From the IMG/VR virus record IMGVR_UViG_3300046003_007336, positions 62,001 through 126,000 of that record: 64,000 bases of DNA. One strand, written 5' to 3'. The DNA comes from a virus. Positions 1 through 64,000 of this stretch are shown piece by piece (the first letter of the stretch is position 1; the number at the start of each line of letters is the position of its first letter). The notes under the pieces are model-generated. The model was not told the origin of the DNA. It saw nothing but the letters and a program-made list of their open reading frames with translations, and searched no databases. The translations under genes and the position numbers were made by a program.

Positions 1-1236
1 GCCCGCTATCCGTTCGCCGCCAAGGCCTTCGACGAACTCCGCAACGCGCCCAAGACGATCTCGACGTTCAACCGCGTCGTGGAGAAGAAGACGCGCGCCT
101 ACCAGATCGACACCGTCCTGCTCGAAACGCTCAAGAAGCGTCCGGGCGAACTGATGCGCCGGTTGGACAATCTGCTCCGTCACGCGGGCGATGACGTGAC
201 CTCGGCAAAAGTTCTGGCCGCCCTCGACGACGTCCTGCACTCCGTACCGACGAAGCTCATCTTCGACGTGCTGAAATATTTCAACCACCGTCTGTCCGTG
301 CAGGGTGCGTCCGCCGACCGGGTGTTCTTCCTCAAGGGCGAGAAGACCAAGATGGTCGTCATCCCCGATAACAGGCTGCCGGTCGATGCTACGAGCATCA
401 CCCTGGCCTGCAACCTGATGCGCGGCGAGCTTCAGCGTCGTTTCGCTAAGCTGCCCCGGATGGGCAAGGTCTTCCTGGCCGAAGACCTCAAGGGCGTCGT
501 GCTGCCCTTCAACCGTCGCGGCGACTCGGCGACCGCCCAACCGGTCGTGAAGGGTTCGCGGTATCCGATCAACCCTCTGACGGAGGTCGTCCGTCTGTTC
601 GTATGGTGGAAGGGATACATCGACGTCGATCTGTCGGCCGTCCTGCTGGGTGAGAACTTCGACTACGTCGAGCAGGTTTCCTATACGAACCTGCGCTCGC
701 GCAAGGTCGTGCACAGCGGCGACGTACAGTCGGCCCCCAACGGAGCCACGGAGTTCATCGACTTCGACATCGCCGATCTGCGCCAGCAGGGCATCCGCTA
801 CGTCGCCATCGCGGTCATCTCGTATCGCGGTCAGGCCTTCAATGAGTTCCCGTGCTTCGCCGGGTTCATGGAGCGCGACGGGCTCAAATCCGGCGCCCGC
901 TACGAGCCCGAGTCGGTGCGGCTGAAGTTCGACATCGACACCAACTCGACGTCGCACCTCCCGCTTGCGTTCGACCTCGAAACCCGCGAACTCGTCTTCG
1001 TCGATCTCACCCAACAGGCCGGTCGTCACCAAGGGGTGGCCGGTCAAGGCGACCGCTATGCCGCCGCGACCCGCTCCGTGCTGGAGACCACCCAGCGGAA
1101 GCCGACCTTCCACGATGTCCTGTTCGCCCACGCGTTGGCGCGCGGAACCATCGTCTCCACTCGCGAGGAGGCCGACACCGTCTATGAACTCGACGGTCTC
1201 GATATCGAAGCCATCATGGGGGAGATGCTTGCCTGA
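1..1236 (+). CDS. TerD-domain protein, 5' end outside window
   Basis: The frame is open from the first base of the window to the stop at 1234-1236, so the true start lies upstream. The first 100 residues are helical and basic (FDELRNAPKTISTF, RRLDNLLRHAGD). Residues about 195-300 look like a TerD fold: VDLSAVLLGENFDYVEQVSY, then a VVHSGDV strand and an FIDFDIADL strand. TerD proteins bind calcium and are linked to tellurite and phage resistance in bacteria; what this phage copy does is unknown. TerD assignment is by motif resemblance. The acidic Ca-binding residues are only partly recognisable. Confidence 0.6.
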   Translation, partial: ARYPFAAKAFDELRNAPKTISTFNRVVEKKTRAYQIDTVLLETLKKRPGELMRRLDNLLRHAGDDVTSAKVLAALDDVLHSVPTKLIFDVLKYFNHRLSVQGASADRVFFLKGEKTKMVVIPDNRLPVDATSITLACNLMRGELQRRFAKLPRMGKVFLAEDLKGVVLPFNRRGDSATAQPVVKGSRYPINPLTEVVRLFVWWKGYIDVDLSAVLLGENFDYVEQVSYTNLRSRKVVHSGDVQSAPNGATEFIDFDIADLRQQGIRYVAIAVISYRGQAFNEFPCFAGFMERDGLKSGARYEPESVRLKFDIDTNSTSHLPLAFDLETRELVFVDLTQQAGRHQGVAGQGDRYAAATRSVLETTQRKPTFHDVLFAHALARGTIVSTREEADTVYELDGLDIEAIMGEMLA

Positions 1237-1237
1237 A

Positions 1238-1598
1238 ATGGAAACGGTGGAGATCACGAACGTAGAGCGCGCATTTCTCATTAACGTGCTGGAGGAGGTT
1301 GCTCCTGGCATATCGGATACGCACTCCATCGAGCCGTTTGGGAGTCCCCGGCGTTTACTCCGTGATGGTCGGCGGCATCAACATGACCGCCACGCTGATC
1401 GGAAACCACAAGAAAAATATTGCGACCGAATACATCCTTGAAGGAGACGGGTGGCTTCTATTCTACAGAATCATTGCTGGAGAAACAGACGAAACCACCA
1501 TCGCCACATCTGGTTGTACGATTTCCAACCGAGAACACTACCTCCGTCAACTGGCCATTTTGCGCCTAGCAGGGATTGAACTATGGCCTACACAGTAA
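1238..1598 (+). pseudogene. Small phage protein split by a +1 frameshift
   Basis: Translation from ATG 1238 gives a plausible start (METVEITNVERAFLINVLEE) as far as IEPF near 1340, after which this frame turns into arginine-rich nonsense. The +1 frame then continues sensibly (VPGVYSVMVGGINMTATLIG) to a stop at 1596-1598. Removing one G from the run after TTT would join both halves into a protein of about 119 residues. This may be a one-base insertion, a sequencing error or a programmed +1 shift. The second half is more AT-rich than its neighbours. Function unknown. Confidence 0.5.
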
Positions 1599-1930
1599 AT
1601 TTCTTCGGCTGGTGCACCGACCAGGGCCACGACAAGGTCTGGGGCTACGTCACTCTCGGCGGTGGCGAACTCTATAATTTCTGGGGCAAGCGCGGCGCCA
1701 AGTTCACTTTCCAGGAGCATCCGGGGTCCTATCGGGATTCCATCATGCTCCAGAAGCGTGCAGCCCAGAAGGTCCGTCGCCGCGCCAATGGCCGCTATGA
1801 CGAGATCGACGTCACCAAGATCGAGACAGTAATCCCCGGCTTCTACGACGAGTTCGAGAAGCAGTTGATGATGGCCAAACTGTTCGACAATTTCTTCGGC
1901 AAGAAACCAGACGAGAAGGACGACGGATGA
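1583..1930 (+). CDS. WGR-like small protein
   Basis: 115 residues. The N-terminal half (KVWGYVTL, ELYNFWGKRGAKFTF) resembles the Trp-Gly-rich WGR fold, and the middle is basic (KRAAQKVRRRANGRYDEID), which could suit nucleic-acid contact. It overlaps the frameshifted gene upstream by 16 bases and its stop overlaps the next start in an ATGA junction, so it is translated as part of an operon. The WGR assignment is weak and the function is unknown. Confidence 0.7.
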   Translation: MAYTVNFFGWCTDQGHDKVWGYVTLGGGELYNFWGKRGAKFTFQEHPGSYRDSIMLQKRAAQKVRRRANGRYDEIDVTKIETVIPGFYDEFEKQLMMAKLFDNFFGKKPDEKDDG

Positions 1931-2640
1931 CCTATACGATGACCCTGATGCCTCGCGAAGAGGACGAGGCGACGAAGGCCCGCAACGCCCAGAGGGAAGC
2001 CGTGCGGGACATGTTCGCCGACTCCCTGAAATATCCCAAGATCGAGCCCAAGCTCGATGCGGTGATGCGCGAGGCGCCGATGTGGGACATGGCACCGGCC
2101 AGTCAGCGCGACAAGCCGCCTGTGTTGGCCATCATCGGGCCGCAGCACGAGGCCCTGGTAGAGTTCCAGCAACTCTCGTTCGAGACCACGGACGGTGTCC
2201 GGCGCATGAAGGCCCAGCCAGCCATCGCCAAACGGGGCTCCTTCGGAGGTCAAGAACATGGCCCATTCCGCAAGCCGCTTCGTCTACCGAAGGTTCCCGA
2301 GCACGTTACCTTCAACGTCAGTGATCTCTCGGCTTTCGAGCGGGAGTTCTCGGCATGGTGGGCGAAAAACCGCACCAAGGCCCGCGAGGCACTCTGGGGA
2401 CTCCCGGTCGAGGAAGTCTATTTCGCCATCGGCTTCGGTGGCAAATACGAGATGCGGGGGCCGAGTTTCACGGTCGGCCTCCACGGCACCGACAAGCTTT
2501 CGGCCTTGAAAGAAGCGAAGGCCTACATCGACCGCCACTGCACGGGCAAGCACGTCATCATCTTCGACGGCCCGCAGCGGCCGGAGACGCTGGTGCAGTT
2601 CTTCACACCCGTCGCGAAGTCCAGCGTTCGATTTACTTGA
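1927..2640 (+). CDS. Unknown phage protein, 237 aa
   Basis: Starts at the ATGA junction with the previous gene and has the high GC3 typical of real genes here. No transmembrane segment or recognised motif. The N-terminal third is charged (PREEDEATKARNAQREAV) and the C-terminal part contains GFGGKYEMRGPSFTVGLHG, which looks like a beta-rich domain. A TTGACA promoter box begins in its last codons. Function not recognised. Confidence 0.75.
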   Translation: MTYTMTLMPREEDEATKARNAQREAVRDMFADSLKYPKIEPKLDAVMREAPMWDMAPASQRDKPPVLAIIGPQHEALVEFQQLSFETTDGVRRMKAQPAIAKRGSFGGQEHGPFRKPLRLPKVPEHVTFNVSDLSAFEREFSAWWAKNRTKAREALWGLPVEEVYFAIGFGGKYEMRGPSFTVGLHGTDKLSALKEAKAYIDRHCTGKHVIIFDGPQRPETLVQFFTPVAKSSVRFT

Positions 2641-2664
2641 CAAGTCTCTCCGTTGGTGGCACAA
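2637..2664 (+). promoter_or_regulatory. TTGACA-type promoter
   Basis: TTGACA at 2637-2642 with a weak -10 region about 16 bases later (near 2659-2664). It precedes the gene at 2688, which has a good GGAG ribosome site, so this transcript has a leader. Confidence 0.45.
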
Positions 2665-2687
2665 GAGATCATCAACGGAGAGCAGTC

Positions 2688-2885
2688 ATGCCCAACACGG
2701 AACTCGACAACGCCCGCACCGAATGCCGCAAGCACGCGTTCGGCACGCCGGAATACGACGCCGCGTTCGCCGCTGTGCAGGCCATCACCCGCCGCCTCAC
2801 CGACGCCGAAGTCGGCAAGCACGTCTACAACTCCATTGAGGGTGACGTGTTCGCCCCGCCGCAGACCGGCCGCCGTAGCTGGTAA
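2688..2885 (+). CDS. Small helical unknown protein, 65 aa
   Basis: ATG at 2688 is preceded by GGAG with seven bases of spacing and by a TTGACA promoter box. The product is small and helical (TECRKHAFGTPEYDAAFAAV, then ITRRLTDAEVGKH). It begins a short operon: its TAA overlaps the ATG of the next gene by one base. Function unknown. Confidence 0.7.
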   Translation: MPNTELDNARTECRKHAFGTPEYDAAFAAVQAITRRLTDAEVGKHVYNSIEGDVFAPPQTGRRSW

Positions 2886-3130
2886 TGCGCCAGCTTCATC
2901 CCACCTATCATACTGACAACGGCTACCCGTTCACCATCCGCGCGAAATGCGTGGATACGCTGTGGCTGGAACTCTTTCTCGATCACGAGCAACAAGTCCA
3001 CCGTTTCGGAAAATGGGTGGTCCTGCTTGAAACCGATGAGCGTCAGTTTCCAAGCGGGAACGTCATCATCTCGTTCGCCCGGCAGGAAGACGCCATCGCG
3101 GCAGCCCTGCTCCTGGACGGTCCCGTCTGA
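2885..3130 (+). CDS. Small C-terminal-module protein, 81 aa (paralogue pair, copy 1)
   Basis: Paralogous to the next gene: both have YPFTI, an acidic strand with a DHEQQVHRFGKWV or DYEQDVHVFGDWV motif, and end in a strand-F-x-x-x-E-D-A-helix (here SFARQEDAIAAALLLDG). That C-terminal module recurs in many small proteins of this window. Start and stop codons overlap both neighbours, so translation is coupled. Function unknown. Confidence 0.75.
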   Translation: MRQLHPTYHTDNGYPFTIRAKCVDTLWLELFLDHEQQVHRFGKWVVLLETDERQFPSGNVIISFARQEDAIAAALLLDGPV

Positions 3131-3396
3131 TGGCTCGCAGGTTGGACTGGGAGTTCGCCACTAGGGAAGAACAGTATCCGTTCACGATCATAGTCCGCTG
3201 CGTTTCCCACAGCCGTCTCGGAGACCTGGGATTCGCGGAGTATCGGCTCGACTACGAGCAAGACGTGCACGTCTTCGGGGACTGGGTGACATGGTATGAA
3301 ATCAACGACGAGCGTCCTACCGGTAATGCGTTCATGGGCTTCAAGACCGCAGAGGATGCCACGATGGCGGCCCTGCTCCTGGATGAGACGGCCTAG
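3130..3396 (+). CDS. Small C-terminal-module protein, 88 aa (paralogue pair, copy 2)
   Basis: Shares its layout with the preceding gene and ends in GFKTAEDATMAALLLDETA, a clear copy of the recurrent strand-F-helix module. It starts on the stop codon of copy 1. Its last bases overlap the 3' end of the convergent minus-strand gene at 3393-3560 by four bases. Tandem duplication is the simplest origin of the pair. Function unknown. Confidence 0.75.
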   Translation: MARRLDWEFATREEQYPFTIIVRCVSHSRLGDLGFAEYRLDYEQDVHVFGDWVTWYEINDERPTGNAFMGFKTAEDATMAALLLDETA

Positions 3397-3560
3397 GCGG
3401 TTTCTTCTTCTACCGTCTGCGATACCACAATGGTGAATTTCTTGTTCCGAATGACCTCCGACATGGCTTGGCTTTCGGCGAGGAGATCGGCAACAGCCTG
3501 CTCCAGTGCTTCCTTTGCTGCCAATGCTTTTGCTGCCCTGTTGCTTCGGGGTGCGCTCAT
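3393..3560 (-). CDS. Small Ala/Glu-rich helical protein, 55 aa
   Basis: A minus-strand gene starting ATG at 3560 with GGAG seven bases upstream. The product begins MSAPRSNRAAKALAAKEALE, continues as one charged helix, and ends in a short strand (KKFTIVVSQTVEEETA). It looks like a small coiled protein; function unknown. It converges with the plus-strand operon and overlaps its last codon. Confidence 0.6.
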   Translation of the reverse strand: MSAPRSNRAAKALAAKEALEQAVADLLAESQAMSEVIRNKKFTIVVSQTVEEETA

Positions 3561-3633
3561 TGCGGTCTCCGGTGGTTGGATTTATTTATCCAATTGTACG
3601 GAAGCGTTCACAAACCAAAAAATGCCGAAAATG

Positions 3634-3673
3634 CTAAATAAGATTTGACAGCAGGAACCCTCCTCTGTATATT
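3634..3673 (+). promoter_or_regulatory. Promoter region of the first tRNA cluster
   Basis: A CTAAATA late-type box at 3634-3640 is followed by a near-consensus sigma70 promoter: TTGACA 3645-3650, 17 bases, TATATT 3668-3673. Transcription should begin near 3680 and run through the tRNA genes from 3868. Confidence 0.7.
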
Positions 3674-3682
3674 CGAGAAACT

Positions 3683-3796
3683 ATGACAAACCTGTTCAAC
3701 ACGTCTGGCCTGAACGCCGCCCTCCTGGGCGGTCGCGGTGGCGTGCGCGGTGCTGGGGAACGAGAACGTTCCGCCGGGCTGCGAGGTTGTCTCTAA
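3683..3796 (+). CDS. Possible leader peptide, 37 aa
   Basis: An ATG at 3683, nine bases after the strong -10 box, opens a Gly/Arg-rich frame (MTNLFNTSGLNAALLGGRGG) that ends at 3796, before the tRNA cluster. It has no Shine-Dalgarno site and could be a leaderless peptide or chance. The 70 bases between it and the first tRNA hold nothing I recognise. Confidence 0.25.
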   Translation: MTNLFNTSGLNAALLGGRGGVRGAGERERSAGLRGCL

Positions 3797-3867
3797 ACAC
3801 CTCTTCCTTCCTATAGGAACAGTCCGGCGAAGATCACATAGGTTGGCCCCTGTGTGACATTGCTGAT

Positions 3868-3941
3868 GCGGGTGTAGCTCAATGGTAGAGCCGCTGCCTT
3901 CCAAGCAGAAGACGAGAGTTCGATTCTCTCTATCCGCTCCA
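3868..3941 (+). tRNA. tRNA-Gly(TCC)
   Basis: Full cloverleaf of 74 bases: acceptor GCGGGTG with TATCCGC, D-arm GCTC/GAGC, anticodon loop CTTCCAA (TCC), T-arm with TTCGATT, and encoded CCA. First gene of a five-tRNA cluster. Confidence 0.95.
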
Positions 3942-3956
3942 GCAAATCTCCAGTCT

Positions 3957-4028
3957 GTTCCAGTAGCTTAAAGGCAGAGCAACTGATTTTCAATCAGTCA
4001 GGTGGCGGTTCGACTCCGCTCTGGAATA
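3957..4028 (+). tRNA. tRNA-Glu(TTC), divergent copy
   Basis: Cloverleaf with acceptor GTTCCAG/CTGGAAT (G-U at 1-72), anticodon stem ACTGA/TCAGT around loop TTTTCAA (TTC). It lacks an encoded CCA, and its body differs strongly from the second tRNA-Glu(TTC) at 4139. Confidence 0.85.
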
Positions 4029-4029
4029 C

Positions 4030-4104
4030 GCGGCTATAGCTCAGTGGTAGAGCGTCTGCTTGCCAAGCAGAAGGTCGGGGGTTCGAGCCCCCCTAGCCGC
4101 TCCA
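4030..4104 (+). tRNA. tRNA-Gly(GCC)
   Basis: 75 bases; perfect acceptor GCGGCTA/TAGCCGC, anticodon stem TCTGC/GCAGA with loop TTGCCAA (GCC), T-loop TTCGAGC, and encoded CCA. Confidence 0.95.
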
Positions 4105-4138
4105 TTCCTCCAACGCATACCCCATTACTCATCTTCGC

Positions 4139-4213
4139 GGTCCCTTCGTCTATCGGTTAGGACGCTAGACTTTCAATCTGGAAAGACGGGTTCGATTCCC
4201 GTAGGGACTACCA
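4139..4213 (+). tRNA. tRNA-Glu(TTC), canonical copy
   Basis: 75 bases with the bacterial tRNA-Glu signature TTCGTCTA in the D region, anticodon loop CTTTCAA (TTC), acceptor GGTCCCT/AGGGACT and encoded CCA. Confidence 0.93.
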
Positions 4214-4227
4214 AGAATATTGGCTCT

Positions 4228-4302
4228 GTCGCCGTAGCTTAACGGTGGAGCGTCCGCTTCTCAGGCGGTTGGTTGCGAGTTCGATTCTCGTCGGCGACAC
4301 CA
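4228..4302 (+). tRNA. tRNA-Glu(CTC)
   Basis: 75 bases; acceptor GTCGCCG/CGGCGAC, anticodon loop TTCTCAG (CTC) closed by CCGC/GCGG with a T-T mismatch at 27-43, and encoded CCA. Last tRNA of the cluster. Confidence 0.9.
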
Positions 4303-4335
4303 ATTTTCTTGTAATATAATAGTCCGAAGTCGGAA

Positions 4336-4343
4336 CATAAATA
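4336..4343 (+). promoter_or_regulatory. T4-type late promoter box CATAAATA
   Basis: CATAAATA, one base from the T4 late consensus TATAAATA, lies 30 bases before ATG 4374. It leaves a short leader that contains a GAGGAGG ribosome site. Confidence 0.7.
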
Positions 4344-4373
4344 CCTCGAAGCCCCAACAGAGGAGGCCAAGAG

Positions 4374-4568
4374 ATGAAGACGTATACACGCCCAGAGTGG
4401 CAGATTGTTTCGCGGACAGGTTTCCGCCAAGACCTCTCGAAAGAGATCAAGACCGTGCTGAGCGAGTGTCATGTCCGCGCGAGCGTGATCTGGGACCGCA
4501 ACGGACCCTGCGTGGCCTTCGAGACCGAGGCCGACCGCAAAGCGTTCGACGACCACTTCCACCACTAG
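4374..4568 (+). CDS. Small C-terminal-module protein, 64 aa
   Basis: Preceded by a late promoter box and a strong GAGGAGG ribosome site, so the start is firm. The product ends VAFETEADRKAFDDHFHH, a version of the strand-F-x-x-x-x-D-helix module found in many small proteins here. It converges with the minus-strand gene at 4565. Function unknown. Confidence 0.75.
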   Translation: MKTYTRPEWQIVSRTGFRQDLSKEIKTVLSECHVRASVIWDRNGPCVAFETEADRKAFDDHFHH

Positions 4569-4978
4569 AGGGTCGTCAACATCCGATATTTGGTAGCGTC
4601 GGCCACGGAATAGAAACCGAACGTCATGTCAATGTGACGGGTGTAGTGGATGGTGGGCCCAGGACGAATGTATGCGACGGTCACGTCAATGATAGTCCAC
4701 GGGTCCACTGAACTTTCTTCTATAAGTTCGGCCTCGACTTCAACGGCGTTTTCGAAGTCCCTGTACGGCCTTTCCTCTGACCACTTGACGGTGATTTGAT
4801 GATCGAAGTCGGCGTCGAACGCCATCTTGGGAAAGAATAGTCCGAGACCCAGGCGGGTCCCCTTTATGATCACCATGGGGCCACCACCGGACAACCCGCT
4901 GAATTTGGGGTTAACGCACAGGCCGGGGGTGGGTTTGAAGGTGTTGGGGTCTACGAAATCGGAGAAGAACGGTCTCAT
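4565..4978 (-). CDS. Beta-rich small protein with C-terminal module, 137 aa
   Basis: Start chosen at ATG 4978 (MRPFFSDFVDPNTFKPTPGL), which overlaps the stop of the upstream minus-strand gene. The body is beta-rich with several extended strands and ends TFGFYSVADATKYRMLTTL, which matches the recurrent C-terminal module. Second gene of a two-gene minus operon. Function unknown. Confidence 0.7.
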   Translation of the reverse strand: MRPFFSDFVDPNTFKPTPGLCVNPKFSGLSGGGPMVIIKGTRLGLGLFFPKMAFDADFDHQITVKWSEERPYRDFENAVEVEAELIEESSVDPWTIIDVTVAYIRPGPTIHYTRHIDMTFGFYSVADATKYRMLTTL

Positions 4979-5352
4979 CAGAACGCCAGTTGAAATTGGA
5001 CAGCTTCTCGGGGGTCGTCGAAACCCCACACGCCTCGCCCCTGATAACCCCACCGTCCAGGAAACATGTGGTCAAGCCAGTCTGCCGCCGCCTGCCAATC
5101 CGGGGGCCAGTTGGTGATGCGGTGGGCCCTGGTACATGGCGCCACCAATGACGCCGGAACCAAGATGTCTCGTTCAATCCATCCACGCACGACGGCGACC
5201 ACGTTACCTTCGCGCACCTCTGTGACGATTCCGAACTGTTCATCACCGATAAGGCCAATGACGGGGACCTTGAGTATCGAGAGCCTGGGGCCGGAGAAAA
5301 GTTTCTCAAAAGCCAGCCAAGGCATCCCCGAGTAGAAGTTATTATCGCTCAT
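4978..5352 (-). CDS. Small C-terminal-module protein, 124 aa
   Basis: Begins MSDNNFYSGMPWLAFEKLF at 5352 and ends VWGFDDPREAVQFQLAF, one of the clearest copies of the recurrent module. The middle (GDEQFGIVTEVREGNVVAVV) looks like a small beta-barrel. No good Shine-Dalgarno site is seen. A possible -10 (TTAAGG) lies six bases before ATG. Divergent from the gene at 5416. Function unknown. Confidence 0.7.
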   Translation of the reverse strand: MSDNNFYSGMPWLAFEKLFSGPRLSILKVPVIGLIGDEQFGIVTEVREGNVVAVVRGWIERDILVPASLVAPCTRAHRITNWPPDWQAAADWLDHMFPGRWGYQGRGVWGFDDPREAVQFQLAF

Positions 5353-5380
5353 GGCCGACCTTAACTCGCCCGCGCCCAAA

Positions 5381-5388
5381 GATAAATA
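5381..5388 (+). promoter_or_regulatory. Late promoter box GATAAATA
   Basis: GATAAATA lies 27 bases before ATG 5416, in the divergent gap between the minus-strand operon and the plus-strand gene. Confidence 0.5.
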
Positions 5389-5415
5389 TTTCCATGAAGG
5401 CTTTCCGGTAAGCTC

Positions 5416-5754
5416 ATGGACGACCGTCTCGCCTATTGGTTCGACGGTGGACATCAACCAGATCGGCACGTGCCGGTCAGGGTGCTGGTCGAGTCTGAGG
5501 TCTTCGGGGACATCAACGCCTACGACCGCGTTCTCAATCATCTGGCCTACATGGGCTTCTCCCACATCGTCGAAGTAGCCTACGACCCAGAGATCAAGGT
5601 CGAGACCTGTCTGGCCATCCACGACACCTGCCATGAGTTCGCCTACGCGTGCAGCGGCGAGTGGACGTCTTTCTATTCCCACGGCCACAAGGCCGTCATG
5701 ATGGTCTTCGTCGAAGAGCGTGACGCCTTCACCCTCCGTCTATTTTTTGGTTGA
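5416..5754 (+). CDS. Small C-terminal-module protein, 112 aa
   Basis: Starts at ATG 5416 downstream of a late promoter box. The product has an alpha/beta N-terminal part (INAYDRVLNHLAYMGFSHIV) and ends VMMVFVEERDAFTLRLFFG, the recurrent strand-F-helix-F module. Function unknown. A TTGATC promoter box for the next gene overlaps its last codons. Confidence 0.75.
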   Translation: MDDRLAYWFDGGHQPDRHVPVRVLVESEVFGDINAYDRVLNHLAYMGFSHIVEVAYDPEIKVETCLAIHDTCHEFAYACSGEWTSFYSHGHKAVMMVFVEERDAFTLRLFFG

Positions 5755-5784
5755 TCGAACTGAGGTCTCCTCTATAGCGGAGAC
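5751..5784 (+). promoter_or_regulatory. Leaderless sigma70-type promoter
   Basis: TTGATC 5751-5756, 16 bases, TATAGC 5773-5778, then six bases to ATG 5785. With the usual -10 geometry the first transcribed base is the A of the start codon. Confidence 0.7.
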
Positions 5785-6237
5785 ATGCACCATCCGGCCT
5801 TCAAACCTACGCCGCCGCCAGAGCGATTCGAAGACGTCTTCGATGACTATTCGTTCCTCATCGACCCAAGCTCGTTCCGGTGGGTGCGTTCCTTCAGCGG
5901 GTCTGGTGAGGAAACATCTTCGAGGGTCGAGTATGACCGCTCGGCCATCAGCCGCGAGGGAATGTTCTACGCTGGCGTAGTCCTTCAGCGACGAACGCCT
6001 CTCGACCAGTTCAAACGTGCGACTTACGAAATCACGATGGGGACGCAGCGGTCTGGGCGCGGCGCCGTCGAGATCGCCCTGGCGAAAATGTTCGCTCACC
6101 TGAACGACATTCGTCCCTGCACCCTTCGCCCTCGCTATTCGAGCGATAAGGTGCTGGGCTCTGTTGTCGATCTCGACGAACAACACCTGATGATTTTGCG
6201 AATGATCTTCAAGGACTACCTGCCCAAACTTCCTTGA
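5785..6237 (+). CDS. Unknown protein, 150 aa, leaderless
   Basis: ATG 5785 lies six bases after a TATAGC -10 box, so the mRNA probably starts at the initiator codon; GGAG two bases away is too close to act as a ribosome site. It has a Pro-rich start (MHHPAFKPTPPPERF) and ends VVDLDEQHLMILRMIFKDYL, a looser version of the recurrent module. The next promoter (TTGACA 6234) overlaps its stop. Function unknown. Confidence 0.75.
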   Translation: MHHPAFKPTPPPERFEDVFDDYSFLIDPSSFRWVRSFSGSGEETSSRVEYDRSAISREGMFYAGVVLQRRTPLDQFKRATYEITMGTQRSGRGAVEIALAKMFAHLNDIRPCTLRPRYSSDKVLGSVVDLDEQHLMILRMIFKDYLPKLP

Positions 6238-6267
6238 CAAGTAAACGATCACCGCTATGCTTCCAGA
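6234..6267 (+). promoter_or_regulatory. Leaderless sigma70-type promoter
   Basis: TTGACA 6234-6239, 16 bases, TATGCT 6256-6261, six bases, ATG 6268. This is one of the clearest leaderless promoters in the window. Confidence 0.8.
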
Positions 6268-6882
6268 ATGGCATCCATCCGCGACAGACTGATAAGGAAC
6301 TCACGCCCCGCCGTGAAATCCGAATGGGTTGACGTCGCGCGCAGCATTGATCTCGATGGGCTGGGTGAAACCATCGTGGCTCTGCGGTTTTGCCGCCAGA
6401 TCGAATGGTTCCGCGATAGCGAGAGCCGCGTTGATATCGTGATCGAAGGAAACCGCCACGCTATATCTGGCACCTACAACGATTTCTACGGTCTGATGAC
6501 CTCCAAGGACGACCCGTTGGAGATGGCCCCCAAGCTGGCCTCGGGCCGGGGCATCGGTCGCACATCCGCAGAAGCCGTAGAGGTGATCATCAACATCATT
6601 GACCACGCGGGCGTTGTTCCGCCTCGTGGCGTCATGGACGGGCCCTACTACGGCAATTTCCCCTACGTGTTGGTCCCCGACGATTGGGCTCTTGACGACG
6701 CCCAGTTTGAGCGATGGCTCAAGCTCACAGAAGGCGACGGACACGCTGATCGTTTCCTCGAAATCAACCGTCGAAACTTCGTTAAAGACATGATAAAGCC
6801 GGTCGATCTCATCATCTGGTCGTCCCGGAACACCGCCGCCGAAAACGCCGCCGCCCTGACCCAACTGGATGCTTTCCGATGA
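6268..6882 (+). CDS. Unknown protein, 204 aa, leaderless
   Basis: Begins MASIRDRLIRNSRPAVKSEW directly at the predicted transcription start. Alpha/beta composition, no membrane segment. RGIGRTSAEAVEVIINIIDH looks like a helix-hairpin stretch, but I do not recognise the family. Its stop overlaps the CoaD start (ATGA), so the two genes are translationally coupled. Confidence 0.75.
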   Translation: MASIRDRLIRNSRPAVKSEWVDVARSIDLDGLGETIVALRFCRQIEWFRDSESRVDIVIEGNRHAISGTYNDFYGLMTSKDDPLEMAPKLASGRGIGRTSAEAVEVIINIIDHAGVVPPRGVMDGPYYGNFPYVLVPDDWALDDAQFERWLKLTEGDGHADRFLEINRRNFVKDMIKPVDLIIWSSRNTAAENAAALTQLDAFR

Positions 6883-7379
6883 AAACTTTCGCCCTCTACG
6901 CCGGTTCGTTCGACCCCATCACCAAGGGGCATCTGAACATCGTTGAGCAAGCCCTGACGATGTTCGACCGCGTTCACATCGGCGTCGGCCGCAATCCGGG
7001 AAAGACGGGTCGCTTCTGGCCGAGCATCCGCTCCGATCTCATCAAGGGAGCCATCGACCAAGCCCTACCGGAATCGCTGGATAGAATTTCTGTGGGTCAG
7101 TTCGACGGCGGCCTCGCCCCCTATGCACGTGAGCTTGGCTGCACCCACATCGTGCGCGGCCTGCGCCAGATCAGCGACTTCAACGATGAGTTCACCCTGC
7201 ACGGCGTCCTCCAGCGAATCTCGCCCGACATCCCGATGGTGCACCTGATCTGCCAGCAGCAGTTCCTGCACGTGTCGTCGTCCACGGCCCGCGCGCTCGC
7301 TGATCTGAAAGAAGACCTCTCCTGGTTGGTGACCGATAATGTCGCCATGGCACTGAGGAATTACAAATGTCCCAAGTAG
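6879..7379 (+). CDS. coaD: Phosphopantetheine adenylyltransferase (CoaD)
   Basis: Nucleotidyltransferase of 166 residues, the usual CoaD length. It adds AMP from ATP to 4'-phosphopantetheine, the penultimate step of coenzyme A synthesis in the cytoplasm. Visible motifs are AGSFDPITKGHLNI (residues 8-21, with the T/HxGH signature), THIVRGLRQISDFNDEF, and the SSSTARAL stretch near the C-terminus, all in CoaD order. A related NadD-type specificity is possible but the motifs favour CoaD. It lies second in a leaderless operon and overlaps the next gene by 13 bases. A phage copy may raise CoA supply during infection (inference). Confidence 0.85.
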   Translation: MKTFALYAGSFDPITKGHLNIVEQALTMFDRVHIGVGRNPGKTGRFWPSIRSDLIKGAIDQALPESLDRISVGQFDGGLAPYARELGCTHIVRGLRQISDFNDEFTLHGVLQRISPDIPMVHLICQQQFLHVSSSTARALADLKEDLSWLVTDNVAMALRNYKCPK

Positions 7380-7588
7380 TCAATGGTCTCCTGGAAGTCA
7401 TCGACGGTGATGAAAAGCTCCGCAAGCAGATGCTGCGTAACCTCGGCTTCATGAACGCCGAACTCCTCGCCGAAATGCCCGACGAGGAACGGGTCGCCAC
7501 CATCCAGAAGTGCATCATCGAAATGATCGATCAGATCGGCTCTCAGGCAGAGCGTGCCGCTATAATTCTCGACCGTCTCCGAGAGTAA
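7367..7588 (+). CDS. Small helical protein, 73 aa
   Basis: Overlaps the end of coaD and is wholly helical (LRKQMLRNLGFMNAELLAEM, then IQKCIIEMIDQIGSQAERAA). Likely a small cytoplasmic protein translated by coupling to coaD. Its 3' end overlaps the convergent gene at 7560. Function unknown. Confidence 0.7.
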   Translation: MSQVVNGLLEVIDGDEKLRKQMLRNLGFMNAELLAEMPDEERVATIQKCIIEMIDQIGSQAERAAIILDRLRE

Positions 7589-8036
7589 CCTTCTCCTGGT
7601 CGGGCTCGAAGGTGAGAACCCGGCGCCCTTCGCCTTCCAGTTCCGTGATGACGGCGTAGCGGAGCGCATCCCTGGCCTGCTTGGCGTTTCTCTCTGCCAT
7701 CCAGATAGCATCTTTCTTGGCTTTGAAATCCGCGAATCGCCAGCCTTCGGCGCGTTGGAATTTCTGCACCGCCAAAATGGCCGCATCAAGCGTTGTGAAC
7801 ACCGAGACGAACAGGTTCTTGAGGAGCTTCTCCTCATGTGGCCCCATGTCTCGCAACGTCGCCTCCACGAAGGTCGGGTCATTCGCCCTAGTGGTGTCGT
7901 AGACGGGTAGGCAGATAGCCCAGAGGACGTCCTTGTGGTTGAGGAACTTGTAGACCTTCAATCCCTCGTCTGATGGGACGATGGCGAACTTGTGGGTCTC
8001 AAACAGGCCGTCGAGAACGTCGAAGGGTCTGGTCAT
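7560..8036 (-). CDS. Unknown protein, 158 aa
   Basis: Second gene of a minus-strand pair; its start overlaps the stop of the gene at 8033-8809. Alpha/beta N-terminal part (LKVYKFLNHKDVLWAICLPV), then a charged helical C-terminal half (KKDAIWMAERNAKQARDAL). The middle stretch FVSVFTTLDAAILAVQKF resembles the recurrent strand-helix module. Function unknown. Confidence 0.7.
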   Translation of the reverse strand: MTRPFDVLDGLFETHKFAIVPSDEGLKVYKFLNHKDVLWAICLPVYDTTRANDPTFVEATLRDMGPHEEKLLKNLFVSVFTTLDAAILAVQKFQRAEGWRFADFKAKKDAIWMAERNAKQARDALRYAVITELEGEGRRVLTFEPDQEKVTLGDGREL

Positions 8037-8809
8037 GACAGGGGGTCCTTACCCAGCATCTGGGCCTGTGTGAGCGGTGACATCTTGAGAGCGAACTCGG
8101 CCGTCAAGCTGGTATGGCGCGTCTCATAGTACGGCGTGTCGAGCCACTTCATCAACTCGGTCGAGGTATGGAGACCTTGCGGCAGTCTGCGGAAGTGCTC
8201 CGCGATGGCGGCTTCGCGGGCGATGCGGCTGGCGCGTTTTCCGATGTCGGGCTGATTGGCTTCGATCATCTGTGATGTTGGTCCGAGGCGGGCATCGTTG
8301 TTGATGATCTTGGCGATCAGGCCCAGGTCGGCCGGTACATACGAACTCGAAAAGATTTGATTCCAGACATCGCGCCGGGCGGCCCATTCGGTCTTGGTGA
8401 TCGATTCGGGTCGGTCTGTGCTGTCCTGATAATGCCAATCATGAACACCCGGTTGTGCGAGCATGTCTTTCCGCCAGTCACCGTAGAGGATGCCGTAGAC
8501 GCGTCCCGCCAACGGGATGAAGCAAATCTGGCATGAGATGTCGATCTCGGGGTCGGCGTGCCCGCCCTCCGTCTTGTTGATGCGGCCCTGCAAATCCTGG
8601 TAGGATTTCGACATGTAGTTGATGTGGCCGGTCGGGGATGGGATGGTGACGAAACGGTCGAGGTCCATCCGATAGGCGATGTCCGTGGCCAGAAATACCG
8701 CGAGGCGGTCCATTGCCAGCGGGATGAAGGCCTTGCGGATTTGCTGCGACAGAGCAACCATGTCGTTCATGTCGCCGTCGAACGCGAAACCGTTTATATT
8801 CTTGCTCAT
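8033..8809 (-). CDS. Unknown phage protein, 258 aa, leaderless
   Basis: Starts ATG 8809, exactly six bases after TACAAG with TTGCCA 16 bases further upstream, so a leaderless transcript is likely. Globular protein without membrane segments; stretches such as LSQQIRKAFIPLAMDRLAVF and IDISCQICFIPLAGRVYGIL suggest alpha/beta structure. No family recognised. Divergent from peptide deformylase, with interlocked promoters. Confidence 0.7.
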   Translation of the reverse strand: MSKNINGFAFDGDMNDMVALSQQIRKAFIPLAMDRLAVFLATDIAYRMDLDRFVTIPSPTGHINYMSKSYQDLQGRINKTEGGHADPEIDISCQICFIPLAGRVYGILYGDWRKDMLAQPGVHDWHYQDSTDRPESITKTEWAARRDVWNQIFSSSYVPADLGLIAKIINNDARLGPTSQMIEANQPDIGKRASRIAREAAIAEHFRRLPQGLHTSTELMKWLDTPYYETRHTSLTAEFALKMSPLTQAQMLGKDPLS

Positions 8810-8843
8810 CTGTTTCTTGTATATTATTGATCAGATATGGCAA
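8802..8843. promoter_or_regulatory. Interlocked divergent leaderless promoters
   Basis: Plus strand: TTGCTC 8802-8807, 17 bases, TATTGA 8825-8830, six bases to ATG 8837. Minus strand: TTGCCA 8838-8843, 16 bases, TACAAG 8816-8821, six bases to ATG 8809. Each -35 box falls at or next to the opposite gene's start codon. Confidence 0.55.
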
Positions 8844-9331
8844 CCCAAAATATCCCTCCCCTCGTCCTTCTCCCGGACAGCCACCCGATGCTCCATCAGG
8901 CCTTGCCTGAGTTTGAGTTCGGCATTCCGGGCATCGACCCAGTCGCCCTAACGGATGCGATGTGGGAGTTCCAGCACAGTCAGAACGCCATCGGACTGGC
9001 GGCCAATCAGGTCGGCCTCAACTATCGGGTCTTCGTCATGGGCGACGAGGAGAAAATCGTCTGCTTCAATCCCAGCGTGGTCGAAGAGACGGTGTCGGTC
9101 GTCGGGCCCGAGGGATGTCTGTCCTTCCCCGGTCTAGCCCTCAACGTCGTGCGGCCAGACCGCGTTCTGGCTCACTTCCAAACCGCAGACGGGACCCGCA
9201 TCGAGCGCGAGTTCACCGGCATGCTGGCGAGGTGTTTCTGCCACGAGACCGACCACCTCAACGGGGTGACCTTCACTGAGCGGGTCTCGAAGCTCAAGCT
9301 CGAAATGGCCCGCAAGCGGATGCGAAAATAA
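8837..9331 (+). CDS. def: Peptide deformylase
   Basis: Metalloenzyme of 164 residues that removes the N-formyl group from nascent proteins. All three family motifs are in order: IGLAANQVG at 52-60 (the usual first Gly of motif 1 is Ala), EGCLS at 92-96 with the metal ligand Cys94, and HETDH at 136-140 with two His ligands and catalytic Glu; the residue before HETDH is Cys instead of the usual Gln. Phage deformylases are known from cyanophages and vibriophages. The gene is probably leaderless and lies in the same genome as an initiator tRNA, which suggests a role in formyl-Met turnover on phage proteins (inference). Confidence 0.93.
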   Translation: MATQNIPPLVLLPDSHPMLHQALPEFEFGIPGIDPVALTDAMWEFQHSQNAIGLAANQVGLNYRVFVMGDEEKIVCFNPSVVEETVSVVGPEGCLSFPGLALNVVRPDRVLAHFQTADGTRIEREFTGMLARCFCHETDHLNGVTFTERVSKLKLEMARKRMRK

Positions 9332-9811
9332 ACTCGTTGACGAAAAGTGCCCACCGGAGGTAAAAGGTCCGGTCATCCAATAGATGGTCACGGTGGTGGT
9401 GGGCTTAAGGGCAGCCATCCATAAAGAGTTGCGAGAGGAAGAAAGTAGGCGCGAGCCAAAATCAAGAGTCCCGTCTGCTATGATGGGGGTGTAATGACCT
9501 CCTAGCTTGGATACCTGAACGGACGGGCTTAGAACCTCAGGGAGTGTGACAGACTACAAAACGCCCGGAAGGCGTGGGAAGCCCAAGGCCAGCGATGGTT
9601 CTGAGTTCCGCCCTGCTTCACTGGAGTCGAAAACGTCGGGTAGCACAGTTGCAGTTTTGCCCGCGTATTACAAGCGGAACTGCGGGTTTGACTTGGGAGC
9701 CGATGGTGTAGGTAGCCGGAGCTTCTGGGGACGACTGCAACGGCCCTTAGAGCATTTAGCGTAGCAGCAAGCCACTGTGGCCTTCTATTGGATGATGAGT
9801 TGGAGGAATAA
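9332..9811 (+). other. 480-base gene-free region, possible structured RNA
   Basis: No convincing coding frame: the one longer frame (GTG 9546) lacks the GC3 of real genes. Local helices can be drawn, such as GCCCACC 9349-9355 with GGTGGGC 9398-9404, and a two-part hairpin around 9651-9683 (GCAGT/ACTGC enclosing CCGC/GCGG). A TTGACG at 9337 could be a -35 box. It ends at the GGAGG ribosome site of the next gene, so it may be a long leader or a separate RNA. No terminator was found. Confidence 0.4.
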
Positions 9812-10738
9812 ATGAGCGGCCATATCGAACGCCTGCACGACCTCGCCGACGCCCTGGCAGCGCACGCCCTGCTCGATACCGATCTTCAGGTGATGGCCCA
9901 CGACGCCGCTCTGCACGCGGTCGATCTCCGTGCCCTGCTGGCCGGGCAGTCCAAGTCGGTCACCTGGGTCCTTGAGAGCAACGTCTTCGCCGAAACCTGC
10001 TTCGACCGCATGATGGAACATTTCCGTCAGCGCGGCGTCGAGCACCACGTCGTGCGCATCATCCCCTTCGTCCATGAGATCGAGGGACGGGTTCCCGACG
10101 TCAATGGACCGTGCGTGGTCTATGGAAGCATCGGCATCCAGAAACTGGCCGACCGCCACGGCTGGTCGCCCGGCGTTTTCCCGGTCCCGACCGAGGACGA
10201 GGCCGCCATCGCGCTCGGCGACCTGTATTTGAATTCCGACGCCATGATGATGAAGATGTCCGAGGTCGAAGCCTATCTGGCTAAGACGATCACGGGCGAA
10301 GAAGTTTTCATCAAGCCCGATACCGACACCAAGGAGTTCGCCGGTCAGGTGATCGACGCCGCCCAGTTCTCGTCCTGGTATGCCGGGATGATCGATTCGG
10401 GCTACCTCGACGGTAACGATTTTTACGTCGTCGTGTCCTCGCCGAAGAAACTCGGCTGCGAGTGGCGTGTGGTGGTCGTGGACGGCAAGATCGTCACGTC
10501 GTCCCTCTACCGGCAGTGGGGCATGGTGAAGGCCGAGGAGCATATCCTTCCCGAGGTGGTCGAGGTCGTCATGGCTGCGCACGCCAAACTGGTCCCTGGC
10601 CCCGTCTATGTGATCGACATCGCCCAGCACGGTGATGAGTTCAAAGTCATCGAATACAACACCTTCAACTCGGCGGGCCTCTATGAGTGCAACGTCGAGG
10701 CCATCATCGACGCCGTCTCGGAGTATGTCGGGCGTTGA
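9812..10738 (+). CDS. ATP-grasp domain protein
   Basis: 308 residues. The C-terminal half resembles phage ATP-grasp proteins of the DUF4343 type: EVFIKPDTDTKEFAG, CEWRVVVVDGKIV and FKVIEYNTFNSAGLYE, which supplies the acidic metal-binding end of the fold (E..N). ATP-grasp enzymes join a carboxylate to an amine or thiol through an acyl phosphate; the substrate here is unknown. A GGAGGAATAA stretch gives a strong ribosome site. It heads a tightly packed run of genes to 12064. Confidence 0.75.
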   Translation: MSGHIERLHDLADALAAHALLDTDLQVMAHDAALHAVDLRALLAGQSKSVTWVLESNVFAETCFDRMMEHFRQRGVEHHVVRIIPFVHEIEGRVPDVNGPCVVYGSIGIQKLADRHGWSPGVFPVPTEDEAAIALGDLYLNSDAMMMKMSEVEAYLAKTITGEEVFIKPDTDTKEFAGQVIDAAQFSSWYAGMIDSGYLDGNDFYVVVSSPKKLGCEWRVVVVDGKIVTSSLYRQWGMVKAEEHILPEVVEVVMAAHAKLVPGPVYVIDIAQHGDEFKVIEYNTFNSAGLYECNVEAIIDAVSEYVGR

Positions 10739-10752
10739 AGGGTCACCTCACC

Positions 10753-11016
10753 ATGTCGGTGGACGAGGTTCGTGATGCCATTCGCGACGACAGGGCCAGA
10801 CTAGAAATCGAACTCGTCCTCCGCGTCGGATATGATGCGAAGATCGATTACATCCCGCACACCAAGGGGTACAAGATCGGCGGCGGATGGTCGCGTATGC
10901 GTGCCAACGTTCGCCGGTCCAAGAGACCCTTCGTGATTATCATGCCGGGCGGTACGTCTCGCTGGCGCCGGTTCGAAACCTGGGAAGCCCTGTCCGAAGC
11001 CGTGCAGGCAATGTGA
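10753..11016 (+). CDS. Small basic protein, 87 aa
   Basis: Start set at ATG 10753 (MSVDEVRDAIRDDRARLEIE). A basic middle (GWSRMRANVRRSKRPFVIIM) and a final helix (FETWEALSEAVQAM) that resembles the recurrent C-terminal module. The stop overlaps the next start. Could bind nucleic acid; function unknown. Confidence 0.65.
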   Translation: MSVDEVRDAIRDDRARLEIELVLRVGYDAKIDYIPHTKGYKIGGGWSRMRANVRRSKRPFVIIMPGGTSRWRRFETWEALSEAVQAM

Positions 11017-11591
11017 TGGAAGTCCTCTTCAATACATTGCGGGCAGTGGGCGCCGTCTTGCTCTTCGTCGGCATCCTCTATGGAGGCGGCAAGCTTATCC
11101 AGAAAGCCACCATGGCCCCGATGGGCTGGTTGTTGCGCGGGTGCATGAAAGATTTCTGGTTCCATCTTCAGTCCGCCATGCCGGGAAACTACGAGGTCAA
11201 CAAGATCATCTATAGCAGGGCCCCGACTTTTCTCAGTCGGTTCTCTCCGTATCGGCATTTCCTTATCCTAACCCCCATCGTCGGATGTTTGGCACTAGAT
11301 GCCATCACGCGAGATATGCGACGTGAGAGCAAATGGATTGCGCGCGGCCTCGGCGTATGGGGGCTGGACAGCTTTCGAAAGCATTTCTATCAGAACGATA
11401 TCGAAATCATCGAATGGTTGAGCGACAACTGCGAAGGCAAGTTCGAGTTCATCTTTACTGAGATGGGCCGCCGCATACCGAGTCGTTTCTCTGTGTCCCA
11501 GCGGGACGTGATGATTTCGTTCTCGTCCCCGGCCGATTTCCTCAAGGTCAGATTGGTGTTCGACGCCAAGCTGCCATCGGAACATAATTGA
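11016..11591 (+). CDS. Membrane-anchored C-terminal-module protein, 191 aa
   Basis: Starts on the stop of the previous gene. One N-terminal transmembrane helix (residues about 7-27, LRAVGAVLLFVGILYGGGKL) is followed by a soluble part. It ends VMISFSSPADFLKVRLVFDA, a clear copy of the recurrent module. Probably anchored in the inner membrane facing the cytoplasm. Its stop overlaps the start of the next module protein. Confidence 0.7.
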   Translation: MEVLFNTLRAVGAVLLFVGILYGGGKLIQKATMAPMGWLLRGCMKDFWFHLQSAMPGNYEVNKIIYSRAPTFLSRFSPYRHFLILTPIVGCLALDAITRDMRRESKWIARGLGVWGLDSFRKHFYQNDIEIIEWLSDNCEGKFEFIFTEMGRRIPSRFSVSQRDVMISFSSPADFLKVRLVFDAKLPSEHN

Positions 11592-12064
11592 TGATCTGGC
11601 TCTGTCAGCGGTTTAGGCACCAGACTGGCTGGGAGGGTGCCGACGAATGGGAGTCGCCGAGAAGACGCGCCACAAGACTTAACTGCAAGACCTTTGTGTT
11701 CGAGTTTTCTACCGGAGTCGCGCACCTGTTCCGCCGCTATCGCCAGCCTCTGCGTTTCCCCCTGTCAGGCTTTCCGTTCAGCCCGGCAGACTGGCAGGCC
11801 ACGATCTCTCTGCGGACCCATCTGAAACGCTCGGTCGATACGACCGACGACCATTTGCCCATCTTCCCCATTGGTGAAAACGACGCCCTCGACTGGCTGA
11901 TCAAGAACCTCAAAGGGAAGGTGAAGTTCACCGCTGTCCTCGACCGAAATGACGTAGCTGGTCTCGTCAACGATGCCGCGTATGCCGTCCTGGCATTCAC
12001 CGACACCCGCGATGAAGCCGCCTTCCAACTTTTTTTCGATGGCGGCGAAGTTTTTATTGACTAA
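11591..12064 (+). CDS. C-terminal-module protein, 157 aa
   Basis: ATG 11591 overlaps the preceding TGA. The product has a basic N-terminal part (RFRHQTGWEGADEWESPRRR) and ends AVLAFTDTRDEAAFQLFFDG, the recurrent module. Third in a run of coupled genes with related ends. The last stretch is AT-rich and leads into the promoter box of the initiator tRNA. Function unknown. Confidence 0.7.
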   Translation: MIWLCQRFRHQTGWEGADEWESPRRRATRLNCKTFVFEFSTGVAHLFRRYRQPLRFPLSGFPFSPADWQATISLRTHLKRSVDTTDDHLPIFPIGENDALDWLIKNLKGKVKFTAVLDRNDVAGLVNDAAYAVLAFTDTRDEAAFQLFFDGGEVFID

Positions 12065-12079
12065 AGGTCACCCGTGATA

Positions 12080-12086
12080 CTAAATA
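12080..12086 (+). promoter_or_regulatory. CTAAATA late-type box before tRNA-fMet
   Basis: CTAAATA ends six bases before the first base of the mature initiator tRNA. If it works as a late promoter, the transcript would begin at or within a base of the tRNA 5' end. Confidence 0.5.
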
Positions 12087-12092
12087 GGGGCT

Positions 12093-12169
12093 CGCGGGGT
12101 AGAGCAGTCCAGTAGCTCGTTTGGCTCATAACCAAAAGGTCGGCGGTGCGAATCCGTCTCCCGCACCCA
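12093..12169 (+). tRNA. Initiator tRNA-fMet(CAT)
   Basis: 77 bases. Acceptor CGCGGGG pairs with TCCCGCA leaving the C1-A72 mismatch that marks bacterial initiators. Anticodon loop CTCATAA, stem TTTGG/CCAAA with G-C at only 30-40 and 31-39, as in alphaproteobacterial initiators, which have two rather than three G:C pairs. T-loop TGCGAAT, and CCA is encoded. A strong terminator follows at once, so this is a single-gene RNA unit. Confidence 0.92.
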
Positions 12170-12174
12170 TTTCG

Positions 12175-12203
12175 AAAAGCCCTCGGTCTCACCGGGGGCT
12201 TTT
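12175..12203 (+). terminator. Intrinsic terminator of tRNA-fMet
   Basis: A 12-bp stem (12175-12186 with 12192-12203) with loop TCTCA, ending in a T run. Confidence 0.85.
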
Positions 12204-12220
12204 TCAATTCTATTTTTTGG

Positions 12221-12249
12221 TTGACATAAAATCCGACTTCGGCGATAAC
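12221..12249 (+). promoter_or_regulatory. Promoter of the 1.1-kb candidate RNA
   Basis: TTGACA 12221-12226, 17 bases, GATAAC 12244-12249; transcription should start near 12256. It lies directly after the tRNA-fMet terminator. Confidence 0.6.
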
Positions 12250-12620
12250 GGCGTCGAGGTTAACTCGCAACGATAGAGCAACGGCCCGGAGGGACCGGGA
12301 CAGGCAGCGGTGTCTGTTCTAGGCTGACGGCGGCACTCTAGAGGGGCTTGCAGACGGGGATAGGGCCCACCAGCCCGATTCCCCGTCGCCTCAATGTGGT
12401 CAGATGGGTCTCCGTCTGGCATCACCATCCTAACCTTCATGGACGTTGGTGCGTTCGCCGGAGGGACAAGTATGTGAACGCGGCCCTCAAAAGCCGAAAT
12501 GTTGCTGGGTCAGGCGCAGTGCGCGCTGAGACCAAATACTGGAGTTGGGCGGTGGTCCTTCTGACCACATTAGGTCTTTGACATTCGTCGCCTGTCTTTG
12601 ATAGGGCGTAGGTCGATGGT

Positions 12621-12678
12621 CGGGCCCGTGGTCGCCCGCACTCAAGCGAGTGGTGGGGTTCGATTCCCCGAGGCCCGG
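12621..12678 (+). other. tRNA-like element inside the large RNA
   Basis: CGGGCC 12621-12626 pairs with GGCCCG 12672-12677; a canonical T-arm (GGGG-TTCGATT-CCCC, 12655-12669) sits just inside. The only other arm is CACTC-AAGC-GAGTG (12639-12652). There is no anticodon arm and no CCA, so it is not a functional tRNA. It resembles a reduced tRNA-like domain. Confidence 0.55.
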
Positions 12679-13362
12679 TGTAGTTCTCGAATGGATAAGC
12701 GGTTCGTCCCTCATCCGAGATCGTTTGCGCCTACAGGCGACGTCTACTAAAACTAAGGGGCTAGTCCTGGCCCGCTGAGAAGTGTCGCCCGACCAGCCAA
12801 GAGTGCTCCGGGATAGTCGCTCAGCATAAGCCTACAGGACACACCGTGGGGCGCGACACCCCGCGATGAACACGCGTTGCTATTGCGCGTCCGGGAAACA
12901 ACTGTTGGTCCGGTTAACTGGCAAACACTTAGATTAGTCGGGATTTTTTTCCGACTTATACCCTCCCTCTATACCTGTCGGCCCCGATGTGCTGTTTAGA
13001 GCAAAGCATATCCCCGACTGACTGCACCAGATGCGGCTGAAATGCCAAATCGTCTACCCAGTATACAGGCGTATGCTGGGGGTCTTGAGCGCAAGGTCTG
13101 AACGCTTCGGCGTTCCGGTGGGGGAAGGGGGCTCTGTTGGTGGCGCAGATGCGCCTAGGCTGTGGGTCCACGTCAACTGAACGGCCCCATTAGATTTCGG
13201 TGCCAGGGGTGGAAGGCCTTCCTGAACCTGTGGCTGGAGTCTCGAAATGCAGTCGAGGCGGGTAGAAAGCGAAACCGGACTGGGACTGACCCTAGCACCG
13301 GGCCGCGTTGACAAGCACCGCCCCGCAAGCGCGGGTAAGTCGTGTGCGCTTCCTACAGACGA

Positions 13363-13393
13363 AGGGGCGGGGGAAACCCTGCCCCTTTTTTTC
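13363..13393 (+). terminator. Intrinsic terminator of the 1.1-kb RNA
   Basis: Ten-bp stem 13363-13372 with 13377-13386, GAAA loop, followed by a run of T. The next promoter (TTGACA 13394) starts immediately after it. Confidence 0.9.
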
Positions 13394-13421
13394 TTGACAA
13401 GATTTCCGTCCGTGGTAGCAG
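13394..13421 (+). promoter_or_regulatory. TTGACA-type promoter
   Basis: TTGACA 13394-13399, 16 bases, TAGCAG 13416-13421; drives the Tat-signal protein gene at 13442, which has a GGAG ribosome site. Confidence 0.6.
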
Positions 13422-13441
13422 TACGGAAACAGGAGAGTCTT

Positions 13442-14107
13442 ATGAACCGTCGTACTTTCTTCGCCAGCATTCTCGGCGCCTCAGTTGCGGGCACGCTCGG
13501 CAGTCTCGCAGTTCCCGCATGGGCGCGCGCCGACGAGAGCCTGAACATCTATGTTCGCCTGATCGACCTCCAGAAGGCGATGCTGGCCAACCACGAAACC
13601 TGGAAGAGCGGCCCGGCGTTCGCCCACGTGCCCGAACTCGACGACCCCTTGGATACGCGCCCCGATGTCGAAAAGCGTCGCCGCCACCTCGTCGAACAGC
13701 GAATCGCTGACCGCCACGCGGCCCGCAAGAACTACGATCTGACCCCGGCTGACGCCGTCCTCGCGCACCTGAACGCCCATTTCGCCCCCGACGCCAGCGA
13801 CGTCAGCGAGGCCCTCGTGCGCCAAGCCCGCGCCGAGGCCAACGCGGTTGGCGGCGTGAAAATGTCCAGAACGGATTTCCGTCGCGAGGTCGCCATTGAG
13901 CAGGCTCGGCGAGAAGTCCGGGCCGTGTTCAACCGAGAAATCGAGATCGACACCATGTCGGAGGCCAGCATGCGCCGCGTGCTGAAATCGACGGTCGCCG
14001 TCGCGGTCGTCAAGGGCATGCTGTCGGTGCACAAGATGCCCCTCGACCCCAAGAAGATGGGCGCCTTCAACGAGTTCGCGACGAAGTTCAGGCACATCAT
14101 CCTTTAA
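13442..14107 (+). CDS. Exported protein with Tat-type signal, 221 aa
   Basis: ATG 13442 has AGGAG nine bases upstream. The N-terminus is MNRRTFFASILGASVAGTLG: twin arginines, a hydrophobic stretch and an AWARA cleavage region near residues 27-31. This predicts folded export to the periplasm. The mature part is helical and charged (DVEKRRRHLVEQRIADRHAA) without known motifs. Its own promoter and the position between two RNA genes suggest separate expression. Possible roles are superinfection exclusion or lysis control (speculation). Confidence 0.75.
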   Translation: MNRRTFFASILGASVAGTLGSLAVPAWARADESLNIYVRLIDLQKAMLANHETWKSGPAFAHVPELDDPLDTRPDVEKRRRHLVEQRIADRHAARKNYDLTPADAVLAHLNAHFAPDASDVSEALVRQARAEANAVGGVKMSRTDFRREVAIEQARREVRAVFNREIEIDTMSEASMRRVLKSTVAVAVVKGMLSVHKMPLDPKKMGAFNEFATKFRHIIL

Positions 14108-14108
14108 C

Positions 14109-14138
14109 TTGACAGTTTCCGGCCAAGGTGATTAAATA
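14109..14138 (+). promoter_or_regulatory. tmRNA promoter
   Basis: TTGACA 14109-14114, 17 bases, TTAAAT 14132-14137, overlapping an ATTAAATA late-type box 14131-14138. Transcription should start near 14144. Confidence 0.65.
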
Positions 14139-14143
14139 ACTGC

Positions 14144-14567
14144 GTGTTGGTGACCAAATCAACCGCTTAGGCAGGACCGGGGTGCGAATCCCCGCGCCTC
14201 CACCAAAAACACATAGCCCGCTGAGATACGCGGGGAGCCGACTGTCATGTAAGCCGGGTTGGGGTTTCTAGAGCCCTGGCTATCAACGGTAGATCGGGGA
14301 CAGTCACAAGGCGGCTAGAGTTCCTTAGCGGGGGCAACAGTCTAGGCTCGCTACGACCGATATGGTCTGTGTGTTTTTGATGGGGGCGAATAGCTATCGA
14401 CTGATAGGCGTAGAGGCGAGAGACACCGGTAAGAAACGACCGAAAATCAGTTCAAATTTCTACCTGCCAACGACAACGTTGACATGGGTTCCTACGCCCT
14501 CGCGGCGTAAGGAACTCGGGGCCCACTGGGGGCCTAGCAACAGAAGGGGAGACTTCGGTCTCCCCAC
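14144..14567 (+). ncRNA. ssrA: Permuted two-piece tmRNA
   Basis: The acceptor piece comes first: T-arm CGGGG-TGCGAAT-CCCCG (14178-14194), then CGCCTCC and A-CCA ending at 14205. The coding piece begins GGGGGCG at 14382. GGGGGCG pairs perfectly with CGCCTCC apart from a G3-U70 wobble, the alanyl-tRNA synthetase identity element. The tag frame 14466-14507 reads ANDNVDMGSYALAA followed by TAA, a typical alphaproteobacterial tag ending in LAA-type residues. GCCTAGC near 14533 can pair with GCTTAGGC near 14166 to join the pieces. tmRNA rescues stalled ribosomes and tags the product for proteolysis. The 176-base spacer between the pieces is long and structured. Confidence 0.92.
14466..14510 (+). 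other. tmRNA tag reading frame
   Basis: Resume codon GCC at 14466; 14 codons encode ANDNVDMGSYALAA, stop TAA at 14508-14510. The C-terminal ALAA should be read by ClpXP-type proteases. Confidence 0.9.
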
Positions 14568-14570
14568 CTT
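14546..14570 (+). terminator. tmRNA terminator
   Basis: Eight-bp stem GGGGAGAC/GTCTCCCC (14546-14565) with a TTCG tetraloop, followed by ACCTTTG. The T run is short. Confidence 0.75.
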
Positions 14571-14635
14571 TGTTTCGGTTGACCGTTTCGAAATCTCCGA
14601 CTAAACCGGTCTACGAAATAATCCGAGAAAAGCCC

Positions 14636-15073
14636 ATGACCATCGAAGCCCGTATCGCCCTCGTAGAAGACGTCCGTCCGCACGGTGATCACATGTCCAT
14701 CGTGACCATCTCCGGTCATGAGGTCGTGGCCAATCGTGACGAGAACGGCGAGTTCCGTTTCCGGGTCGGCGAAGCCGCCATCTACGTGCCCGAGAATGCC
14801 ATCATCCCCGAGGAGTTCCTCAAAGACCGTGGCTACTGGGACGAGACCAAAGGCAAGGGTCTGCTCGGCGGCTCCAAGGGGAACCGGGTCAAGATGCAAC
14901 GCTTCATGGGCTTCGAGAGCCGTGGGTTGGTCTGGAAGGTCCGCGAGTCCACCGAGCCGGGCACCTACATCGTGGACCGTCACTGCGGCAACCCTGGTTT
15001 CGAGTCCGGTGAAGCCAGCGTCGGCGACGACTGTGCTGCATTCTTCAATCTGTCCGAATACGTCGCGGCCTGA
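14636..15073 (+). CDS. RNA-ligase-type OB-fold protein, 145 aa
   Basis: Resembles the N-terminal OB-fold domain of DRB0094-type (Rnl5) RNA ligases: ALVEDVRPHGDHMSIVTISG, then FRFRVGEAAIYVPENAIIPE and FMGFESRGLVWKV. The nucleotidyltransferase domain with the catalytic lysine motif is absent, so it is not a ligase by itself. It may be a free-standing RNA-binding domain or partner. It follows the tmRNA terminator, with no strong Shine-Dalgarno site (GAGAAAAGCCC). Assignment by motif resemblance. Confidence 0.6.
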   Translation: MTIEARIALVEDVRPHGDHMSIVTISGHEVVANRDENGEFRFRVGEAAIYVPENAIIPEEFLKDRGYWDETKGKGLLGGSKGNRVKMQRFMGFESRGLVWKVRESTEPGTYIVDRHCGNPGFESGEASVGDDCAAFFNLSEYVAA

Positions 15074-15100
15074 TTTTGATCTGAAGTCGAAGGCGCGAAA

Positions 15101-15108
15101 CGTAAATA
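15101..15108 (+). promoter_or_regulatory. Late promoter box CGTAAATA
   Basis: CGTAAATA lies 33 bases before ATG 15142; the leader contains GGGAG. Confidence 0.55.
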
Positions 15109-15141
15109 GCGTATCGCCGACGTCGGGAGTAGAATGTCATC

Positions 15142-15363
15142 ATGAGTTTTCTGAGCAAACTTAAAGAGGCCAAAGAAAAGCTGGGAGGCGTCGTCCTCGA
15201 TAGCAGCAAAGAGGAAGAGCGAGCCCGCATAGACGCCAGAATGGCGGTCTGTAATGCTTGCCCGGAACTCCGCAAACCGCTCGACCAGTGTGCCAAATGC
15301 GGCTGCTTCATGAGAGTCAAAACGAAGCTCCGAGATACATCTTGCCCCCTTGGCAAATGGTGA
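15142..15363 (+). CDS. Zinc-ribbon protein, 73 aa
   Basis: Cysteines at 37, 40, 50, 53, 55 and 68 (CNAC, then CAKCGC, then CPLGKW) form a likely zinc ribbon, a pattern I know from small proteins of T4-like phages (DUF6171 type). The N-terminal 30 residues are a charged helix. It follows a late promoter box and overlaps the next gene by seven bases. Likely binds zinc; role unknown. Confidence 0.75.
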   Translation: MSFLSKLKEAKEKLGGVVLDSSKEEERARIDARMAVCNACPELRKPLDQCAKCGCFMRVKTKLRDTSCPLGKW

Positions 15364-16205
15364 AATTCATTTCGGACTGGGCTCCTTACGGTGCTGACGT
15401 TCGTCCCGGCACGTTCTGCATAGATTGGCGAAATGCGGCGCCGCATCCTAAGCTCTCTAGACCCATAGATATTGCGATCTCTGTGTATCGGAAACTGCCG
15501 GGTCCAGTCGTCGTGATGGTCAGCGGTGGAGTTGATAGTCAGGCATCGGCCTACGCGGCAAAGCTGTCGGGTATTGACTGTCGGTTCGTATGCTTTCGAT
15601 ACAATGGCGGCCTCAACGACTATGACCTCGCCTCCGAGTTTTATGATCGGCACGGCATCGTTGTGGAAGAAATCGACATAGACATTCTTGCCTTCCACGA
15701 GACCGATCTTCTCTCCTGGGGAGAGAAGTATAATACGGCGTCTCCTCATCTTCTATGTCATATGAAGATCGCATCCATGATCGAGGACGCGACGGTGGTG
15801 TTCTCTGGAAATCCTGAGTTCCCGAACTCGACCGGAGGGCTAACTCACGAGACCATCTCTCTAGAACGATATGCCTCGATATCCGGGCAACCAGTTGTCG
15901 GGTATTTTTTCAACTGCGACCCTCATCTCTTTTACTCATTTCGAACATGCCCGTCTTACGACGAGGTCGGTGGATACGATCAGAAAGTTCGGGTGTACCA
16001 GGAAGGAGGATTTCCGGTTGAGCCACAAGAGAAAAAGCTGCATGGCTTTGAGGCCATAAAAGAACTCTACGACGACCATGCTGTGCCCTTCGTGTCGCGT
16101 CTCAAGTTTGCCCGTCGAGCATCAAAGAGACCATATGATCTACTCTTCAGATACCCCCTGTCTGAACATAAAATCTACCACACGAACAGGAAGATAATTT
16201 ACTGA
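15357..16205 (+). CDS. PP-loop ATP pyrophosphatase family protein
   Basis: 282 residues with the PP-loop motif SGGVDS at 56-61, preceded by the strand PVVVMV. PP-loop enzymes adenylate a substrate and release pyrophosphate (asparagine synthetase, QueC, TilS and sulfurtransferase relatives). The later stretch TVVFSGNPEFPNSTGGL may bind substrate. The substrate cannot be told from the sequence; an amide-forming or nucleobase-modifying role is possible. Base composition is noticeably more AT-rich than neighbours such as 14636-15073, suggesting a different origin. Confidence 0.75.
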   Translation: MVKFISDWAPYGADVRPGTFCIDWRNAAPHPKLSRPIDIAISVYRKLPGPVVVMVSGGVDSQASAYAAKLSGIDCRFVCFRYNGGLNDYDLASEFYDRHGIVVEEIDIDILAFHETDLLSWGEKYNTASPHLLCHMKIASMIEDATVVFSGNPEFPNSTGGLTHETISLERYASISGQPVVGYFFNCDPHLFYSFRTCPSYDEVGGYDQKVRVYQEGGFPVEPQEKKLHGFEAIKELYDDHAVPFVSRLKFARRASKRPYDLLFRYPLSEHKIYHTNRKIIY

Positions 16206-16212
16206 ATAAATA
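16205..16212 (+). promoter_or_regulatory. Late promoter box AATAAATA
   Basis: AATAAATA just after the PP-loop gene stop, 25 bases before ATG 16237; GGAG lies in the leader. Confidence 0.6.
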
Positions 16213-16236
16213 GACGATATAATCGGAGATTACTCT

Positions 16237-17814
16237 ATGCGCTACATCATTGACTTCATCAACTCCATCTCGGACGAGGACATTGCCGCCTACATGGTGC
16301 GCAACGACTGCACCGTCGTGATCAACTATGACAATTTTTCCAAAACCTATTTGGTGGAAGCTGCCACGGCTCCCGAGGTCGATGCATTTGTCGAGACTGT
16401 GTTGGAGGATTCCTCGGCGCCGCTGAAACTTCTCAGTATCCCGTCCAAAACATTCCCAGTCGATGAAGACGACAACTGGTGGAAACTCGTGGCCATCGAC
16501 GGTATCGACACCACCCAACCCACGGCAACAATTGCTCGTTCGGGTGGTGGGGTACGTGTTTACGTCATGGACAGTGGCATTGCCGCAGACCATCCTGAGT
16601 TTGTCGGCAAAAACATCACCCTGCTGCATTCGATAACTCCGGGTGATTTCTCGGACACCACCGGCCACGGAACCTCTCTGGCGTCCGTTATCGTTGGCGA
16701 AACCTGCGGAATTACCGAGTCGGCGTTGCGGGTCGTGAAAATTTTCCACTCTGGTCAGGACACGTTCTTGTCCGACATCATCTCGGCCTTCGATGCGGTC
16801 GCTACCGATTATCTTCTGGCTGACGACTTCCTCGCTGTCCTGAACCTGTCATGGTCCATTGAGAAAAACGCCTACATTGAACAGAAAATTCTCGACCTGA
16901 TTACCATGGGGGTCGTAGTTGTCGCTTCTGCCGGTAACGAAGGCCGCCCGCTGTCCGAAGTTACCCCAGCCAGCCTCGCTGAGGTCATCACGGTCGGCTC
17001 GTTCGGCAAAGACCTCATGCCAAGCGATTTCTCCAACTATACTTCTAGCGATTCCGACACGTCGTTCACCTCGGGGCAAAATAACTACGGCGCGCTGGAT
17101 TGCTTCGCTCCTGGTGAATTCATCCGAGTAGCACTTCCTGCTGGCGGCTACGGCGTTTCGATGGGAACATCGCTTTCGGCTGCGATTATTTCCGCCATCA
17201 TGGCTCTCCGCATCACGTCCAGTGGAACCAACTGGACCCGGACTGGTATCAACGAAATCTCCATTCAGGCATTCCTTCAGACTATCGCCACGAAGGACCT
17301 TCTGACTCTCTCTGGAAATTACGCCAACTCCATAAATCTTGTCCCCTATGTTGAACTGGCGGACATGACCACTATTCGCGTTCGCGCCATGCGCACGTTC
17401 CCGGTTCGGCCTGGAATTGTTATAGAACTCTGGTTGTTCAATCCCGAGTTCTTCACGAATGCGGCACTCATAGACGCGCCGTCATGGGTTCAACTGAAAG
17501 GAAACTATTTGGAGATTTCGGCTCCAGATATTGAAACCACCGTTTTTGAGTTTCAGCTTACCGGAGAGCAAGATGGAGAGACGCAATCCCTCCCCGTGTT
17601 TGTCATTACGAGAAGCTCTTCTGAAACCGACGAAGAGTCGTATGAGAAGGTGAAAATCTTGTTTGCAAGTAATGGCGCATCCGCCAAGTGTATTGCAGAT
17701 TGCTCTCCCCAAACATGGTGCTGCCAGTGTTGCACTGGTGACGTCAAGACGGAGACCGATGACGCGTGCGGGATTTGCAACAACACTGAATGCGCATTGC
17801 TGGCTTGCTCGTAA
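16237..17814 (+). CDS. Subtilisin-like serine protease with Cys-rich tail
   Basis: 525 residues with a complete S8 triad: Asp112 (VYVMDSG), His144 (GHGTSLAS), Ser312 (MGTSLSAAI), and oxyanion Asn234 (SAGNEG). Residues 1-85 resemble an inhibitory propeptide. After the catalytic domain come beta-rich segments (about 380-470) and a last 45 residues with ten cysteines (CIADC, WCCQCC, CGIC). Late promoter box and GGAG upstream suggest late expression; a virion or lysis-stage role is possible. No signal peptide seen, so it probably acts in the cytoplasm or in the particle. Slightly AT-rich. Confidence 0.88.
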   Translation: MRYIIDFINSISDEDIAAYMVRNDCTVVINYDNFSKTYLVEAATAPEVDAFVETVLEDSSAPLKLLSIPSKTFPVDEDDNWWKLVAIDGIDTTQPTATIARSGGGVRVYVMDSGIAADHPEFVGKNITLLHSITPGDFSDTTGHGTSLASVIVGETCGITESALRVVKIFHSGQDTFLSDIISAFDAVATDYLLADDFLAVLNLSWSIEKNAYIEQKILDLITMGVVVVASAGNEGRPLSEVTPASLAEVITVGSFGKDLMPSDFSNYTSSDSDTSFTSGQNNYGALDCFAPGEFIRVALPAGGYGVSMGTSLSAAIISAIMALRITSSGTNWTRTGINEISIQAFLQTIATKDLLTLSGNYANSINLVPYVELADMTTIRVRAMRTFPVRPGIVIELWLFNPEFFTNAALIDAPSWVQLKGNYLEISAPDIETTVFEFQLTGEQDGETQSLPVFVITRSSSETDEESYEKVKILFASNGASAKCIADCSPQTWCCQCCTGDVKTETDDACGICNNTECALLACS

Positions 17815-17826
17815 GGACGCAGACGT

Positions 17827-18102
17827 ATGCGGATAGGCACCAAGGTTGAGCCCGAAGAGCTATCTTCCAAAATTCGTCCGATCATCATCCGTCGAAATAC
17901 ATGTGCCGACGAATGGGATGTTCGCCACAGATTCGTGGTAGAACATCTCTGTCGTGGGGACTGGGCGGGCACACTGGAGTTCTGCTACTTCAAGCATGAA
18001 GAAAACTTCGCCGTTGATTTTCTCAGCGGGGCCTACGATGCCTACCTGTACTATTTCTCCGACGAGGCCGACCGTGTCGAGTTCCAACTCCGTTTTTGCT
18101 GA
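17827..18102 (+). CDS. C-terminal-module protein, 91 aa
   Basis: Begins MRIGTKVEPEELSSKIRPII and ends YLYYFSDEADRVEFQLRFC, one of the best examples of the recurrent strand-F-helix-F module. It follows the subtilase gene by 12 bases and probably shares its transcript. The next gene starts inside its 3' end. Function unknown. Confidence 0.75.
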   Translation: MRIGTKVEPEELSSKIRPIIIRRNTCADEWDVRHRFVVEHLCRGDWAGTLEFCYFKHEENFAVDFLSGAYDAYLYYFSDEADRVEFQLRFC

Positions 18103-18421
18103 CTGTCCTCCTGGGCTGGGCCGACCTGGGCTAGAACGGTACATCCTCCGTGGTGAATTCACCACCATCTATATCCGAATCAGAGACGTATGGCTGCCGC
18201 ACGGATGGGTACGAAATAAACTCTGTCGAGCCGACTGGATGATGCGGATGTGGGGTGACCGTCATCGCGACGAGAAACAATGCACCTGTCCAGTGGGAAC
18301 CACGGCCTTTATGTTCGAAAGCCCTTCGGATGCCATGGAGTTCTTCATCCGCTTCGGCGCATATACGGTTTCTCCAAATTCGACGAAAAAACATATTGAC
18401 CAAACGTCGGAAGATAAATAA
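18074..18421 (+). CDS. C-terminal-module protein, 115 aa
   Basis: Start placed at GTG 18074, preceded by GAGG at seven bases and overlapping the previous gene by 29 bases. It ends with TAFMFESPSDAMEFFIRFG plus a short tail, again the recurrent module. The middle holds two cysteines (EKQCTCPVG) that could bind a metal. The last codons contain the GATAAATA box of the tRNA-Leu cluster. Confidence 0.6.
   Translation: MSSSNSVFADCPPGLGRPGLERYILRGEFTTIYIRIRDVWLPHGWVRNKLCRADWMMRMWGDRHRDEKQCTCPVGTTAFMFESPSDAMEFFIRFGAYTVSPNSTKKHIDQTSEDK
18396..18420 (+). promoter_or_regulatory. Promoter region of the tRNA-Leu cluster
   Basis: TTGACC 18396-18401 and a GATAAATA late-type box 18413-18420, both inside the end of the preceding gene. 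Confidence 0.5.
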
Positions 18422-18485
18422 GATCAGGAAATCGGTCGCACTGACGCGGCCCAAGGATTCGAATGATGCGTTCGCTGCTGTTGCT

Positions 18486-18544
18486 TAGTTTGGGTGTTCG
18501 ACTGTCGGCCTAAGGGCTTCCGGTTTCGAGCACCCGTGAAACTA
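18486..18544 (+). ncRNA. Stem-loop RNA ahead of the tRNA-Leu cluster
   Basis: TAGTTT-GGGTG (18486-18496) pairs with CACCC (18531-18535) and AAACTA (18539-18544), a long hairpin in the 197 bases between the last gene and the first tRNA-Leu. It may be a small RNA or a processing signal; the rest of this gap shows nothing else. Confidence 0.35.
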
Positions 18545-18618
18545 GGCACGGACTGCGATCTTCCATTCGGGACAAGCTCCCAAATCTGAAATCCAGTGAC
18601 TGTGCACCAGCAGTGTAT

Positions 18619-18703
18619 GTCGGTGTGGCGGAATTGGCAGACGCACCAGATTTAGGTTCTGGCGCCGCAAGGCGTGAAGGTTCGACCCCTTTCACCGATA
18701 CCA
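18619..18703 (+). tRNA. tRNA-Leu(TAG)
   Basis: 85 bases with class II variable arm, acceptor GTCGGTG/CACCGAT, anticodon stem CCAGA/TCTGG with loop TTTAGGT (TAG), and encoded CCA. Confidence 0.93.
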
Positions 18704-18724
18704 CTGCTCCTACTCATCGTTATT

Positions 18725-18812
18725 GGCCGTCTGCATGGAATTGGTAGACAGCACCGGCTCAGAACCGGTGGTCCGAAAGGGCGTCAGAGTTCGAGTCTCT
18801 GGGCGGCCACCA
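18725..18812 (+). tRNA. tRNA-Leu(CAG), first copy
   Basis: 88 bases, acceptor GGCCGTC/GGCGGCC, anticodon stem CCGG around loop CTCAGAA (CAG), long variable arm, T-loop TTCGAGT, encoded CCA. Confidence 0.93.
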
Positions 18813-18826
18813 ACGGCGATATCTCA

Positions 18827-18912
18827 GCCTCCTTGGTGAAATGTAGACACGCAGTCCTCAGAAGGCTGTGCTCGTAAAGGGCGTGCCAGTTCGTTCCTGG
18901 CAGGAGGCACCA
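18827..18912 (+). tRNA. tRNA-Leu(CAG), second copy
   Basis: 86 bases, perfect acceptor GCCTCCT/AGGAGGC, anticodon stem CAGTC/GGCTG with loop CTCAGAA (CAG). The T-loop is TTCGTTC, unlike the TTCRANT consensus. Its D and anticodon arms are nearly identical to the next gene. Confidence 0.85.
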
Positions 18913-18924
18913 AGATTCCTTCAT

Positions 18925-19010
18925 CCCCTCGTGGTGAAATGTAGACACGCAGTCTTGAGAGGGCTGTGCCTGTAATGGGTGTGCGGACTCGTTATCCGCC
19001 GAGGGGACCA
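18925..19010 (+). tRNA. tRNA-Leu(GAG)
   Basis: 86 bases, perfect acceptor CCCCTCG/CGAGGGG, loop TTGAGAG (GAG), T-arm GCGGA/TCCGC with the odd loop CTCGTTA. It is a paralogue of the preceding tRNA. Confidence 0.82.
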
Positions 19011-19012
19011 AT

Positions 19013-19090
19013 GCCGGGGTGATGGGAAATGGTATACCTCCAGTCCTCAAAATTCTGGGTTTGCGGGTTCGAGTCCCGCCTCCGGCACCA
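19013..19090 (+). tRNA. Atypical tRNA-Leu(CAA)
   Basis: 78 bases, acceptor GCCGGGG/CTCCGGC, good T-arm and encoded CCA. Anticodon read as CAA, but two mismatches next to the loop open it to 11 bases, and there is no long variable arm as expected of tRNA-Leu. Confidence 0.65.
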
Positions 19091-19092
19091 AT

Positions 19093-19169
19093 CCCCGCGT
19101 AGCGCAAATGGTAGAGGCATCCGGTTTAAGCCCGGTTCAGTGTGGGTTCGAATCCCTCCGTGGGGACCA
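19093..19169 (+). tRNA. tRNA-Leu(TAA) without long variable arm
   Basis: 77 bases, acceptor CCCCGCG/CGTGGGG, anticodon stem CCGG/CCGG with loop TTTAAGC (TAA), T-loop TTCGAAT, encoded CCA. The variable loop is short (class I), unusual for leucine. Confidence 0.75.
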
Positions 19170-19177
19170 TTTCATGG

Positions 19178-19212
19178 TTGACCCAAAAAAACCTCCCCGC
19201 TAGGGTCGAAGG
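19178..19212 (+). promoter_or_regulatory. Leaderless sigma70-type promoter
   Basis: TTGACC 19178-19183, 17 bases, TAGGGT 19201-19206, six bases to ATG 19213. Confidence 0.65.
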
Positions 19213-19578
19213 ATGAACGCTGAACGCACCATCTACATGGCCTGTGACGCTACTGACGAGGTAAGCGATTGCCGCTATTGCCAGTGGCGCGGTCGTGTCG
19301 CAGAGTATCTCGAAGAAAGAAAGAGCCCCGACAGGAATCCAAATTTCAGAATGGGCCGCGACCTCGCGATCATCGAGTTCAAAACATCTGCCGCGATGGG
19401 GGAGTTCATCCTCCAGTTTGGCGAGGCCTGTCTTACCCGCGAGACCTGTTCTGGGCTCCTGGACCACTTGCGAGTCCGAAGAAAGGCCTTCAACGACGCC
19501 GAAGAGGCGGAGCAGGAGAAGGAACTACTCGAACAGGAACAACGAATCCGAGACGAGGAAAACCAACGCGCGGCCTGA
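19213..19578 (+). CDS. Module protein with coiled-coil tail, 121 aa, leaderless
   Basis: ATG 19213 is six bases after the -10 box. The core holds LAIIEFKTSAAMGEFILQFGEA, a copy of the recurrent module, here followed by a long charged coiled coil (AEEAEQEKELLEQEQRIRDE). A CxxC pair (DCRYCQW) lies near the N-terminus. Function unknown. Confidence 0.75.
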   Translation: MNAERTIYMACDATDEVSDCRYCQWRGRVAEYLEERKSPDRNPNFRMGRDLAIIEFKTSAAMGEFILQFGEACLTRETCSGLLDHLRVRRKAFNDAEEAEQEKELLEQEQRIRDEENQRAA

Positions 19579-19647
19579 CCCCTTTACATCCGATCACGTT
19601 TTTGTTAGAAACCGGGTGAGGGGTTCCTCAAGCCGGAGCAAAAGCTT

Positions 19648-20223
19648 TTGTTGAATTGGATTGGTCGGCTGGTCGGCCGCGAGAAACGCGATGCCGTCCC
19701 GATCACTGCGTCTTTCCCGGAACTGAGATCGTTCCTGCCTTCGACTGATGAAAGCGGACGCGTAGAAGCCCCCGCTGTTCCAGCGGAGATCATCGTCCTC
19801 GCCGACCGTTCGGTCGCGCCAGTGAAGCCAGCAGCGGAGAAAGCCGCGTTGCGGGTGAGACCTCTCAAGAAACCCGACTACGCTGCCGCCCTTGAGCTTC
19901 TGGGGGGCATGGAGCATTCCCAGCGGTGTCTTCTGCTCAACATCAGGTCCCTCGGCCAAACCATCTACCATATTCGCCCCGATGGTTGGCTTGAGACGTC
20001 GCCGATCAACATCACGCGGGTGATAATCAAGGACTGGAAAGAGCCCCTGGAGGCCCTACAGAGCCTTGGAGCCATCGAGGCGACCGTGGGCCCGGAAATG
20101 GTCTGTGTGCGCTCCACGGAGCACTCAGAGGCCATCAAGGCGGCATGGGTCGCCCTACCTCCGCAGATCGAGCCCAAGCCGTATGTGAAACCCGGCCGGA
20201 CGGGGCGGCGCGGCCCACCCTGA
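19648..20223 (+). CDS. Unknown protein, 191 aa, Pro-rich tail
   Basis: Start TTG at 19648 with GGAG nine bases upstream; an adjacent TTG at 19651 is also possible. The N-terminus (MLNWIGRLVGREKRDAVPIT) is amphipathic. The central part (LELLGGMEHSQRCLLLNIRS) looks folded and the last 30 residues are Pro/Arg-rich. Function unknown. Confidence 0.65.
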   Translation: MLNWIGRLVGREKRDAVPITASFPELRSFLPSTDESGRVEAPAVPAEIIVLADRSVAPVKPAAEKAALRVRPLKKPDYAAALELLGGMEHSQRCLLLNIRSLGQTIYHIRPDGWLETSPINITRVIIKDWKEPLEALQSLGAIEATVGPEMVCVRSTEHSEAIKAAWVALPPQIEPKPYVKPGRTGRRGPP

Positions 20224-20225
20224 GG

Positions 20226-20232
20226 CTAAATA
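20226..20232 (+). promoter_or_regulatory. Late promoter box CTAAATA
   Basis: CTAAATA directly after the stop of the previous gene, 28 bases before GTG 20261. Confidence 0.5.
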
Positions 20233-20260
20233 CGACCAGTCCCATTTGGAGTTCTGGTTC

Positions 20261-20848
20261 GTGTTCAATAAATCTTCGCCGATGTTCCGAGGTGCCTTCA
20301 CGACCGTCCTGGTCGCGTTGATCATCTTCTCGGCAGCCTACTTCGCCTCGGTGGAGTTCGCCCAGACCAAGCTGTCTCTGTTCAAATGGTATGAACGCCC
20401 CTATGTGACCAACGCCGAGGGTGTGCAGACGACGCAGTTCCGCGCCGGAGACGCGTTCGTGGTCAACTATTTCGTCGAGCGCGAACCGCTGAAGTGCTGG
20501 GCTGTCTTCACCAACGTTCTCACCGGCCCGGTCTCCTACCAGCTTCCTGCGACTCGCAGCCAAGTCATCACCAAGACGCGCATCCGTGTGCCGCTGAAGA
20601 TGTATGAGGAACTTCCGGCCCAGCTTCCTGCTGGACAATATCGTCTTTCACAAATCGTTTATCCGACGTGCGGGAACGTCCACATGCTACCGTTCAAGCT
20701 CGAAACAGGCATCGTCCTCGACGTGCTGAAGAAGGATGCTCCGAAACCCGTCGTGGTCACCATCCAGCGCGAGCGCGATCTCTACGAGCCCGACTTCGTG
20801 GTCGCGCCTGATCAGTCTGGCGACATCACGGTCCCGCCGTCGCTCTGA
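20261..20848 (+). CDS. Membrane-anchored protein, 195 aa
   Basis: GTG 20261 is preferred over an upstream TTG because GGAG lies nine bases before it. One N-terminal transmembrane helix (residues about 10-30, AFTTVLVALIIFSAAYFASV). The rest is beta-rich (TNAEGVQTTQFRAGDAFVVN) and probably periplasmic. No signal cleavage site, so it stays anchored in the inner membrane. Function unknown; it converges with the gene at 20812. Confidence 0.7.
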   Translation: MFNKSSPMFRGAFTTVLVALIIFSAAYFASVEFAQTKLSLFKWYERPYVTNAEGVQTTQFRAGDAFVVNYFVEREPLKCWAVFTNVLTGPVSYQLPATRSQVITKTRIRVPLKMYEELPAQLPAGQYRLSQIVYPTCGNVHMLPFKLETGIVLDVLKKDAPKPVVVTIQRERDLYEPDFVVAPDQSGDITVPPSL

Positions 20849-21129
20849 TCTCGGGTCCAGTGCTGAAGTGCAAGGTCTTCCAGGAAGACCAGCGCAGCGT
20901 CACGAGACGTAAAAGATTTCACGATTTTGACGGGGTGACGAAGGCACATGTGGACGGTCTCGCCCCATAGGCGGATTACGCCAAAGCCCTCATAGCGACC
21001 GTTCCCCAAGGAACGAGTCCATCGACGCATCGTGCGTCGGTTCGGATTATAGGTGTGTTGGTCCTCGCAACCGAGCAACTCAGCACACCGCAGGTAGAAC
21101 CCTTCTACCCCAGCTTCATTCATTTTCAT
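20812..21129 (-). CDS. Small basic protein, 105 aa, leaderless
   Basis: ATG 21129 lies six bases after CATAAATA, with TTGACA 17 bases further upstream, so a leaderless transcript is expected. The protein holds a basic stretch (NPNRRTMRRWTRSLGNGRYE) and ends with a helix after FTSRDAALVFLEDLALQHW, which again resembles the strand-F-helix module. Could bind DNA; function unknown. Confidence 0.65.
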   Translation of the reverse strand: MKMNEAGVEGFYLRCAELLGCEDQHTYNPNRRTMRRWTRSLGNGRYEGFGVIRLWGETVHMCLRHPVKIVKSFTSRDAALVFLEDLALQHWTRDQSDGGTVMSPD

Positions 21130-21135
21130 CGCGAG

Positions 21136-21166
21136 TATTTATGGCACCCTACTCGCGGATTGTCAA
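21136..21166 (-). promoter_or_regulatory. Combined sigma70/late leaderless promoter
   Basis: On the minus strand TTGACA (21161-21166), 17 bases, CATAAATA (21136-21143), six bases, ATG 21129. It carries both a -35 box and a late-type box. Confidence 0.7.
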
Positions 21167-21167
21167 G

Positions 21168-21326
21168 TTAAGACCTGGATGGGCGTTTTCTTCTCCGCAA
21201 CGAAGAAAGCCGCTCGGACTTCTCCGAACGGCCTTTGCGGGTGTAGAGCTTCTTGCTCGGGATGACCTGTTGTTTCAGGTGTGGTGATCGCAACGCTTGT
21301 GCAATCGGGTCTCGTTTCTTCTTCAC
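21168..21326 (-). CDS. Small basic phage protein, 52 aa (DUF7230-like)
   Basis: Minus-strand frame from GTG 21326 with AAGGA eight bases upstream and a GTAAATA box (21356-21362) 30 bases upstream. The sequence (KRDPIAQALRSPHLKQQVIP, then KKLYTRKGR) matches the pattern of very small basic proteins common in T4-like phages, which I know as DUF7230. Nucleic-acid binding is likely. Its stop overlaps the promoter of the next minus gene. Confidence 0.7.
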   Translation of the reverse strand: MKKKRDPIAQALRSPHLKQQVIPSKKLYTRKGRSEKSERLSSLRRRKRPSRS

Positions 21327-21355
21327 TGTTCTGTTCCTTTACGGGGTGGAATGAA

Positions 21356-21362
21356 TATTTAC
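21356..21362 (-). promoter_or_regulatory. Late promoter box GTAAATA
   Basis: GTAAATA on the minus strand, 29 bases before GTG 21326, in the divergent gap with the gene at 21393. Confidence 0.5.
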
Positions 21363-21392
21363 TTACCCTGATCAGTATGTCAGGATTCCGGT

Positions 21393-21734
21393 ATGGATAT
21401 CCTTGAAAAAGCCGAACATCATGGATATCAAGCAGTCAGTGATATCGTTCCGCGTGGCTATTCAGAGGCAGATACGTTCATCAACGACATGATAGTCCTG
21501 CATCAGGCCGGATACGTTTACCGCATTTCGTATGCGTTCGACAATATGGACGATTGGGAATCGGCTAATCGACCGTACATCGAGGCCATTCAGCAACTTA
21601 TCGAAGAACAAGTCGTTCTCAAACCATGGACGGTTTGCCACTATCCTACCGGAATTTACGGAAGGACGACCGTGACGGTTCTGCTCTTCACCTCATACAA
21701 GGATTTCGTTTACTTCAAAATGATGATCGTCTGA
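21393..21734 (+). CDS. C-terminal-module protein, 113 aa
   Basis: ATG 21393 with AGGA seven bases upstream. The protein ends TVTVLLFTSYKDFVYFKMMIV, a copy of the recurrent module, and is more AT-rich than its neighbours. It sits just before the DNA polymerase fragment and is not part of it. Function unknown. Confidence 0.7.
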   Translation: MDILEKAEHHGYQAVSDIVPRGYSEADTFINDMIVLHQAGYVYRISYAFDNMDDWESANRPYIEAIQQLIEEQVVLKPWTVCHYPTGIYGRTTVTVLLFTSYKDFVYFKMMIV

Positions 21735-21743
21735 CTTTCTTTT

Positions 21744-21780
21744 TTGAGTAATGGACCCGGACTCGCTATGTTGGGTTCAT
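21744..21780 (+). promoter_or_regulatory. Leaderless sigma70-type promoter of the polymerase gene
   Basis: TTGAGT 21744-21749, 17 bases, TATGTT 21767-21772, eight bases to ATG 21781. Confidence 0.6.
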
Positions 21781-23034
21781 ATGAGCAACCTCGCAGAACT
21801 GGTCAAAGCCCGAGACGTAGACGCCATTCGGTCCTACATGGCGGAGCACAATCTGAAGCTCGACGGGCTCCAGATCGTCCCCGCCGATGCTGCAACCAAG
21901 AAGAGCCTGAAGGCTCAGGAGGACTTCTGGAACCAGCGTCAGCAGGCCAGGAAGATTCTACTCAACTCCCTCTACGGCGCGCTCCTCAATGAAGGCCTGC
22001 GCTTCTATGACGAACGCCTCGGCCAGTCCGTAACCCTGACCGGTCGATCTATCGTTCGGCACATGAACGCCAAGTCCAACGAAGTCATCACCGGAGAGTA
22101 TGACTACATGGGCCGCGCTATCGTCTACGCGGATACCGACTCCTGCTATTTCTCCGCCTACGAAATCCTGAAAGAAGACCCCGCCTACGCGGACTTCGAA
22201 TGGACGCGGGAGAACATCATCTCCCTCTACGACAACATCTCCGACGTCGTGAACGAATCCTTCCCCGAGTTCATGCAACGGTCGTTCAACACCACGCTTG
22301 AGCGCGGCGCCATCATTGCGGCCGGTCGCGAACTCGTGGCTTCAAGCGGTCTCTTCATCAAGAAGAAGAAATACGCCGTGCTCATGTATGACAAGGACGG
22401 CACCCGGCTGGACAAGGGCAATAGCCCCGGCAAGCTGAAGGCCATGGGTCTGGACCTCAAGCGGGCCGACACCCCGAAGTACATGCAGAAATTCCTCGAA
22501 GGCCTCCTGATGGATGTCCTCCAGGATGGCTCGAAGGCGGTCGCGTTCGATCAGATCAGAGAGTTCCGCGTCGGCTTCAAAGCACGCCCCTCGTGGGAGA
22601 AGGGCGCCCCGAAGGCCGTGAAGGGCCTGTCCGTCTATGGGGACAAGCTCAGCAAGTCGCACAAGGTCGGGGTGATGTCCAAGGAGGGCAAGTCCAAGGT
22701 CAACATGCCCGGCCACGTTCGGGCCTCGCTGAACTGGAACACCCTCTGCGAACTCAACGACGACCGCTACACGCCTCGCATCACGGACGGGACCCGTATC
22801 GTCGTCTGCCCCTTGAAGTCCAACGCGCTCCGCATGGATTCCATCTCCTACCCGATTGACGTTGACGCCAACCATCTCCCCCGCTGGTTCAAAGAACTCC
22901 CGTTCGATGAAGCCGCGATGGAAGACAAGATTATTGATTTCAAGCTCAAGAACCTTCTAGGTGTATTGGATTGGAACCTGCAAGACACCAAAGACATACC
23001 GGGTGAAGAGTTCTTCACCTTTGAGGAATACTAA
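21781..23034 (+). CDS. 43: DNA polymerase, C-terminal half (gp43-like)
   Basis: 417 residues matching the C-terminal part of T4-type family B polymerase: motif B KILLNSLYGALLN at 58-70, motif C YADTDS at 116-121, then the thumb and a C-terminal EEFFTFEEY that may bind the clamp. The exonuclease domain and motif A are missing; T4 gp43 is about 900 residues. The start at 21781 rather than 21751 follows from the leaderless promoter. Its own promoter indicates a true split gene, as in some T4-like phages, with the N-terminal half outside the window. The stop overlaps the sliding clamp start. Confidence 0.9.
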   Translation: MSNLAELVKARDVDAIRSYMAEHNLKLDGLQIVPADAATKKSLKAQEDFWNQRQQARKILLNSLYGALLNEGLRFYDERLGQSVTLTGRSIVRHMNAKSNEVITGEYDYMGRAIVYADTDSCYFSAYEILKEDPAYADFEWTRENIISLYDNISDVVNESFPEFMQRSFNTTLERGAIIAAGRELVASSGLFIKKKKYAVLMYDKDGTRLDKGNSPGKLKAMGLDLKRADTPKYMQKFLEGLLMDVLQDGSKAVAFDQIREFRVGFKARPSWEKGAPKAVKGLSVYGDKLSKSHKVGVMSKEGKSKVNMPGHVRASLNWNTLCELNDDRYTPRITDGTRIVVCPLKSNALRMDSISYPIDVDANHLPRWFKELPFDEAAMEDKIIDFKLKNLLGVLDWNLQDTKDIPGEEFFTFEEY

Positions 23035-23765
23035 TGCGCAATACTCTAACTGATGTTATTCGTCAGGCCGGGTCACTCTTTGAGGTGGTCAAGGTCACTG
23101 GCACCGAGAACTCGACTGTGTTTGAAGCCGCAGACGAGAACAAGACCCTGTTCTTCAAATCCACGGTGGCTGTCGCCATTCCTGAGTTCGAAGGTGAATT
23201 CGGTCTGACCAACCTGGGTCTCCTCTTGGGTCTCCTCAACTTCCCGTCCTACAACACCGACAAGGCCACCTTCGAGGTCCAGCGGCGCAAGCTCAAGGAT
23301 GTCGAGTTCGTCGAGGCGTTCATCTTCCGTGATGCCAAGAACAAGGGGACGGAGTTCCGCACCATGAACTCCGAACTCGTCAAGGGTCAGGCCAAGATCG
23401 CCAACATCCCATGGGACGTCACCTTCGAGCCCAACTCGGGCAACCTCGAAGAGTTCGCCAAGCTGTCCAGTCTCCTGTCCGGCGTGGACAAGAACTTCGG
23501 CGTCCGCACCGTCGAGGGCAATCTCGAATTCTCGGTCGGCGGCTCCAATTCCGCGACCCACCGGGGCAACATGATCTTCCAAGAGAATGTCTCGGGCGAG
23601 ATCAAGGGCGAGGTTCAATTCAACACACAGCAGTTCATCGCTATCATGAAGCTGGCGGGCAAGAACCCAACCCGGCTTTCCATCACCGGAAAGGGCGTCC
23701 TCGGCGTCCAGGTAAACACCCAACATGGCATCTATGACTACTACCTCCGCGCCAACCGGGCCTGA
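23034..23765 (+). CDS. 45: DNA polymerase sliding clamp (gp45-like)
   Basis: 243 residues, near the 228 of T4 gp45. Clamp-like alternation of strands and helices: TLFFKSTVAVAIPEFEGEFG, FGLTNLGLLLGLLNF and a final LGVQVNTQHGIYDYYLRANR. As a trimer it encircles DNA and tethers the polymerase. In T4 it also activates late transcription with gp33 and gp55, which fits the TAAATA late boxes here. GAGG precedes the start, which overlaps the polymerase stop by one base. Confidence 0.88.
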   Translation: MRNTLTDVIRQAGSLFEVVKVTGTENSTVFEAADENKTLFFKSTVAVAIPEFEGEFGLTNLGLLLGLLNFPSYNTDKATFEVQRRKLKDVEFVEAFIFRDAKNKGTEFRTMNSELVKGQAKIANIPWDVTFEPNSGNLEEFAKLSSLLSGVDKNFGVRTVEGNLEFSVGGSNSATHRGNMIFQENVSGEIKGEVQFNTQQFIAIMKLAGKNPTRLSITGKGVLGVQVNTQHGIYDYYLRANRA

Positions 23766-24054
23766 GCCGGAACTCCTTCGACTGGAAGAAGCCCGCAAAC
23801 GTCGTGATCGTCTCCGCTTGGACGAGATCGACCGCTGGACGCCGAAGCAGGCGTTGGAAGCTGCCCTGCTCGACATCGAGCTTGGTGAACTCAACGCCGA
23901 GGCCGTGGTGATTTTCTACGGTGAGCCCGACCAAACCATCGAAGACGAGAGCGTCGTCGGTCGCTACGTGGGTTCCAACGGCTGCAAGGGCCGCAAAGAT
24001 GGCCTGTGGGTCCGTGGCATGGCATCTCGGGCCCTGGCCCTGATGATGCGCTAA
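23725..24054 (+). CDS. Unknown protein, 109 aa, overlaps the clamp gene
   Basis: Begins inside the clamp gene (ATG 23725 or 23734; no ribosome site for either), so it is probably translated by coupling. Charged helix (LRLEEARKRRDRLRLDEIDR) then a folded C-terminal part (SVVGRYVGSNGCKGRKDGLW). In T4 the clamp is followed by gp44 and gp62, but this is neither. Function unknown. Confidence 0.6.
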   Translation: MASMTTTSAPTGPEPELLRLEEARKRRDRLRLDEIDRWTPKQALEAALLDIELGELNAEAVVIFYGEPDQTIEDESVVGRYVGSNGCKGRKDGLWVRGMASRALALMMR

Positions 24055-24365
24055 ATTTTGCGGAGGTCGATGACCGCCTTCCCCTGATGGCGCCACAGGC
24101 GCCCATACTTGTTTACGAGGACGACGTGATTATCCATCGCGTCGTCCTCTGTCTCGTATCTGAACTGCTCTTCCTCGAAGTCGTCGCCGCCGTCGCAAAA
24201 CACCATCGTCTCGAACAGGCCCCCGCAATGGTCGAGCCCGAGGAAGATCGTGGAGATCACAAAGGGGCCAACCTGGGCCTTTGCGAGCATGGTCGTGCCC
24301 CGATAGTCCTGAAGAGGAATCGGTGTGATCGCTCCGGTCTTGGGGTCACGGCTATAGGCGGACAT
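24051..24365 (-). CDS. Unknown protein, 104 aa, leaderless
   Basis: ATG 24365 lies five bases after TATAAG, with TGGACG 17 bases further upstream. The product is beta-rich (GPFVISTIFLGLDHCGGLFE) and ends with an acidic stretch and DNHVVLVNKYGRLWRHQG. It converges with the preceding gene, overlapping by four bases. Function unknown. Confidence 0.65.
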   Translation of the reverse strand: MSAYSRDPKTGAITPIPLQDYRGTTMLAKAQVGPFVISTIFLGLDHCGGLFETMVFCDGGDDFEEEQFRYETEDDAMDNHVVLVNKYGRLWRHQGKAVIDLRKI

Positions 24366-24370
24366 CCCGC

Positions 24371-24399
24371 CTTATACCGCCCATGCGGGTATCCGTCCA
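24371..24399 (-). promoter_or_regulatory. Leaderless sigma70-type promoter
   Basis: Minus strand TGGACG 24394-24399, 17 bases, TATAAG 24371-24376, five bases to ATG 24365. Confidence 0.6.
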
Positions 24400-24458
24400 T
24401 CTCGACCCTGTGGATAACTCAGTGGACGAAAAAAGTTCACTGCACTGTACGATTTTTG

Positions 24459-24487
24459 TTGACCCAAATCGGGCCCCTCCCTATAGT
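24459..24487 (+). promoter_or_regulatory. Promoter of the 840-base candidate RNA
   Basis: TTGACC 24459-24464, 17 bases, TATAGT 24482-24487; start expected near 24494. Confidence 0.7.
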
Positions 24488-24493
24488 TCATTT

Positions 24494-25332
24494 GTCGCTT
24501 GGGACTGACAGCCGCCCGCAAGGGTGGTCAAAGGTCGGGGTTGTCGCCCCGGTCGCCATCGCAAGGTGGTCAAGCCAAGCAAGCGTCACATCTCACTGAG
24601 AAATCGGTGTCTGGCATTTCGGTGCTGGGTATCGTTATTCCGGTGTCCTGTTGAGCCTGTCCAACCAGAGATGGCGGATAGGCGAACACAGGCGGGGGAC
24701 CGTCTGTGGAGGGCAATCCGACCGGGAGAAGCGAGAAGGTGAAGGCGTGGGACGGTCAGTCCGAGGAGCAGGATAGGCTTCTAGGGCGACGTCCAGTTGA
24801 CGGGTGAAGTCTTGCCGCCAGTACCCTTTCGAGGGTCTGGAGCCACGGAAGGCGGAGTCCGGTAGACGGTTCCCTGAGTCCGGGGAGCATGAGGGCGTGT
24901 GGTATTTTGTGGGCCAAAAGCTCACGGAGCCACGGTAAGCACGACCTCTGACAAAAACCCGCTGGGTTCCGACCCAGCACCATCATGCAAGGTGTTAAAA
25001 CCAAGAGAAAGCCTTACCGGTTTCGTGTGAAAGATGGTTCCTATCCTGGGACGCAAGTCGCCAGGATGCCCGGAGGTCTCAAGCCGAAGGGTCCAGTCTC
25101 GGGAAAGTATTCTGCAAGGGTTCGCAAGCCTTTGTAGACGACGGACGGGACAGTAGCACGAGATGACAGTCTACCGCCTGACTTAAAACGGCACCATCGA
25201 TTGGCGAGGGCGTGGTGACATGTCTGGAGCCGGGAGGGAACCAATACTCCTCCTACGGCCGATCACGGAACCCGTGGCTCTCAGGGTTTCAAAACCTCAA
25301 AGGGGTGTTTGGTGAAAACCAGACGCCCCTTT
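24494..25332 (+). ncRNA. Candidate large structured RNA, about 840 bases
   Basis: Own promoter, own terminator, and no credible coding frame on either strand. Dense in perfect hairpins closed by stable tetraloops: CCGCCC-GCAA-GGGTGG (24512-24527), GCCATC-GCAA-GGTGGT (24555-24570), ACCCT-TTCG-AGGGT (24823-24836). The 5' part is enclosed by CGCTTGG pairing with CCAAGC further on. GNRA loops in such number suggest a compact tertiary fold. Size and phage setting recall GOLLD, ROOL and similar large RNAs, or a self-splicing intron, but no conserved core could be identified by eye. Confidence 0.65.
25299..25332 (+). terminator. Terminator of the 840-base RNA
   Basis: 15-base arms (25299-25313 with 25318-25332) with a GAAA loop; the stem is nearly perfect with T-G pairs. 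The T run is short. Confidence 0.75.
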
Positions 25333-25350
25333 GTTGCGTCTGGAATATAC

Positions 25351-25386
25351 TTGACAAAATCCTATCCGGGGTTGTATTCAGATCAG
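25351..25386 (+). promoter_or_regulatory. Leaderless sigma70-type promoter
   Basis: TTGACA 25351-25356, 16 to 17 bases, TGTATT or GTATTC (25373-25379), seven to eight bases to ATG 25387. Confidence 0.7.
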
Positions 25387-25728
25387 ATGTTCCGAGAGTT
25401 CAACAGGACCGAATACGAAGCCGTCGATGCGTGGACGGAGGCGGCGATTGTTGACATGCTGATCGGACGGATGCGGGTCCCGGACAAGTTCCTCTACGAC
25501 ATCAACGATGGCTTCAACACCGTGATGGTGGAACGGCTCGGCCGCGACAAGGCTGGCTCCGAGTCCTATTTCAAACTGAATGGCGAGGGCTGGGCCCTGT
25601 CCTTCACTGAGCGGGGCGGCGGCACCCAAGAAGACCCGCTCACCTTTCACGACATCGTCCTGCATGGCGACGACGCTTTCGGCCGCGCCGTTCTCATGAG
25701 GCAGTTGGCCACCGACGTTGCCGCCTAA
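25387..25728 (+). CDS. Unknown protein, 113 aa, leaderless
   Basis: ATG 25387 sits just after the -10 box with no ribosome site. Alpha/beta protein (MFREFNRTEYEAVDAWTEAA, later LTFHDIVLHGDDAFGRAVLM); the last part resembles the recurrent module. It converges with the minus-strand operon ending at 25725. Function unknown. Confidence 0.7.
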   Translation: MFREFNRTEYEAVDAWTEAAIVDMLIGRMRVPDKFLYDINDGFNTVMVERLGRDKAGSESYFKLNGEGWALSFTERGGGTQEDPLTFHDIVLHGDDAFGRAVLMRQLATDVAA

Positions 25729-26213
25729 CGGCGCGGATATTTTTCCAAGAAGCGTTTCTTCACGTTGGCACTGAGATGCTGACTGAAGACGTCGCCCTCG
25801 TTGACCCATTGGAGAATCATATCGCCCTGCTTGTACTCGTCGGAGGCGCGAGCGATCTCTTTCTGTTCGGGCGTTGCTGCTCCCGCTGAGCACATCACAA
25901 CGGCGGGCCGGGTGTGGTCAATCACCGCCCTGGCCTCCGTGAGTTCCTCAGCCATCGCCTTCAGGAGAGCCAACTGGGTCTCGTTGGAGGGCAGAACGAT
26001 AGTCCCGCGCAGGATGTTGAGGTAGACGGCGTGAGGGTCCTGGAGGACTTCCTGCACGCGGGTTAACTCCTCGTCCATCTCCTTGAAGGTCTTGACGAGA
26101 TGTTGGACGTCATCGGGGTGATGAATTTTCTCGGGTTCGTTCGCCGTGATGGTCCGCGCCAGAGCACGGTTGTTCGAGACGAAGGCGGTCACGAATTTCG
26201 CTCTTTCGGTCAC
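25725..26213 (-). CDS. Helical unknown protein, 162 aa
   Basis: Start set at GTG 26213, overlapping the stop of the FlbD-like gene; in-frame residues upstream are Arg-rich and not gene-like. Mostly helical (DDVQHLVKTFKEMDEELTRV, then LLKAMAEELTEARAVIDHTR). Third gene of the IleRS operon. Function unknown. Confidence 0.65.
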   Translation of the reverse strand: MTERAKFVTAFVSNNRALARTITANEPEKIHHPDDVQHLVKTFKEMDEELTRVQEVLQDPHAVYLNILRGTIVLPSNETQLALLKAMAEELTEARAVIDHTRPAVVMCSAGAATPEQKEIARASDEYKQGDMILQWVNEGDVFSQHLSANVKKRFLEKYPRR

Positions 26214-26410
26214 CCGAGGCCTCCGATGGCCGCGAATATTTTTTGACGAATCTCGGTCAGGGACTCGGCGACATGGATGTCTTCCGGCATGTAGTGACCC
26301 ATGCAAAGGGGGCGCAGAATGGTGTTCTGCCCATGCTCAACCCGATACAATATTTGGTCCATGTTGACGTCGATCTTGCGACCGTCCATCCGGGTAAGAA
26401 GAACATTCAT
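26210..26410 (-). CDS. FlbD-like small protein, 66 aa
   Basis: ATG 26410 overlaps the IleRS stop (ATGA). The sequence MNVLLTRMDGRKIDVNMDQI, followed by VEHGQNTIL and a last helix, follows the pattern of FlbD-type small proteins (TRLnGk, N-x-D-x-I, T-x-I). Length also fits. In bacteria FlbD-type proteins are found in flagellar operons; the phage role is unknown and the match may be only to the fold. Confidence 0.6.
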   Translation of the reverse strand: MNVLLTRMDGRKIDVNMDQILYRVEHGQNTILRPLCMGHYMPEDIHVAESLTEIRQKIFAAIGGLG

Positions 26411-29151
26411 GCCATGATCTCGTGCTGGGTTTTCCATTCCCGAACCGCGTCTGCATCGCGGAGGCTCAGGTCGGGGTACTCGGGGTCTTCGCCGACCTCG
26501 GTGAGGATTCGCCAGGACCGAGCGCATTTCTTGCCCGGCGCCTTGGATACGCAGATGCCCAACCGGGCCCCGTTCGAGAGGTGGCCGACATAGGCGGATG
26601 GCGGAGGGGCTTCGGCCAGCACCACGACCTTGCTGACGCGGAACACGTCGGCGGCCTGCACGCCGTTGAAGAGCGCAGCAGTCGTGGGGTCCAGATAGAG
26701 GACCAACTCGGCCTCCAGGTTGGACTTGATCTCGTCGCGCTCATCTTCCAGCGCGGCGTGCGAGATCGTCAGGACTTCCTTGATGAAGCCCCAGCGAACG
26801 ATTTCTTCGGGATGGTCGCCCCACGCCTTCGGGTCATTCAGGAGATGGAGATCGACCGGATGCCCGACGCTGTTGATGGCCTCGTGCGTGGTGAACGGCA
26901 CGATGGGGGTCAGCCACGTCAGAAGATGACGGAAGACCTCGTTGAGGACGTAGCGGTAGCCACGACGACGAACCGCCTTGGGGGAATCGCAGTAGAGGCA
27001 GTCCTTGCGGATGTCGAAATAGAACGCCGAGAGTTCGACCGAGCAGAACTCGATCACGGTTCTGGCAACCTCCGAGAAGTTGTAGGTCCGATAGGCCTCG
27101 GTGACGTCGTGGTTGATCGCGTTGAGGCGGCCGAGAACGAATTTCTCCAGCGGCTCCAGTTCCATGAAGGTCGGAGCTTCATCGTCCGTGTAGCCTTCGA
27201 GGGCGCCGATCAGATACCGCAGGGTGTTGCGGAGCTTCCGATAGGTCTCCTCGGTGGACTTGAAGATCGTCTTGCTGGCCTTGACGTCTTGGGTGAAGTC
27301 ACAGGTAGCGGCCCACAGGCGCAGAACGTCGGTGCCGTGCTCGTTGACGACATCACTGGGCGGGATGACGTTGCCTTCGGACTTCGCCATCTTGCGTCCA
27401 TTGGCGTCGAGGATGAAGCCATGGGTCAAGAACGCCGTGGAGGGGAGGTCTGGGCCCGTGTCAGTCATCGCCGCCACCAGCAGACTGGTCTGGAACCAGC
27501 CCCGGTGTTGATCACTGCCTTCGAGGACGAGATCAGCGGCGCGGTCGAGGATGCGGTGCGTGCAACCGCTGTCGAACCAGACGTCGAGGACGTCCATGAC
27601 CTTCTCGTATTCATTCGGGTCGAGATCAGTGCCGGTGAAGAACGTCTCGCTGGATTCCGACCACCATGCGTCACCGCCTCCAGCGAGGAAGGCCTGATAG
27701 GTGTTGTCGAGCACGGTCGGGTGCAGGCAGGGCAGGCCGGTTGCCGTGTGGACGAACAGCCCCATGGGGGTGCCCCAGACACGCTGGCGACTGATCAGCC
27801 AGTCAGGCCGGGTGGTCAGCATGGATTGCAGACGGGTGCGCCCGGCTTCCGGGTAGAAGGCCACGTCCTTGAGACTGTCGGCGACATCCTTCTTGGCCGC
27901 ATCCACGGCGATGAACCACTGGTCGGTCGCGCGTTCGATGACGAGCGCGCCGGAACGCCACGAGTGATTGAAGGGCCAGGGCTGAACGAGCTTGTCATTC
28001 AGGCATCCGGCCTCGCCGAGTTTCTCGATGATGGCGTCATTGGCCGGGCCGAAGTTCTTGCCGCGCGTGACCGCCAGTCCGCCAAAGACCGGCACCTCGT
28101 CGTAGTAGACGCCCTTGTCGTTGATGGTCTCGGGCAGTTCGGTGAGACCGTTCGCCTGACAGACCTTGTAGTCGTCCCCGCCATGGCCGGGCGCAAGGTG
28201 GACGAAGCCGGTGCCGACTTCGTTCTTCACGTAGGCGGCGTTGAACAGCGGAACGTCGAAGTCATAACCGTGGCCACGCAGCGGGTGCGCGCAGACGAGT
28301 TCGCTCGGGTCCACAGACCTGATCTTGCGGAAGCGGTCCTGCCGCGACCACTCGTTGTCGGCCATGATGACTTTCTGCCCGACCCAGTTGCGGTCAGTGT
28401 AGAGCCCGTACTGGAATTGGGAGTTGAACGCGATGGCGCGGTTGCCCGGAAGGCTCCACGGCGTCGTGGTCCAGATCAGAACCTGGGCGCCGACGAGATC
28501 GGTCTCGCCGCTGATAACCGGGAAGCCCACCCAGATAGTCGGGCACTGGACATCGACGGAGACGACCTCGGCCTCGGCGAGCGCGGTGTGTTCGACCGGC
28601 GACCACATGACGGGCTTCTTGCCCCGATAGACGAACCCATCTTCGGCGAGTTCGGAGAAGGCCTTGAAGATGTTGGCCTCCATCTCGTGACTCATCGTCA
28701 CGTAGGGGTTCGACCAATCGGCCAGGACGCCGAGCTTCTCGAACTGCTCGGCCTGTTCCTCAACCCAATGCTGGGCGAATGCGCGGCAGCGGGCGCGGAA
28801 CTCGACGACCGGGATGTCATCCTTGCTCAGCTTTTCTTTCTCACGCATCTCGCGCTCGACCGCCCATTCGATGGGGAGGCCGTGGCAATCCCAGCCGGGT
28901 CGGAACTGAACCGTCTTGCCCAACGCGGTTTGCGAGCGGCAAACGACGTCCTTGAGGATTTTGTTCAGGGCGTGCCCGAGGTGGAGATCGCCGTTCGCAT
29001 ACGGGGGGCCATCGTGGAGGATGAAATCCGCGTCGCGGTCGTCGCGGCGTTCGTCGTCAATCACCGCTAGGAGATCAGACTCGTTGGGACGGCCCCGCAT
29101 CTGGAACGCAGCTTTGGGGAGGAAAACGGTTTGGCGATAATCTGTCGTCAT
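26407..29151 (-). CDS. ileS: Isoleucyl-tRNA synthetase
   Basis: 914 residues, close to the length of bacterial IleRS. Class I signatures HLGH (57-60) and KMAKS (about 585, for KMSKS). The editing domain is intact: TTTPWSLPGN and GTGFVHLAPGHGGDDY. GWDCHGLPIEW also matches. The C-terminal end reads KKCARSWRILTEVG, where one zinc-ligand Cys of the usual CxxC is Ser and the second CxxC is absent, so the zinc knuckle is lost. It charges tRNA-Ile with isoleucine. Probably leaderless; first of three coupled genes. aaRS genes are rare in phages. No tRNA-Ile gene lies in the window. Confidence 0.95.
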   Translation of the reverse strand: MTTDYRQTVFLPKAAFQMRGRPNESDLLAVIDDERRDDRDADFILHDGPPYANGDLHLGHALNKILKDVVCRSQTALGKTVQFRPGWDCHGLPIEWAVEREMREKEKLSKDDIPVVEFRARCRAFAQHWVEEQAEQFEKLGVLADWSNPYVTMSHEMEANIFKAFSELAEDGFVYRGKKPVMWSPVEHTALAEAEVVSVDVQCPTIWVGFPVISGETDLVGAQVLIWTTTPWSLPGNRAIAFNSQFQYGLYTDRNWVGQKVIMADNEWSRQDRFRKIRSVDPSELVCAHPLRGHGYDFDVPLFNAAYVKNEVGTGFVHLAPGHGGDDYKVCQANGLTELPETINDKGVYYDEVPVFGGLAVTRGKNFGPANDAIIEKLGEAGCLNDKLVQPWPFNHSWRSGALVIERATDQWFIAVDAAKKDVADSLKDVAFYPEAGRTRLQSMLTTRPDWLISRQRVWGTPMGLFVHTATGLPCLHPTVLDNTYQAFLAGGGDAWWSESSETFFTGTDLDPNEYEKVMDVLDVWFDSGCTHRILDRAADLVLEGSDQHRGWFQTSLLVAAMTDTGPDLPSTAFLTHGFILDANGRKMAKSEGNVIPPSDVVNEHGTDVLRLWAATCDFTQDVKASKTIFKSTEETYRKLRNTLRYLIGALEGYTDDEAPTFMELEPLEKFVLGRLNAINHDVTEAYRTYNFSEVARTVIEFCSVELSAFYFDIRKDCLYCDSPKAVRRRGYRYVLNEVFRHLLTWLTPIVPFTTHEAINSVGHPVDLHLLNDPKAWGDHPEEIVRWGFIKEVLTISHAALEDERDEIKSNLEAELVLYLDPTTAALFNGVQAADVFRVSKVVVLAEAPPPSAYVGHLSNGARLGICVSKAPGKKCARSWRILTEVGEDPEYPDLSLRDADAVREWKTQHEIMA

Positions 29152-29158
29152 GGTCCCG

Positions 29159-29186
29159 AATTATCGCCAAACGAGTTTTCTCGCAA
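29159..29186 (-). promoter_or_regulatory. Leaderless promoter of the IleRS operon
   Basis: Minus strand TTGCGA 29181-29186, 16 bases, ATAATT 29159-29164, seven bases to ATG 29151. Confidence 0.65.
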
Positions 29187-29196
29187 GCGAAATATT

Positions 29197-29226
29197 TTGA
29201 CCCCCACCTACGTAAAGCCGTATTCT
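29197..29226 (+). promoter_or_regulatory. Sigma70-type promoter
   Basis: TTGACC 29197-29202 and TATTCT 29221-29226 (18-base spacer), divergent from the IleRS promoter. Starts a leader of about 160 bases. Confidence 0.55.
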
Positions 29227-29232
29227 GTTTAA

Positions 29233-29391
29233 GTATTCAGCAACTCGGATTGGCCGAACCGCTCTATACGGCATGACCCTGCCGGACATCGCGAATCAGG
29301 AGGTGAGTTTCATTGCCACGGTAGTGGCTGCGGGTCAAGCATCGGGGCGGGGGCAATCAGGTCTCCGCCCCTCCCATATTTGGAGAATACT
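29233..29391 (+). other. Long leader with hairpin and possible short frame
   Basis: GGGGCGG 29344-29350 pairs with CCGCCCC 29365-29371, just before the GGAG site of the next gene, so it could act as an attenuator. A 40-codon frame (29273-29395, MTLPDIANQEVSFIATVVAA) ends on the next start and may be a leader peptide. Confidence 0.35.
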
Positions 29392-29556
29392 ATGAAGCTA
29401 GTCCTGGATGCCGAAGAAGTTTCGGCCATCGTCGTTGCCGCCCTCGCCGAAAAGCTTGGCGTCAAACCCACTGAAGTCAAAATCGTCCCCATGGGTGACG
29501 ATGATGCCTTCGCCCTGCGAGACATCGCCAAGCACTTCGTCGTCGAACTCGGCTAA
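29392..29556 (+). CDS. Small protein, 54 aa
   Basis: ATG 29392 has GGAG seven bases upstream. The product MKLVLDAEEVSAIVVAALAE then KLGVKPTEVKIVPMGDDDAF is a compact helix-strand unit ending in a helix. A CTAAATA late box overlaps its stop codon. Function unknown. Confidence 0.65.
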   Translation: MKLVLDAEEVSAIVVAALAEKLGVKPTEVKIVPMGDDDAFALRDIAKHFVVELG

Positions 29557-29559
29557 ATA
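29553..29559 (+). promoter_or_regulatory. Late promoter box CTAAATA
   Basis: Overlaps the stop of the preceding gene, 25 bases before ATG 29585. Confidence 0.6.
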
Positions 29560-29584
29560 ACCACACACTTAAGTAAGGCGACAC

Positions 29585-30283
29585 ATGAATAATCCCGATT
29601 TCCCCCGGAAGAGCCGCGCGATTCCTTTTGACATCCAGCCAGGAAGCTGGGGACTCAAAGGCAAGAGCCGGGCAAAAGCCGAAGCCGAATATTACTATGA
29701 GGGTGAAGCTCTTGAACTCCGCATGGCGGATATCGATTATCCCGACGAGACTGATCGCAAGATCGCCAAGTTGGAAGTCGCAAAGAAATACGAGCGTATC
29801 TCCGACGAGAACTATGATCGTCAGATGGCCGAACTCACCCTCACGGGTGACGACCTCAAGCTTGCCCTGATCGACGTTGATGTTCGTTACGGCCGCCTGA
29901 CGGAATACGAGGCTTCGAAGATGGCCATCGTGATCGACAACCCCGAGGATACCCCGGAACGTCAGATCAAGCTGCTCACACTCGACCTGGAGCACAAACG
30001 CATCAGTGAGCATTCGTATGGCAAGACCGTGGCGAACATCAAGGAAGAACCCTGGATTGGCATCGTCGATCAAGGGCTTGATCTCGATCAGGGCATCAAC
30101 GGCGTCTATTTCGAGTTCGATTGGAACGAGCACTGGATTACGTTCCTGCACCTGAACGGCTACACGGGCGAAGATGACGCCGAGATGGTAGATCGGTGGT
30201 TCGCCGACGTCTGCCGCGCGCAGGGTATGGCCGCCCAGATCGACACCGGCCCGGTGCCTTTCGGAGCAGGCTTGAAAAGCTAG
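29585..30283 (+). CDS. Protein with SHOCT-like repeats, 232 aa
   Basis: Residues about 55-165 contain repeated units ending in short helical motifs: KYERISDENYDRQMAELT, RYGRLTEYEASKMAIVI and HKRISEHSYGKTVANIK, which resemble the SHOCT oligomerisation motif. The N-terminus (PDFPRKSRAIPFDIQPGSWG) is basic; the C-terminus is folded. Late promoter box and TAAGG precede it. It may be a structural or scaffold-like protein (inference). Confidence 0.7.
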   Translation: MNNPDFPRKSRAIPFDIQPGSWGLKGKSRAKAEAEYYYEGEALELRMADIDYPDETDRKIAKLEVAKKYERISDENYDRQMAELTLTGDDLKLALIDVDVRYGRLTEYEASKMAIVIDNPEDTPERQIKLLTLDLEHKRISEHSYGKTVANIKEEPWIGIVDQGLDLDQGINGVYFEFDWNEHWITFLHLNGYTGEDDAEMVDRWFADVCRAQGMAAQIDTGPVPFGAGLKS

Positions 30284-30309
30284 TCGGGGCAATATACTGG
30301 GGTGACCAA

Positions 30310-31068
30310 ATGAGACACCTTTCGGCATTCGCCAGCCCAGCGCAGGAACCCTCTCGGCTCGAAGTCTGGGCGAAGCGTCACGGTATCCGTGCACAGCACC
30401 GCACGCTGGCCTTCGGGAGGTGGATGTCGGTGACGAATGATTTCGGCTTCTCTCTGCGGACGAACGCCTACGAGGAATACGTCAGCGTGACCGTCGCGCT
30501 GGGCTGGCCTCGAATCAATTTCTCCGTCAATCCCCGATGGTTCCCCAAGTCGTTTTTGGTTAAACGCCACCGGGGCATCTCGATCAATGTCATGAGGGAT
30601 GGGTTCTCGATTGAGGTTGGCGACGAATATTACGGACGTCGGTATTTCTGGTCACGCTTCTATGATCAGGGCAGCTATCTCGCGCTCGACGAGACCTGGA
30701 AACCCAACCCGAGAATTTACGACAAATCCGATCATGCGTGGTTCGAGCACCCTTACGTCTATGTCCTCCCCGGTGGCGACATCCAACAGGTGACGGCGAC
30801 CGTGCGGCGGTCGTCCTGTCGTTCTCGTTGGCATTGGTTCGGAGGGGCACCGGGCTCCAAGAAGGAAAAGCTCTCCGAATGGTTTCGGAACCGCATGCCG
30901 TTCGGAACCAAAGAGGTCCACTACATCGAAGTCACCTTCAGCGACGAGATCGGCCCCCAAGCGGGCTCCTACAAGGGCGGCGTCATCCAGACCACGTTCC
31001 TGATGAAGGACGACGAATACGCCGAGAAGGCCCTCTATCGGATGATGCGCGAGAAAGTTTTCAGATAA
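30310..31068 (+). CDS. Unknown protein, 252 aa
   Basis: ATG 30310 follows TTGAAA and TATACT boxes by 11 bases and has no convincing ribosome site. Rich in Arg and aromatic residues (GWPRINFSVNPRWFPKSFLV, RRYFWSRFYDQGSYLALDET), beta-rich. No family recognised. Confidence 0.7.
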   Translation: MRHLSAFASPAQEPSRLEVWAKRHGIRAQHRTLAFGRWMSVTNDFGFSLRTNAYEEYVSVTVALGWPRINFSVNPRWFPKSFLVKRHRGISINVMRDGFSIEVGDEYYGRRYFWSRFYDQGSYLALDETWKPNPRIYDKSDHAWFEHPYVYVLPGGDIQQVTATVRRSSCRSRWHWFGGAPGSKKEKLSEWFRNRMPFGTKEVHYIEVTFSDEIGPQAGSYKGGVIQTTFLMKDDEYAEKALYRMMREKVFR

Positions 31069-31126
31069 GAAATTCGCGTTCGGGATACGAAAAAATGTAG
31101 GATGACTCCATATTGGAGTTCTACAT

Positions 31127-32257
31127 TTGACCAAATACGCAATCGTCGATAGCGCGAACCTCTTCTACCGCGCCCGCCACGTCGTTCAAGGCGACGCCTA
31201 CACCAAAGGGGGCATGGCCCTCCACATCGTGTTCCGTTCGCTGCGGAAGATGATGCGCGATCACAACTGCGATCATGTTGTCCTCTGTCTTGAGGGCAAG
31301 TCCTGGCGGTTCGACGTCTACCCTGACTACAAGGGAAAGCGGAGAGCGGAGCGGGCAGTAGCGGCCCTGAATCCGTCCGAGCGCGAAGAAGAAGAAGTCT
31401 TCCTCCACATCATGGACGAGTTCGCTGCGTTCATGTCTGAGAAGACCCGCGTCACTGTCCTGCAATCTCCGGGCGTCGAGGGCGACGACTTCGTTGCCCG
31501 GTGGGTTCAGCTTCACCCCAACGACGAGCACGTCATTCTGTCCGGCGACAGCGACTTCGTCCAACTCCTGGCCCCCAACGTCTCTATCTACAACGGCGTC
31601 GATGAAGTCCTTCTGACCTCCAAAGGTCTCTTCAACTCTTTCGGTGACCCGCTGGTCTTCAATGTCGATGTCGGCAAAGGCAAGATCAAGGTGCTGGGCA
31701 CTCCGGCCGAGGCCAAGAAGAAACACGACGAGGCCGAGAAGAAGAAAGCCAAGCTGAAGCCCAGCTATGAGATTCAGCCGTGGTCGTGGACCATGGAAGA
31801 GGAATGGTGGCGCAAGGCCCTGTTCATCAAGATCATCCGGGGCGACACCTCCGACACCATCCCGTCCGCGTTCCCCGGCGTCCGCTACGAGGGCAGCGCA
31901 AAGAAGGGCGGCATCCGCGAGGCGTGGGAGAACCGCAACACCCAGGATTATCACTGGAACAACTTCATGCTCCAGAAATGGGACCGCACAATCTCGATTG
32001 ACGAGGATGGGAACAAGAAAATCGAACAGGTCCGCGTTCTCGACGCGTTCAACTTCAACGAAATGCTGATCGATCTCACGCAGCAACCCCAGAACGTCAA
32101 AGACCTCATGGACTCCGTGATCGTTCAGGCCGTGCAGAAAGAGCCTGTCGGCAACGTCGGCATCGCGTTCATGAAGTTCTGCGGCGCCAACGGTCTTCCC
32201 AACCTCGCCAAAGAGGCCAGCGACCACGCGCAGTATCTGAACAAGGGTTATGCGTGA
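31127..32257 (+). CDS. rnh: RNase H-type 5'-3' exonuclease (T4 rnh-like)
   Basis: 376 residues of the FEN/5' nuclease superfamily. Acidic metal-binding motifs are visible: IVDSANLFYRAR (Asp8), PDYKGKRR, GVEGDDFVARW and LSGDSDFVQL, then RGDTSDTIPS as the helix-hairpin-helix region. It removes RNA primers and 5' flaps during lagging-strand synthesis. It is longer than T4 RNase H (305) because of a charged insert near residues 190-210 (EAKKKHDEAEKKKAKLK). Start TTG at 31127 has GGAG eight bases upstream. Confidence 0.88.
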   Translation: MTKYAIVDSANLFYRARHVVQGDAYTKGGMALHIVFRSLRKMMRDHNCDHVVLCLEGKSWRFDVYPDYKGKRRAERAVAALNPSEREEEEVFLHIMDEFAAFMSEKTRVTVLQSPGVEGDDFVARWVQLHPNDEHVILSGDSDFVQLLAPNVSIYNGVDEVLLTSKGLFNSFGDPLVFNVDVGKGKIKVLGTPAEAKKKHDEAEKKKAKLKPSYEIQPWSWTMEEEWWRKALFIKIIRGDTSDTIPSAFPGVRYEGSAKKGGIREAWENRNTQDYHWNNFMLQKWDRTISIDEDGNKKIEQVRVLDAFNFNEMLIDLTQQPQNVKDLMDSVIVQAVQKEPVGNVGIAFMKFCGANGLPNLAKEASDHAQYLNKGYA

Positions 32258-32586
32258 TGGCGAAAGAACGTCCACGTCAGATCATTCGAGAACACGTCGC
32301 GTATCTTTGCATGCCGGACAATACGCTTGACGGATACATCGCAGAACTGGTTGCTCTCAAAGATAAGTATCCAGATTACCTAAATATGCTTGTAGTCACC
32401 GAAAGAGATTACTCAGATACTGAGGTCATCTTGTATGGGGAACGCGAAGAAAACGATCACGAGTATGATCGTCGCATCTCTATCGAAGATCGAGTCAAGG
32501 CTGATGCCCGCAAAGCCAAGAAAGACAGAGACGAGAGAGAACGAAAAGAGTTCGAAAGACTGAAAAAGAAGTTCGAGGGAAAATGA
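32257..32586 (+). CDS. Charged coiled-coil protein, 109 aa
   Basis: ATG 32257 overlaps the exonuclease stop. Globular N-terminal half (MAKERPRQIIREHVAYLCMP, DGYIAELVALKDKYPDYLNM) and a highly charged C-terminal helix (RKAKKDRDERERKEFERLKK). More AT-rich than the exonuclease gene. Function unknown. Confidence 0.75.
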   Translation: MAKERPRQIIREHVAYLCMPDNTLDGYIAELVALKDKYPDYLNMLVVTERDYSDTEVILYGEREENDHEYDRRISIEDRVKADARKAKKDRDERERKEFERLKKKFEGK

Positions 32587-32783
32587 AAACTGAAACCATC
32601 ACCAAACTGCTCACCCGAGTTCACTCCGCCACCATCGGTAGGTCCAAAGACGTTCGCCTCTCCATCGAAGAGGCCAACGCCCTCGTGGCCGAGATCGCCG
32701 TCTTGCTGGCCGAGCGCGAAGCTGTTCGCGAACTCCCCAAAGCCGCACCCGCCCCTACGGTCATGGACGGTGGAACGCTGTGA
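32583..32783 (+). CDS. Small helical protein, 66 aa
   Basis: Start and stop overlap both neighbours (ATGA and GTGA junctions). Sequence MKTETITKLLTRVHSATIGR with RLSIEEANALVAEIAVLLAE looks like a two-helix protein with a Pro/Ala tail. Function unknown. Confidence 0.7.
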   Translation: MKTETITKLLTRVHSATIGRSKDVRLSIEEANALVAEIAVLLAEREAVRELPKAAPAPTVMDGGTL

Positions 32784-33355
32784 AGGTCTGGTTCATACAC
32801 GGGGCCCAGTGCTCGTCACGCTCGTTCGTGTGGCTCAAAGAGCAGCTTCCTCAGTATGAAGCCGTCGATATCGACTACTCTACTGAAGTATCGGTATCGA
32901 CGACAGTTCGAGAACTTGTCGAGCAGGCCAATGCGGAGACCGAACCTTTCGACATCATTGGTCACAGCCTCGGCGGATTGATCGCGGTCGCCATCGCTCA
33001 GAAGTCCCCCATGGTCCGACGCGTCGTCACCATGGGGTCTCCCTTCGGTGGTTCCCAGGTTGCGGTCTTCCTGCGGTTCTTCAAGCCCAACAGCCTGATG
33101 GATGACATCCAGCCTTTCAGCCCGTTCCTCCTCCGTCTCCGCAACAGGGCCATCAAGGTGCCGGTCCTGAGTCTGGTCACCACTGGTGGTCAATCTTCCC
33201 TGATCGGTGGACGCAATGACGGCATCGTCAGCGTCGCATCCCAGACGGCTATCTCTGGTCCCGAGTTTATAGAAACATCGGCAAATCATTCTGAAGTATT
33301 GTTGTCTTATGAGACAGTTGATGCTATAACGGAGTTCTTCTCTCGTCCCGAATAG
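32780..33355 (+). CDS. Alpha/beta hydrolase (lipase/esterase-like)
   Basis: 191 residues, GTG start on the stop of the previous gene. Nucleophile elbow GHSLGG with Ser63, then candidate Asp147 (GGRNDGIVSV) and His170 (SANHSEVL) complete the triad in the usual order; the oxyanion-side motif FIHGAQ is at the N-terminus. It could cleave an ester or lipid bond, for instance during lysis, but the substrate is unknown. No signal peptide. Confidence 0.85.
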   Translation: MKVWFIHGAQCSSRSFVWLKEQLPQYEAVDIDYSTEVSVSTTVRELVEQANAETEPFDIIGHSLGGLIAVAIAQKSPMVRRVVTMGSPFGGSQVAVFLRFFKPNSLMDDIQPFSPFLLRLRNRAIKVPVLSLVTTGGQSSLIGGRNDGIVSVASQTAISGPEFIETSANHSEVLLSYETVDAITEFFSRPE

Positions 33356-33359
33356 GCCA

Positions 33360-33863
33360 ATGGCTTACCACCAGCCCGTCTGCTATGTTTTGATCGGCCC
33401 TCCGGGCAGCGGAAAGTCCACGTGGCTTGCCGCGCATCTCGCTGCCGCGACGGTGCCGACCGAGATCATCGGGACTGACTACATCATCGACACCATCGCG
33501 AAGAAGCTCAAGGCCACCTACACGGACGTATTCCGGGCCTGGGACGGCCCCGCGATCAAGCTCGAAATGCAGAACCGTTTCGAAGCCGCAGTGAAGAACA
33601 AGCACGACATCGTCATCGACCGCACCAACACGACCGCCAAGGTGCGCCGGGGTTTCTTGAGCCGCCTGCCCAAGAAGTCCCACTACCGGAAAGTCGCCGT
33701 CGTGTTCGACACGCCGGTTGACGTCTTGTATGCTCGACTGGAAGCTCGTGAGATCGAGACCGGCAAACATATTCCGCGCAGTGTGGTAGACCAGTTTATT
33801 GCTGGACTCGAACTCCCGCAGCCGCAGGAGTTCGACCAAGTCATCACCGTGACGGCTCGCTAA
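33360..33863 (+). CDS. P-loop kinase, polynucleotide-kinase-like
   Basis: 167 residues with Walker A GPPGSGKST (13-21), a middle motif IVIDRTNTTAKVRRGFL typical of Pnk/AAA_33 family kinases, and KVAVVFDTPVDVLYARLEAR as the lid region. It resembles the kinase domain of T4 Pnk (5' phosphorylation of RNA or DNA ends); the phosphatase domain is absent. With the RNA-ligase-type OB protein it hints at RNA end repair (inference). Confidence 0.75.
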   Translation: MAYHQPVCYVLIGPPGSGKSTWLAAHLAAATVPTEIIGTDYIIDTIAKKLKATYTDVFRAWDGPAIKLEMQNRFEAAVKNKHDIVIDRTNTTAKVRRGFLSRLPKKSHYRKVAVVFDTPVDVLYARLEAREIETGKHIPRSVVDQFIAGLELPQPQEFDQVITVTAR

Positions 33864-33866
33864 ATA
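33860..33866 (+). promoter_or_regulatory. Late leaderless promoter box CTAAATA
   Basis: CTAAATA overlaps the stop of the kinase gene and lies five bases before ATG 33872, which places the T4-type start at the ATG itself. Confidence 0.65.
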
Positions 33867-33871
33867 TCTCC

Positions 33872-34252
33872 ATGTATCCGATCACCATCATGGAACCGCC
33901 CGAGGATGACACAATGGTCAACTCCGGCAGTCTAGTCGCTATCCCTTTCTCGGTAGAAGAGGGAACGCAACTCCGCTGTATTATCGTCCACACCGCACCC
34001 ACACAGGACCACAGTCTTCGTTGCTGGATTAGCAAGGTGGCCGGAGATGCTCAGGTCAACTCGCAATCCCATCGATCTTACTGGCATCCGAACCGGACCA
34101 ACACTGAGTTCGTTGTCATCCACGACGAAGAGACTATCCCGGACCCGGTGCCCGATATGCCCCGTCCGTTGCCGCAGGGGGATTATTTCGTAAACATTCT
34201 CAACCTCGGAAATACGCCAAACCGGTTCTCCTTTTTGTTGACGGAAAACTGA
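33872..34252 (+). CDS. Small beta-rich protein, 126 aa, late leaderless
   Basis: MYPITIMEPPEDDTMVNSGS starts directly after a late box with no ribosome site. Strands such as RCIIVHTAPTQDHSLRCWIS and a Pro-rich loop (EETIPDPVPDMPRPLPQGDY) suggest a beta-sandwich, possibly a virion decoration or head-associated protein (inference from late promoter). Confidence 0.65.
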   Translation: MYPITIMEPPEDDTMVNSGSLVAIPFSVEEGTQLRCIIVHTAPTQDHSLRCWISKVAGDAQVNSQSHRSYWHPNRTNTEFVVIHDEETIPDPVPDMPRPLPQGDYFVNILNLGNTPNRFSFLLTEN

Positions 34253-34266
34253 TTCCGATTTAGGAT
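34238..34266 (+). promoter_or_regulatory. Sigma70-type promoter
   Basis: TTGACG 34238-34243, 17 bases, TAGGAT 34261-34266, followed by a leader with GAGGAG before ATG 34293. Confidence 0.6.
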
Positions 34267-34292
34267 GCTGGCAACTTTGAGGAGATGCCTTC

Positions 34293-36389
34293 ATGCTTTA
34301 TGGGTTCCAGGACGGCAACGACGTGTTCGTCGTAGCGGCAGCCGAGTCGGTCCAGTTCGAGGTCTTCAAGACCGGCGTGGCCGAAGACCTGGGCGCCACG
34401 CTCGTGTCTGGCTTCGACATCATGATGAACCCCGACCGCTACAAGGGCTTCTCGTCGGCCCTCGTTTTCGAGTTCTCCAGCCCTGAAGCCGCGCAGGCCT
34501 TGATCGACAAGATCGGCCTCAATGTGGTCTCGCGACCGCAGGCCGTCGATTTTCAGGCCAAGATGATCGCGCAGGAAGCGGTGGACCCGTTCGACCCGTC
34601 GAACAAGCGCACCATCGAAGAAATCTACAACATCGAAGGCGAAGACGACACCTGGGATACCCGCACCGAGGACGAGAAAGCGCGCGCCGCGCTGCTGATC
34701 AATCTCGACGCCATCCGGGCCAAACAGGACGCCGGGGAACTCACCACTGAATCCTTCGCCATGCGCGAGGGCAAGAACGGTCTGGCCAACGTCACCGCCA
34801 TCGACGCCCACTTCGACGACGACGGCAATCTCGTCATCGACGGCGTCACGGCCGAGAAGGGTCTCATCCAGCACGCCGAAGACGAGTTCAGCCTCGACGG
34901 CGCCGAGGGTGCCGACACCGCGAACGCGCCGCGTCCGTGGCTGCCCGACTATGACGCCTCGCGGTTCATCAATGACGTCTCGAACCCCGACGCCTTCAAG
35001 GGCATCGAAGCCACCGAAATGGTGTTCGCGGTTTCGGGCGGCGACCCCTACGGGACGGGCGTGCAGACCGCCTACGTGCGAATGGCGCCGAAGGCGTTCT
35101 TCGACGCCAACTCGACCCTCTACGAAAACTCCCTGTGGCCGATGGTCCGCCACCTGATCGCCCGCGATTCGGTCGAGCACGACGAGAACACGTTCGGTCA
35201 CCCCAACATGACCATCGAAGAGGCGCGCGCCATCTATACGGCGCGTGGCTTCGTCGAAGATCAGGCTTTCACCGATCACCTCAACGCGGAGATCGACAAG
35301 CGCGCCGAGAAGGCCAAGGGCAAGGGCAAGACGCCCAAGAACGAAGGCCGCTTCGCCGACGTCTCGACCCCGGCTGACGCGTCGCTGGCGCGTGACGTCA
35401 AGTTCGGCCAGGGCCCGGAGTTCACCGACGAGGCCGAAGCCGCAGCCGCCGCCTCGGCCGCCGAGGAAGAGGACGCCTACTCGGGCCCCGTCGAGTTCAC
35501 CCTCGAAGACGATGCCGACGTCACCTTCCTGTCCCGCTATCTCAAGGCCATCAACGAAGACTCCGACGCCATCATCGCCAAGCTGGCGGCCGGGAACGGC
35601 AAGGTGTTCGAGATCGACGACCACCGCGTGGCCGCCCTGCTGGCGATCTCGTTCCGTCGTCGCGGCATCGGCTTCAAGGCGCAGTGCGACGGCGAGGATT
35701 ACGAGGTCGATGATCATTCGACCCAGTATATCCAGAAGGGCCCCATCGCGATCTTCTACAAGGTCGAACTTCCGTGGGCCCGCCTCGACGAGGTCTACGA
35801 CGCCATCACGGCGGCTGGTCTGGAATACCAGAAGGTCGTCATGGCGTCCGGCGAGAGCATGGACGGCGCGTGGGTGGCCTGTCCGGTCCAACGCGTGGCC
35901 GAACGGGTCGAGGCCGCCATCGTGGCCGCGTGTCCGACGCAGGACACCGACATCTACACGATCAACCCGTCTGGCGAACGCCTCGTTCCCAAGGGCGCGA
36001 ACGCCGTCGTGACCACGGGTGCCAACGAGCGCGAGATCGGACCCCGTCCGTGGAACGCCGATGCTCACAAACTTCCCGGCCTGACCGAGGAGGAGATCGT
36101 CGAGAACGACCGGAACCTGAAGGGCGATGAGTTCCTCTTCACCGGGCACGACGAGACCCGTGGCTGCACCATCTATGTGACGCCCCGGACCTTCTTCGAC
36201 GACAACGGCGAAATGTGGGACGGCGAACTCCCGGACGCCGCCAAGCGTCACCTCCCCCGCGACTTCAAGGAGGTCGAGGGCCAGCCCGGCGCCTATACGT
36301 CCAGCATGCGCAAATATCAGCAAGTCGTCGCCGAACTGAGCAAGCGTGGCATGGTGGAATCGATGAAGCTGCGGATGCACCTCAACTAA
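34293..36389 (+). CDS. Large acidic unknown protein with internal repeat, 698 aa
   Basis: Firm start (GAGGAG upstream). A module like the small proteins' C-terminal one occurs near the N-terminus (ALVFEFSSPEAAQALIDKIG). Two related segments, at about 240-330 (VRMAPKAFFDANSTLYENSL) and about 600-698 (IYVTPRTFFDDNGEMWDGEL), show an internal duplication. Between them lies an acidic Ala-rich linker (DEAEAAAAASAAEEEDAYSG). Codon use is that of a strongly expressed gene. Function unknown. Confidence 0.8.
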   Translation: MLYGFQDGNDVFVVAAAESVQFEVFKTGVAEDLGATLVSGFDIMMNPDRYKGFSSALVFEFSSPEAAQALIDKIGLNVVSRPQAVDFQAKMIAQEAVDPFDPSNKRTIEEIYNIEGEDDTWDTRTEDEKARAALLINLDAIRAKQDAGELTTESFAMREGKNGLANVTAIDAHFDDDGNLVIDGVTAEKGLIQHAEDEFSLDGAEGADTANAPRPWLPDYDASRFINDVSNPDAFKGIEATEMVFAVSGGDPYGTGVQTAYVRMAPKAFFDANSTLYENSLWPMVRHLIARDSVEHDENTFGHPNMTIEEARAIYTARGFVEDQAFTDHLNAEIDKRAEKAKGKGKTPKNEGRFADVSTPADASLARDVKFGQGPEFTDEAEAAAAASAAEEEDAYSGPVEFTLEDDADVTFLSRYLKAINEDSDAIIAKLAAGNGKVFEIDDHRVAALLAISFRRRGIGFKAQCDGEDYEVDDHSTQYIQKGPIAIFYKVELPWARLDEVYDAITAAGLEYQKVVMASGESMDGAWVACPVQRVAERVEAAIVAACPTQDTDIYTINPSGERLVPKGANAVVTTGANEREIGPRPWNADAHKLPGLTEEEIVENDRNLKGDEFLFTGHDETRGCTIYVTPRTFFDDNGEMWDGELPDAAKRHLPRDFKEVEGQPGAYTSSMRKYQQVVAELSKRGMVESMKLRMHLN

Positions 36390-36390
36390 C

Positions 36391-37005
36391 GTGGCCGCAG
36401 CCCCCTCCGTCGATCTCGCGATCAAATCGAAGATCATCCGGCTCCCCGATGGCGGCCGAGACACGTCCACGACCATCCTCCGCGTGGTGGGCGGCGACGT
36501 CATGTATCTGCAAGGCGTCTACCATCCCGATCAGCTATGGCTGAACGGTCTGGGTCCGATTATTCACCACGTCGAAGATCAACCGGTGAAGGTCGGGCCC
36601 ATGCCCTCCGACGAAACCGCCCGGCGTCTGAAGAACCGTCTGGAATCCAAATGGGCCAGCTTGGAACCCGAGGCCAGACACCTCTACATTCCAGAGAAGG
36701 GCGTCGAACAAATTGTTCTGCCCTTCCCTGACCGCCGCGCCATCACGGTCAAGGTCTGGGAGCGTCTGGCGCGGGCCAACTGGCCCTGCTTCGACAAGGA
36801 CCCAACGACTCGTCAGCCCTATCGGGTGACCTGGATTCGCGAAGAAACCATGGGGAACGCCGAGAAGGAACTCATGGACCATCTCGTCGAGCGATGCACG
36901 GCGCGCTACTATGTGAAGCGGCACGGCTCCAGGAATACCCCCGCCAAGTTCGTCATCCATTTCGAAAACTATCGGGACTTCGTTGAGATCAAGCTCCTGG
37001 CTTAG
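36391..37005 (+). CDS. C-terminal-module protein, 204 aa
   Basis: GTG 36391 directly follows the stop of the 698-residue gene, so it is co-translated. Alpha/beta protein (TILRVVGGDVMYLQGVYHPD, later KEELMDHL-type helix) ending KFVIHFENYRDFVEIKLLA, again the recurrent module. Function unknown. Confidence 0.75.
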   Translation: MAAAPSVDLAIKSKIIRLPDGGRDTSTTILRVVGGDVMYLQGVYHPDQLWLNGLGPIIHHVEDQPVKVGPMPSDETARRLKNRLESKWASLEPEARHLYIPEKGVEQIVLPFPDRRAITVKVWERLARANWPCFDKDPTTRQPYRVTWIREETMGNAEKELMDHLVERCTARYYVKRHGSRNTPAKFVIHFENYRDFVEIKLLA

Positions 37006-37063
37006 TCACCCGAAACGTCAATTCAATTGGACGTCATTATGTCGGGTAGCGTATCGTGATCTC

Positions 37064-37564
37064 ATGACAATCATCCTTCCCGTCGTCGTCTTTCTCCTCA
37101 TCGCCATGGTGGCGGTGAACATCCGCCTTCACATGCGGAACCGCGAACTCCGGCATAAGCTGGTCGCGTCCAAATCCCTCCTGACAGGATGCTTGGAAAA
37201 AGTGGCGAGCCGCGAGCTAGTCGCTGATGGCCTCATGGTCGCCATCCGGGACGCTAACCCCGACCGGGAGTTCAACACTCTGGCGCGGCGGATGATCAAG
37301 CTCATGGAAGAAATGGGCGAGGCCAGCGAAGCCTACTTGAACATGACCAACGGGACGAACTCGAAGAAGAAAACCTGGGACGATCTCCGGGAAGAACTCG
37401 TCGATGTCGTCATCGTCGCCGTCGATATGCTCCTGACGCCGTTCCCCGGCCAGCAGGAGATGACCAACGCCGAACTCGAAGACGAGATCATGGAAATCCT
37501 TGGACGCAAGCTCCGCAAATGGCTTGCCTACATGCCCGCCCTCGTCGTCGGAGATGACGCCTAG
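37064..37564 (+). CDS. MazG-like pyrophosphohydrolase with membrane anchor
   Basis: 166 residues. N-terminal transmembrane helix (3-21, IILPVVVFLLIAMVAVNIR), a basic linker, then a MazG-type core with metal ligands in the order EExxE (Glu82, Glu83, Glu86) and ExxD (Glu111, Asp114). MazG-like enzymes hydrolyse NTPs or ppGpp-type nucleotides; phage copies may control nucleotide pools. A membrane anchor on this fold is unusual. ATG follows a TATCGT box by six bases, perhaps leaderless. Confidence 0.75.
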   Translation: MTIILPVVVFLLIAMVAVNIRLHMRNRELRHKLVASKSLLTGCLEKVASRELVADGLMVAIRDANPDREFNTLARRMIKLMEEMGEASEAYLNMTNGTNSKKKTWDDLREELVDVVIVAVDMLLTPFPGQQEMTNAELEDEIMEILGRKLRKWLAYMPALVVGDDA

Positions 37565-38049
37565 GGAGTAGCCGCTATCCTGATCTGATCATAGACGGGA
37601 TGGTGGCGGCCCCGCATGGACATCTGGCCGACTTCCGGCCCACCGATCACGAAGCCACGCGTCGTGGGACGTAGGCGGGGTTCTGAGACCTTGTCGGGAT
37701 AGTGCTGGAGGGTAACAGGCGTCTCGAAGAAGACCGACGTGGCGTAGAAGTGTTTGGAGCCGGTCTCGACCGATATCAGCGTCTGGTAGGCCTCCAGGCC
37801 GTCTGTGAGCCATTTCCAGCCTGTTGATTTGCGGATGAGGTTCACGCGGACGATACGGCCAACCCTCCCTGGCTCCACGACCGTCGTACAAACGCGAAAG
37901 ATTGCCCGAGCGGGCAGGATGCCGAGTTCGGCACTGACGAAGGTCTGGCCGGTCACGTTGACCCCGCCCATGACATATCGACCACCCAGAATGCGCTCAT
38001 CCTCTGGGAGGCGGGCCATGGGGATTACGGCGACGGATTGGTATTCCAT
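37561..38049 (-). CDS. Unknown protein, 162 aa, leaderless
   Basis: ATG 38049 lies five to seven bases after TCTAGG/TAGGCT, with TAGACT as -35 box (38079-38084). Beta-rich (EYQSVAVIPMARLPEDERIL, VNVTGQTFVSAELGILPARA). It converges with the MazG-like gene. Function unknown. Confidence 0.7.
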   Translation of the reverse strand: MEYQSVAVIPMARLPEDERILGGRYVMGGVNVTGQTFVSAELGILPARAIFRVCTTVVEPGRVGRIVRVNLIRKSTGWKWLTDGLEAYQTLISVETGSKHFYATSVFFETPVTLQHYPDKVSEPRLRPTTRGFVIGGPEVGQMSMRGRHHPVYDQIRIAATP

Positions 38050-38056
38050 ACCTGAG

Positions 38057-38084
38057 CCTAGAGGGCTCGGGGTCTGAAAGTCTA
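38057..38084 (-). promoter_or_regulatory. Leaderless promoter with TAGAC-type -35
   Basis: Minus strand TAGACT 38079-38084, 16 bases, TCTAGG 38057-38062, seven bases to ATG 38049. The same TAGAC/CTAGG pair occurs at 58362-58390. Confidence 0.5.
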
Positions 38085-38558
38085 TTTTTTCGTAGACGGC
38101 TTTTTCGATTCTTCGAACCGGGCTCGCTTGATCGCCCCGGTGTTGACGAAGTGGCGAATCTGGTCATCGCCCTTCAGGGAGTTCCAGGTGATCGCGGTGA
38201 GGTCTTCGTCGATGAGGTCCATGCGGATGCGATTGATGCCATGGAAATCCTCGTAGGCGATGCGGACGGCCCGGCGCATCATCGTGGGGTCCTGGCAGGA
38301 TAGATACATGGTGGTTTTCTGGTCCTCAAAGCCACCACGGACGTAGCCTTGGTCGAAGGCGAGCTTGTAGTTCCGCTCGTAGTCATACCCGCGAACGATC
38401 TTGTCTTGCGGGATGTTCATCATGTCCGCGTTGTCTTCCAGGAAATCGCAGTGATCTTCGTGGAAGAGGTAGAACTGATTGTTGTTGGTATCGAACCAGA
38501 ATTTGTTTCCGCTGCCGTGCACGGCTTCCATGAGGAAGGTAATGTAGGGGCTGTCCAT
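38082..38558 (-). CDS. Unknown protein, 158 aa, late leaderless
   Basis: Start set at ATG 38558, four bases after CATAAATA (38563-38570), rather than an upstream ATG at 38606 that would lie before the promoter. Alpha/beta protein (MDSPYITFLMEAVHGSGNKF, FYLFHEDHCDFLEDNADMM) with a basic tail. Divergent from the gene at 38605. Function unknown. Confidence 0.65.
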   Translation of the reverse strand: MDSPYITFLMEAVHGSGNKFWFDTNNNQFYLFHEDHCDFLEDNADMMNIPQDKIVRGYDYERNYKLAFDQGYVRGGFEDQKTTMYLSCQDPTMMRRAVRIAYEDFHGINRIRMDLIDEDLTAITWNSLKGDDQIRHFVNTGAIKRARFEESKKPSTKK

Positions 38559-38562
38559 CCGA

Positions 38563-38604
38563 TATTTATGTTGAATGCAGATTGGAGTTGCGGTATCGCA
38601 AGAC
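38563..38604. promoter_or_regulatory. Divergent leaderless promoters
   Basis: Minus: CATAAATA 38563-38570 before ATG 38558. Plus: TTGAAT 38571-38576, 17 bases, TATCGC 38594-38599, five bases to ATG 38605. Confidence 0.5.
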
Positions 38605-38958
38605 ATGTTGATGCTTTCAGAACTCGGCCATCACACCCCGTCCTCTTTTGAACCCGTTCGAGAGGGCAAGCGCAACGGCACCATCAAGGGCGTCCGCGCC
38701 CCCGGCACACCATTTGTGATCAGTTGGTCCGATGGTGAGATCGAAGCCCTCGCAGCCGACGACCCCCGTACCGCACAAATCGCTTACTGCCCGGATATGA
38801 ACTCCGGCCAGGAATGGGTCATCCGCACCTACGCTGAGCACAAATCGTCCGGCGAGCGGCTCATGATGTTGGCGATGAAGATTGCCAGCTTGGGGCAAGA
38901 CTCAGAGATCGCCAAAGTGTTTGAGGAATCGATTTCGTACCAGAAAAGAATGAAATGA
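38605..38958 (+). CDS. Unknown protein, 117 aa, leaderless
   Basis: ATG 38605 follows TATCGC by five bases. The product (EPVREGKRNGTIKGVRAPGT then PFVISWSDGEIEALAADDP) has a small beta-barrel followed by helices. Its last ten codons and stop lie in a tandem 30-base duplication. Function unknown. Confidence 0.65.
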   Translation: MLMLSELGHHTPSSFEPVREGKRNGTIKGVRAPGTPFVISWSDGEIEALAADDPRTAQIAYCPDMNSGQEWVIRTYAEHKSSGERLMMLAMKIASLGQDSEIAKVFEESISYQKRMK

Positions 38959-38987
38959 TCGATTTCGTACCAGAAAAGAATGAAATG
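38928..38987 (+). repeat. Tandem 30-bp duplication
   Basis: Two identical 30-base units, 38928-38957 and 38958-38987 (ATCGATTTCGTACCAGAAAA and onward). The first carries the end of the gene at 38605; the stop TGA spans the junction. Recent slippage duplication. Confidence 0.95.
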
Positions 38988-38992
38988 ATTGC

Positions 38993-39020
38993 TTGACAAC
39001 GGTGGGTTTTCGCCTATTAT
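38993..39020 (+). promoter_or_regulatory. Near-consensus sigma70 promoter
   Basis: TTGACA 38993-38998, 16 bases, TATTAT 39015-39020, followed by a second TTGACA at 39021 and GGAGG before ATG 39047. The strongest promoter in the window by eye. Confidence 0.85.
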
Positions 39021-39046
39021 TTGACAAGTGATCTGGAGGACGACCC

Positions 39047-40210
39047 ATGCAAATCAGTGATTTCCCGATTCTGACCGCCGCCTGCGCCACCGGGCGTTCG
39101 CGTTCGGGCGGCCCGGCCCGCGTCCTGACCAATCTGGAAACCGCCATCGCCTTCCTCAACGCTGGCGTCGCCGCTGGCGAGATCGCCAACCAGAACTTCA
39201 TCTCCGCCAAGGATTCGGTGAACCGCGCTCTCGAAAGTGCGTGGGAATCGATTCGCGACTTCGACGTCATGTCGTCGCATCGCCGCCGTCAGGCCGGAAC
39301 CCGTATGCCGGAGAAGACCGAAGCTTTCTTCGACGCCTTCATGTACCCGCAGGCCCACACCGCCGCTGGCGCGCTGAAGCGTCTGGACAAGGTGCCCGCC
39401 GACCCGGCCGTCGATTCGCTCCGCCCCCTGCTGGTCGAAATCCAGCCCCTGTGCGCCGCCATCCAGTCCCTGAAGAACAAGGTCGTCAAGCGTCAGCCCC
39501 GCACCGAGGAAGAGCGTCAGGCCGCCATCTACGTGCCGCCCGTCGCCACCACGAAGGCCGCCGCTCTGGCGCAGTCCATTCTCGAAGAGATCGCTCAGGA
39601 CGCCTTCGAACGTCTCGTGGCTCAGTTCACCGACTACAATCTGAAGACCCTGGCCGACTACCGTCTGGGCCAGGAAGCCGCTCTGGCTGACCCGAGCCTG
39701 ATGCGTGTCGAAAAATACGACCGCACGCCCAGCTACAGCATCGCATGGCACTTCACCGACAAGTCGGAATACAAGCGCGGCGTCAACATGGCTCGCGTCC
39801 AAGTCCTGAACCGCTACGTCACCGACCGCAACCCGATCACCTTCGTCGCCGACATCGAAACCAAGCTGCGCGAAGACGCCGTCAAGGACGCCGACCATAT
39901 CCGCAAGGTCTTCGTGGTCAAGAACCTGAAGAAGATCGTCGCCATTCTGGACGCCAAGGGCGATGACAACTTCCTCGGCGCCGAGAAGATCAGCTACGAG
40001 ATCAGCCTCGCCGGTCTGGAAGGCAACATCCGCTTCACCTTCAAGGACGGCTCGCGCTTCGACGTGAAGAACTCGGTCGTGTTCGTTCAGAACTCCTACG
40101 GGACGCAGTTCAACCGCTTCCCGCTGACCTTCCACAACGTCGTGATGCCGAACGGCCAGCCGATGAAGTCGCCCTCCGAGAAGCGCATGAACGAGGTGTT
40201 CGCCGCGTGA
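39047..40210 (+). CDS. Highly expressed unknown protein, 387 aa
   Basis: Very strong promoter, GGAGG ribosome site and strict C-ending codon use point to high expression. N-terminal helical half (LETAIAFLNAGVAAGEIANQ, AFFDAFMYPQAHTAAGALKR), C-terminal alpha/beta half (FVVKNLKKIVAILDAKGDDN, GLEGNIRFTFKDGSRFDVKN). No motif recognised. Possibly an early takeover or DNA-binding protein (inference from expression only). Confidence 0.8.
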   Translation: MQISDFPILTAACATGRSRSGGPARVLTNLETAIAFLNAGVAAGEIANQNFISAKDSVNRALESAWESIRDFDVMSSHRRRQAGTRMPEKTEAFFDAFMYPQAHTAAGALKRLDKVPADPAVDSLRPLLVEIQPLCAAIQSLKNKVVKRQPRTEEERQAAIYVPPVATTKAAALAQSILEEIAQDAFERLVAQFTDYNLKTLADYRLGQEAALADPSLMRVEKYDRTPSYSIAWHFTDKSEYKRGVNMARVQVLNRYVTDRNPITFVADIETKLREDAVKDADHIRKVFVVKNLKKIVAILDAKGDDNFLGAEKISYEISLAGLEGNIRFTFKDGSRFDVKNSVVFVQNSYGTQFNRFPLTFHNVVMPNGQPMKSPSEKRMNEVFAA

Positions 40211-40506
40211 CAGACCTCCACCCCTGTTATGACCCCGATAATGGAGAGCCAGAGGTCTTCGATTCTCTGGTTTTCCAGTTCGAGGACGATGGCGGCAACC
40301 TGTGGGAACTCGCCGACCTGATAAAACAGGGCTGGCATCAATACTATGTGAGCGACTATACGGAAGAGATGATGGAATATCTCCGCGACATCAAATCCGA
40401 AGGAGCCCGCTGCTATGTCACTGGTGGGCTCGATGATCGCCGTGCCTTTGTGTTGGTTCGGGACAGCTTGCATGCGGCCACCATCGCGTTGAGGTGGGCG
40501 TCATGA
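40207..40506 (+). CDS. Small module-like protein, 99 aa
   Basis: GTG 40207 overlaps the previous stop. Acidic alpha/beta protein; ends AFVLVRDSLHAATIALRWAS, a looser version of the recurrent module. Coupled to the next gene by an ATGA junction. Function unknown. Confidence 0.7.
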   Translation: MTDLHPCYDPDNGEPEVFDSLVFQFEDDGGNLWELADLIKQGWHQYYVSDYTEEMMEYLRDIKSEGARCYVTGGLDDRRAFVLVRDSLHAATIALRWAS

Positions 40507-40898
40507 TCTCGTCTGGCGGCATGCCACCAGGATTCGGCAAGAAATCCGCGATGGAATGGAGATCGTCTTACGATTCCAACGAAGACGTTGCGGAATGGCT
40601 CACCGCCATGAAGGATAAGCTGAAAAACGCCCACGACGCACTCAAGCAGACCCGCGACGACCTTGAAACGGAGCGCGCGCTGACGATTCGTATGCTTTCG
40701 ATCATGCGCAAGGTCGAAGAGGAAGGCTGGTTCCTGGTGACCGCCAAAGGCAAGGCCGCCAGCGAACTGAGCGTTTTCCTTGGAGGGCTCGTTAACGGAA
40801 CCTTCAAGACGGCACAGATGGACGGCTACGACGCTTGCACGATGGGAGCATTCAAGCATCAGAAAGACGCGGCGGCTTTCGCCCTGCTGTTCAAGTAG
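40503..40898 (+). CDS. C-terminal-module protein with coiled coil, 131 aa
   Basis: Long central coiled coil (KDKLKNAHDALKQTRDDLET) followed by a globular end TMGAFKHQKDAAAFALLFK, a clear recurrent module. ATG 40503 overlaps the upstream stop. Convergent with the minus gene at 40891. Function unknown. Confidence 0.72.
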   Translation: MISSGGMPPGFGKKSAMEWRSSYDSNEDVAEWLTAMKDKLKNAHDALKQTRDDLETERALTIRMLSIMRKVEEEGWFLVTAKGKAASELSVFLGGLVNGTFKTAQMDGYDACTMGAFKHQKDAAAFALLFK

Positions 40899-41325
40899 CC
40901 GGGAAGATCGCGTCGAGCTTTTGCTCCCACGCGCCGGGGAAGCCACGCACCATCGTCTTGCCGTTCGCCCCCATGGTGGCGAGAAGTTTCAAGCACTCCA
41001 TGCCCTGGTCGAGACGCAGAACGTCGTCGGGCATGATGGGCGGCGCGAAGTGGATGATGCCGTTGCGATAGCTGCCGCCCCAACCCAGCCATCCTCTGAT
41101 GTGGCTGTCGAAGGCATGGTTGGAGCCAGTGGCGGCGTAATATTCCGCAGCATGAGAGCCCGCACCGCTGCCGCCGTCCACGCTGCCGATGACGAATTTC
41201 TTCGTCCGGGGAGAGAACATGAAGCGACGGTTCGATACTTCAGGCAGGGAGAACCGGCGTTGAACGCTGGCCTCGTCTGGCAAGCTGGTCTCAACCAGGG
41301 GCTTGCAGAATTCGAGAACGATCAT
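40891..41325 (-). CDS. Unknown protein, 144 aa
   Basis: ATG 41325 overlaps the stop of the upstream gene (ATGA). Beta-rich N-terminal half (SNRRFMFSPRTKKFVIGSVD) with many Gly, helical end (LDQGMECLKLLATMGANGKT). Last gene of the minus-strand operon starting at 41867. Function unknown. Confidence 0.65.
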   Translation of the reverse strand: MIVLEFCKPLVETSLPDEASVQRRFSLPEVSNRRFMFSPRTKKFVIGSVDGGSGAGSHAAEYYAATGSNHAFDSHIRGWLGWGGSYRNGIIHFAPPIMPDDVLRLDQGMECLKLLATMGANGKTMVRGFPGAWEQKLDAIFPAT

Positions 41326-41867
41326 ACAAATGAATCCTCTCGGGCTTTCTTGATCTCGGCAGCGATTTTGCCGGACTGGAAGGGGAGGACTTTCATCACG
41401 CGCCGGAGATGCTTGCAGCAGACGCCTTGCAGGTTGGGATTTCGAATGGTCGGGAAGCGGTCCTCGGGGATGATGGCGGCCTCCTTCTGAGTCAGGAGAT
41501 ATTGATAGCCCCAGAACTTGTAGGACGGGCACGGGCAGTGGAGGCGCAGGTTGCCTGACCAGATCAGAAGACGAGCAGAATCCACGGGGTTGTAGGTGAT
41601 GTCGCCGACGACATCGTCCCATTCCGAGAACTGCACGTAGGTCTCCCAGCCGTTGTATTTGTTCGGCACGAAAAACTTGAAAATGTTTTGCTCTCGCTCG
41701 ACGTACTTGACGTGCTTGATTAGCGGGGCCCAGTCGCGGTGCGGGAGATTGTGGACGATCTCACCCGGCACGTTGTTGTTCGTGATATCGCGGATGAGGG
41801 ACTTGTAGGTCTCCTCGTCGAGCTTGATCGGAACGTCATCGTGGAAATAAGGGTGAAGGCGATGCAT
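41322..41867 (-). CDS. Cys-rich SWIM-like phage protein, 181 aa, late leaderless
   Basis: ATG 41867 is four bases after CTAAATA on the minus strand. The protein has RLHCPCPSYKFWGYQYLLTQ and later GVCCKHLRRVM, a CxC...CCKH arrangement like SWIM-type zinc fingers and seen in T4-like virion genes. Late promoter and tail-gene neighbours suggest a structural or assembly role. Confidence 0.65.
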   Translation of the reverse strand: MHRLHPYFHDDVPIKLDEETYKSLIRDITNNNVPGEIVHNLPHRDWAPLIKHVKYVEREQNIFKFFVPNKYNGWETYVQFSEWDDVVGDITYNPVDSARLLIWSGNLRLHCPCPSYKFWGYQYLLTQKEAAIIPEDRFPTIRNPNLQGVCCKHLRRVMKVLPFQSGKIAAEIKKAREDSFV

Positions 41868-41871
41868 GACG

Positions 41872-41878
41872 TATTTAG
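41872..41878 (-). promoter_or_regulatory. Late leaderless promoter box CTAAATA
   Basis: Minus-strand CTAAATA, four bases before ATG 41867; it overlaps the end of the upstream gene. Confidence 0.65.
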
Positions 41879-42363
41879 CGGCCGACGACGCGCCAGGACC
41901 CACCAGAGAACATGATTTCGATCAGGGCGTATTCGCCATCAATAATGTATTCGGCGACCCCGTCGATGAGATCGGCACTGACAAGATGGATGGGGGTCAA
42001 GGCCGCATTGCTGCTTTCGTCCTTGATCACGATAACCTTGCCATCTTCGCCTTCGGGAAGATTCAGGACCGTCTGTTCGTCGAGTCCGTTCGGCGCCGTG
42101 ATGAAAACGACGTGGGCCCCACCCGCAATCGTGCTCTCTGAGCCGCCTGGAAGGCTCTGGGAGACCCTTCTCTTGTTTATGGGGTGCCAGTCCCCATTCG
42201 ATTTCAAGAACAGTGACGGGGGCTCTGCGCGGCAAACATAGAGGTCTCCTTCTCCCCATTGCCCCGACGTCGGAATCGTGTCGCCATGGCGAATGGACGG
42301 TCCCTTCTTCCCAATGGAGAAGTAGTCCTTGACCGTCCCTGTGATGCCGTAGTGAACCGTCAC
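41875..42363 (-). CDS. Tail/fibre-associated protein, 162 aa (paralogue pair, copy 2)
   Basis: GTG 42363 overlaps the stop of the 243-residue gene. Its N-terminus (GITGTVKDYFSIGKKGPSIR) is paralogous to that of the upstream protein (NISGTLADRFKIGKGGPTIR), and both share DGD/EGDLYV and a WHPI or WISL stretch. Probably a small virion appendage protein. Ends in beta strands (GGSWRVVGR). Confidence 0.7.
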   Translation of the reverse strand: MTVHYGITGTVKDYFSIGKKGPSIRHGDTIPTSGQWGEGDLYVCRAEPPSLFLKSNGDWHPINKRRVSQSLPGGSESTIAGGAHVVFITAPNGLDEQTVLNLPEGEDGKVIVIKDESSNAALTPIHLVSADLIDGVAEYIIDGEYALIEIMFSGGSWRVVGR

Positions 42364-43091
42364 TTCGTAATCCTGACCCTATAGGCGTATCCGTCCGGGA
42401 TGGGGTCGTCGGCGGAGAGGACGATAGACGTCGCGTTCGGACGCGAGACCGCGATCTCGACGTCGCGGAAATCACCAAAGTTCTCTCGAACCTCGACCAT
42501 GACGTCGCGGGTATCGAACGGATGGTTGACGGTGAACTGGGTGGCGACGTCATTCCCCGTGATGGTAGCCCAGAAAGGAACAGGCATGAGGTCTCCTTCG
42601 GTCCTTCTGGTGACATACCAGTTGCCATCACGGAAGGAGAGCGTGACGGAACCGTAGTTGGAGGCGAGGCTGAGGCCGATTTCGTTCTCGATCAGGTCGC
42701 CGGATGCGGAGAGGATTTCGACCGGGTAGGTGGCCGCGCTGCCGAGTTCATCCTTGATCGTGATCTCCATGGCGTTCACGCCTGTGGGGAGCGTAATGGT
42801 GCTGGGCGACCCGGAGCCGGAAATTATGGCCACGTAGGTGGTCTCTGGCTCTATGGCGTCATCTACCCCTCTCGCGATCTCTTGTCGCGCGTAGGGCCCG
42901 TCGCTGAGAAGGGATATCCAGGAACCGTCTTTGAAAAAGATATCCGAGGTCGCCGCCTTGACCAGGAAGAGATCGCCGTCGCCGCCTATGAGGTTTGATG
43001 GGGCCTCGTCGCCCTGCCGGATGGTGGGACCGCCCTTTCCGATTTTGAAACGGTCGGCCAAAGTCCCGGAGATGTTGCTCTTAATATCCAT
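42360..43091 (-). CDS. Tail/fibre-associated protein, 243 aa (paralogue pair, copy 1)
   Basis: Start set at ATG 43091, five bases after GTAAATA. The first 60 residues match the next gene; the middle (SGSGSPSTITLPTGVNAMEI) and end (DVMVEVRENFGDFRDVEIAV) are beta-rich, as in fibre or baseplate spike proteins. Late promoter and position next to the fibre genes support a virion role. Confidence 0.7.
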   Translation of the reverse strand: MDIKSNISGTLADRFKIGKGGPTIRQGDEAPSNLIGGDGDLFLVKAATSDIFFKDGSWISLLSDGPYARQEIARGVDDAIEPETTYVAIISGSGSPSTITLPTGVNAMEITIKDELGSAATYPVEILSASGDLIENEIGLSLASNYGSVTLSFRDGNWYVTRRTEGDLMPVPFWATITGNDVATQFTVNHPFDTRDVMVEVRENFGDFRDVEIAVSRPNATSIVLSADDPIPDGYAYRVRITK

Positions 43092-43096
43092 GATCG

Positions 43097-43125
43097 TATT
43101 TACCCAAGCCACATACGACTAAATA
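43097..43125. promoter_or_regulatory. Divergent late promoter boxes
   Basis: Minus GTAAATA (43097-43103) five bases before ATG 43091; plus CTAAATA (43119-43125) before ATG 43160. Confidence 0.65.
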
Positions 43126-43159
43126 CTAAAAACCATCTTTTCGAAGTGAGATCACATTC

Positions 43160-43708
43160 ATGCAACGTTATGCAATACTAGATTCTACGAACAATGTCAT
43201 GTCAGTGACTGTTTGGGACGGTAACTCTGTGTGGCAAACGCCCGTGGGAACGTCTGCGTTGATGATTCCAGAAAACTCACCCGTTAATGTGGGATGGAGA
43301 TACATCCCCACCTCGAACTCTTTTCTTCGGCCAGGACCCACCGACCCTTCCATGAGCATCCGCCGCATGGAAAAAATCGACTTCATGCGTCTGTTCACCA
43401 CCATGGAGATGGTCCGATACAAGATGCTCCGTATGGCCATCGACAACCTCACCCCGGCCGATTACACCGCTGCCATGCAGGGTGATCAGCAGAAAATGAT
43501 GCTCGTGCAGGCCGACGTCATGTTTGACCGCTTCGATCTCGCGTCCAGTCTGGAAATGGACCACGCGGAAACCATCATGGGCGTTCAGATGATGGCCATG
43601 GCTGGTATTTTTGGAAACGTTGCGTCTGGAGAAGTCACACAAGAGTACGTCGATCAACGCGTCGAACGCATCCTGGCCGGATTGGGCTCGGAAGAAATTC
43701 CGGCTTAA
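43160..43708 (+). CDS. Tail-region protein, 182 aa
   Basis: Plus-strand gene between minus-strand tail genes. Begins MQRYAILDSTNNVMSVTVWD with a small beta domain of the kind found at the start of tail fibre assembly proteins, followed by a Met-rich helical half (RLFTTMEMVRYKMLRMAIDN, ETIMGVQMMAMAGIFGN). Late box upstream. It may be a fibre or tail chaperone (inference). Confidence 0.65.
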   Translation: MQRYAILDSTNNVMSVTVWDGNSVWQTPVGTSALMIPENSPVNVGWRYIPTSNSFLRPGPTDPSMSIRRMEKIDFMRLFTTMEMVRYKMLRMAIDNLTPADYTAAMQGDQQKMMLVQADVMFDRFDLASSLEMDHAETIMGVQMMAMAGIFGNVASGEVTQEYVDQRVERILAGLGSEEIPA

Positions 43709-44328
43709 GGTGCCTCGTCGGGCCAATCCACGGCAGCCAGTATGGTCAGGGTGTCCAAAACCGTATTTGAACTAGAGGCATTCTTTATAGATATAGTTGC
43801 TCCACCGCCACCCGACCCGGCCGAAATTCCAGACCCCGCTACGTCCGCACTGATTGTGAGAGTATCGTTATTGGACACTGAAATGCTCATAGAACGAGAA
43901 ATTGCGGTCGAACTTCCGTTAGTGCTTCTCGTCCAAGTAATAGACCCCGCTTCGACCGCGTTTACTAAAGCGTAAACCGTCAAGGTTGTTGCCCCGTTTG
44001 TCGTGTTGACGTTGGCGTCGGTAGTGTCGATGGTGAGACTGATCGCGGTAGTGATACCAGTTATGGTCACAGTATTGCTGTCTTGAACCGCATACGTCGT
44101 TCCCGATACACTAACGTTGTTGATATTAAATGCCGTGGGGATGTAATCGGCCGCAGTTGTGCTATAGAACTGGCTCAACGAAATAGCCCCCGTGGTCGGA
44201 ACTCCGGTGTTGTTGGAAGTCGTATAAGACCCACCACGATAGTATTCAGAAAGCGAAATTGGGTTCGAGCCCCCAAACTCAGTTTGTAGGTTACTGAAAC
44301 TGATCGGCCCGGAACCCGTGATGGCCAT
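43705..44328 (-). CDS. Virion surface/tail protein, 207 aa
   Basis: Starts MAITGSGPISFSNLQTEFGG followed by NPISLSEYYRGG, a pattern frequent at the N-terminus of phage tail and structural proteins. The rest is Ser/Thr-rich beta sandwich (VSVSGTTYAVQDSNTVTITG). Its start overlaps the TAA of the upstream gene. Convergent with the gene at 43160. Confidence 0.65.
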   Translation of the reverse strand: MAITGSGPISFSNLQTEFGGSNPISLSEYYRGGSYTTSNNTGVPTTGAISLSQFYSTTAADYIPTAFNINNVSVSGTTYAVQDSNTVTITGITTAISLTIDTTDANVNTTNGATTLTVYALVNAVEAGSITWTRSTNGSSTAISRSMSISVSNNDTLTISADVAGSGISAGSGGGGATISIKNASSSNTVLDTLTILAAVDWPDEAP

Positions 44329-44669
44329 TAGAGACCAAACGCCTTGTTGAGGTTAACGGGTTTCTGCTGCATCTGGTATGCGGCTTCCATGCGGCTTTTT
44401 ACGCCGAGGGCTTGCTGCTCCAAGATGAGGTTGAAGGCTTCTTTATCGACCTTGCCGTTTTTGACCGGGACGTTGACGTTCTTGACGGCGTGTGGGTTCG
44501 GGTCATTATCGACCTCGCGCGTTTTCTTTACAGGCTCTTCGCCATCTTCGACGGTCTCCTCGTACTCCTCGGTGGTGATGAACTCGCCTGTGTAGTAGGG
44601 GTTCAAGAACTGCACCTGTACGGTGAGGCTTGCAGAATCTGCGCTGAGAATTTTGTGTTCAAGTTCCAT
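44328..44669 (-). CDS. Small phage structural protein, 113 aa, late leaderless
   Basis: ATG 44669 is five bases after CTAAATA. Strands SASLTVQVQFLNPYYTGEFI, an acidic loop (EETVEDGEEPVKKTREVDND) and a helical end. Followed by the 207-residue tail protein in the same operon. Virion role inferred from context. Confidence 0.65.
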   Translation of the reverse strand: MELEHKILSADSASLTVQVQFLNPYYTGEFITTEEYEETVEDGEEPVKKTREVDNDPNPHAVKNVNVPVKNGKVDKEAFNLILEQQALGVKSRMEAAYQMQQKPVNLNKAFGL

Positions 44670-44674
44670 GTAGT

Positions 44675-44681
44675 TATTTAG
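44675..44681 (-). promoter_or_regulatory. Late leaderless promoter box CTAAATA
   Basis: Five bases before ATG 44669 on the minus strand; it overlaps the first codons after the fibre gene's coiled-coil end. Confidence 0.7.
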
Positions 44682-47600
44682 ACTTTCTGTTCTAGCATCC
44701 CCAGGATGCGGTCGAGTTTGCTTTCCAGGTCAGCGATTTTGGCTTCCAGAGCAGCGTTCTTGGTCGTTAGTTCTTTGATGCCCGCTACCGCGAGGGGGAC
44801 GAGACGTTCGTATTTGACCGTCAGATACTTATCGTTGAACGGCGCGGGGCGAACCGCGTCGGGCATGATTTTCTGAATTTCCTGAGCGAGGAAACCGTGT
44901 TCATCTTCGTACTGGTAGGGGGTGAACCCGAGTTCATCGACTAGCTCTTTTCTCCAATCGAACACGTAACCACCGATCTGAGAAATCTTGCCCAGCGGGT
45001 CTTCGATCTCTCGGACGTTTTCTTTCAGGCGAGCATCCGAGGAATACGCCGTGATGTCGCCAGCCGCCGCCAGCGTGCCGCCCGAGGTCATGGTCAGAAT
45101 TGAAACGTCTAGATAGTTCCGCCACGCATAGTTGTCGGGGGAAGAGAAGAACGTGGTCGAGCCGGAAGAGAAATTGAAACGGTTGTAGCCATCGGTGGAT
45201 TTTTGCCACGCGCCGACCGGAATTCCGCCATTGAACCATAGAGGTTGCTGCGTTGTTCCATCGTACCACGTGAGATTGGTCGCGTTGACGTACAGGCCGA
45301 TGTTGGACGACCCACCACCATAAATCCTGGTAGCGGAACCGGTGCCACCCGCGTTTCCGTAGCCGATATACATGCCATCAGTAACAGCACCGGACGAGTT
45401 GCGGACGACACGTTGGTTCATGAAACCACTGCCATCGCGAACCGGGACAGTGCTTGCGGTATCGCTAGTGGTGCTGGAACTGTAGCCATCCAGGAGATCG
45501 GCGTCCAGACCTGAGCCCGCGCCGTCGTTTGTTGAATTCCAGATGGTCGCAACACCCCACATAAGAACGCCAGAGGCATTCATATGCAGGCGATTTACGT
45601 CTCGGCCAGACCAGTGGAACGCAATAGACGGGTCGTATGAACCAGAAGATTGGGCCACGCCAACCAGACCGACTTCTCGGATTTGCAAGCCAAAGTTGGT
45701 CCAGTCGTTGCCCGGAACGTCACTGCTAATGATCTGTGGTTTCGTGAACGTCGAGGCGGTGCCGAGCAGAGCAAACGATGTGGCGTGGTAACCATCCAGG
45801 AGGTCAGCGTCGAGGGTTGAACCCGAGCCGTCGTTACCGGCATGCCACGCCGTGTTGGCGTTGATGCGGACGGTGCCAGTGCCAGTAGTGGTGAGGTTGA
45901 TGTTTGAGTTTGTAACTTCGTTTGCTAGCGTTATGGTGCTACCGCTGTGTTGGATATATCCATTACGGCTGCTGTTTGCAGTATTATACCAGCTATAGTA
46001 AGCTGCATCGTTTGCGATACGGACACCTTCGCCACCGCCCAGCGCAACGGTCACACGAGACGAGAACGTCTTGCCCGCCATCGTTGTCGGCAGATAAGAA
46101 TCGCTCAGCGTACCGGCGTTGATATTCGTTGCGGAACGGTAGTAGGTTCCTTCCTGACCATCCAGGAGGTCGGCATCCAAGCCCGTGCCCGTGCCGTCAT
46201 TGCTGGAGTTCCAGTGATAGGCGGCAGCCCGAGTGACGTTGACCGTATCGAACGCAGTGGCGAAGGAAATTGCCCAGCCGCCATCCCATCCGCTAGTATA
46301 CCCGCTGTACCCCATGTTGAATTCGGTGATGAAGACTTGCGGATAGGCCCAGACTTGACCAACTTCGCCAATCCAGATACAGTTCTTCGTACCGTCATTG
46401 CCGAACCGGACGCTCTTCTTGACGGTCCCAGAATCCGTATATTGCTCAGCGGAGACGTTCGCCCAGGTTGCGCTGTAGGGATAGCCGGAGATGACGAACG
46501 TCTCGGCGGTTCCGGTTGAATAGTTGTAGACTTCAACCCGCATCCGCAACATTGCGTTCGAGTGCAAGTTGGGAAGCCTGATCTTGATCGCGCCGGTGAC
46601 AGAAGAAGTACCAGTTGTATATGCACCCCCACCTGGGCTAACGTATCGGCTTGAGTAGGTCGCCCCGGCCGGAATGCCATAATCAGCCAATCCGTTTGTG
46701 GATTTGATGATGTTGCTAGCGACAATCTCCCCGTTACCACGAACGGTGAGAAGAGCCGCCGATGACGAGTTTCTCAAAAGCATCGAGTAGTCGGATGAGT
46801 TTGTTCCGGCGTCAACCAAAACACCATAGCTCTGGCTTGATGTGGTTCCGCCTTTCACTACGGCAGCCCAATCAGCCGTTCCGGCAGTCTGAACCACTGT
46901 GAGTTTTGCAGAAGTAACGCCAGCCATTTGTGAAGCCGTATTGATAAGCACGGCGCCAGCAGCATCAACTCGCATTCGTTCCGTCATCGTAATGGCGGTG
47001 TCAACCGTCACTGCTTGAGCACTAGCGGTGAAGAAACGAATATCCCCAGCGACGTCGATGATCGACCTACCAAGCGTTCCGCTATACGAGGATACAAATC
47101 CTGTGGATGATGTAGATGTCTTAACGCCATATCCTAGTTGCAGACCGATGGACGAATACCCGACACCAACCAGAGCAACGCTTTCTGTGGCAGACTGCCT
47201 CTGCCCCATCATTACATAGCCGTTGCCACTACCCGCCAGGATTTGGGTGCCCGAAGTATTGACATACTGTTGGCCGGTGAACGTGTTGCCCCCCGTGGTG
47301 GCGTAGTAGGAACCCTGCTGACCGTCCAGGAGATCGGCGTCGAGCCCGGAGCCCGAACCATCGTTACCGGCATGCCAGATCGTGGACGAGTTGATGCGCA
47401 ATGCCCCACCGCCAGTCGTGTATAGCTCGATGTTTCCGGCCGACCGCTCATTGTAGATGTGGAAATGCGGAGAAGACGAGCCGCCATATCCGACGTATCC
47501 GCTTCTCGTAGATTGAGCGGCAGCATCGGAATAGTATGCCAGCCACGTCCCCGTAGCTGACCCGCTCTTCAACAACAAACCTTGAGCGGAGTTGGCCGCC

Positions 47601-50600
47601 GCCATGGTGGTGGTGCCGATGGTATCGCCGGATTTCAGAGCGAACGCCGACGCGTGGTTACCGTCCAGGAGATCGGCGTCGAGGCCGGAGCCCGAGCCAT
47701 CGTTGCCATTGTCCCATACAATTCTCCACGCCTGCCAAGAGTTCGAGTTTTTTCCTCGAAGGGCGATTTGACCAGTGCGGTAGTCGCCGAATATTTGGTG
47801 CTGCCATGTGCTGTCGTAAACCTGACTGTAGAGCGCACCATCGGTTTGGCCGAGAAGCGACATGCTACCGACATAGCTGATACCGTTCTTTGCCAGAGTG
47901 TCGGCAGCGACGCCGCCACCGGAGTTGGTATTGGAGAAATCACCGGCATGGACGACCTTGTTACCATTGACCTGGAGGGCAGTAGAGAGGTCGAAGTTGG
48001 CCGTCGTGGCTTGAACACCCGACCGAGAAATTATCAATGCGCTCTGGGACGAAGCCCAGGCATCATTGATGAGTAGAAGATGAAGTTGATCTCCGTTTTG
48101 GGCAAGGGCGGAATATCTATTGTTGGCCGTCCCATCAGAATCATACATCGAGTAATACGGGTAGGCTGAGTTTGACGCCACTCCACCCGTAAACGTGACG
48201 TTTCCTGAAATCGTGCCGCCCGCTGTCGGAGAGAAAGCGTCCGTGATTCCGTAACCGGCCAGCGTCGTCGGGTTGGTTCCCGCAGTCACAATACCCTGTG
48301 CGTTGACGGTCACGCTCCGATAGGTCGAGGCAGTGACGCCAGACGTCGGGAGGTCACCGTTCGCAATAGCAGAAGCCGACCACGTGTCCGTGCCGGTGCG
48401 ACGGACGAAGCCGGTCGTGGCGAGACCTTCGACCGCAGCGAGATCATTCGCGAGAACGAGAGTCGGGTTGCCCGACACACCATCGCCGTTCGAGACGGTG
48501 ATGCCCGCAGCGGGCGCGGTCAGCGTCCGTGAAGCATAGGTGCTCGCACCCGTGCGATGAATGGCCCCATTGGTCGCAAGGTTGTGCAGTGCCAGAGCCT
48601 GACCGGTGAGTTGGAAATCGATTCCCGACTTCGTGATGCCGGTCGAGGCCGTGAATGTGGCCGAGCCACTGAACTGCACCCAGGTGACTGCGGTGGTTTC
48701 GAGCGTTCCTCCGGCATTGACCGTACAGGTCCAGCCCGTGTCTCCTTGGGTCGTTCCTTCTTCGACAAACACATATGCGGATACGAGTTCAGCCCAGGTG
48801 CTCGCGTCAACAGCACGAGCCCAAGCTCCAGCGGCGCAAACATAGATGCCGTTCTGAAGAGTAGATGTTTGGTTCTTGACCAGAACACGATCATTCGCGA
48901 TGACGGCGACGCCATCGATTGTTTGCGTGCCCGACAGAGTGATGTTTGCCGTCGTGGCGACGTGGACGGCGGCCTTCGCGGATAGTCCTTGAATGGAGTT
49001 ATCGACGTATTGCTTGGTCGCGGCCTGGAGGGCACTGGACGGGTCGGACGCCAGGGTGACGCTTCCAGTAAAGGTTACAGCACCAGCGGAAGAAATCGTC
49101 ATCCGACGAGTGAGATTTGTATCAAATCCCAATGCAGCGGAAACGGCGGTTCGAACGACAAATTCCGAGTTTGTGTTGTCGTAGTAAATCGTTGATCTGG
49201 ATGAGTTGTTATTGTAGAAATCAAGGGAGGTATACTGCTCACCTCCGTTATCGACACGAATCGAGTTTGCGTTGCTTCCCTTCACATGGAACTTAGCACC
49301 AGGGGTCGCAATATTAACGCCAACATCACCAGCGTAAGTGATGCTCATTCGGGCATCGGCCAGCGTCGCGGCGGTGTTGTCAGCACCACCGTTGTTGAGG
49401 ATGTGAATCGTACCACGAGCCGCACCATCGCCGATTTGAGCTTGAACGATGGCACTCTTCTGGAATGCGCGGCTGGCCTCGGTGTAGCCGAGGCCGATAC
49501 CGGCAAAGTTCCCCGCCGTGATGTTGAGACCCTGGCTGCCGAACACGGCGAATTGCCCCGTCGTCAAATGGGTGTGCAGTTTAGCCACGGGGGCCGTCGT
49601 GCCAATGCCAACGCTGCCATCGGTCTTGACCCGGACCTTTTCTGACCCGTTAGCCCACAGAGCCAGATCGCTTGATGCTTGGCCGCCAATGAGAGCTAGG
49701 TTGGTATCCCAGGATATGATGCCGTTATTCGCCGATGCACCCCAACGCTGAACGCCGTCTCCAGTGATGGTGATACGGCTGTTCAGGTTTACAGTTGTGT
49801 CACTGCCGGTGCCGCCGTCCACGATGTGGAGCTTGGCTGACGGAGAGACGCCTATGCCGACGTTACCTCCAAAGAAGTTCCTTGCCGCCGTGTCCTCTTG
49901 ATAGAGCCCATACGCTAGGTTGGTCTGCGTACCACCCGTGACATCACCGATGTAAACGCCATAGGTATTCGTGATGATACCAGAGTTGAAAAGCAGGTCT
50001 ACTTTCGCTCCGTAAGCGTTGGTTATTACGCCCGCCGCGTTCAAGTTTTGTATCTCGAACTTCCCAGCGATAGCATTTGTGTTGGTCCCAGCCGTCGTAT
50101 GATAGACAAGGAACCGACCGCCATGCATATTGCTGACCGTCTTAGTGGTCGTTGCGCCGCCCTGGGCCGCGAAATACCCTCCTGTAAAGGTTCCGGTGTA
50201 GTTGAACGCACTGCCGTTCGGGGCAGCTACGAACGAGCCGCCGATAGCTGACTGCGAATTATTTGCCGTGAGTACGACGTTTCGCTGGAAATTCCCTCCG
50301 ACTACCGTGGCGGTAGGGTCAGTAGCGTTGGCGTTTGCCGTGAGAAGAATGTTCGCGTCTACCGCTGTTCCGCCGATGGCGACGTTCCCTGCGAGTTGGG
50401 TAGTCCCGGCGTTCCAAAGCCCGTACCGGTTGGTTATGGTCGTGTTGGTTCCGGCGGTTGCGGAACCTGCGATGTAAACGGTAGCTGCGTTTGTGACCGT
50501 TATGGCGTTTGTTGACGCGAGCGTCGTAGTCCCGAAAGAGTGCCCGGCGCGAGTCGCCACCGTTCCTGCCGCCGCTGTTGTGGTGTCGGTGTAGGTGCTG

Positions 50601-51763
50601 GCGTCTACCGCGAGGCCTAGTCCGGTAGTTGTCCAAGCGGCTGCGGACCTCGCTCCCGAGATGTTGAGCAAGGCTAGAGGCGTGGCTGTACCGATGCCGA
50701 CGTTACCGGTGTCCGTGAACCTAGCGACTTCGACGTTGTTCTTGACGGAGACGATTACATCAGCAGTGCGAGAAATATCGCCATCACCGGCTCGAAGATT
50801 GAGGTCTGAGCCGCCGATTGAATTGAAGTAGATCGAATAGCCCACACTTGACGAGTCGCCGATCTGAAGGGCAGCATACGGGAGGTTGACCGTTGACGCC
50901 GTGCTGGTCGGCAAGCTAAAGAGCGTGGTGGTATTGCTCATGAAGCGGAGACCACGGCCAGATGCAGCTTTCAGGACGCTAAAGCCCGAGCCGTCCGCGT
51001 GGGGCATTGTCACATAACCAAGCGTGTCAACGCCGAAGACTTGTTCTCGACCTACGTTTACCGCAAATTTCTGAGCGGGAGTTCCCCCGATACCGACGTC
51101 TCCGGTTGCGGTGATGCGCATGCGCTCCGCGCCGGTTCCGCTCGAAGAGGTTCGGAACGACAGCGCAGTGGAGCCACCGTTGGACCGCGCCGACATCGTG
51201 AAATCGCCACCAGAGGAGTCCATGGACAGAACGCCAGCGATGGTGGCTGGCTCGGCATAGGTTCCGCCAGTCGTGAATAGCACGTTGCCAGTGAAGGTCG
51301 GCGCCGCAGATGCTGATTTTGCGTCCAGTGCAGTCTGAAGTCCGGTAACGGTAGAGATGGCCTGAACGCCAGTGTGGTTGACCCGAGCCAGCAGAGTGGC
51401 GTCGGAGGAGTTGGCGGTCGCGCCGGTTGCGATGCCATTGAGCTTGGTCTTGTCAGCAGCCGAGAGGAAACCATCAACCGACGTGGTTGCCGCAGCGTGG
51501 ACGTGTGACGAGACCGAATACGACCCCGCCGCCTGTTTGCCGTCCAGCGCGGCCTGAAGACCAGTGACCGTTGATATCGCTTGCTCGCCAGTGTGGTTGG
51601 CGCGAGCCAGAAGAGTGGCGTTAGACGAGTTGGCGGTCGCGCCAGCCGCAATACCGTCGAGCTTCGTTTTGTCGGCCGCCGAAAGGAAACCGTCAGTCGA
51701 AGTGGTGGCGACGACCAGGGTGCTGGTTAGGCCAGTGACGTCGGTAATATTGATCTTCTGCAT
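44678..51763 (-). CDS. Giant tail fibre with S74 chaperone domain, 2361 aa
   Basis: ATG 51763 is five bases after CATAAATA. Made of short beta-repeat modules: TLLARANHTGEQAISTVTGL-type units at the N-terminus, then fibre segments, and at least five copies of a GLDADLLDG motif in the C-terminal half. The last 120 residues are a peptidase S74 intramolecular chaperone: SDARLKENV with the likely autocleavage Ser at 2242, GYVFDWRKE, HGFLAQEIQKI, and a trimeric coiled coil at the end. It should fold as a trimer, then cut off the chaperone. Host recognition is the expected role. Confidence 0.9.
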   Translation of the reverse strand: MQKINITDVTGLTSTLVVATTSTDGFLSAADKTKLDGIAAGATANSSNATLLARANHTGEQAISTVTGLQAALDGKQAAGSYSVSSHVHAAATTSVDGFLSAADKTKLNGIATGATANSSDATLLARVNHTGVQAISTVTGLQTALDAKSASAAPTFTGNVLFTTGGTYAEPATIAGVLSMDSSGGDFTMSARSNGGSTALSFRTSSSGTGAERMRITATGDVGIGGTPAQKFAVNVGREQVFGVDTLGYVTMPHADGSGFSVLKAASGRGLRFMSNTTTLFSLPTSTASTVNLPYAALQIGDSSSVGYSIYFNSIGGSDLNLRAGDGDISRTADVIVSVKNNVEVARFTDTGNVGIGTATPLALLNISGARSAAAWTTTGLGLAVDASTYTDTTTAAAGTVATRAGHSFGTTTLASTNAITVTNAATVYIAGSATAGTNTTITNRYGLWNAGTTQLAGNVAIGGTAVDANILLTANANATDPTATVVGGNFQRNVVLTANNSQSAIGGSFVAAPNGSAFNYTGTFTGGYFAAQGGATTTKTVSNMHGGRFLVYHTTAGTNTNAIAGKFEIQNLNAAGVITNAYGAKVDLLFNSGIITNTYGVYIGDVTGGTQTNLAYGLYQEDTAARNFFGGNVGIGVSPSAKLHIVDGGTGSDTTVNLNSRITITGDGVQRWGASANNGIISWDTNLALIGGQASSDLALWANGSEKVRVKTDGSVGIGTTAPVAKLHTHLTTGQFAVFGSQGLNITAGNFAGIGLGYTEASRAFQKSAIVQAQIGDGAARGTIHILNNGGADNTAATLADARMSITYAGDVGVNIATPGAKFHVKGSNANSIRVDNGGEQYTSLDFYNNNSSRSTIYYDNTNSEFVVRTAVSAALGFDTNLTRRMTISSAGAVTFTGSVTLASDPSSALQAATKQYVDNSIQGLSAKAAVHVATTANITLSGTQTIDGVAVIANDRVLVKNQTSTLQNGIYVCAAGAWARAVDASTWAELVSAYVFVEEGTTQGDTGWTCTVNAGGTLETTAVTWVQFSGSATFTASTGITKSGIDFQLTGQALALHNLATNGAIHRTGASTYASRTLTAPAAGITVSNGDGVSGNPTLVLANDLAAVEGLATTGFVRRTGTDTWSASAIANGDLPTSGVTASTYRSVTVNAQGIVTAGTNPTTLAGYGITDAFSPTAGGTISGNVTFTGGVASNSAYPYYSMYDSDGTANNRYSALAQNGDQLHLLLINDAWASSQSALIISRSGVQATTANFDLSTALQVNGNKVVHAGDFSNTNSGGGVAADTLAKNGISYVGSMSLLGQTDGALYSQVYDSTWQHQIFGDYRTGQIALRGKNSNSWQAWRIVWDNGNDGSGSGLDADLLDGNHASAFALKSGDTIGTTTMAAANSAQGLLLKSGSATGTWLAYYSDAAAQSTRSGYVGYGGSSSPHFHIYNERSAGNIELYTTGGGALRINSSTIWHAGNDGSGSGLDADLLDGQQGSYYATTGGNTFTGQQYVNTSGTQILAGSGNGYVMMGQRQSATESVALVGVGYSSIGLQLGYGVKTSTSSTGFVSSYSGTLGRSIIDVAGDIRFFTASAQAVTVDTAITMTERMRVDAAGAVLINTASQMAGVTSAKLTVVQTAGTADWAAVVKGGTTSSQSYGVLVDAGTNSSDYSMLLRNSSSAALLTVRGNGEIVASNIIKSTNGLADYGIPAGATYSSRYVSPGGGAYTTGTSSVTGAIKIRLPNLHSNAMLRMRVEVYNYSTGTAETFVISGYPYSATWANVSAEQYTDSGTVKKSVRFGNDGTKNCIWIGEVGQVWAYPQVFITEFNMGYSGYTSGWDGGWAISFATAFDTVNVTRAAAYHWNSSNDGTGTGLDADLLDGQEGTYYRSATNINAGTLSDSYLPTTMAGKTFSSRVTVALGGGEGVRIANDAAYYSWYNTANSSRNGYIQHSGSTITLANEVTNSNINLTTTGTGTVRINANTAWHAGNDGSGSTLDADLLDGYHATSFALLGTASTFTKPQIISSDVPGNDWTNFGLQIREVGLVGVAQSSGSYDPSIAFHWSGRDVNRLHMNASGVLMWGVATIWNSTNDGAGSGLDADLLDGYSSSTTSDTASTVPVRDGSGFMNQRVVRNSSGAVTDGMYIGYGNAGGTGSATRIYGGGSSNIGLYVNATNLTWYDGTTQQPLWFNGGIPVGAWQKSTDGYNRFNFSSGSTTFFSSPDNYAWRNYLDVSILTMTSGGTLAAAGDITAYSSDARLKENVREIEDPLGKISQIGGYVFDWRKELVDELGFTPYQYEDEHGFLAQEIQKIMPDAVRPAPFNDKYLTVKYERLVPLAVAGIKELTTKNAALEAKIADLESKLDRILGMLEQKV

Positions 51764-51768
51764 AGGAC

Positions 51769-51776
51769 TATTTATG
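51769..51776 (-). promoter_or_regulatory. Late leaderless promoter box CATAAATA
   Basis: Exactly five bases before ATG 51763, so T4 late geometry puts the transcription start on the A of ATG. Confidence 0.75.
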
Positions 51777-51792
51777 GCGCGAGGCCAAGGAG

Positions 51793-54700
51793 TTAGTCGC
51801 GGAGCAAGAAGGCAATATCAGCGAGCGTCGAATCTACGCTGACTGGTGCATGGATGGTGATTAGGTCACCGGCAGCAACGCTCGTGCTGGAATACGCCAC
51901 GGTCCCCGTCGTTCCTGCTGCTGAGAACGTGATAGTTCCGACCTGTGAATTGTTTTTCTTGATCACAAACACGGTAGAGGCAGTTGCCGCAACCAGAGAG
52001 CGGGCCGACGAGTTGGCCGCCGAGAACGTGAACGTGTAGGGGGCGATTTGACCATCCACGACCTGGGACGTGGTCGGCTTGCCGGAATGGAACGACGACA
52101 GCAGGACGTCTTCGATCAAGGCGTAGTTGCCCAGAAGACGAGCCGAGACGACGTCTCCGTTGAGCGGCGTGGTCACCATGGTGAGGTTTTCGCCCGACAC
52201 CGTGTAGTCAGTCGTGGGTCGCTGAACGATGCCGTTCACGGTTACGATGATGAGGTCGGCTGTGGTTCCGGTGGCATCGAGATCGAAGACGCTTACGATG
52301 CCATCTGCGGTGAATGTTTTGGTGAATGGGGTCCCGAGACCAACATCGACGTTACCAGCACCATCGGGTGCCAGCCCGTTGATGGTCTGGATACGGAGAC
52401 CGAGTTCGGTCGTGAGGCTTGAGACATCCGAGATGCCAATCGATAGAGCGGTCTTGAGCGAACCAGCCGAGATGGCGCCCTGGAGACCAGCGACGCTAAC
52501 GACCTGATCGGTGTTGTCGATTTTTTCCCAGACCGTGCCATTGCTGACAATCCAGTCGCCGATCTTCCAATCCGTGATGCCATCCTTGGCAGTCGAACCA
52601 GCGGTACTGACGACGTAATAGTTGCCTTTGTTTCCTGTCGCCGCTGCGGGGATTGTCGGAGAATCGGTGGTGGCATTCCACGTGCCCTGATAGCGCATTG
52701 CACCCAGAACCGTATCGGGCAGATAGGCGGTCGAAATTTTTGCATCGCCACCGAGCGGCGCGTAGCCGTTGGCCTGACCTTTTTCTGACGAAAGCTGTGC
52801 ATCCGAGATGTTGTATCCGGCCAGCGTTGTGGGCTTGCCGGTGATGGAAGCGAAGGACGGCGTGATCGTGACTGTACCAGCGGCGGTAATCTGCCCCTTG
52901 GCGTTGACGGTGAAGGTCGGAGCAGCGGTAGCGGACCCGAAAGAACCCACGTTCGAGTTGACAGTGGCCAGGGTCGTGGCGCCGCTGCCAGCAGACGTCG
53001 TGATGTCACCAGACAGCGCGGGCAGTCGAGCGGTCGAAAGCGTTCCGGTGGCGTTGGTGAGATCGAGGTAGTAGGCACCATGCTGGCCATCCAGGAGATC
53101 GGCATCGAGCGTTGAGCCCGTTCCGTCGTTGCCTGCGTGCCACATCGTGTTCACGCCTACGAACGGAACTACCGCAAACGTGACCTGTCCGGTCGCCCGC
53201 GAAATCGACATCGTGTTGAATGTTTGAGTCCCGGCGTCATTGTAGGCGAGTAGGTTGAAGGTGGAACCGGCCGACGAGCCACTTTCTGCTCCGGCATCAA
53301 CTGTCATGTTCCATCGGCGAGTTCCGCTGGTCTGCCATTCGATGGCGCGATGCTGACCAGCAGGCGCGGTCAGATTGAGGACGGCTCGACCCGAGGTAGA
53401 GATCGTCAGCGCATCCGTGAGGGTGCCGCCAGACAGCGGAAGGGCATCAGTGATGCCGTATCCCGTCAGCGTGGTGGGCTTGCTCGTGATCGAAGACCAC
53501 GCAGGCGTGATGGTCGTCGCCGAGGCAGCAGTGATGAGACCCTTGGCGTTGACGGTGAAGGTGGCGGTCTGAGTGGCAGAGCCAAACGAGCCCACATTGG
53601 AGTTCACGGTCGCGAGGGTGATGGCCGTCGCGCCAGCGACAGTAGACGCATCACCGCTGAAGGCGGGCATGCGAGCAGCCGCAACGGTGCCGGTCAGGTT
53701 TGCGGCAGCGAGATAATAGGGCCCATCCTGGCCATCTAGGAGGTCAGCATCGAGACCGGAGGTCGCGCCGTCCACGGTGATGAGTTTGGCGAGCACGTCG
53801 GCAGCCGTGTAGGTCGATACCGAGACCGCGTCTGTGATGCCGTATCCCGATAGAGTGGTGGGCTTGCTCGTGATGGAAGACCACGCCGGGGTGATCGTGA
53901 CCGAGCCCGCTGCGGTGATGAGACCCTTGGCATTGACGGTGAAGGTCGAAGCAGCGGTAGCGGAGCCGAACGAACCAGTGTTGGCGTTCACTGTCGCGAG
54001 AGTGGTTGCGACTGTTCCGACCGTAGTCGTGATGTCGCCAGTCAGGGCGGGTAGACGGGCCGCCGCCAGGGTTCCGGTGACGTTGGTTAGATCGAGATAG
54101 TAGGTCCCGTTTTGGTTATCGAGAAGATCGGCATTTAGGCCAGAGCCGGGACCATCATTATTGGCGTGCCAAAGGCCCGCACCACCCACCGTTGGCGTAT
54201 TGGCGAAGTTTACGATCTCCGCGTTGCTGATATCCATCACGATGCTCTGCGTCGCGAATGTCACCGGGTTAGCGGTGTTGTGGCGGATATAGAACGAGCC
54301 ACTGTTGAGGTTTATCGTCCAACCACCAATGGGAGCAGTTTGGTCATTCTCGATAAACTTGATTCCAGGAACCACACCAGTGATGGTCTGAATTTCAGTG
54401 AAAATGTTGGCTACGCCCAAACCCGCCGAGTCGGTTATGCCGTATCCAGACAGCGTGGTGGGTTTGCTCGTGATCGATGACCACGCCGGAGTGATCGTGA
54501 CTGTGCCAGCGGCAGTGATGAGTCCTTTGGCATTGACCGTGAAAGTAGGCGCGGCAGTAGCGGAGCCGAAGGAACCCACATTGGAGTTGACGGTCGCGAG
54601 AGTGGTGGCCGCGCTTCCTGCGGACGTCGTGATGTCGCCAGTCAGGGCAGGCAGGCGGGCAGCCGCAAGGTTCCCGGTCAAGTTCCCGGCGTCGTTGAAG

Positions 54701-56469
54701 GCCGGGTTGTCCAACTGAGTGGCCCGGATGATCGACGCAGTTTCGGCCGAGTAGAAAATCACCGTCACGGCGTTCGGTGCCGTGTTGATCACCGGGGCAA
54801 CGGTGAAGACCCAGTTGGCTCCGAAGGTCAGAGCGCGACCACCAGTGACATCCTGCTTGTAGATCACGACACCCGAACGTCCGGTGATGACGTTGGTCGG
54901 GTTGGCGAGAAGACGGGTGTTGCCGATTCCCGAGGTAGCGGTCAGAATCCAGTTGACGCCAGACTGCATGTCGATGGTGACGGTGGCGCCATCGGTGAGG
55001 GTGACTGGCTGATCTTGGGCCGCCAGACCAGAGGGCGAAACCACCGTGGTGGTGCTGGAGCCAGCGCGGACGACAGAGTTGGCAGCCACCGGGAGTTGGG
55101 CGATTGGAACGAGACCAGACGCCAGAGAGGCGTAGCCGTTGGTCGCTCCCTTGTTTGCTGCGTTCTCGGGCGTGAACCCCAGCGCGGCTGTGATATCACC
55201 GTTGACGAAGTTGAGCGCGGTCTTGAGGCCCGAATCCGTGATGACGCCGGTCAGTCCAGCGACGCTGATCACGGCGTCGGTGTTGTCAATCTTGTTCCAG
55301 GTTGTGCCGTTGCTGATCAGCCAATCACCGCTCAGCCAATCGGTGATTCCACTGATCGAGGTGGAGCCGCCCGTGGCGACGATGTAGTATTCGCCCTTGT
55401 TGGTCGAGGACGCAGCCGGAATGGTCGGAGTATTGGTATTCGCGTTCCAGGTCCCCATGTATCGCAGGGCACCGAGGACGACGTCCGGGAGATAGGTGGT
55501 GGCGATCTTGGAGTCGGCGCCGAGTGGGGCGTAGCCGTTGGCTTGACCCTTCTCGGAGATGGGTTGGGCATCGGTAATTCCGTAGCCGACCAGCGTCGTG
55601 GGCTTTGATGTAATCGAGTTCCACGCGGGGGTGATGGTTGCCGACCCAGCCGAGGTGATCAATCCCTTGGCGTTGACGGTGAAGATCGGAGCGGCAGTGG
55701 CGGAGCCAAAGGAACCCACGTTGGTGTTCACCGTCGTGAGCGTGAGAGTGGCGGAACCAGTTGAAGAAGAGATGTCGCCAGTCAGGGCAGGCAGGCGAGC
55801 AGCCGCCAGCGTTCCGGTCAGGTTTGCGGCACTGAGATAGTAGGCTGCACTCTGCCCATCCAGGAGATCAGCATCGAGACCAGAGCCCGTACCGTCTACG
55901 GTGAGGAGCTTGGACAGAACATCCGCCGCAGTATAGGACGAGGCCGTGACTGCATCCGTGATGCCATAGCCGGAAAGCGTCGTGGGCGTGCTCGTAATAG
56001 AAGACCACGCGGGGGTGATGGTTACCGAACCAGCGGCGGTGATCAACCCTTTGGCGTTAACGGTGAAGGTCGGCGCGGCAGTGGCGGAACCAAACGAACC
56101 CACATTGGAGTTCACCGTCGCGAGCGTGGTTGACGCTGAACCAACGGTAGTCGTGATGTCTCCGATCAAGGCCGGAAGACGTCCTGCCGCCAGGGTTCCG
56201 ACTAGGTTACCGGCATTGAGGAAGTAGGTGCTGTCCAGTCCATCCAAGAGTGTAGCATCAGCAGCCGTCCCCGTTTCACCGAGGCCGCCGCCGTAGGGCG
56301 CACCCCACCCGGTATCGACGTGCTTGGGTCCGTAGAACTCACCGTTAGTTTTGTTGACGTATATTTCGCCGGGGAAACCCAGGCCGGAAGAGGGCGCCCC
56401 AGTGCCGACACGTATGCCATACGACACGCCGTTCTTGGTAAGTCCTGAAAGATGTGGAATCGCGCTCAT
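51793..56469 (-). CDS. Large repetitive tail fibre protein, 1558 aa
   Basis: Start set at ATG 56469 with AAGGGG four bases upstream; an earlier ATG at 56499 would lie in the late box. At least six copies of a module of about 85 residues built around NVGSFGSATAAPTFTVNAKG, LITAAG and SKPTTLSGYGITDA, plus two copies of a module starting EKGQANGYAPLG. GLDADLLDG motifs are shared with the giant fibre downstream. No S74 domain. Likely a long fibre shaft or proximal fibre. Confidence 0.85.
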   Translation of the reverse strand: MSAIPHLSGLTKNGVSYGIRVGTGAPSSGLGFPGEIYVNKTNGEFYGPKHVDTGWGAPYGGGLGETGTAADATLLDGLDSTYFLNAGNLVGTLAAGRLPALIGDITTTVGSASTTLATVNSNVGSFGSATAAPTFTVNAKGLITAAGSVTITPAWSSITSTPTTLSGYGITDAVTASSYTAADVLSKLLTVDGTGSGLDADLLDGQSAAYYLSAANLTGTLAAARLPALTGDISSSTGSATLTLTTVNTNVGSFGSATAAPIFTVNAKGLITSAGSATITPAWNSITSKPTTLVGYGITDAQPISEKGQANGYAPLGADSKIATTYLPDVVLGALRYMGTWNANTNTPTIPAASSTNKGEYYIVATGGSTSISGITDWLSGDWLISNGTTWNKIDNTDAVISVAGLTGVITDSGLKTALNFVNGDITAALGFTPENAANKGATNGYASLASGLVPIAQLPVAANSVVRAGSSTTTVVSPSGLAAQDQPVTLTDGATVTIDMQSGVNWILTATSGIGNTRLLANPTNVITGRSGVVIYKQDVTGGRALTFGANWVFTVAPVINTAPNAVTVIFYSAETASIIRATQLDNPAFNDAGNLTGNLAAARLPALTGDITTSAGSAATTLATVNSNVGSFGSATAAPTFTVNAKGLITAAGTVTITPAWSSITSKPTTLSGYGITDSAGLGVANIFTEIQTITGVVPGIKFIENDQTAPIGGWTINLNSGSFYIRHNTANPVTFATQSIVMDISNAEIVNFANTPTVGGAGLWHANNDGPGSGLNADLLDNQNGTYYLDLTNVTGTLAAARLPALTGDITTTVGTVATTLATVNANTGSFGSATAASTFTVNAKGLITAAGSVTITPAWSSITSKPTTLSGYGITDAVSVSTYTAADVLAKLITVDGATSGLDADLLDGQDGPYYLAAANLTGTVAAARMPAFSGDASTVAGATAITLATVNSNVGSFGSATQTATFTVNAKGLITAASATTITPAWSSITSKPTTLTGYGITDALPLSGGTLTDALTISTSGRAVLNLTAPAGQHRAIEWQTSGTRRWNMTVDAGAESGSSAGSTFNLLAYNDAGTQTFNTMSISRATGQVTFAVVPFVGVNTMWHAGNDGTGSTLDADLLDGQHGAYYLDLTNATGTLSTARLPALSGDITTSAGSGATTLATVNSNVGSFGSATAAPTFTVNAKGQITAAGTVTITPSFASITGKPTTLAGYNISDAQLSSEKGQANGYAPLGGDAKISTAYLPDTVLGAMRYQGTWNATTDSPTIPAAATGNKGNYYVVSTAGSTAKDGITDWKIGDWIVSNGTVWEKIDNTDQVVSVAGLQGAISAGSLKTALSIGISDVSSLTTELGLRIQTINGLAPDGAGNVDVGLGTPFTKTFTADGIVSVFDLDATGTTADLIIVTVNGIVQRPTTDYTVSGENLTMVTTPLNGDVVSARLLGNYALIEDVLLSSFHSGKPTTSQVVDGQIAPYTFTFSAANSSARSLVAATASTVFVIKKNNSQVGTITFSAAGTTGTVAYSSTSVAAGDLITIHAPVSVDSTLADIAFLLRD
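52840..56220 (-). repeat. Repeated fibre modules
   Basis: Six related segments of about 250 bases inside the 1558-residue fibre gene, near 52840, 53440, 53820, 54430, 55570 and 55960 (plus-strand coordinates of the 3' ends). Two further copies of a longer unit flank them near 52430-52780 and 55190-55550. Confidence 0.8.
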
Positions 56470-56488
56470 GGGGCCCCTTGCTATGGGG

Positions 56489-56496
56489 TATTTATT
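56489..56496 (-). promoter_or_regulatory. Late promoter box AATAAATA
   Basis: Minus-strand AATAAATA, 19 bases before ATG 56469; the leader contains AAGGGG. Confidence 0.6.
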
Positions 56497-56520
56497 CAAA
56501 GCCCGGATATGCTTTTTTAC

Positions 56521-56548
56521 TTGACAAGATTTCCAGAAGAGCTACTTT
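56521..56548 (+). promoter_or_regulatory. TTGACA-type promoter
   Basis: TTGACA 56521-56526, 16 bases, TACTTT 56543-56548; leader with AGGAG before ATG 56573. Confidence 0.7.
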
Positions 56549-56572
56549 GCAGTTCAGGAACAGGAGACGACG

Positions 56573-57994
56573 ATGCTTTCGCAGATGACCACCCCGACCA
56601 TCGAAAACGAAATCGCCACGGGCGACCGCACGATCTTCAACATCCCGGAAGCCAACCTGCCCCGCTTCGAGAAGGAAATCGCCTCGCTGAGCAAGCGGTC
56701 GGTTCGCCTGACCGGCTCGCCGATCAAGCCCCACGTTTTCGGTTTCAACATGGTCGAGCGCGCCGATGGCACCGCCACCAAGGTCTATGAAGTCTACCTG
56801 ATGGCCGATGCGCCGAAGGTCTCGGGCTTCACCTTCGTGGCCCGCATCGACCACACCAATGAGACCGGCAACATCATCCGTTCGGTTCCCAACACGGGCG
56901 CCATGGTCCCGGACTACTACCGCACCGCCCAGCCGAACTGCGATCATTGCGGCCACAAGCGGATGCGCCGCGACACCTTCCTGGTTCGCGAAGACGCGAC
57001 CGGTGAGTTCAAGCAAATCGGCTCCACCTGCCTGACCGATTTCTTCGAAGGCCAGGACCCGGCCAAGATCGCCCGTCTGGCCGAGTACCTCGGCTATGCC
57101 CGCGAAATCGGCGACGCCCTCGAAGGCAACGGCGAAGCCTCGCTGAACGACCGCCGCTGGATTTCCCTTGAGGCGTTCCTCCAGAATGCTGCCGCCATGG
57201 TTCGCGTCCTCGGCTGGGTGTCGGGCAAGGCCGCCTATAACGACCCGAGCCTGACTGCGACCAAGATCAGCACCATGCAGAACATGTTCACCACCGGCTA
57301 CCGCGAGCCCATCACGGCGGCCGATGAAGCCACCGCCGAGGCCGCTCTGGCTTGGGCCCGTTCGCTGGGCGAGAAGGCCGACCCGAGCGAGTTCGAACAC
57401 AACGTCGCCGTCGTCGCCAACGCGACCTATATGGAAGCCCGGTCGGAAGGCATCGCCGCCGCCATCGTGGGCTGCTACCTGCGTGAGCAGCAGAAGTCCC
57501 GCACGGCCAAGGGCCCGATTCAGGTCGGCAGCCTCGAAGGTCTGGTCGCCCTGTTCGACCGTGCCGCCGCCTCGAAGGTGAAGGGCCCCGGCATCACCCA
57601 ACGGAAGGTGAAGATTCGCCTGCAACTGCCGGACAAGAAGCGCATCGTGCTCGACATGGCTGGCCCGACCGCCAAGGCCCCCGGCACCCTGAACGTCACG
57701 GACGGTCGCCCCTTCGGCGAAAACATCTGGTATGGCCGCGTGACCCGCGACGGCGCCTTCTCGGCCTCCCCCCGTGCGGCCGACGCCGATGTGGTTTCGA
57801 TCACCGTCCTGCTGGCCGCGATGGCTGCTGACCCGGCCGCCACCGCCGCCGCCTACGGTCACGCCACGGGCAACTGCTGCTTCTGCTCCATCGCCCTGAC
57901 CGACAAGCGGTCGGTGGACGTCGGCTACGGCCCCCACTGCGCCGACCGCATGGGTCTGCCGTGGGGAAACAAGCGCATCGCGGAGAGCGTCTGA
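56573..57994 (+). CDS. Zinc-binding protein with DUF6011-like end, 473 aa
   Basis: Strong promoter and AGGAGACG ribosome site. Two cysteine clusters: CDHCGHKRMRRDTFLV near residues 123-138 with a later GSTCLTDFF, and the C-terminal NCCFCSIALTDKRSVDVGYG followed by HCADRMGLPW, which follows the DUF6011 pattern known from plasmid and phage proteins. Ala-rich helical regions lie between. Probably binds nucleic acid through zinc fingers; role unknown. Strict codon use suggests high expression. Confidence 0.75.
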   Translation: MLSQMTTPTIENEIATGDRTIFNIPEANLPRFEKEIASLSKRSVRLTGSPIKPHVFGFNMVERADGTATKVYEVYLMADAPKVSGFTFVARIDHTNETGNIIRSVPNTGAMVPDYYRTAQPNCDHCGHKRMRRDTFLVREDATGEFKQIGSTCLTDFFEGQDPAKIARLAEYLGYAREIGDALEGNGEASLNDRRWISLEAFLQNAAAMVRVLGWVSGKAAYNDPSLTATKISTMQNMFTTGYREPITAADEATAEAALAWARSLGEKADPSEFEHNVAVVANATYMEARSEGIAAAIVGCYLREQQKSRTAKGPIQVGSLEGLVALFDRAAASKVKGPGITQRKVKIRLQLPDKKRIVLDMAGPTAKAPGTLNVTDGRPFGENIWYGRVTRDGAFSASPRAADADVVSITVLLAAMAADPAATAAAYGHATGNCCFCSIALTDKRSVDVGYGPHCADRMGLPWGNKRIAESV

Positions 57995-58353
57995 TGGATT
58001 CGGTTTACTTCAACACGGACGGCGTCGTCCTGACCCGCAAGCCGGTGGACACACTCGACTTCCGCCAGGGCTCGTGGGGGCACGTTCTGCATTCCTCGAC
58101 CTTCCGTGAAGTCGAAGGCCCCAAGAACCTGATCGGCCGTCTGAGCGACCGGGTCCGCAAGGTGCGTCGGTACAGCTTCATCGTCCACAGCGGCCATCAT
58201 CCCCGAGCGGGCCAGCGCGTAATCTGGAAGAGCGCGGCGGGCGACATCGAAGGCGTTCTGTATGATTTCGAATGCTTCGCCAATCCGCGCGACCAGTTCA
58301 AACTGTTCGTCGAGGTGACTGGGCCTCTGCCGACCCTCGCCGTCGTCTCCTGA
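57994..58353 (+). CDS. Small beta-rich protein, 119 aa
   Basis: ATG 57994 overlaps the preceding stop. Strands RRYSFIVHSGHHPRAGQRVI and a late stretch VLYDFECFANPRDQFKLFVE, which looks like the recurrent strand-F-helix module, here followed by another strand. Same operon as the zinc-binding protein. Function unknown. Confidence 0.7.
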   Translation: MDSVYFNTDGVVLTRKPVDTLDFRQGSWGHVLHSSTFREVEGPKNLIGRLSDRVRKVRRYSFIVHSGHHPRAGQRVIWKSAAGDIEGVLYDFECFANPRDQFKLFVEVTGPLPTLAVVS

Positions 58354-58361
58354 TTTTTTCG

Positions 58362-58390
58362 TAGACGATTTCGTCCAATTACTCTAGGGT
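58362..58390 (+). promoter_or_regulatory. Leaderless promoter with TAGAC-type -35
   Basis: TAGACG 58362-58367, 17 bases, TAGGGT 58385-58390, six bases to ATG 58397. Confidence 0.55.
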
Positions 58391-58396
58391 CATCTG

Positions 58397-59170
58397 ATGC
58401 GTATCATCACCCCCGCTCCGCATTTCCGTGACTACTACGACGGCGGCATGGCCTACGGCCAGGACACGTCGGCCACGTATGTCCGTGCTCAGCGGTTCGA
58501 GATCGCCGATTTCCGCGTGCAGGGTGAGCACGAAGCTCTCGTGAAGCACGTCCATCACGACGCCGCCGCCTACGTGAAGCAAGAGCATCGACGTGATCGC
58601 GCCACCACGTCGTGGTGGCAAAGCGGCGGCAGCGAGCGGGCCCAGCAGGGCATGCTGTTCTTCTGTGGACGCGCGTACCCGTTCTTGCAGGCGACCCGCT
58701 GGGTGTCGAAGAAAACCGCGACCGGATACGTGTCGCAAGACCCGGTCTACATGACTTCCTTCGACCAGAAGGGGTTCGACCCCTACTGCGACAACGAGAA
58801 CTCCATGCGGGCCCCGCCTTTCCGTCAGTGGCTGGATGAGAACCAGTCCAAAGCTGACGCGACGATCAACCTGCATTTCAATTCCCCCATCGTCGCCTAC
58901 TGCCTGCACGACGTCGGCTCCTCCAGCATCTCGCCGGACAGGAAGTCCTGCTTCGTCGTGAACCCCAGCTTGCAAGGGCTGGGCTTCCAGCACGTCATCG
59001 ACCCCTTCACGGCGTTCCAGGATATCTCGATGTTCGTCACGGGCGTCTTGGGCCAGAACCTCGACCCGCCCGCCGCCATGTCGGACAAGGAGAAGATCGG
59101 TTCGCACGGCCTGCACCCCACGCACGCCTTCCGCACGGTCTCGCCGGGCAAGAAGAAGAAAAAGAACTGA
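58397..59170 (+). CDS. Unknown phage protein, 257 aa, leaderless
   Basis: ATG 58397 has no ribosome site and follows the -10 box by six bases. His-rich N-terminal half (HEALVKHVHHDAAAYVKQEH), a compact middle (GMLFFCGRAYPFLQATRWVS) and a lysine-rich end (SPGKKKKKN). No family recognised. First of three coupled genes. Confidence 0.7.
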   Translation: MRIITPAPHFRDYYDGGMAYGQDTSATYVRAQRFEIADFRVQGEHEALVKHVHHDAAAYVKQEHRRDRATTSWWQSGGSERAQQGMLFFCGRAYPFLQATRWVSKKTATGYVSQDPVYMTSFDQKGFDPYCDNENSMRAPPFRQWLDENQSKADATINLHFNSPIVAYCLHDVGSSSISPDRKSCFVVNPSLQGLGFQHVIDPFTAFQDISMFVTGVLGQNLDPPAAMSDKEKIGSHGLHPTHAFRTVSPGKKKKKN

Positions 59171-59655
59171 TGGCCTTCGAATCCTTTACCGTGGGCATCG
59201 ATCACCGCATGAACGACGAACAGAAAAAAAAGAGCCAGCCATACAAGAACGGCTTTGCTTCCGGGAAGCGGTTGAGCGTGCACACCGTGGGTGCTCCGAT
59301 AGAGTTCGACGTTGGCTTCAACGACGGACGCCATGAGGCTGTACGGGACTGCGGCTATTCCATCGAATGTCTCAACCATCCGGCGCCGAGGTTCTCCACG
59401 CTGCTCCTGTGTGCGTTCAACGGCACCCGCATCGAATCCGTGCCCCCGGCGTGGTTCTTTCATCCCAACCCCTCGGTGGGTCTGGCGTGGTTGCGGGTCA
59501 AAGGCGCCATCGACGCCGCCTATCCGGCAATCGCGTCGTGGCAGGATGTCTACATGGCCTACGTGCCCCGCCATGGTCGCCCCGAGGGCGCGCAGGAGAG
59601 CACCATCAAGGCGTGGACACGGGTGGCCGAAGCCGGTCACGCGCTTCTGTCGTGA
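59170..59655 (+). CDS. Unknown protein, 161 aa
   Basis: Starts on the stop of the preceding gene. MAFESFTVGIDHRMNDEQKK, then a compact middle (KNGFASGKRLSVHTVGAPIE) and a helical end. Overlaps the next gene by a GTGA junction. Function unknown. Confidence 0.7.
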   Translation: MAFESFTVGIDHRMNDEQKKKSQPYKNGFASGKRLSVHTVGAPIEFDVGFNDGRHEAVRDCGYSIECLNHPAPRFSTLLLCAFNGTRIESVPPAWFFHPNPSVGLAWLRVKGAIDAAYPAIASWQDVYMAYVPRHGRPEGAQESTIKAWTRVAEAGHALLS

Positions 59656-60023
59656 CCAAGCATCTCGGCGAACGGGCCTCGTTCTTCACCAACCTGGAAG
59701 GTATCGGTTTCGTTGGGTTCGAGAGAATCAGCACCGTTGAACTCATGGAAACGGACGCCGCCGACATAGAGACCATCCTGAGGGATTACGGTCTCGTCCA
59801 CATCTCGTCATGGCCTCGCGTCAATTGGGAGCAGTTCCGGGATGTCTTGGATGCCATGATCGACGAGGGCTGGCATGTCGGCAAGTTCACCTATGCGTTC
59901 GTCTGGGACACCCGCGTGGACCCCAGCCATGGCGGCGTCCCCACGACCCTATGGGCGTTCGAGAACCTATCGACTGCCACGAGAATGTCTTTGAATTTTG
60001 ACTCCAGGACGGTAGCTCAGTAG
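59652..60023 (+). CDS. C-terminal-module protein, 123 aa
   Basis: GTG 59652 in a GTGA overlap. Helical middle (VNWEQFRDVLDAMIDEGWHV), and the end TTLWAFENLSTATRMSLNFD again fits the recurrent module. Function unknown. Confidence 0.65.
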   Translation: MTKHLGERASFFTNLEGIGFVGFERISTVELMETDAADIETILRDYGLVHISSWPRVNWEQFRDVLDAMIDEGWHVGKFTYAFVWDTRVDPSHGGVPTTLWAFENLSTATRMSLNFDSRTVAQ

Positions 60024-60052
60024 TATCGGGTTTCCCTTTACTCAGTGAGTTC

Positions 60053-60400
60053 ATGTCAATCAAGATCACAGAGGCCTTCGTGCCTCACCCGGACAAAGTC
60101 TTCGTCACCGATATTGAATCCGGTCCTCTGAAAACCCAGAGCGGCCTCATCATCCCCGACGACAACATGCAGAACCGTGGCATCCGCCCGCGTTGGGCCC
60201 AGGTCTACGCCATCGGCGCAAACATCACCGACGTCGCGGTCGGGGAATGGATTTTCCTCGAACACGGGCGATGGGGGTTCGGTATCGACCTCGAACTCCC
60301 GACCGGAGACGTCGTCCGCGTCTGGCACGCAGACTTCCCCAACGGTTCCATGATGGCTTCGACCGAGGACCCGCGCGCGAACCAAAAAACCGTTCTGTGA
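60053..60400 (+). CDS. 31: GroES-type co-chaperonin (gp31-like)
   Basis: 115 residues, like T4 gp31 (111). Cpn10 layout: PDKVFVTDIESGPLKTQSGL (strand plus mobile loop), LIIPDD, then RWAQVYAIG and VGEWIFLEHGRWG. gp31 replaces host GroES on GroEL to fold the major capsid protein in T4. TTGACT with TAGTAT 17 bases later lies upstream. Assigned by layout. Confidence 0.8.
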   Translation: MSIKITEAFVPHPDKVFVTDIESGPLKTQSGLIIPDDNMQNRGIRPRWAQVYAIGANITDVAVGEWIFLEHGRWGFGIDLELPTGDVVRVWHADFPNGSMMASTEDPRANQKTVL

Positions 60401-60459
60401 TTTCGACAGACGGATTTGGTTTTGCTATACGGGATGGATACTTTGAGGATATTGGGTAG

Positions 60460-61392
60460 ATGAGCTTGAAACTATGGGTGGACGAATACCGCCCACAGAC
60501 GCTGGACCAGTATGTCTGGCGCGACCCCGAGCAGCGGGCTCAGGTCGAGAAGTGGCTTTCGGATGGGGCTCTTCCCCACCTCCTCCTTTCGGGCGTGCAG
60601 GGGACAGGGAAGACCTCCCTCATCCTTCTGATGCTCCGGCTGCTCGGAATCCCAGACGCCGATATTCTGATGATCAACGCCAGCCGTGACCGGCTCGTGG
60701 ACGACATTCAGGAGAAGATCGTCAATTTCGTCTCGACGTGGGCCTTCAACGACAGCGGCATCAAGTACGTCATCCTCGACGAGGCCGACAAGCTCTCGCC
60801 GATGGCGCAGGGCCTGCTCCGGGGTGAGATCGAACGCTTCTCGGACGTGTGTCGATTCGCCCTCACCTGCAATGCGGTCAACAAGATCACCGACCCGATC
60901 AAGTCTCGCTGCCAGGGCTTCCACTTTCTCACGCTGGACCGCGATGATTTCACGGCCCGCGCCGGAGAAATTCTCGTCAAGGAAGGCATCGAGTTTGATG
61001 TCGAGACTCTGGTCTCGCATGTCGATGCCACCTACCCGGATATGCGGAAGTGCATCGGGATGCTGCAACAGCACAGCACGACCGGCACCCTCATCGCGTT
61101 CGCGGTCGCGGACATGGAGGGGGCGCAGGATTACCTCATCGACGTCATCGCCATGATTATGGGCGGCGATCTTCTTGGCGCCCGCAAACGTCTGGTCGCG
61201 GAGGCTCCACCGGAGGACTACCCAGACATCTACCGCTATTTCTATCGCAACCTCGAAATCTGGTCCGATACTCGTCAGGGTCAGGATGAAGCCATCCTGA
61301 TCATCCGCCGCGCTCTGGTCAACCACCCGAACGTTGCCGACATCGAGATCAATCTTGCGGCCTGCATGGTCGAGCTTTCGAGGCTGCGTTGA
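60460..61392 (+). CDS. 44: Sliding clamp loader large subunit (gp44-like)
   Basis: 310 residues, like T4 gp44 (319). Starts LWVDEYRPQTLDQYV (the RFC box), Walker A GVQGTGKTS (45-53), Walker B VILDEADKL, and sensor SRC motif KSRCQGF. The AAA+ ATPase opens gp45 rings onto DNA. gp62 is not recognised in the window, and the clamp gene lies 37 kb away. Confidence 0.93.
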   Translation: MSLKLWVDEYRPQTLDQYVWRDPEQRAQVEKWLSDGALPHLLLSGVQGTGKTSLILLMLRLLGIPDADILMINASRDRLVDDIQEKIVNFVSTWAFNDSGIKYVILDEADKLSPMAQGLLRGEIERFSDVCRFALTCNAVNKITDPIKSRCQGFHFLTLDRDDFTARAGEILVKEGIEFDVETLVSHVDATYPDMRKCIGMLQQHSTTGTLIAFAVADMEGAQDYLIDVIAMIMGGDLLGARKRLVAEAPPEDYPDIYRYFYRNLEIWSDTRQGQDEAILIIRRALVNHPNVADIEINLAACMVELSRLR

Positions 61393-61604
61393 AATCAGTA
61401 GTCGAAAACACCAACCACATCACTGCCGTGCGGAAGGCCACTCGGGTGTTCTATATCAACACCGGAAACATGCCTTCGGCTAAAGCCCGCGCTCATCTTG
61501 AGCAAGTCAAACAAGACATCATGGCTACTGCTGATACTGTATTCCACGAAAACTTCTTTATAGCAACGGGCGACGAATCCAGTGTAGAAGTATTCTACCC
61601 CTGA
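61389..61604 (+). CDS. Small protein, 71 aa (paralogue pair, copy 1)
   Basis: TTG 61389 overlaps the clamp loader stop. Shares the pattern TRVFYINTGN...ARAHLEQVK...ENFFIATG with the next gene. AT-rich compared with the clamp loader. Function unknown. Confidence 0.65.
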   Translation: MKSVVENTNHITAVRKATRVFYINTGNMPSAKARAHLEQVKQDIMATADTVFHENFFIATGDESSVEVFYP

Positions 61605-61612
61605 GGAACAAC

Positions 61613-61828
61613 ATGCTTAGCGACTACTCCCCAAATGGAATGTTCGTCCAGCCGCCGAAGAGAACTCGCATCTTCTACGTCGGCATCGGCGAAAACAACT
61701 CAACCACGTCGGCAAGAGCGAAGAAGCTCGTTGAGGAGTTCAAGCGGGAAACAAATCCCGACAGCACTCACTACGAGAACATCTTCCTCGCGTCGCCGAA
61801 CAACCACCACCACGTCCATATTTTTTAA
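61613..61828 (+). CDS. Small protein, 71 aa (paralogue pair, copy 2)
   Basis: Paralogue of the preceding gene (TRIFYVGIGE, ARAKKLVEEFK, ENIFLAS). GAGGAA lies before ATG 61613. His-rich end (NNHHHVHIF). Function unknown. Confidence 0.68.
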   Translation: MLSDYSPNGMFVQPPKRTRIFYVGIGENNSTTSARAKKLVEEFKRETNPDSTHYENIFLASPNNHHHVHIF

Positions 61829-61836
61829 GGATATTC

Positions 61837-62253
61837 ATGACTGCCGAAACGAAGAAGACTTTCGGGGACCGCTACCTGCGCAACCGTCCCTTCCTGGTCA
61901 TCTCGACCATCGCCCGCCCCGCCAAGGGCATCCGCACCTACAAGCAGGGCTGGGCTGACACCTCATCCAACTGGGCCACGTTCGAACAGCCGCAGATCGT
62001 TGATCGGGTCTCGAACAAACACCTCACCGAAGCCAGCGTCATCATCGACATCCTGAATCGCGCAGTGGTCAAGAACCGCCACAGCGACGGGAACGACGAC
62101 AAGCTGGCCGTCGAGCACTTCCTGACCAAATACACCGAACTCGTCACCGAGGGTCTGGTCCAGTTCGCGCGCAACTCCGGCCTCGTCAACGAAGCCACCG
62201 TGGCCGCCGCCGCTGCTGAAGCGGATGCGGAGGAAGCTGCGGCTGCCGAGTGA
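61837..62253 (+). CDS. Unknown protein, 138 aa, Ala/Glu tail
   Basis: AAGG before ATG 61837. Folded core (RNRPFLVISTIARPAKGIRT, QIVDRVSNKHLTEASVIID) and an acidic Ala-rich tail (AAAAAEADAEEAAAAE). Coupled to the HAD gene by a GTGA overlap. Function unknown. Confidence 0.72.
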   Translation: MTAETKKTFGDRYLRNRPFLVISTIARPAKGIRTYKQGWADTSSNWATFEQPQIVDRVSNKHLTEASVIIDILNRAVVKNRHSDGNDDKLAVEHFLTKYTELVTEGLVQFARNSGLVNEATVAAAAAEADAEEAAAAE

Positions 62254-62825
62254 CCAACAAGATCATCCTCACGGACGTCGATGAGACCATTCTGAATTTC
62301 ACCGGCCCCTTCGAGGCATGGCTTGCAGAGCAGGGCTACACCGTCAACGGAACCCTGCGGGACACCTACGGCATCCACCACCTGATCGGCATCCACGACC
62401 TCGACGAGATCACCAGGATTGTGGGCGAGTTCCACGATGCAGGAGAGACCTTCGCAGCCTTGGAGCCGGAACCACACGCTCTTGAAGCCATGACGGAACT
62501 CTATCTGGACGGCTTCAGGTTCGTCGCCATCACGGCGGTTGACGATACGCCCAACATCAAGGCGAGGCGTATCGAAAACCTCAACCGGGCGTTCGGGTTC
62601 GACTTCGAAGATTGTATCTGTGTCGGTCAGATGCAGCCCAAGACGGAGGCGTTGAAGAAATTCTCGCCGACCGTCTGGGTCGAGGACAACCCCCACCACG
62701 CCTACGAGGGCAGCCGGTTGGGTCACCGCACATTCCTGATCAACCACGCCTTCAACGAATATTTCAAAGATGATCTCGTCACGCGGGTCCAGGACTGGCG
62801 CGAGATCAGAAAGGCTATCCTGTGA
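62250..62825 (+). CDS. HAD-superfamily phosphatase
   Basis: 191 residues, GTG start. N-terminal DxDxT motif LTDVDETIL with Asp9 as nucleophile and Asp11 as acid/base; later VAITAVDD (motif II), then a Lys near KTEAL and WVEDNPHH as the acidic motif. Probably a nucleotidase or phosphatase of the 5'-nucleotidase type; substrate unknown. Confidence 0.8.
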   Translation: MTNKIILTDVDETILNFTGPFEAWLAEQGYTVNGTLRDTYGIHHLIGIHDLDEITRIVGEFHDAGETFAALEPEPHALEAMTELYLDGFRFVAITAVDDTPNIKARRIENLNRAFGFDFEDCICVGQMQPKTEALKKFSPTVWVEDNPHHAYEGSRLGHRTFLINHAFNEYFKDDLVTRVQDWREIRKAIL

Positions 62826-62941
62826 ACTTCATCGCTGAACATGGCGACATACTGATTGGCATCGGCGTCGGTGCCGCCGCCGCTCTGGTGGGCGGAGTCG
62901 TCTTCCTCCTGTGGCTTTTCAAGGACTTTCGAATCAGATGA
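62822..62941 (+). CDS. Single-pass membrane peptide, 39 aa
   Basis: GTG 62822 to TGA 62941, overlapping both neighbours. One transmembrane helix (LIGIGVGAAAALVGGVVFLL) with a basic end (FKDFRIR). Could be a holin-like or accessory membrane peptide; too short to assign. Confidence 0.6.
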   Translation: MNFIAEHGDILIGIGVGAAAALVGGVVFLLWLFKDFRIR

Positions 62942-63489
62942 TCTCTGGTTCCTTGCCGCCGCTAGCCGGACACGCAACCGCGACCTCGCGGCTTGGGCCA
63001 TACACATACTCCGTTCGCGGGCGTGACGCCCACGGTCACGAGGTCACACTTGGTTCGTTCACTGACAACGAAAAAGCGATTAGTTTCAAAGTCAAACAAA
63101 TCCTCAACCGTGGCACCTTGGGTTCCTACATAACGCCAAACAAAGCCCTTGCTTTCAACAAAGCGCACGTGGTCATTCAAACGGTCCATCGTTTTCAGAG
63201 ATTCCTGAAGGATGACGAGTTGAAAACTATCGGCTCTATTGTTCTCCCGAATATCGATGCTCGATATCCGACTGCGAAAGGATATGCGGACGCTGAGCTT
63301 ATCGGCCAGTTGGAGTGGGAGTATGTCGATTACAATCTAGTTGCCATAAAGCGTCCAAATAAATGGTATTGCACCATGGAAGTTGTGGCCGAACTGAATA
63401 AACTTACCCCACACAATGGTCACATTATTTGGGAGACCAACTTCGGCGATTTGGAAGCCGACGTATCAAAGGAGATGCTTGCTTGCTGA
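62938..63489 (+). CDS. Unknown protein, 183 aa
   Basis: ATG 62938 in an ATGA overlap. AT-rich relative to neighbours. Beta-rich start (GPYTYSVRGRDAHGHEVTLG), mixed middle (FNKAHVVIQTVHRFQRFLKD). No family recognised. Confidence 0.72.
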   Translation: MISGSLPPLAGHATATSRLGPYTYSVRGRDAHGHEVTLGSFTDNEKAISFKVKQILNRGTLGSYITPNKALAFNKAHVVIQTVHRFQRFLKDDELKTIGSIVLPNIDARYPTAKGYADAELIGQLEWEYVDYNLVAIKRPNKWYCTMEVVAELNKLTPHNGHIIWETNFGDLEADVSKEMLAC

Positions 63490-64000
63490 TAAACCTTTAT
63501 GGCCCGCCCGGCTGCGGGAAATCTACGACCAGAGCGGGGGTGTTCTATCACCTCAAGCAGGCCGGAGTGAACTGCGAAGAGGTCACTGAATTTGCCAAGA
63601 AATTAGTCTGGGAGCATCGGGGCAAGACCCTCGAATGCCAGCCGTATGTCTTCGGCAAGCAGCTTCGTGACATCGAAGTCCTGAAGGGTCAGGTCGCGGC
63701 AATCATCACGGACTCGCCATTGCTGCTCAGCAAGTTCTACGGTGAGAAATACTGCGGTGATCGCTACCCGGCGTCGTTCTACGACTACGTGGTCGATCAA
63801 GCTCGCCTTCACGGTGGGATGAACATCCTGCTCCGTCGAGTGAAGCCCTACAATCCCAAGGGCCGCAACCAGACCGCTGATGAATCCGACGCCTTTGGTG
63901 CCGATCTGAAAGCGATGCTGGATGGTCTTGGCGTCGATTACATCGAACTCGACGGCGACAAGGAAGCGGCCGAGAAAATCGCTACGATGGCCCTGGCCCA
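63483..64000 (+). CDS. P-loop ATPase, 3' end outside window
   Basis: Start TTG 63483 overlaps the previous stop. LLINLYGPPGCGKSTTRAGV carries Walker A; AAIITDSPLLLSKFYG is the Walker B region with DSP. The pattern fits NadR/AAA_28-type ATPases, which T4-like phages encode. The frame is open to the last base of the window. Confidence 0.8.
   Translation, partial: MLINLYGPPGCGKSTTRAGVFYHLKQAGVNCEEVTEFAKKLVWEHRGKTLECQPYVFGKQLRDIEVLKGQVAAIITDSPLLLSKFYGEKYCGDRYPASFYDYVVDQARLHGGMNILLRRVKPYNPKGRNQTADESDAFGADLKAMLDGLGVDYIELDGDKEAAEKIATMALA

Follow-up and report, generated by a model that had tools for sequence, protein, structure and literature searches.

A predicted leaderless class among the TAAATA-led late genes of a T4-superfamily phage

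The window considered here is a stretch of 64,000 nucleotides, bases 62001-126000 of a 198,512-bp viral record (hereafter G000). Genes in the record were called ab initio, without any Shine-Dalgarno information, and their starts are predicted ones. Several of them stand directly behind the hexamer TAAATA, the core of the T4 late box, and others follow it at a longer distance (Table 1). All seven box-ATG pairs listed by the first-pass annotation are present in the window with the spacings it gave; the 105-aa ORF at 21129, which was not called as a gene, may be spurious. In two cases the TAA of the box doubles as a stop codon, that of the 2361-aa gene for the box at 44675..44680 and that of an upstream ORF for the box at 33861..33866. 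The gp9/10-like match of the 243-aa protein (E = 0.0086) lies below the Pfam cut-off.

Table 1. TAAATA boxes in the window and the genes or ORFs behind them; late function and leaderless status are predicted.
Feature	Position	Strand	Remarks
Leadered-class box, 24 nt before ATG 16237 (525-aa gene)	16207..16212	+	GGAG upstream of ATG
Box, 6 nt before ATG 21129	21136..21141	-	Doubtful member
Leadered-class box, 25 nt before ATG 29585 (232-aa gene)	29554..29559	+	
Late box TAAATA, 5 nt before ATG 33872	33861..33866	+	
126-aa ORF behind 5-nt box	33872-34252	+	
158-aa ORF behind 4-nt box	38082-38558	-	
Late box TAAATA, 4 nt before ATG 38558	38563..38568	-	
181-aa tail protein (phrog_1722), predicted leaderless	41322..41867	-	Box 5 nt in G004 and G001 orthologs
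Late box TAAATA, 4 nt before ATG 41867	41872..41877	-	
243-aa protein, predicted leaderless	42360..43091	-	Weak gp9/10-like N-terminal match and head-decoration PHROG match
Late box TAAATA, 5 nt before ATG 43091	43097..43102	-	
113-aa protein, no family assigned, predicted leaderless	44328..44669	-	
Late box TAAATA, 5 nt before ATG 44669	44675..44680	-	
2361-aa protein, predicted leaderless	44678..51763	-	Tail-fibre and head-decoration PHROG matches
Late box TAAATA, 5 nt before ATG 51763	51769..51774	-	
Leadered-class box, 19 nt before ATG 56469 (1558-aa gene)	56489..56494	-	

On its profile matches, which include portal (phrog_213), major capsid (phrog_138), prohead protease, tail sheath, a gp46/gp47-type nuclease, and ligase, G000 is a T4-superfamily myovirus. 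Among its closest named portal relatives are the jumbo phages Phosso (51% identity) and Atu_ph07 (49%). G000 also carries a permuted tmRNA (tag ANDNVDMGSYALAA), similar to one in the related record G004; because it matches the Rfam families tmRNA_permuted and alpha_tmRNA, an alphaproteobacterial host is likely. For one alphaproteobacterium, Caulobacter, a leaderless start site is on record (PMC4287350). The comparisons below draw on named phages and on the IMG/VR records G001-G005, which may be fragments; the relatives among these are uncultured.

TAAATA occurs at 58 sites in G000 against 21.7 expected from overlapping 5-mer and 4-mer counts, and at 22 sites in the window against 4.8 in dinucleotide shuffles, none of 100 of which reached 22. 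The distance from box to gene start is sharply bimodal in G000: the box stands at 4 nt in 6 genes, at 5 nt in 11, and at 17-56 nt in the remainder. Among its genes no TAAATA was found 6-16 nt from a called start (P = 3e-5 versus uniform spacing, the controls for this and the other p-values having been picked after the pattern was pointed out). We refer to genes with TAAATA ending 4-5 nt before the start codon as class I. The 17 called class I genes of G000 compare with a mean of 0.14 and a maximum of 2 when each 45-nt upstream region was shuffled with its dinucleotides kept (n = 200), and the exact placement noticed in the first-pass annotation thus holds genome-wide and does not occur at random rates. 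The 14 other A4T2 hexamers gave 3 cases in all at 4-5 nt, every one from AAATAT or ATAAAT, both of which overlap the box register. A scan of all hexamers at offsets 0-49 is independent of the choice of controls; in it, TAAATA at 5 nt was the most significant start-linked motif in G000 and also the top start-linked hexamer in G004 and G003, and Shine-Dalgarno words ranked first in T4, Atu_ph07, and SCTP-2.

In T4, the late box lies at -13 to -6 and transcription starts 6 nt after it. The first-pass annotation took the boxes for late promoters of this type, a view supported by the box excess, by an encoded homologue of the late sigma factor gp55, and by the base at position 6. The gp55 homologue of G000 has 286 aa, matches phrog_12791 (E = 3e-71) and phrog_234 (E = 8e-20), and aligns with T4 gp55; homologues were also found in all four relatives studied. 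In leadered genes, position 6 after the box is A in 19/29 cases in T4, 55/81 in Atu_ph07, and 33/42 in G003, and in 51/101 across four pooled GC-richer genomes, the highest of the positions counted. The tail-sheath gene is preceded by TAAATA in G000, G004, G003, T4, and S-PM2, at a distance of 34 nt in G000 and 28 nt in T4. Neither gp33 nor gp45 was recognised in G000 with T4-derived profiles or with Pfam PF02916 and PF09116, both of which also miss Atu_ph07; profile iteration for gp45 drifted to G003 matches that included very large ORFs and was discarded.

If initiation occurs at position 6, a spacing of 5 nt would place +1 on the A of ATG. A pyrimidine at -1 followed by a purine at +1 is the usual initiator, and in the 5-nt class, pooled over five genomes, 53/58 genes have a pyrimidine immediately before ATG (p = 4e-13 versus other ATG genes). 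In the 4-nt class this base is mostly G (22/31), and the start there could be either the A of ATG (position 5) or the preceding G, which would make a one-base leader. Shine-Dalgarno sites are found in only 1/17 class I genes of G000 versus 12/17 of its leadered boxed genes, and in 1/47 and 0/15 class I genes of G004 and G003. ATG is the start codon of 80/81 class I genes in five genomes versus 1264/1413 others (p = 0.003). Leaderless late mRNAs are, in our view, the best reading of the 4-5-nt boxes. The first-pass annotation had placed the start at the A of ATG or its neighbour; the spacing agrees with the A itself for the 5-nt class, and the 4-nt class possibly begins one base upstream. Boxes in the empty zone at 6-16 nt would yield leaders of 1-11 nt, which leave no room for a Shine-Dalgarno site. 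Two further candidates were set aside. Weak predicted RNA folding over the first 40 nt from ATG (-3.6 kcal/mol in class I versus -6.0 for all genes) is not a mark of the class, as leadered mRNAs folded from their inferred start give an equal value (-3.7 kcal/mol), and a phage-encoded IF3 as helper is rejected, no IF3 C-domain having been found in the five phage genomes examined.

Class I genes of G000 with a profile match comprise the baseplate hub/tail lysozyme, an endolysin, a virion structural protein, a tail protein, a weakly gp9/10-like protein, the 2361-aa protein with tail-fibre matches, and a DNA methyltransferase-like protein. One small class I protein has homing endonucleases among its matches, and the class also takes in genes of unassigned function. 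The earlier suggestion that the major virion proteins are leaderless must be given up for the major capsid and tail-sheath proteins: the former is encoded behind a Shine-Dalgarno leader with no box adjoining, and the gene for the latter has a Shine-Dalgarno site in addition to its upstream box. The leaderless set is therefore better predicted to be a subset of virion, lysis, and other genes that leaves out major capsid and sheath. About half of the start-proximal boxes of G000 serve leadered genes.

Genes at 4-5 nt number 47 in G004 (607,744 bp), 15 in G003, 8 in G005, and 2 in G001, and SCTP-2 has 7 in the 400 kb examined. The counts are 0 in S-PM2, 2 in Atu_ph07, and 3 in PA5oct; T4, which the first-pass annotation had set apart as a phage that relies on leaders, also has 0. 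Phosso shows no excess of the box-spacing pattern, and in no cultured phage of the sample is the class strongly developed; the 7 genes of SCTP-2, a Salicola phage, are at 5 nt. The spacing gap is not absolute in every relative, G004 having 15 boxes at 6-14 nt. With none in T4 and S-PM2 and almost none in Atu_ph07 and PA5oct, a trait of all T4-type phages is rejected; nor is a trait of alphaproteobacterial phages as such supported, as phiM12 and Cr30 have zero TAAATA-N5-ATG and Atu_ph07 only its 2 genes.

Within the group, orthologs often keep their class, and others switch. A 351-aa virion structural protein stands at 4 nt in G000 and 5 nt in G004, the 181-aa tail protein at 4 nt in G000 and 5 nt in both G004 and G001, and a 304-aa protein at 4 and 4 nt. 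A 251-aa protein, whose G004 ortholog matches a head-tail adaptor profile, stands at 23 nt in G000 and at 5 nt in G004, and for an 81-aa protein the distances are 22 and 25 nt in one pair of phages and 5 and 7 nt in a second pair. N-termini align across ortholog pairs, including the class-switching ones, and the start codons used are therefore supported. This switching is the strongest evolutionary sign of two distinct, maintained initiation modes. A portal tree did not resolve the branching order of five relatives or date gain or loss of the class.

Four other explanations of the adjoining boxes were weighed. The sites were first picked by eye, and one may ask whether base composition or repeated looking could have produced their spacing by chance; with the shuffles, permuted hexamers, all-hexamer scan, and independent relatives all against it, this is hardly credible and we reject it. 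A box beside the ATG sits at about the Shine-Dalgarno position of genes that have no Shine-Dalgarno site, and might act as an AU-rich ribosome-binding or S1-binding element instead of a promoter. Other AT-only hexamers of the same composition, however, show no such excess, TAAATA also stands at least 17 nt upstream of other late genes including the tail sheath (likewise in T4), and a gp55 late sigma is encoded, all of which leaves this reading extremely improbable.

Gene starts being predicted, the box could also be a real promoter with the true start at a downstream in-frame codon that has its own leader and Shine-Dalgarno site. We think this very unlikely, because orthologs, leadered ones included, align from residue 1 with the box-adjacent ATG, and an internal start with a Shine-Dalgarno word within 72 nt is present in 1/17, 0/47, and 0/15 class I genes, a frequency that does not exceed that of other genes. 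Finally, class I genes might be translated mainly from longer polycistronic mRNAs, coupled to the upstream gene, with the adjacent late promoter playing a minor part. In 4/17 class I genes of G000 and 7/47 of G004, a called upstream gene does end on the TAA of the box, but most class I boxes overlap no called stop, and coupling leaves both the ATA half of the hexamer and the initiator bases unaccounted for; we consider it improbable as the main route.

We are thus left with strong, though not complete, confidence in a model in which, in this phage and some of its relatives, TAAATA promoters read by gp55 divide late genes by spacing into a leadered and a leaderless mode of initiation. TAAATA would be a -10-like element, and its reader a phage sigma of the gp55 family on host RNA polymerase. 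With the box at least 17 nt upstream, the mRNA would begin with at least some 12 nt of leader, in which a Shine-Dalgarno site is usual; with the box exactly 4-5 nt before ATG, transcription would start on, or at most one base from, the A of AUG, and ribosomes would have to initiate on an AUG at the 5' end with no Shine-Dalgarno pairing. Leader lengths from 1 to 11 nt would be avoided. We infer start-site positions, late timing, and leaderless translation from sequence, the timing because of the box together with gene function.

A broader formulation is offered tentatively, and we are slightly more doubtful of it than convinced. In a lineage of large phages within the T4 superfamily, spacing alone might split the gp55 regulon, such that leaderless mRNAs serve virion, lysis, and accessory proteins of mostly low copy number, and leadered ones with Shine-Dalgarno sites serve the most abundant virion proteins; as genes switch class, spacing could then set dosage or timing with the promoter unchanged. 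In the textbook T4 case, promoter and ribosome site are separate, whereas here the distance of one element appears to decide whether a ribosome site is present at all. Genes predicted to have a leader in one phage but none in its relative make up a genome-wide set of natural pairs for probing the purpose of leaderless translation. It should also be kept in mind that start prediction based on Shine-Dalgarno sites may go wrong in phages such as this one.

Comparison with known systems begins with T4 late transcription (gp55, gp33, and gp45; box TATAAATA). G000 has in common with it the gp55 homologue, the TAAATA core, the A favoured at position 6, and the box-led tail-sheath gene; T4 differs in having no gene 4-6 nt from a box, nearly all its start-proximal boxes being at least 9 nt from the start, and in gp33 and gp45, for which no counterparts were recognised here (the Pfam gp45 models miss Atu_ph07 too). 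In the cultured jumbo T4-superfamily phages Atu_ph07, PA5oct, and SCTP-2, many gene starts follow TAAATA at 15-40 nt but few at 4-5 nt, and their genomes are larger or more AT-rich than G000.

Outside this superfamily, Deinococcus-Thermus and Actinobacteria commonly have leaderless genes in which a -10 element adjoins the ORF (PMC3160421, PMC12340547). The likeness lies in a -10-type element that precedes the start codon by a few bases and the lack of a Shine-Dalgarno site; the difference is that TANNNT is read there by the host housekeeping sigma, whereas TAAATA in G000 would be read by a phage late sigma. Leaderless mRNAs are also known from Thermus phages other than phiYS40. phiYS40 itself is a lytic phage that makes leaderless mRNAs, as is predicted from sequence for G000, and reportedly increases IF2 and decreases IF3 in the host (PMC3594737); that account does not present it as a gp55 system of the T4 type. 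The literature searched, in which subscription journals are thinly represented, yielded no account of a T4-type phage with leaderless late mRNAs. Leaderless genes with an adjoining -10 element are thus already known, and what would be new, as far as that literature goes, is such a class within a T4-type late regulon.

Among the class I boxes (TAAATA 4 or 5 nt before the ATG, predicted leaderless) of the phage genome G000 and its relatives, the base directly before the ATG is a G in 22 of 31 cases at 4-nt spacing and a pyrimidine in 53 of 58 at 5 nt. Judged by sequence, the two spacings may represent two initiator registers. One further box precedes a five-codon ORF (ATGAAGGCTTTCCGGTAA), a possible leaderless upstream ORF, which ends 4 nt ahead of the gene start at window position 5416. 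Late boxes also lie near tRNA genes, and the tRNA-Met and both box-led clusters may be transcribed late.

Features of G000 and its uncultured relative G003
Feature	Location	Strand	Remarks
Late boxes 5' of two tRNA clusters	window 3635-3640 and 18415-18420		
Box and five-codon ORF	window 5383-5415	+	box at 5 nt
Late box before tRNA-Met	window 12081-12086	+	6 nt ahead of tRNA-Met at 12093
Permuted tmRNA, phage-encoded	window 14105-14601	+	alphaproteobacterial type; tag ANDNVDMGSYALAA
T4-type DNA polymerase match, first gene	window 21751-23034	+	
T4-type DNA polymerase match, second gene	G000:38964-40865	+	
Class I aminoacyl-tRNA synthetase, phage-encoded	window 26407-29151	-	914 aa
gp55 late sigma homologue with insertion	G003:108185-110008	-	locus L098 and neighbours

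The insertion in the G003 gp55 homologue, of ~330 residues, has a Cys at its beginning and a Thr just after its end, and appears intein-like. The portal ORF of G003 encodes 1500 aa versus ~600 in relatives, and several loci (L031, L033, L036, and L037) match the portal query only up to residue ~260-350; an intein at a common site is possible.

A tmRNA similar to the permuted one of G000 is also present in a second uncultured relative, G004. The top matches of the synthetase are isoleucyl-tRNA synthetases (~36% identity), and the T4-type DNA polymerase matches of G000 are divided between two genes some 43 kb apart.
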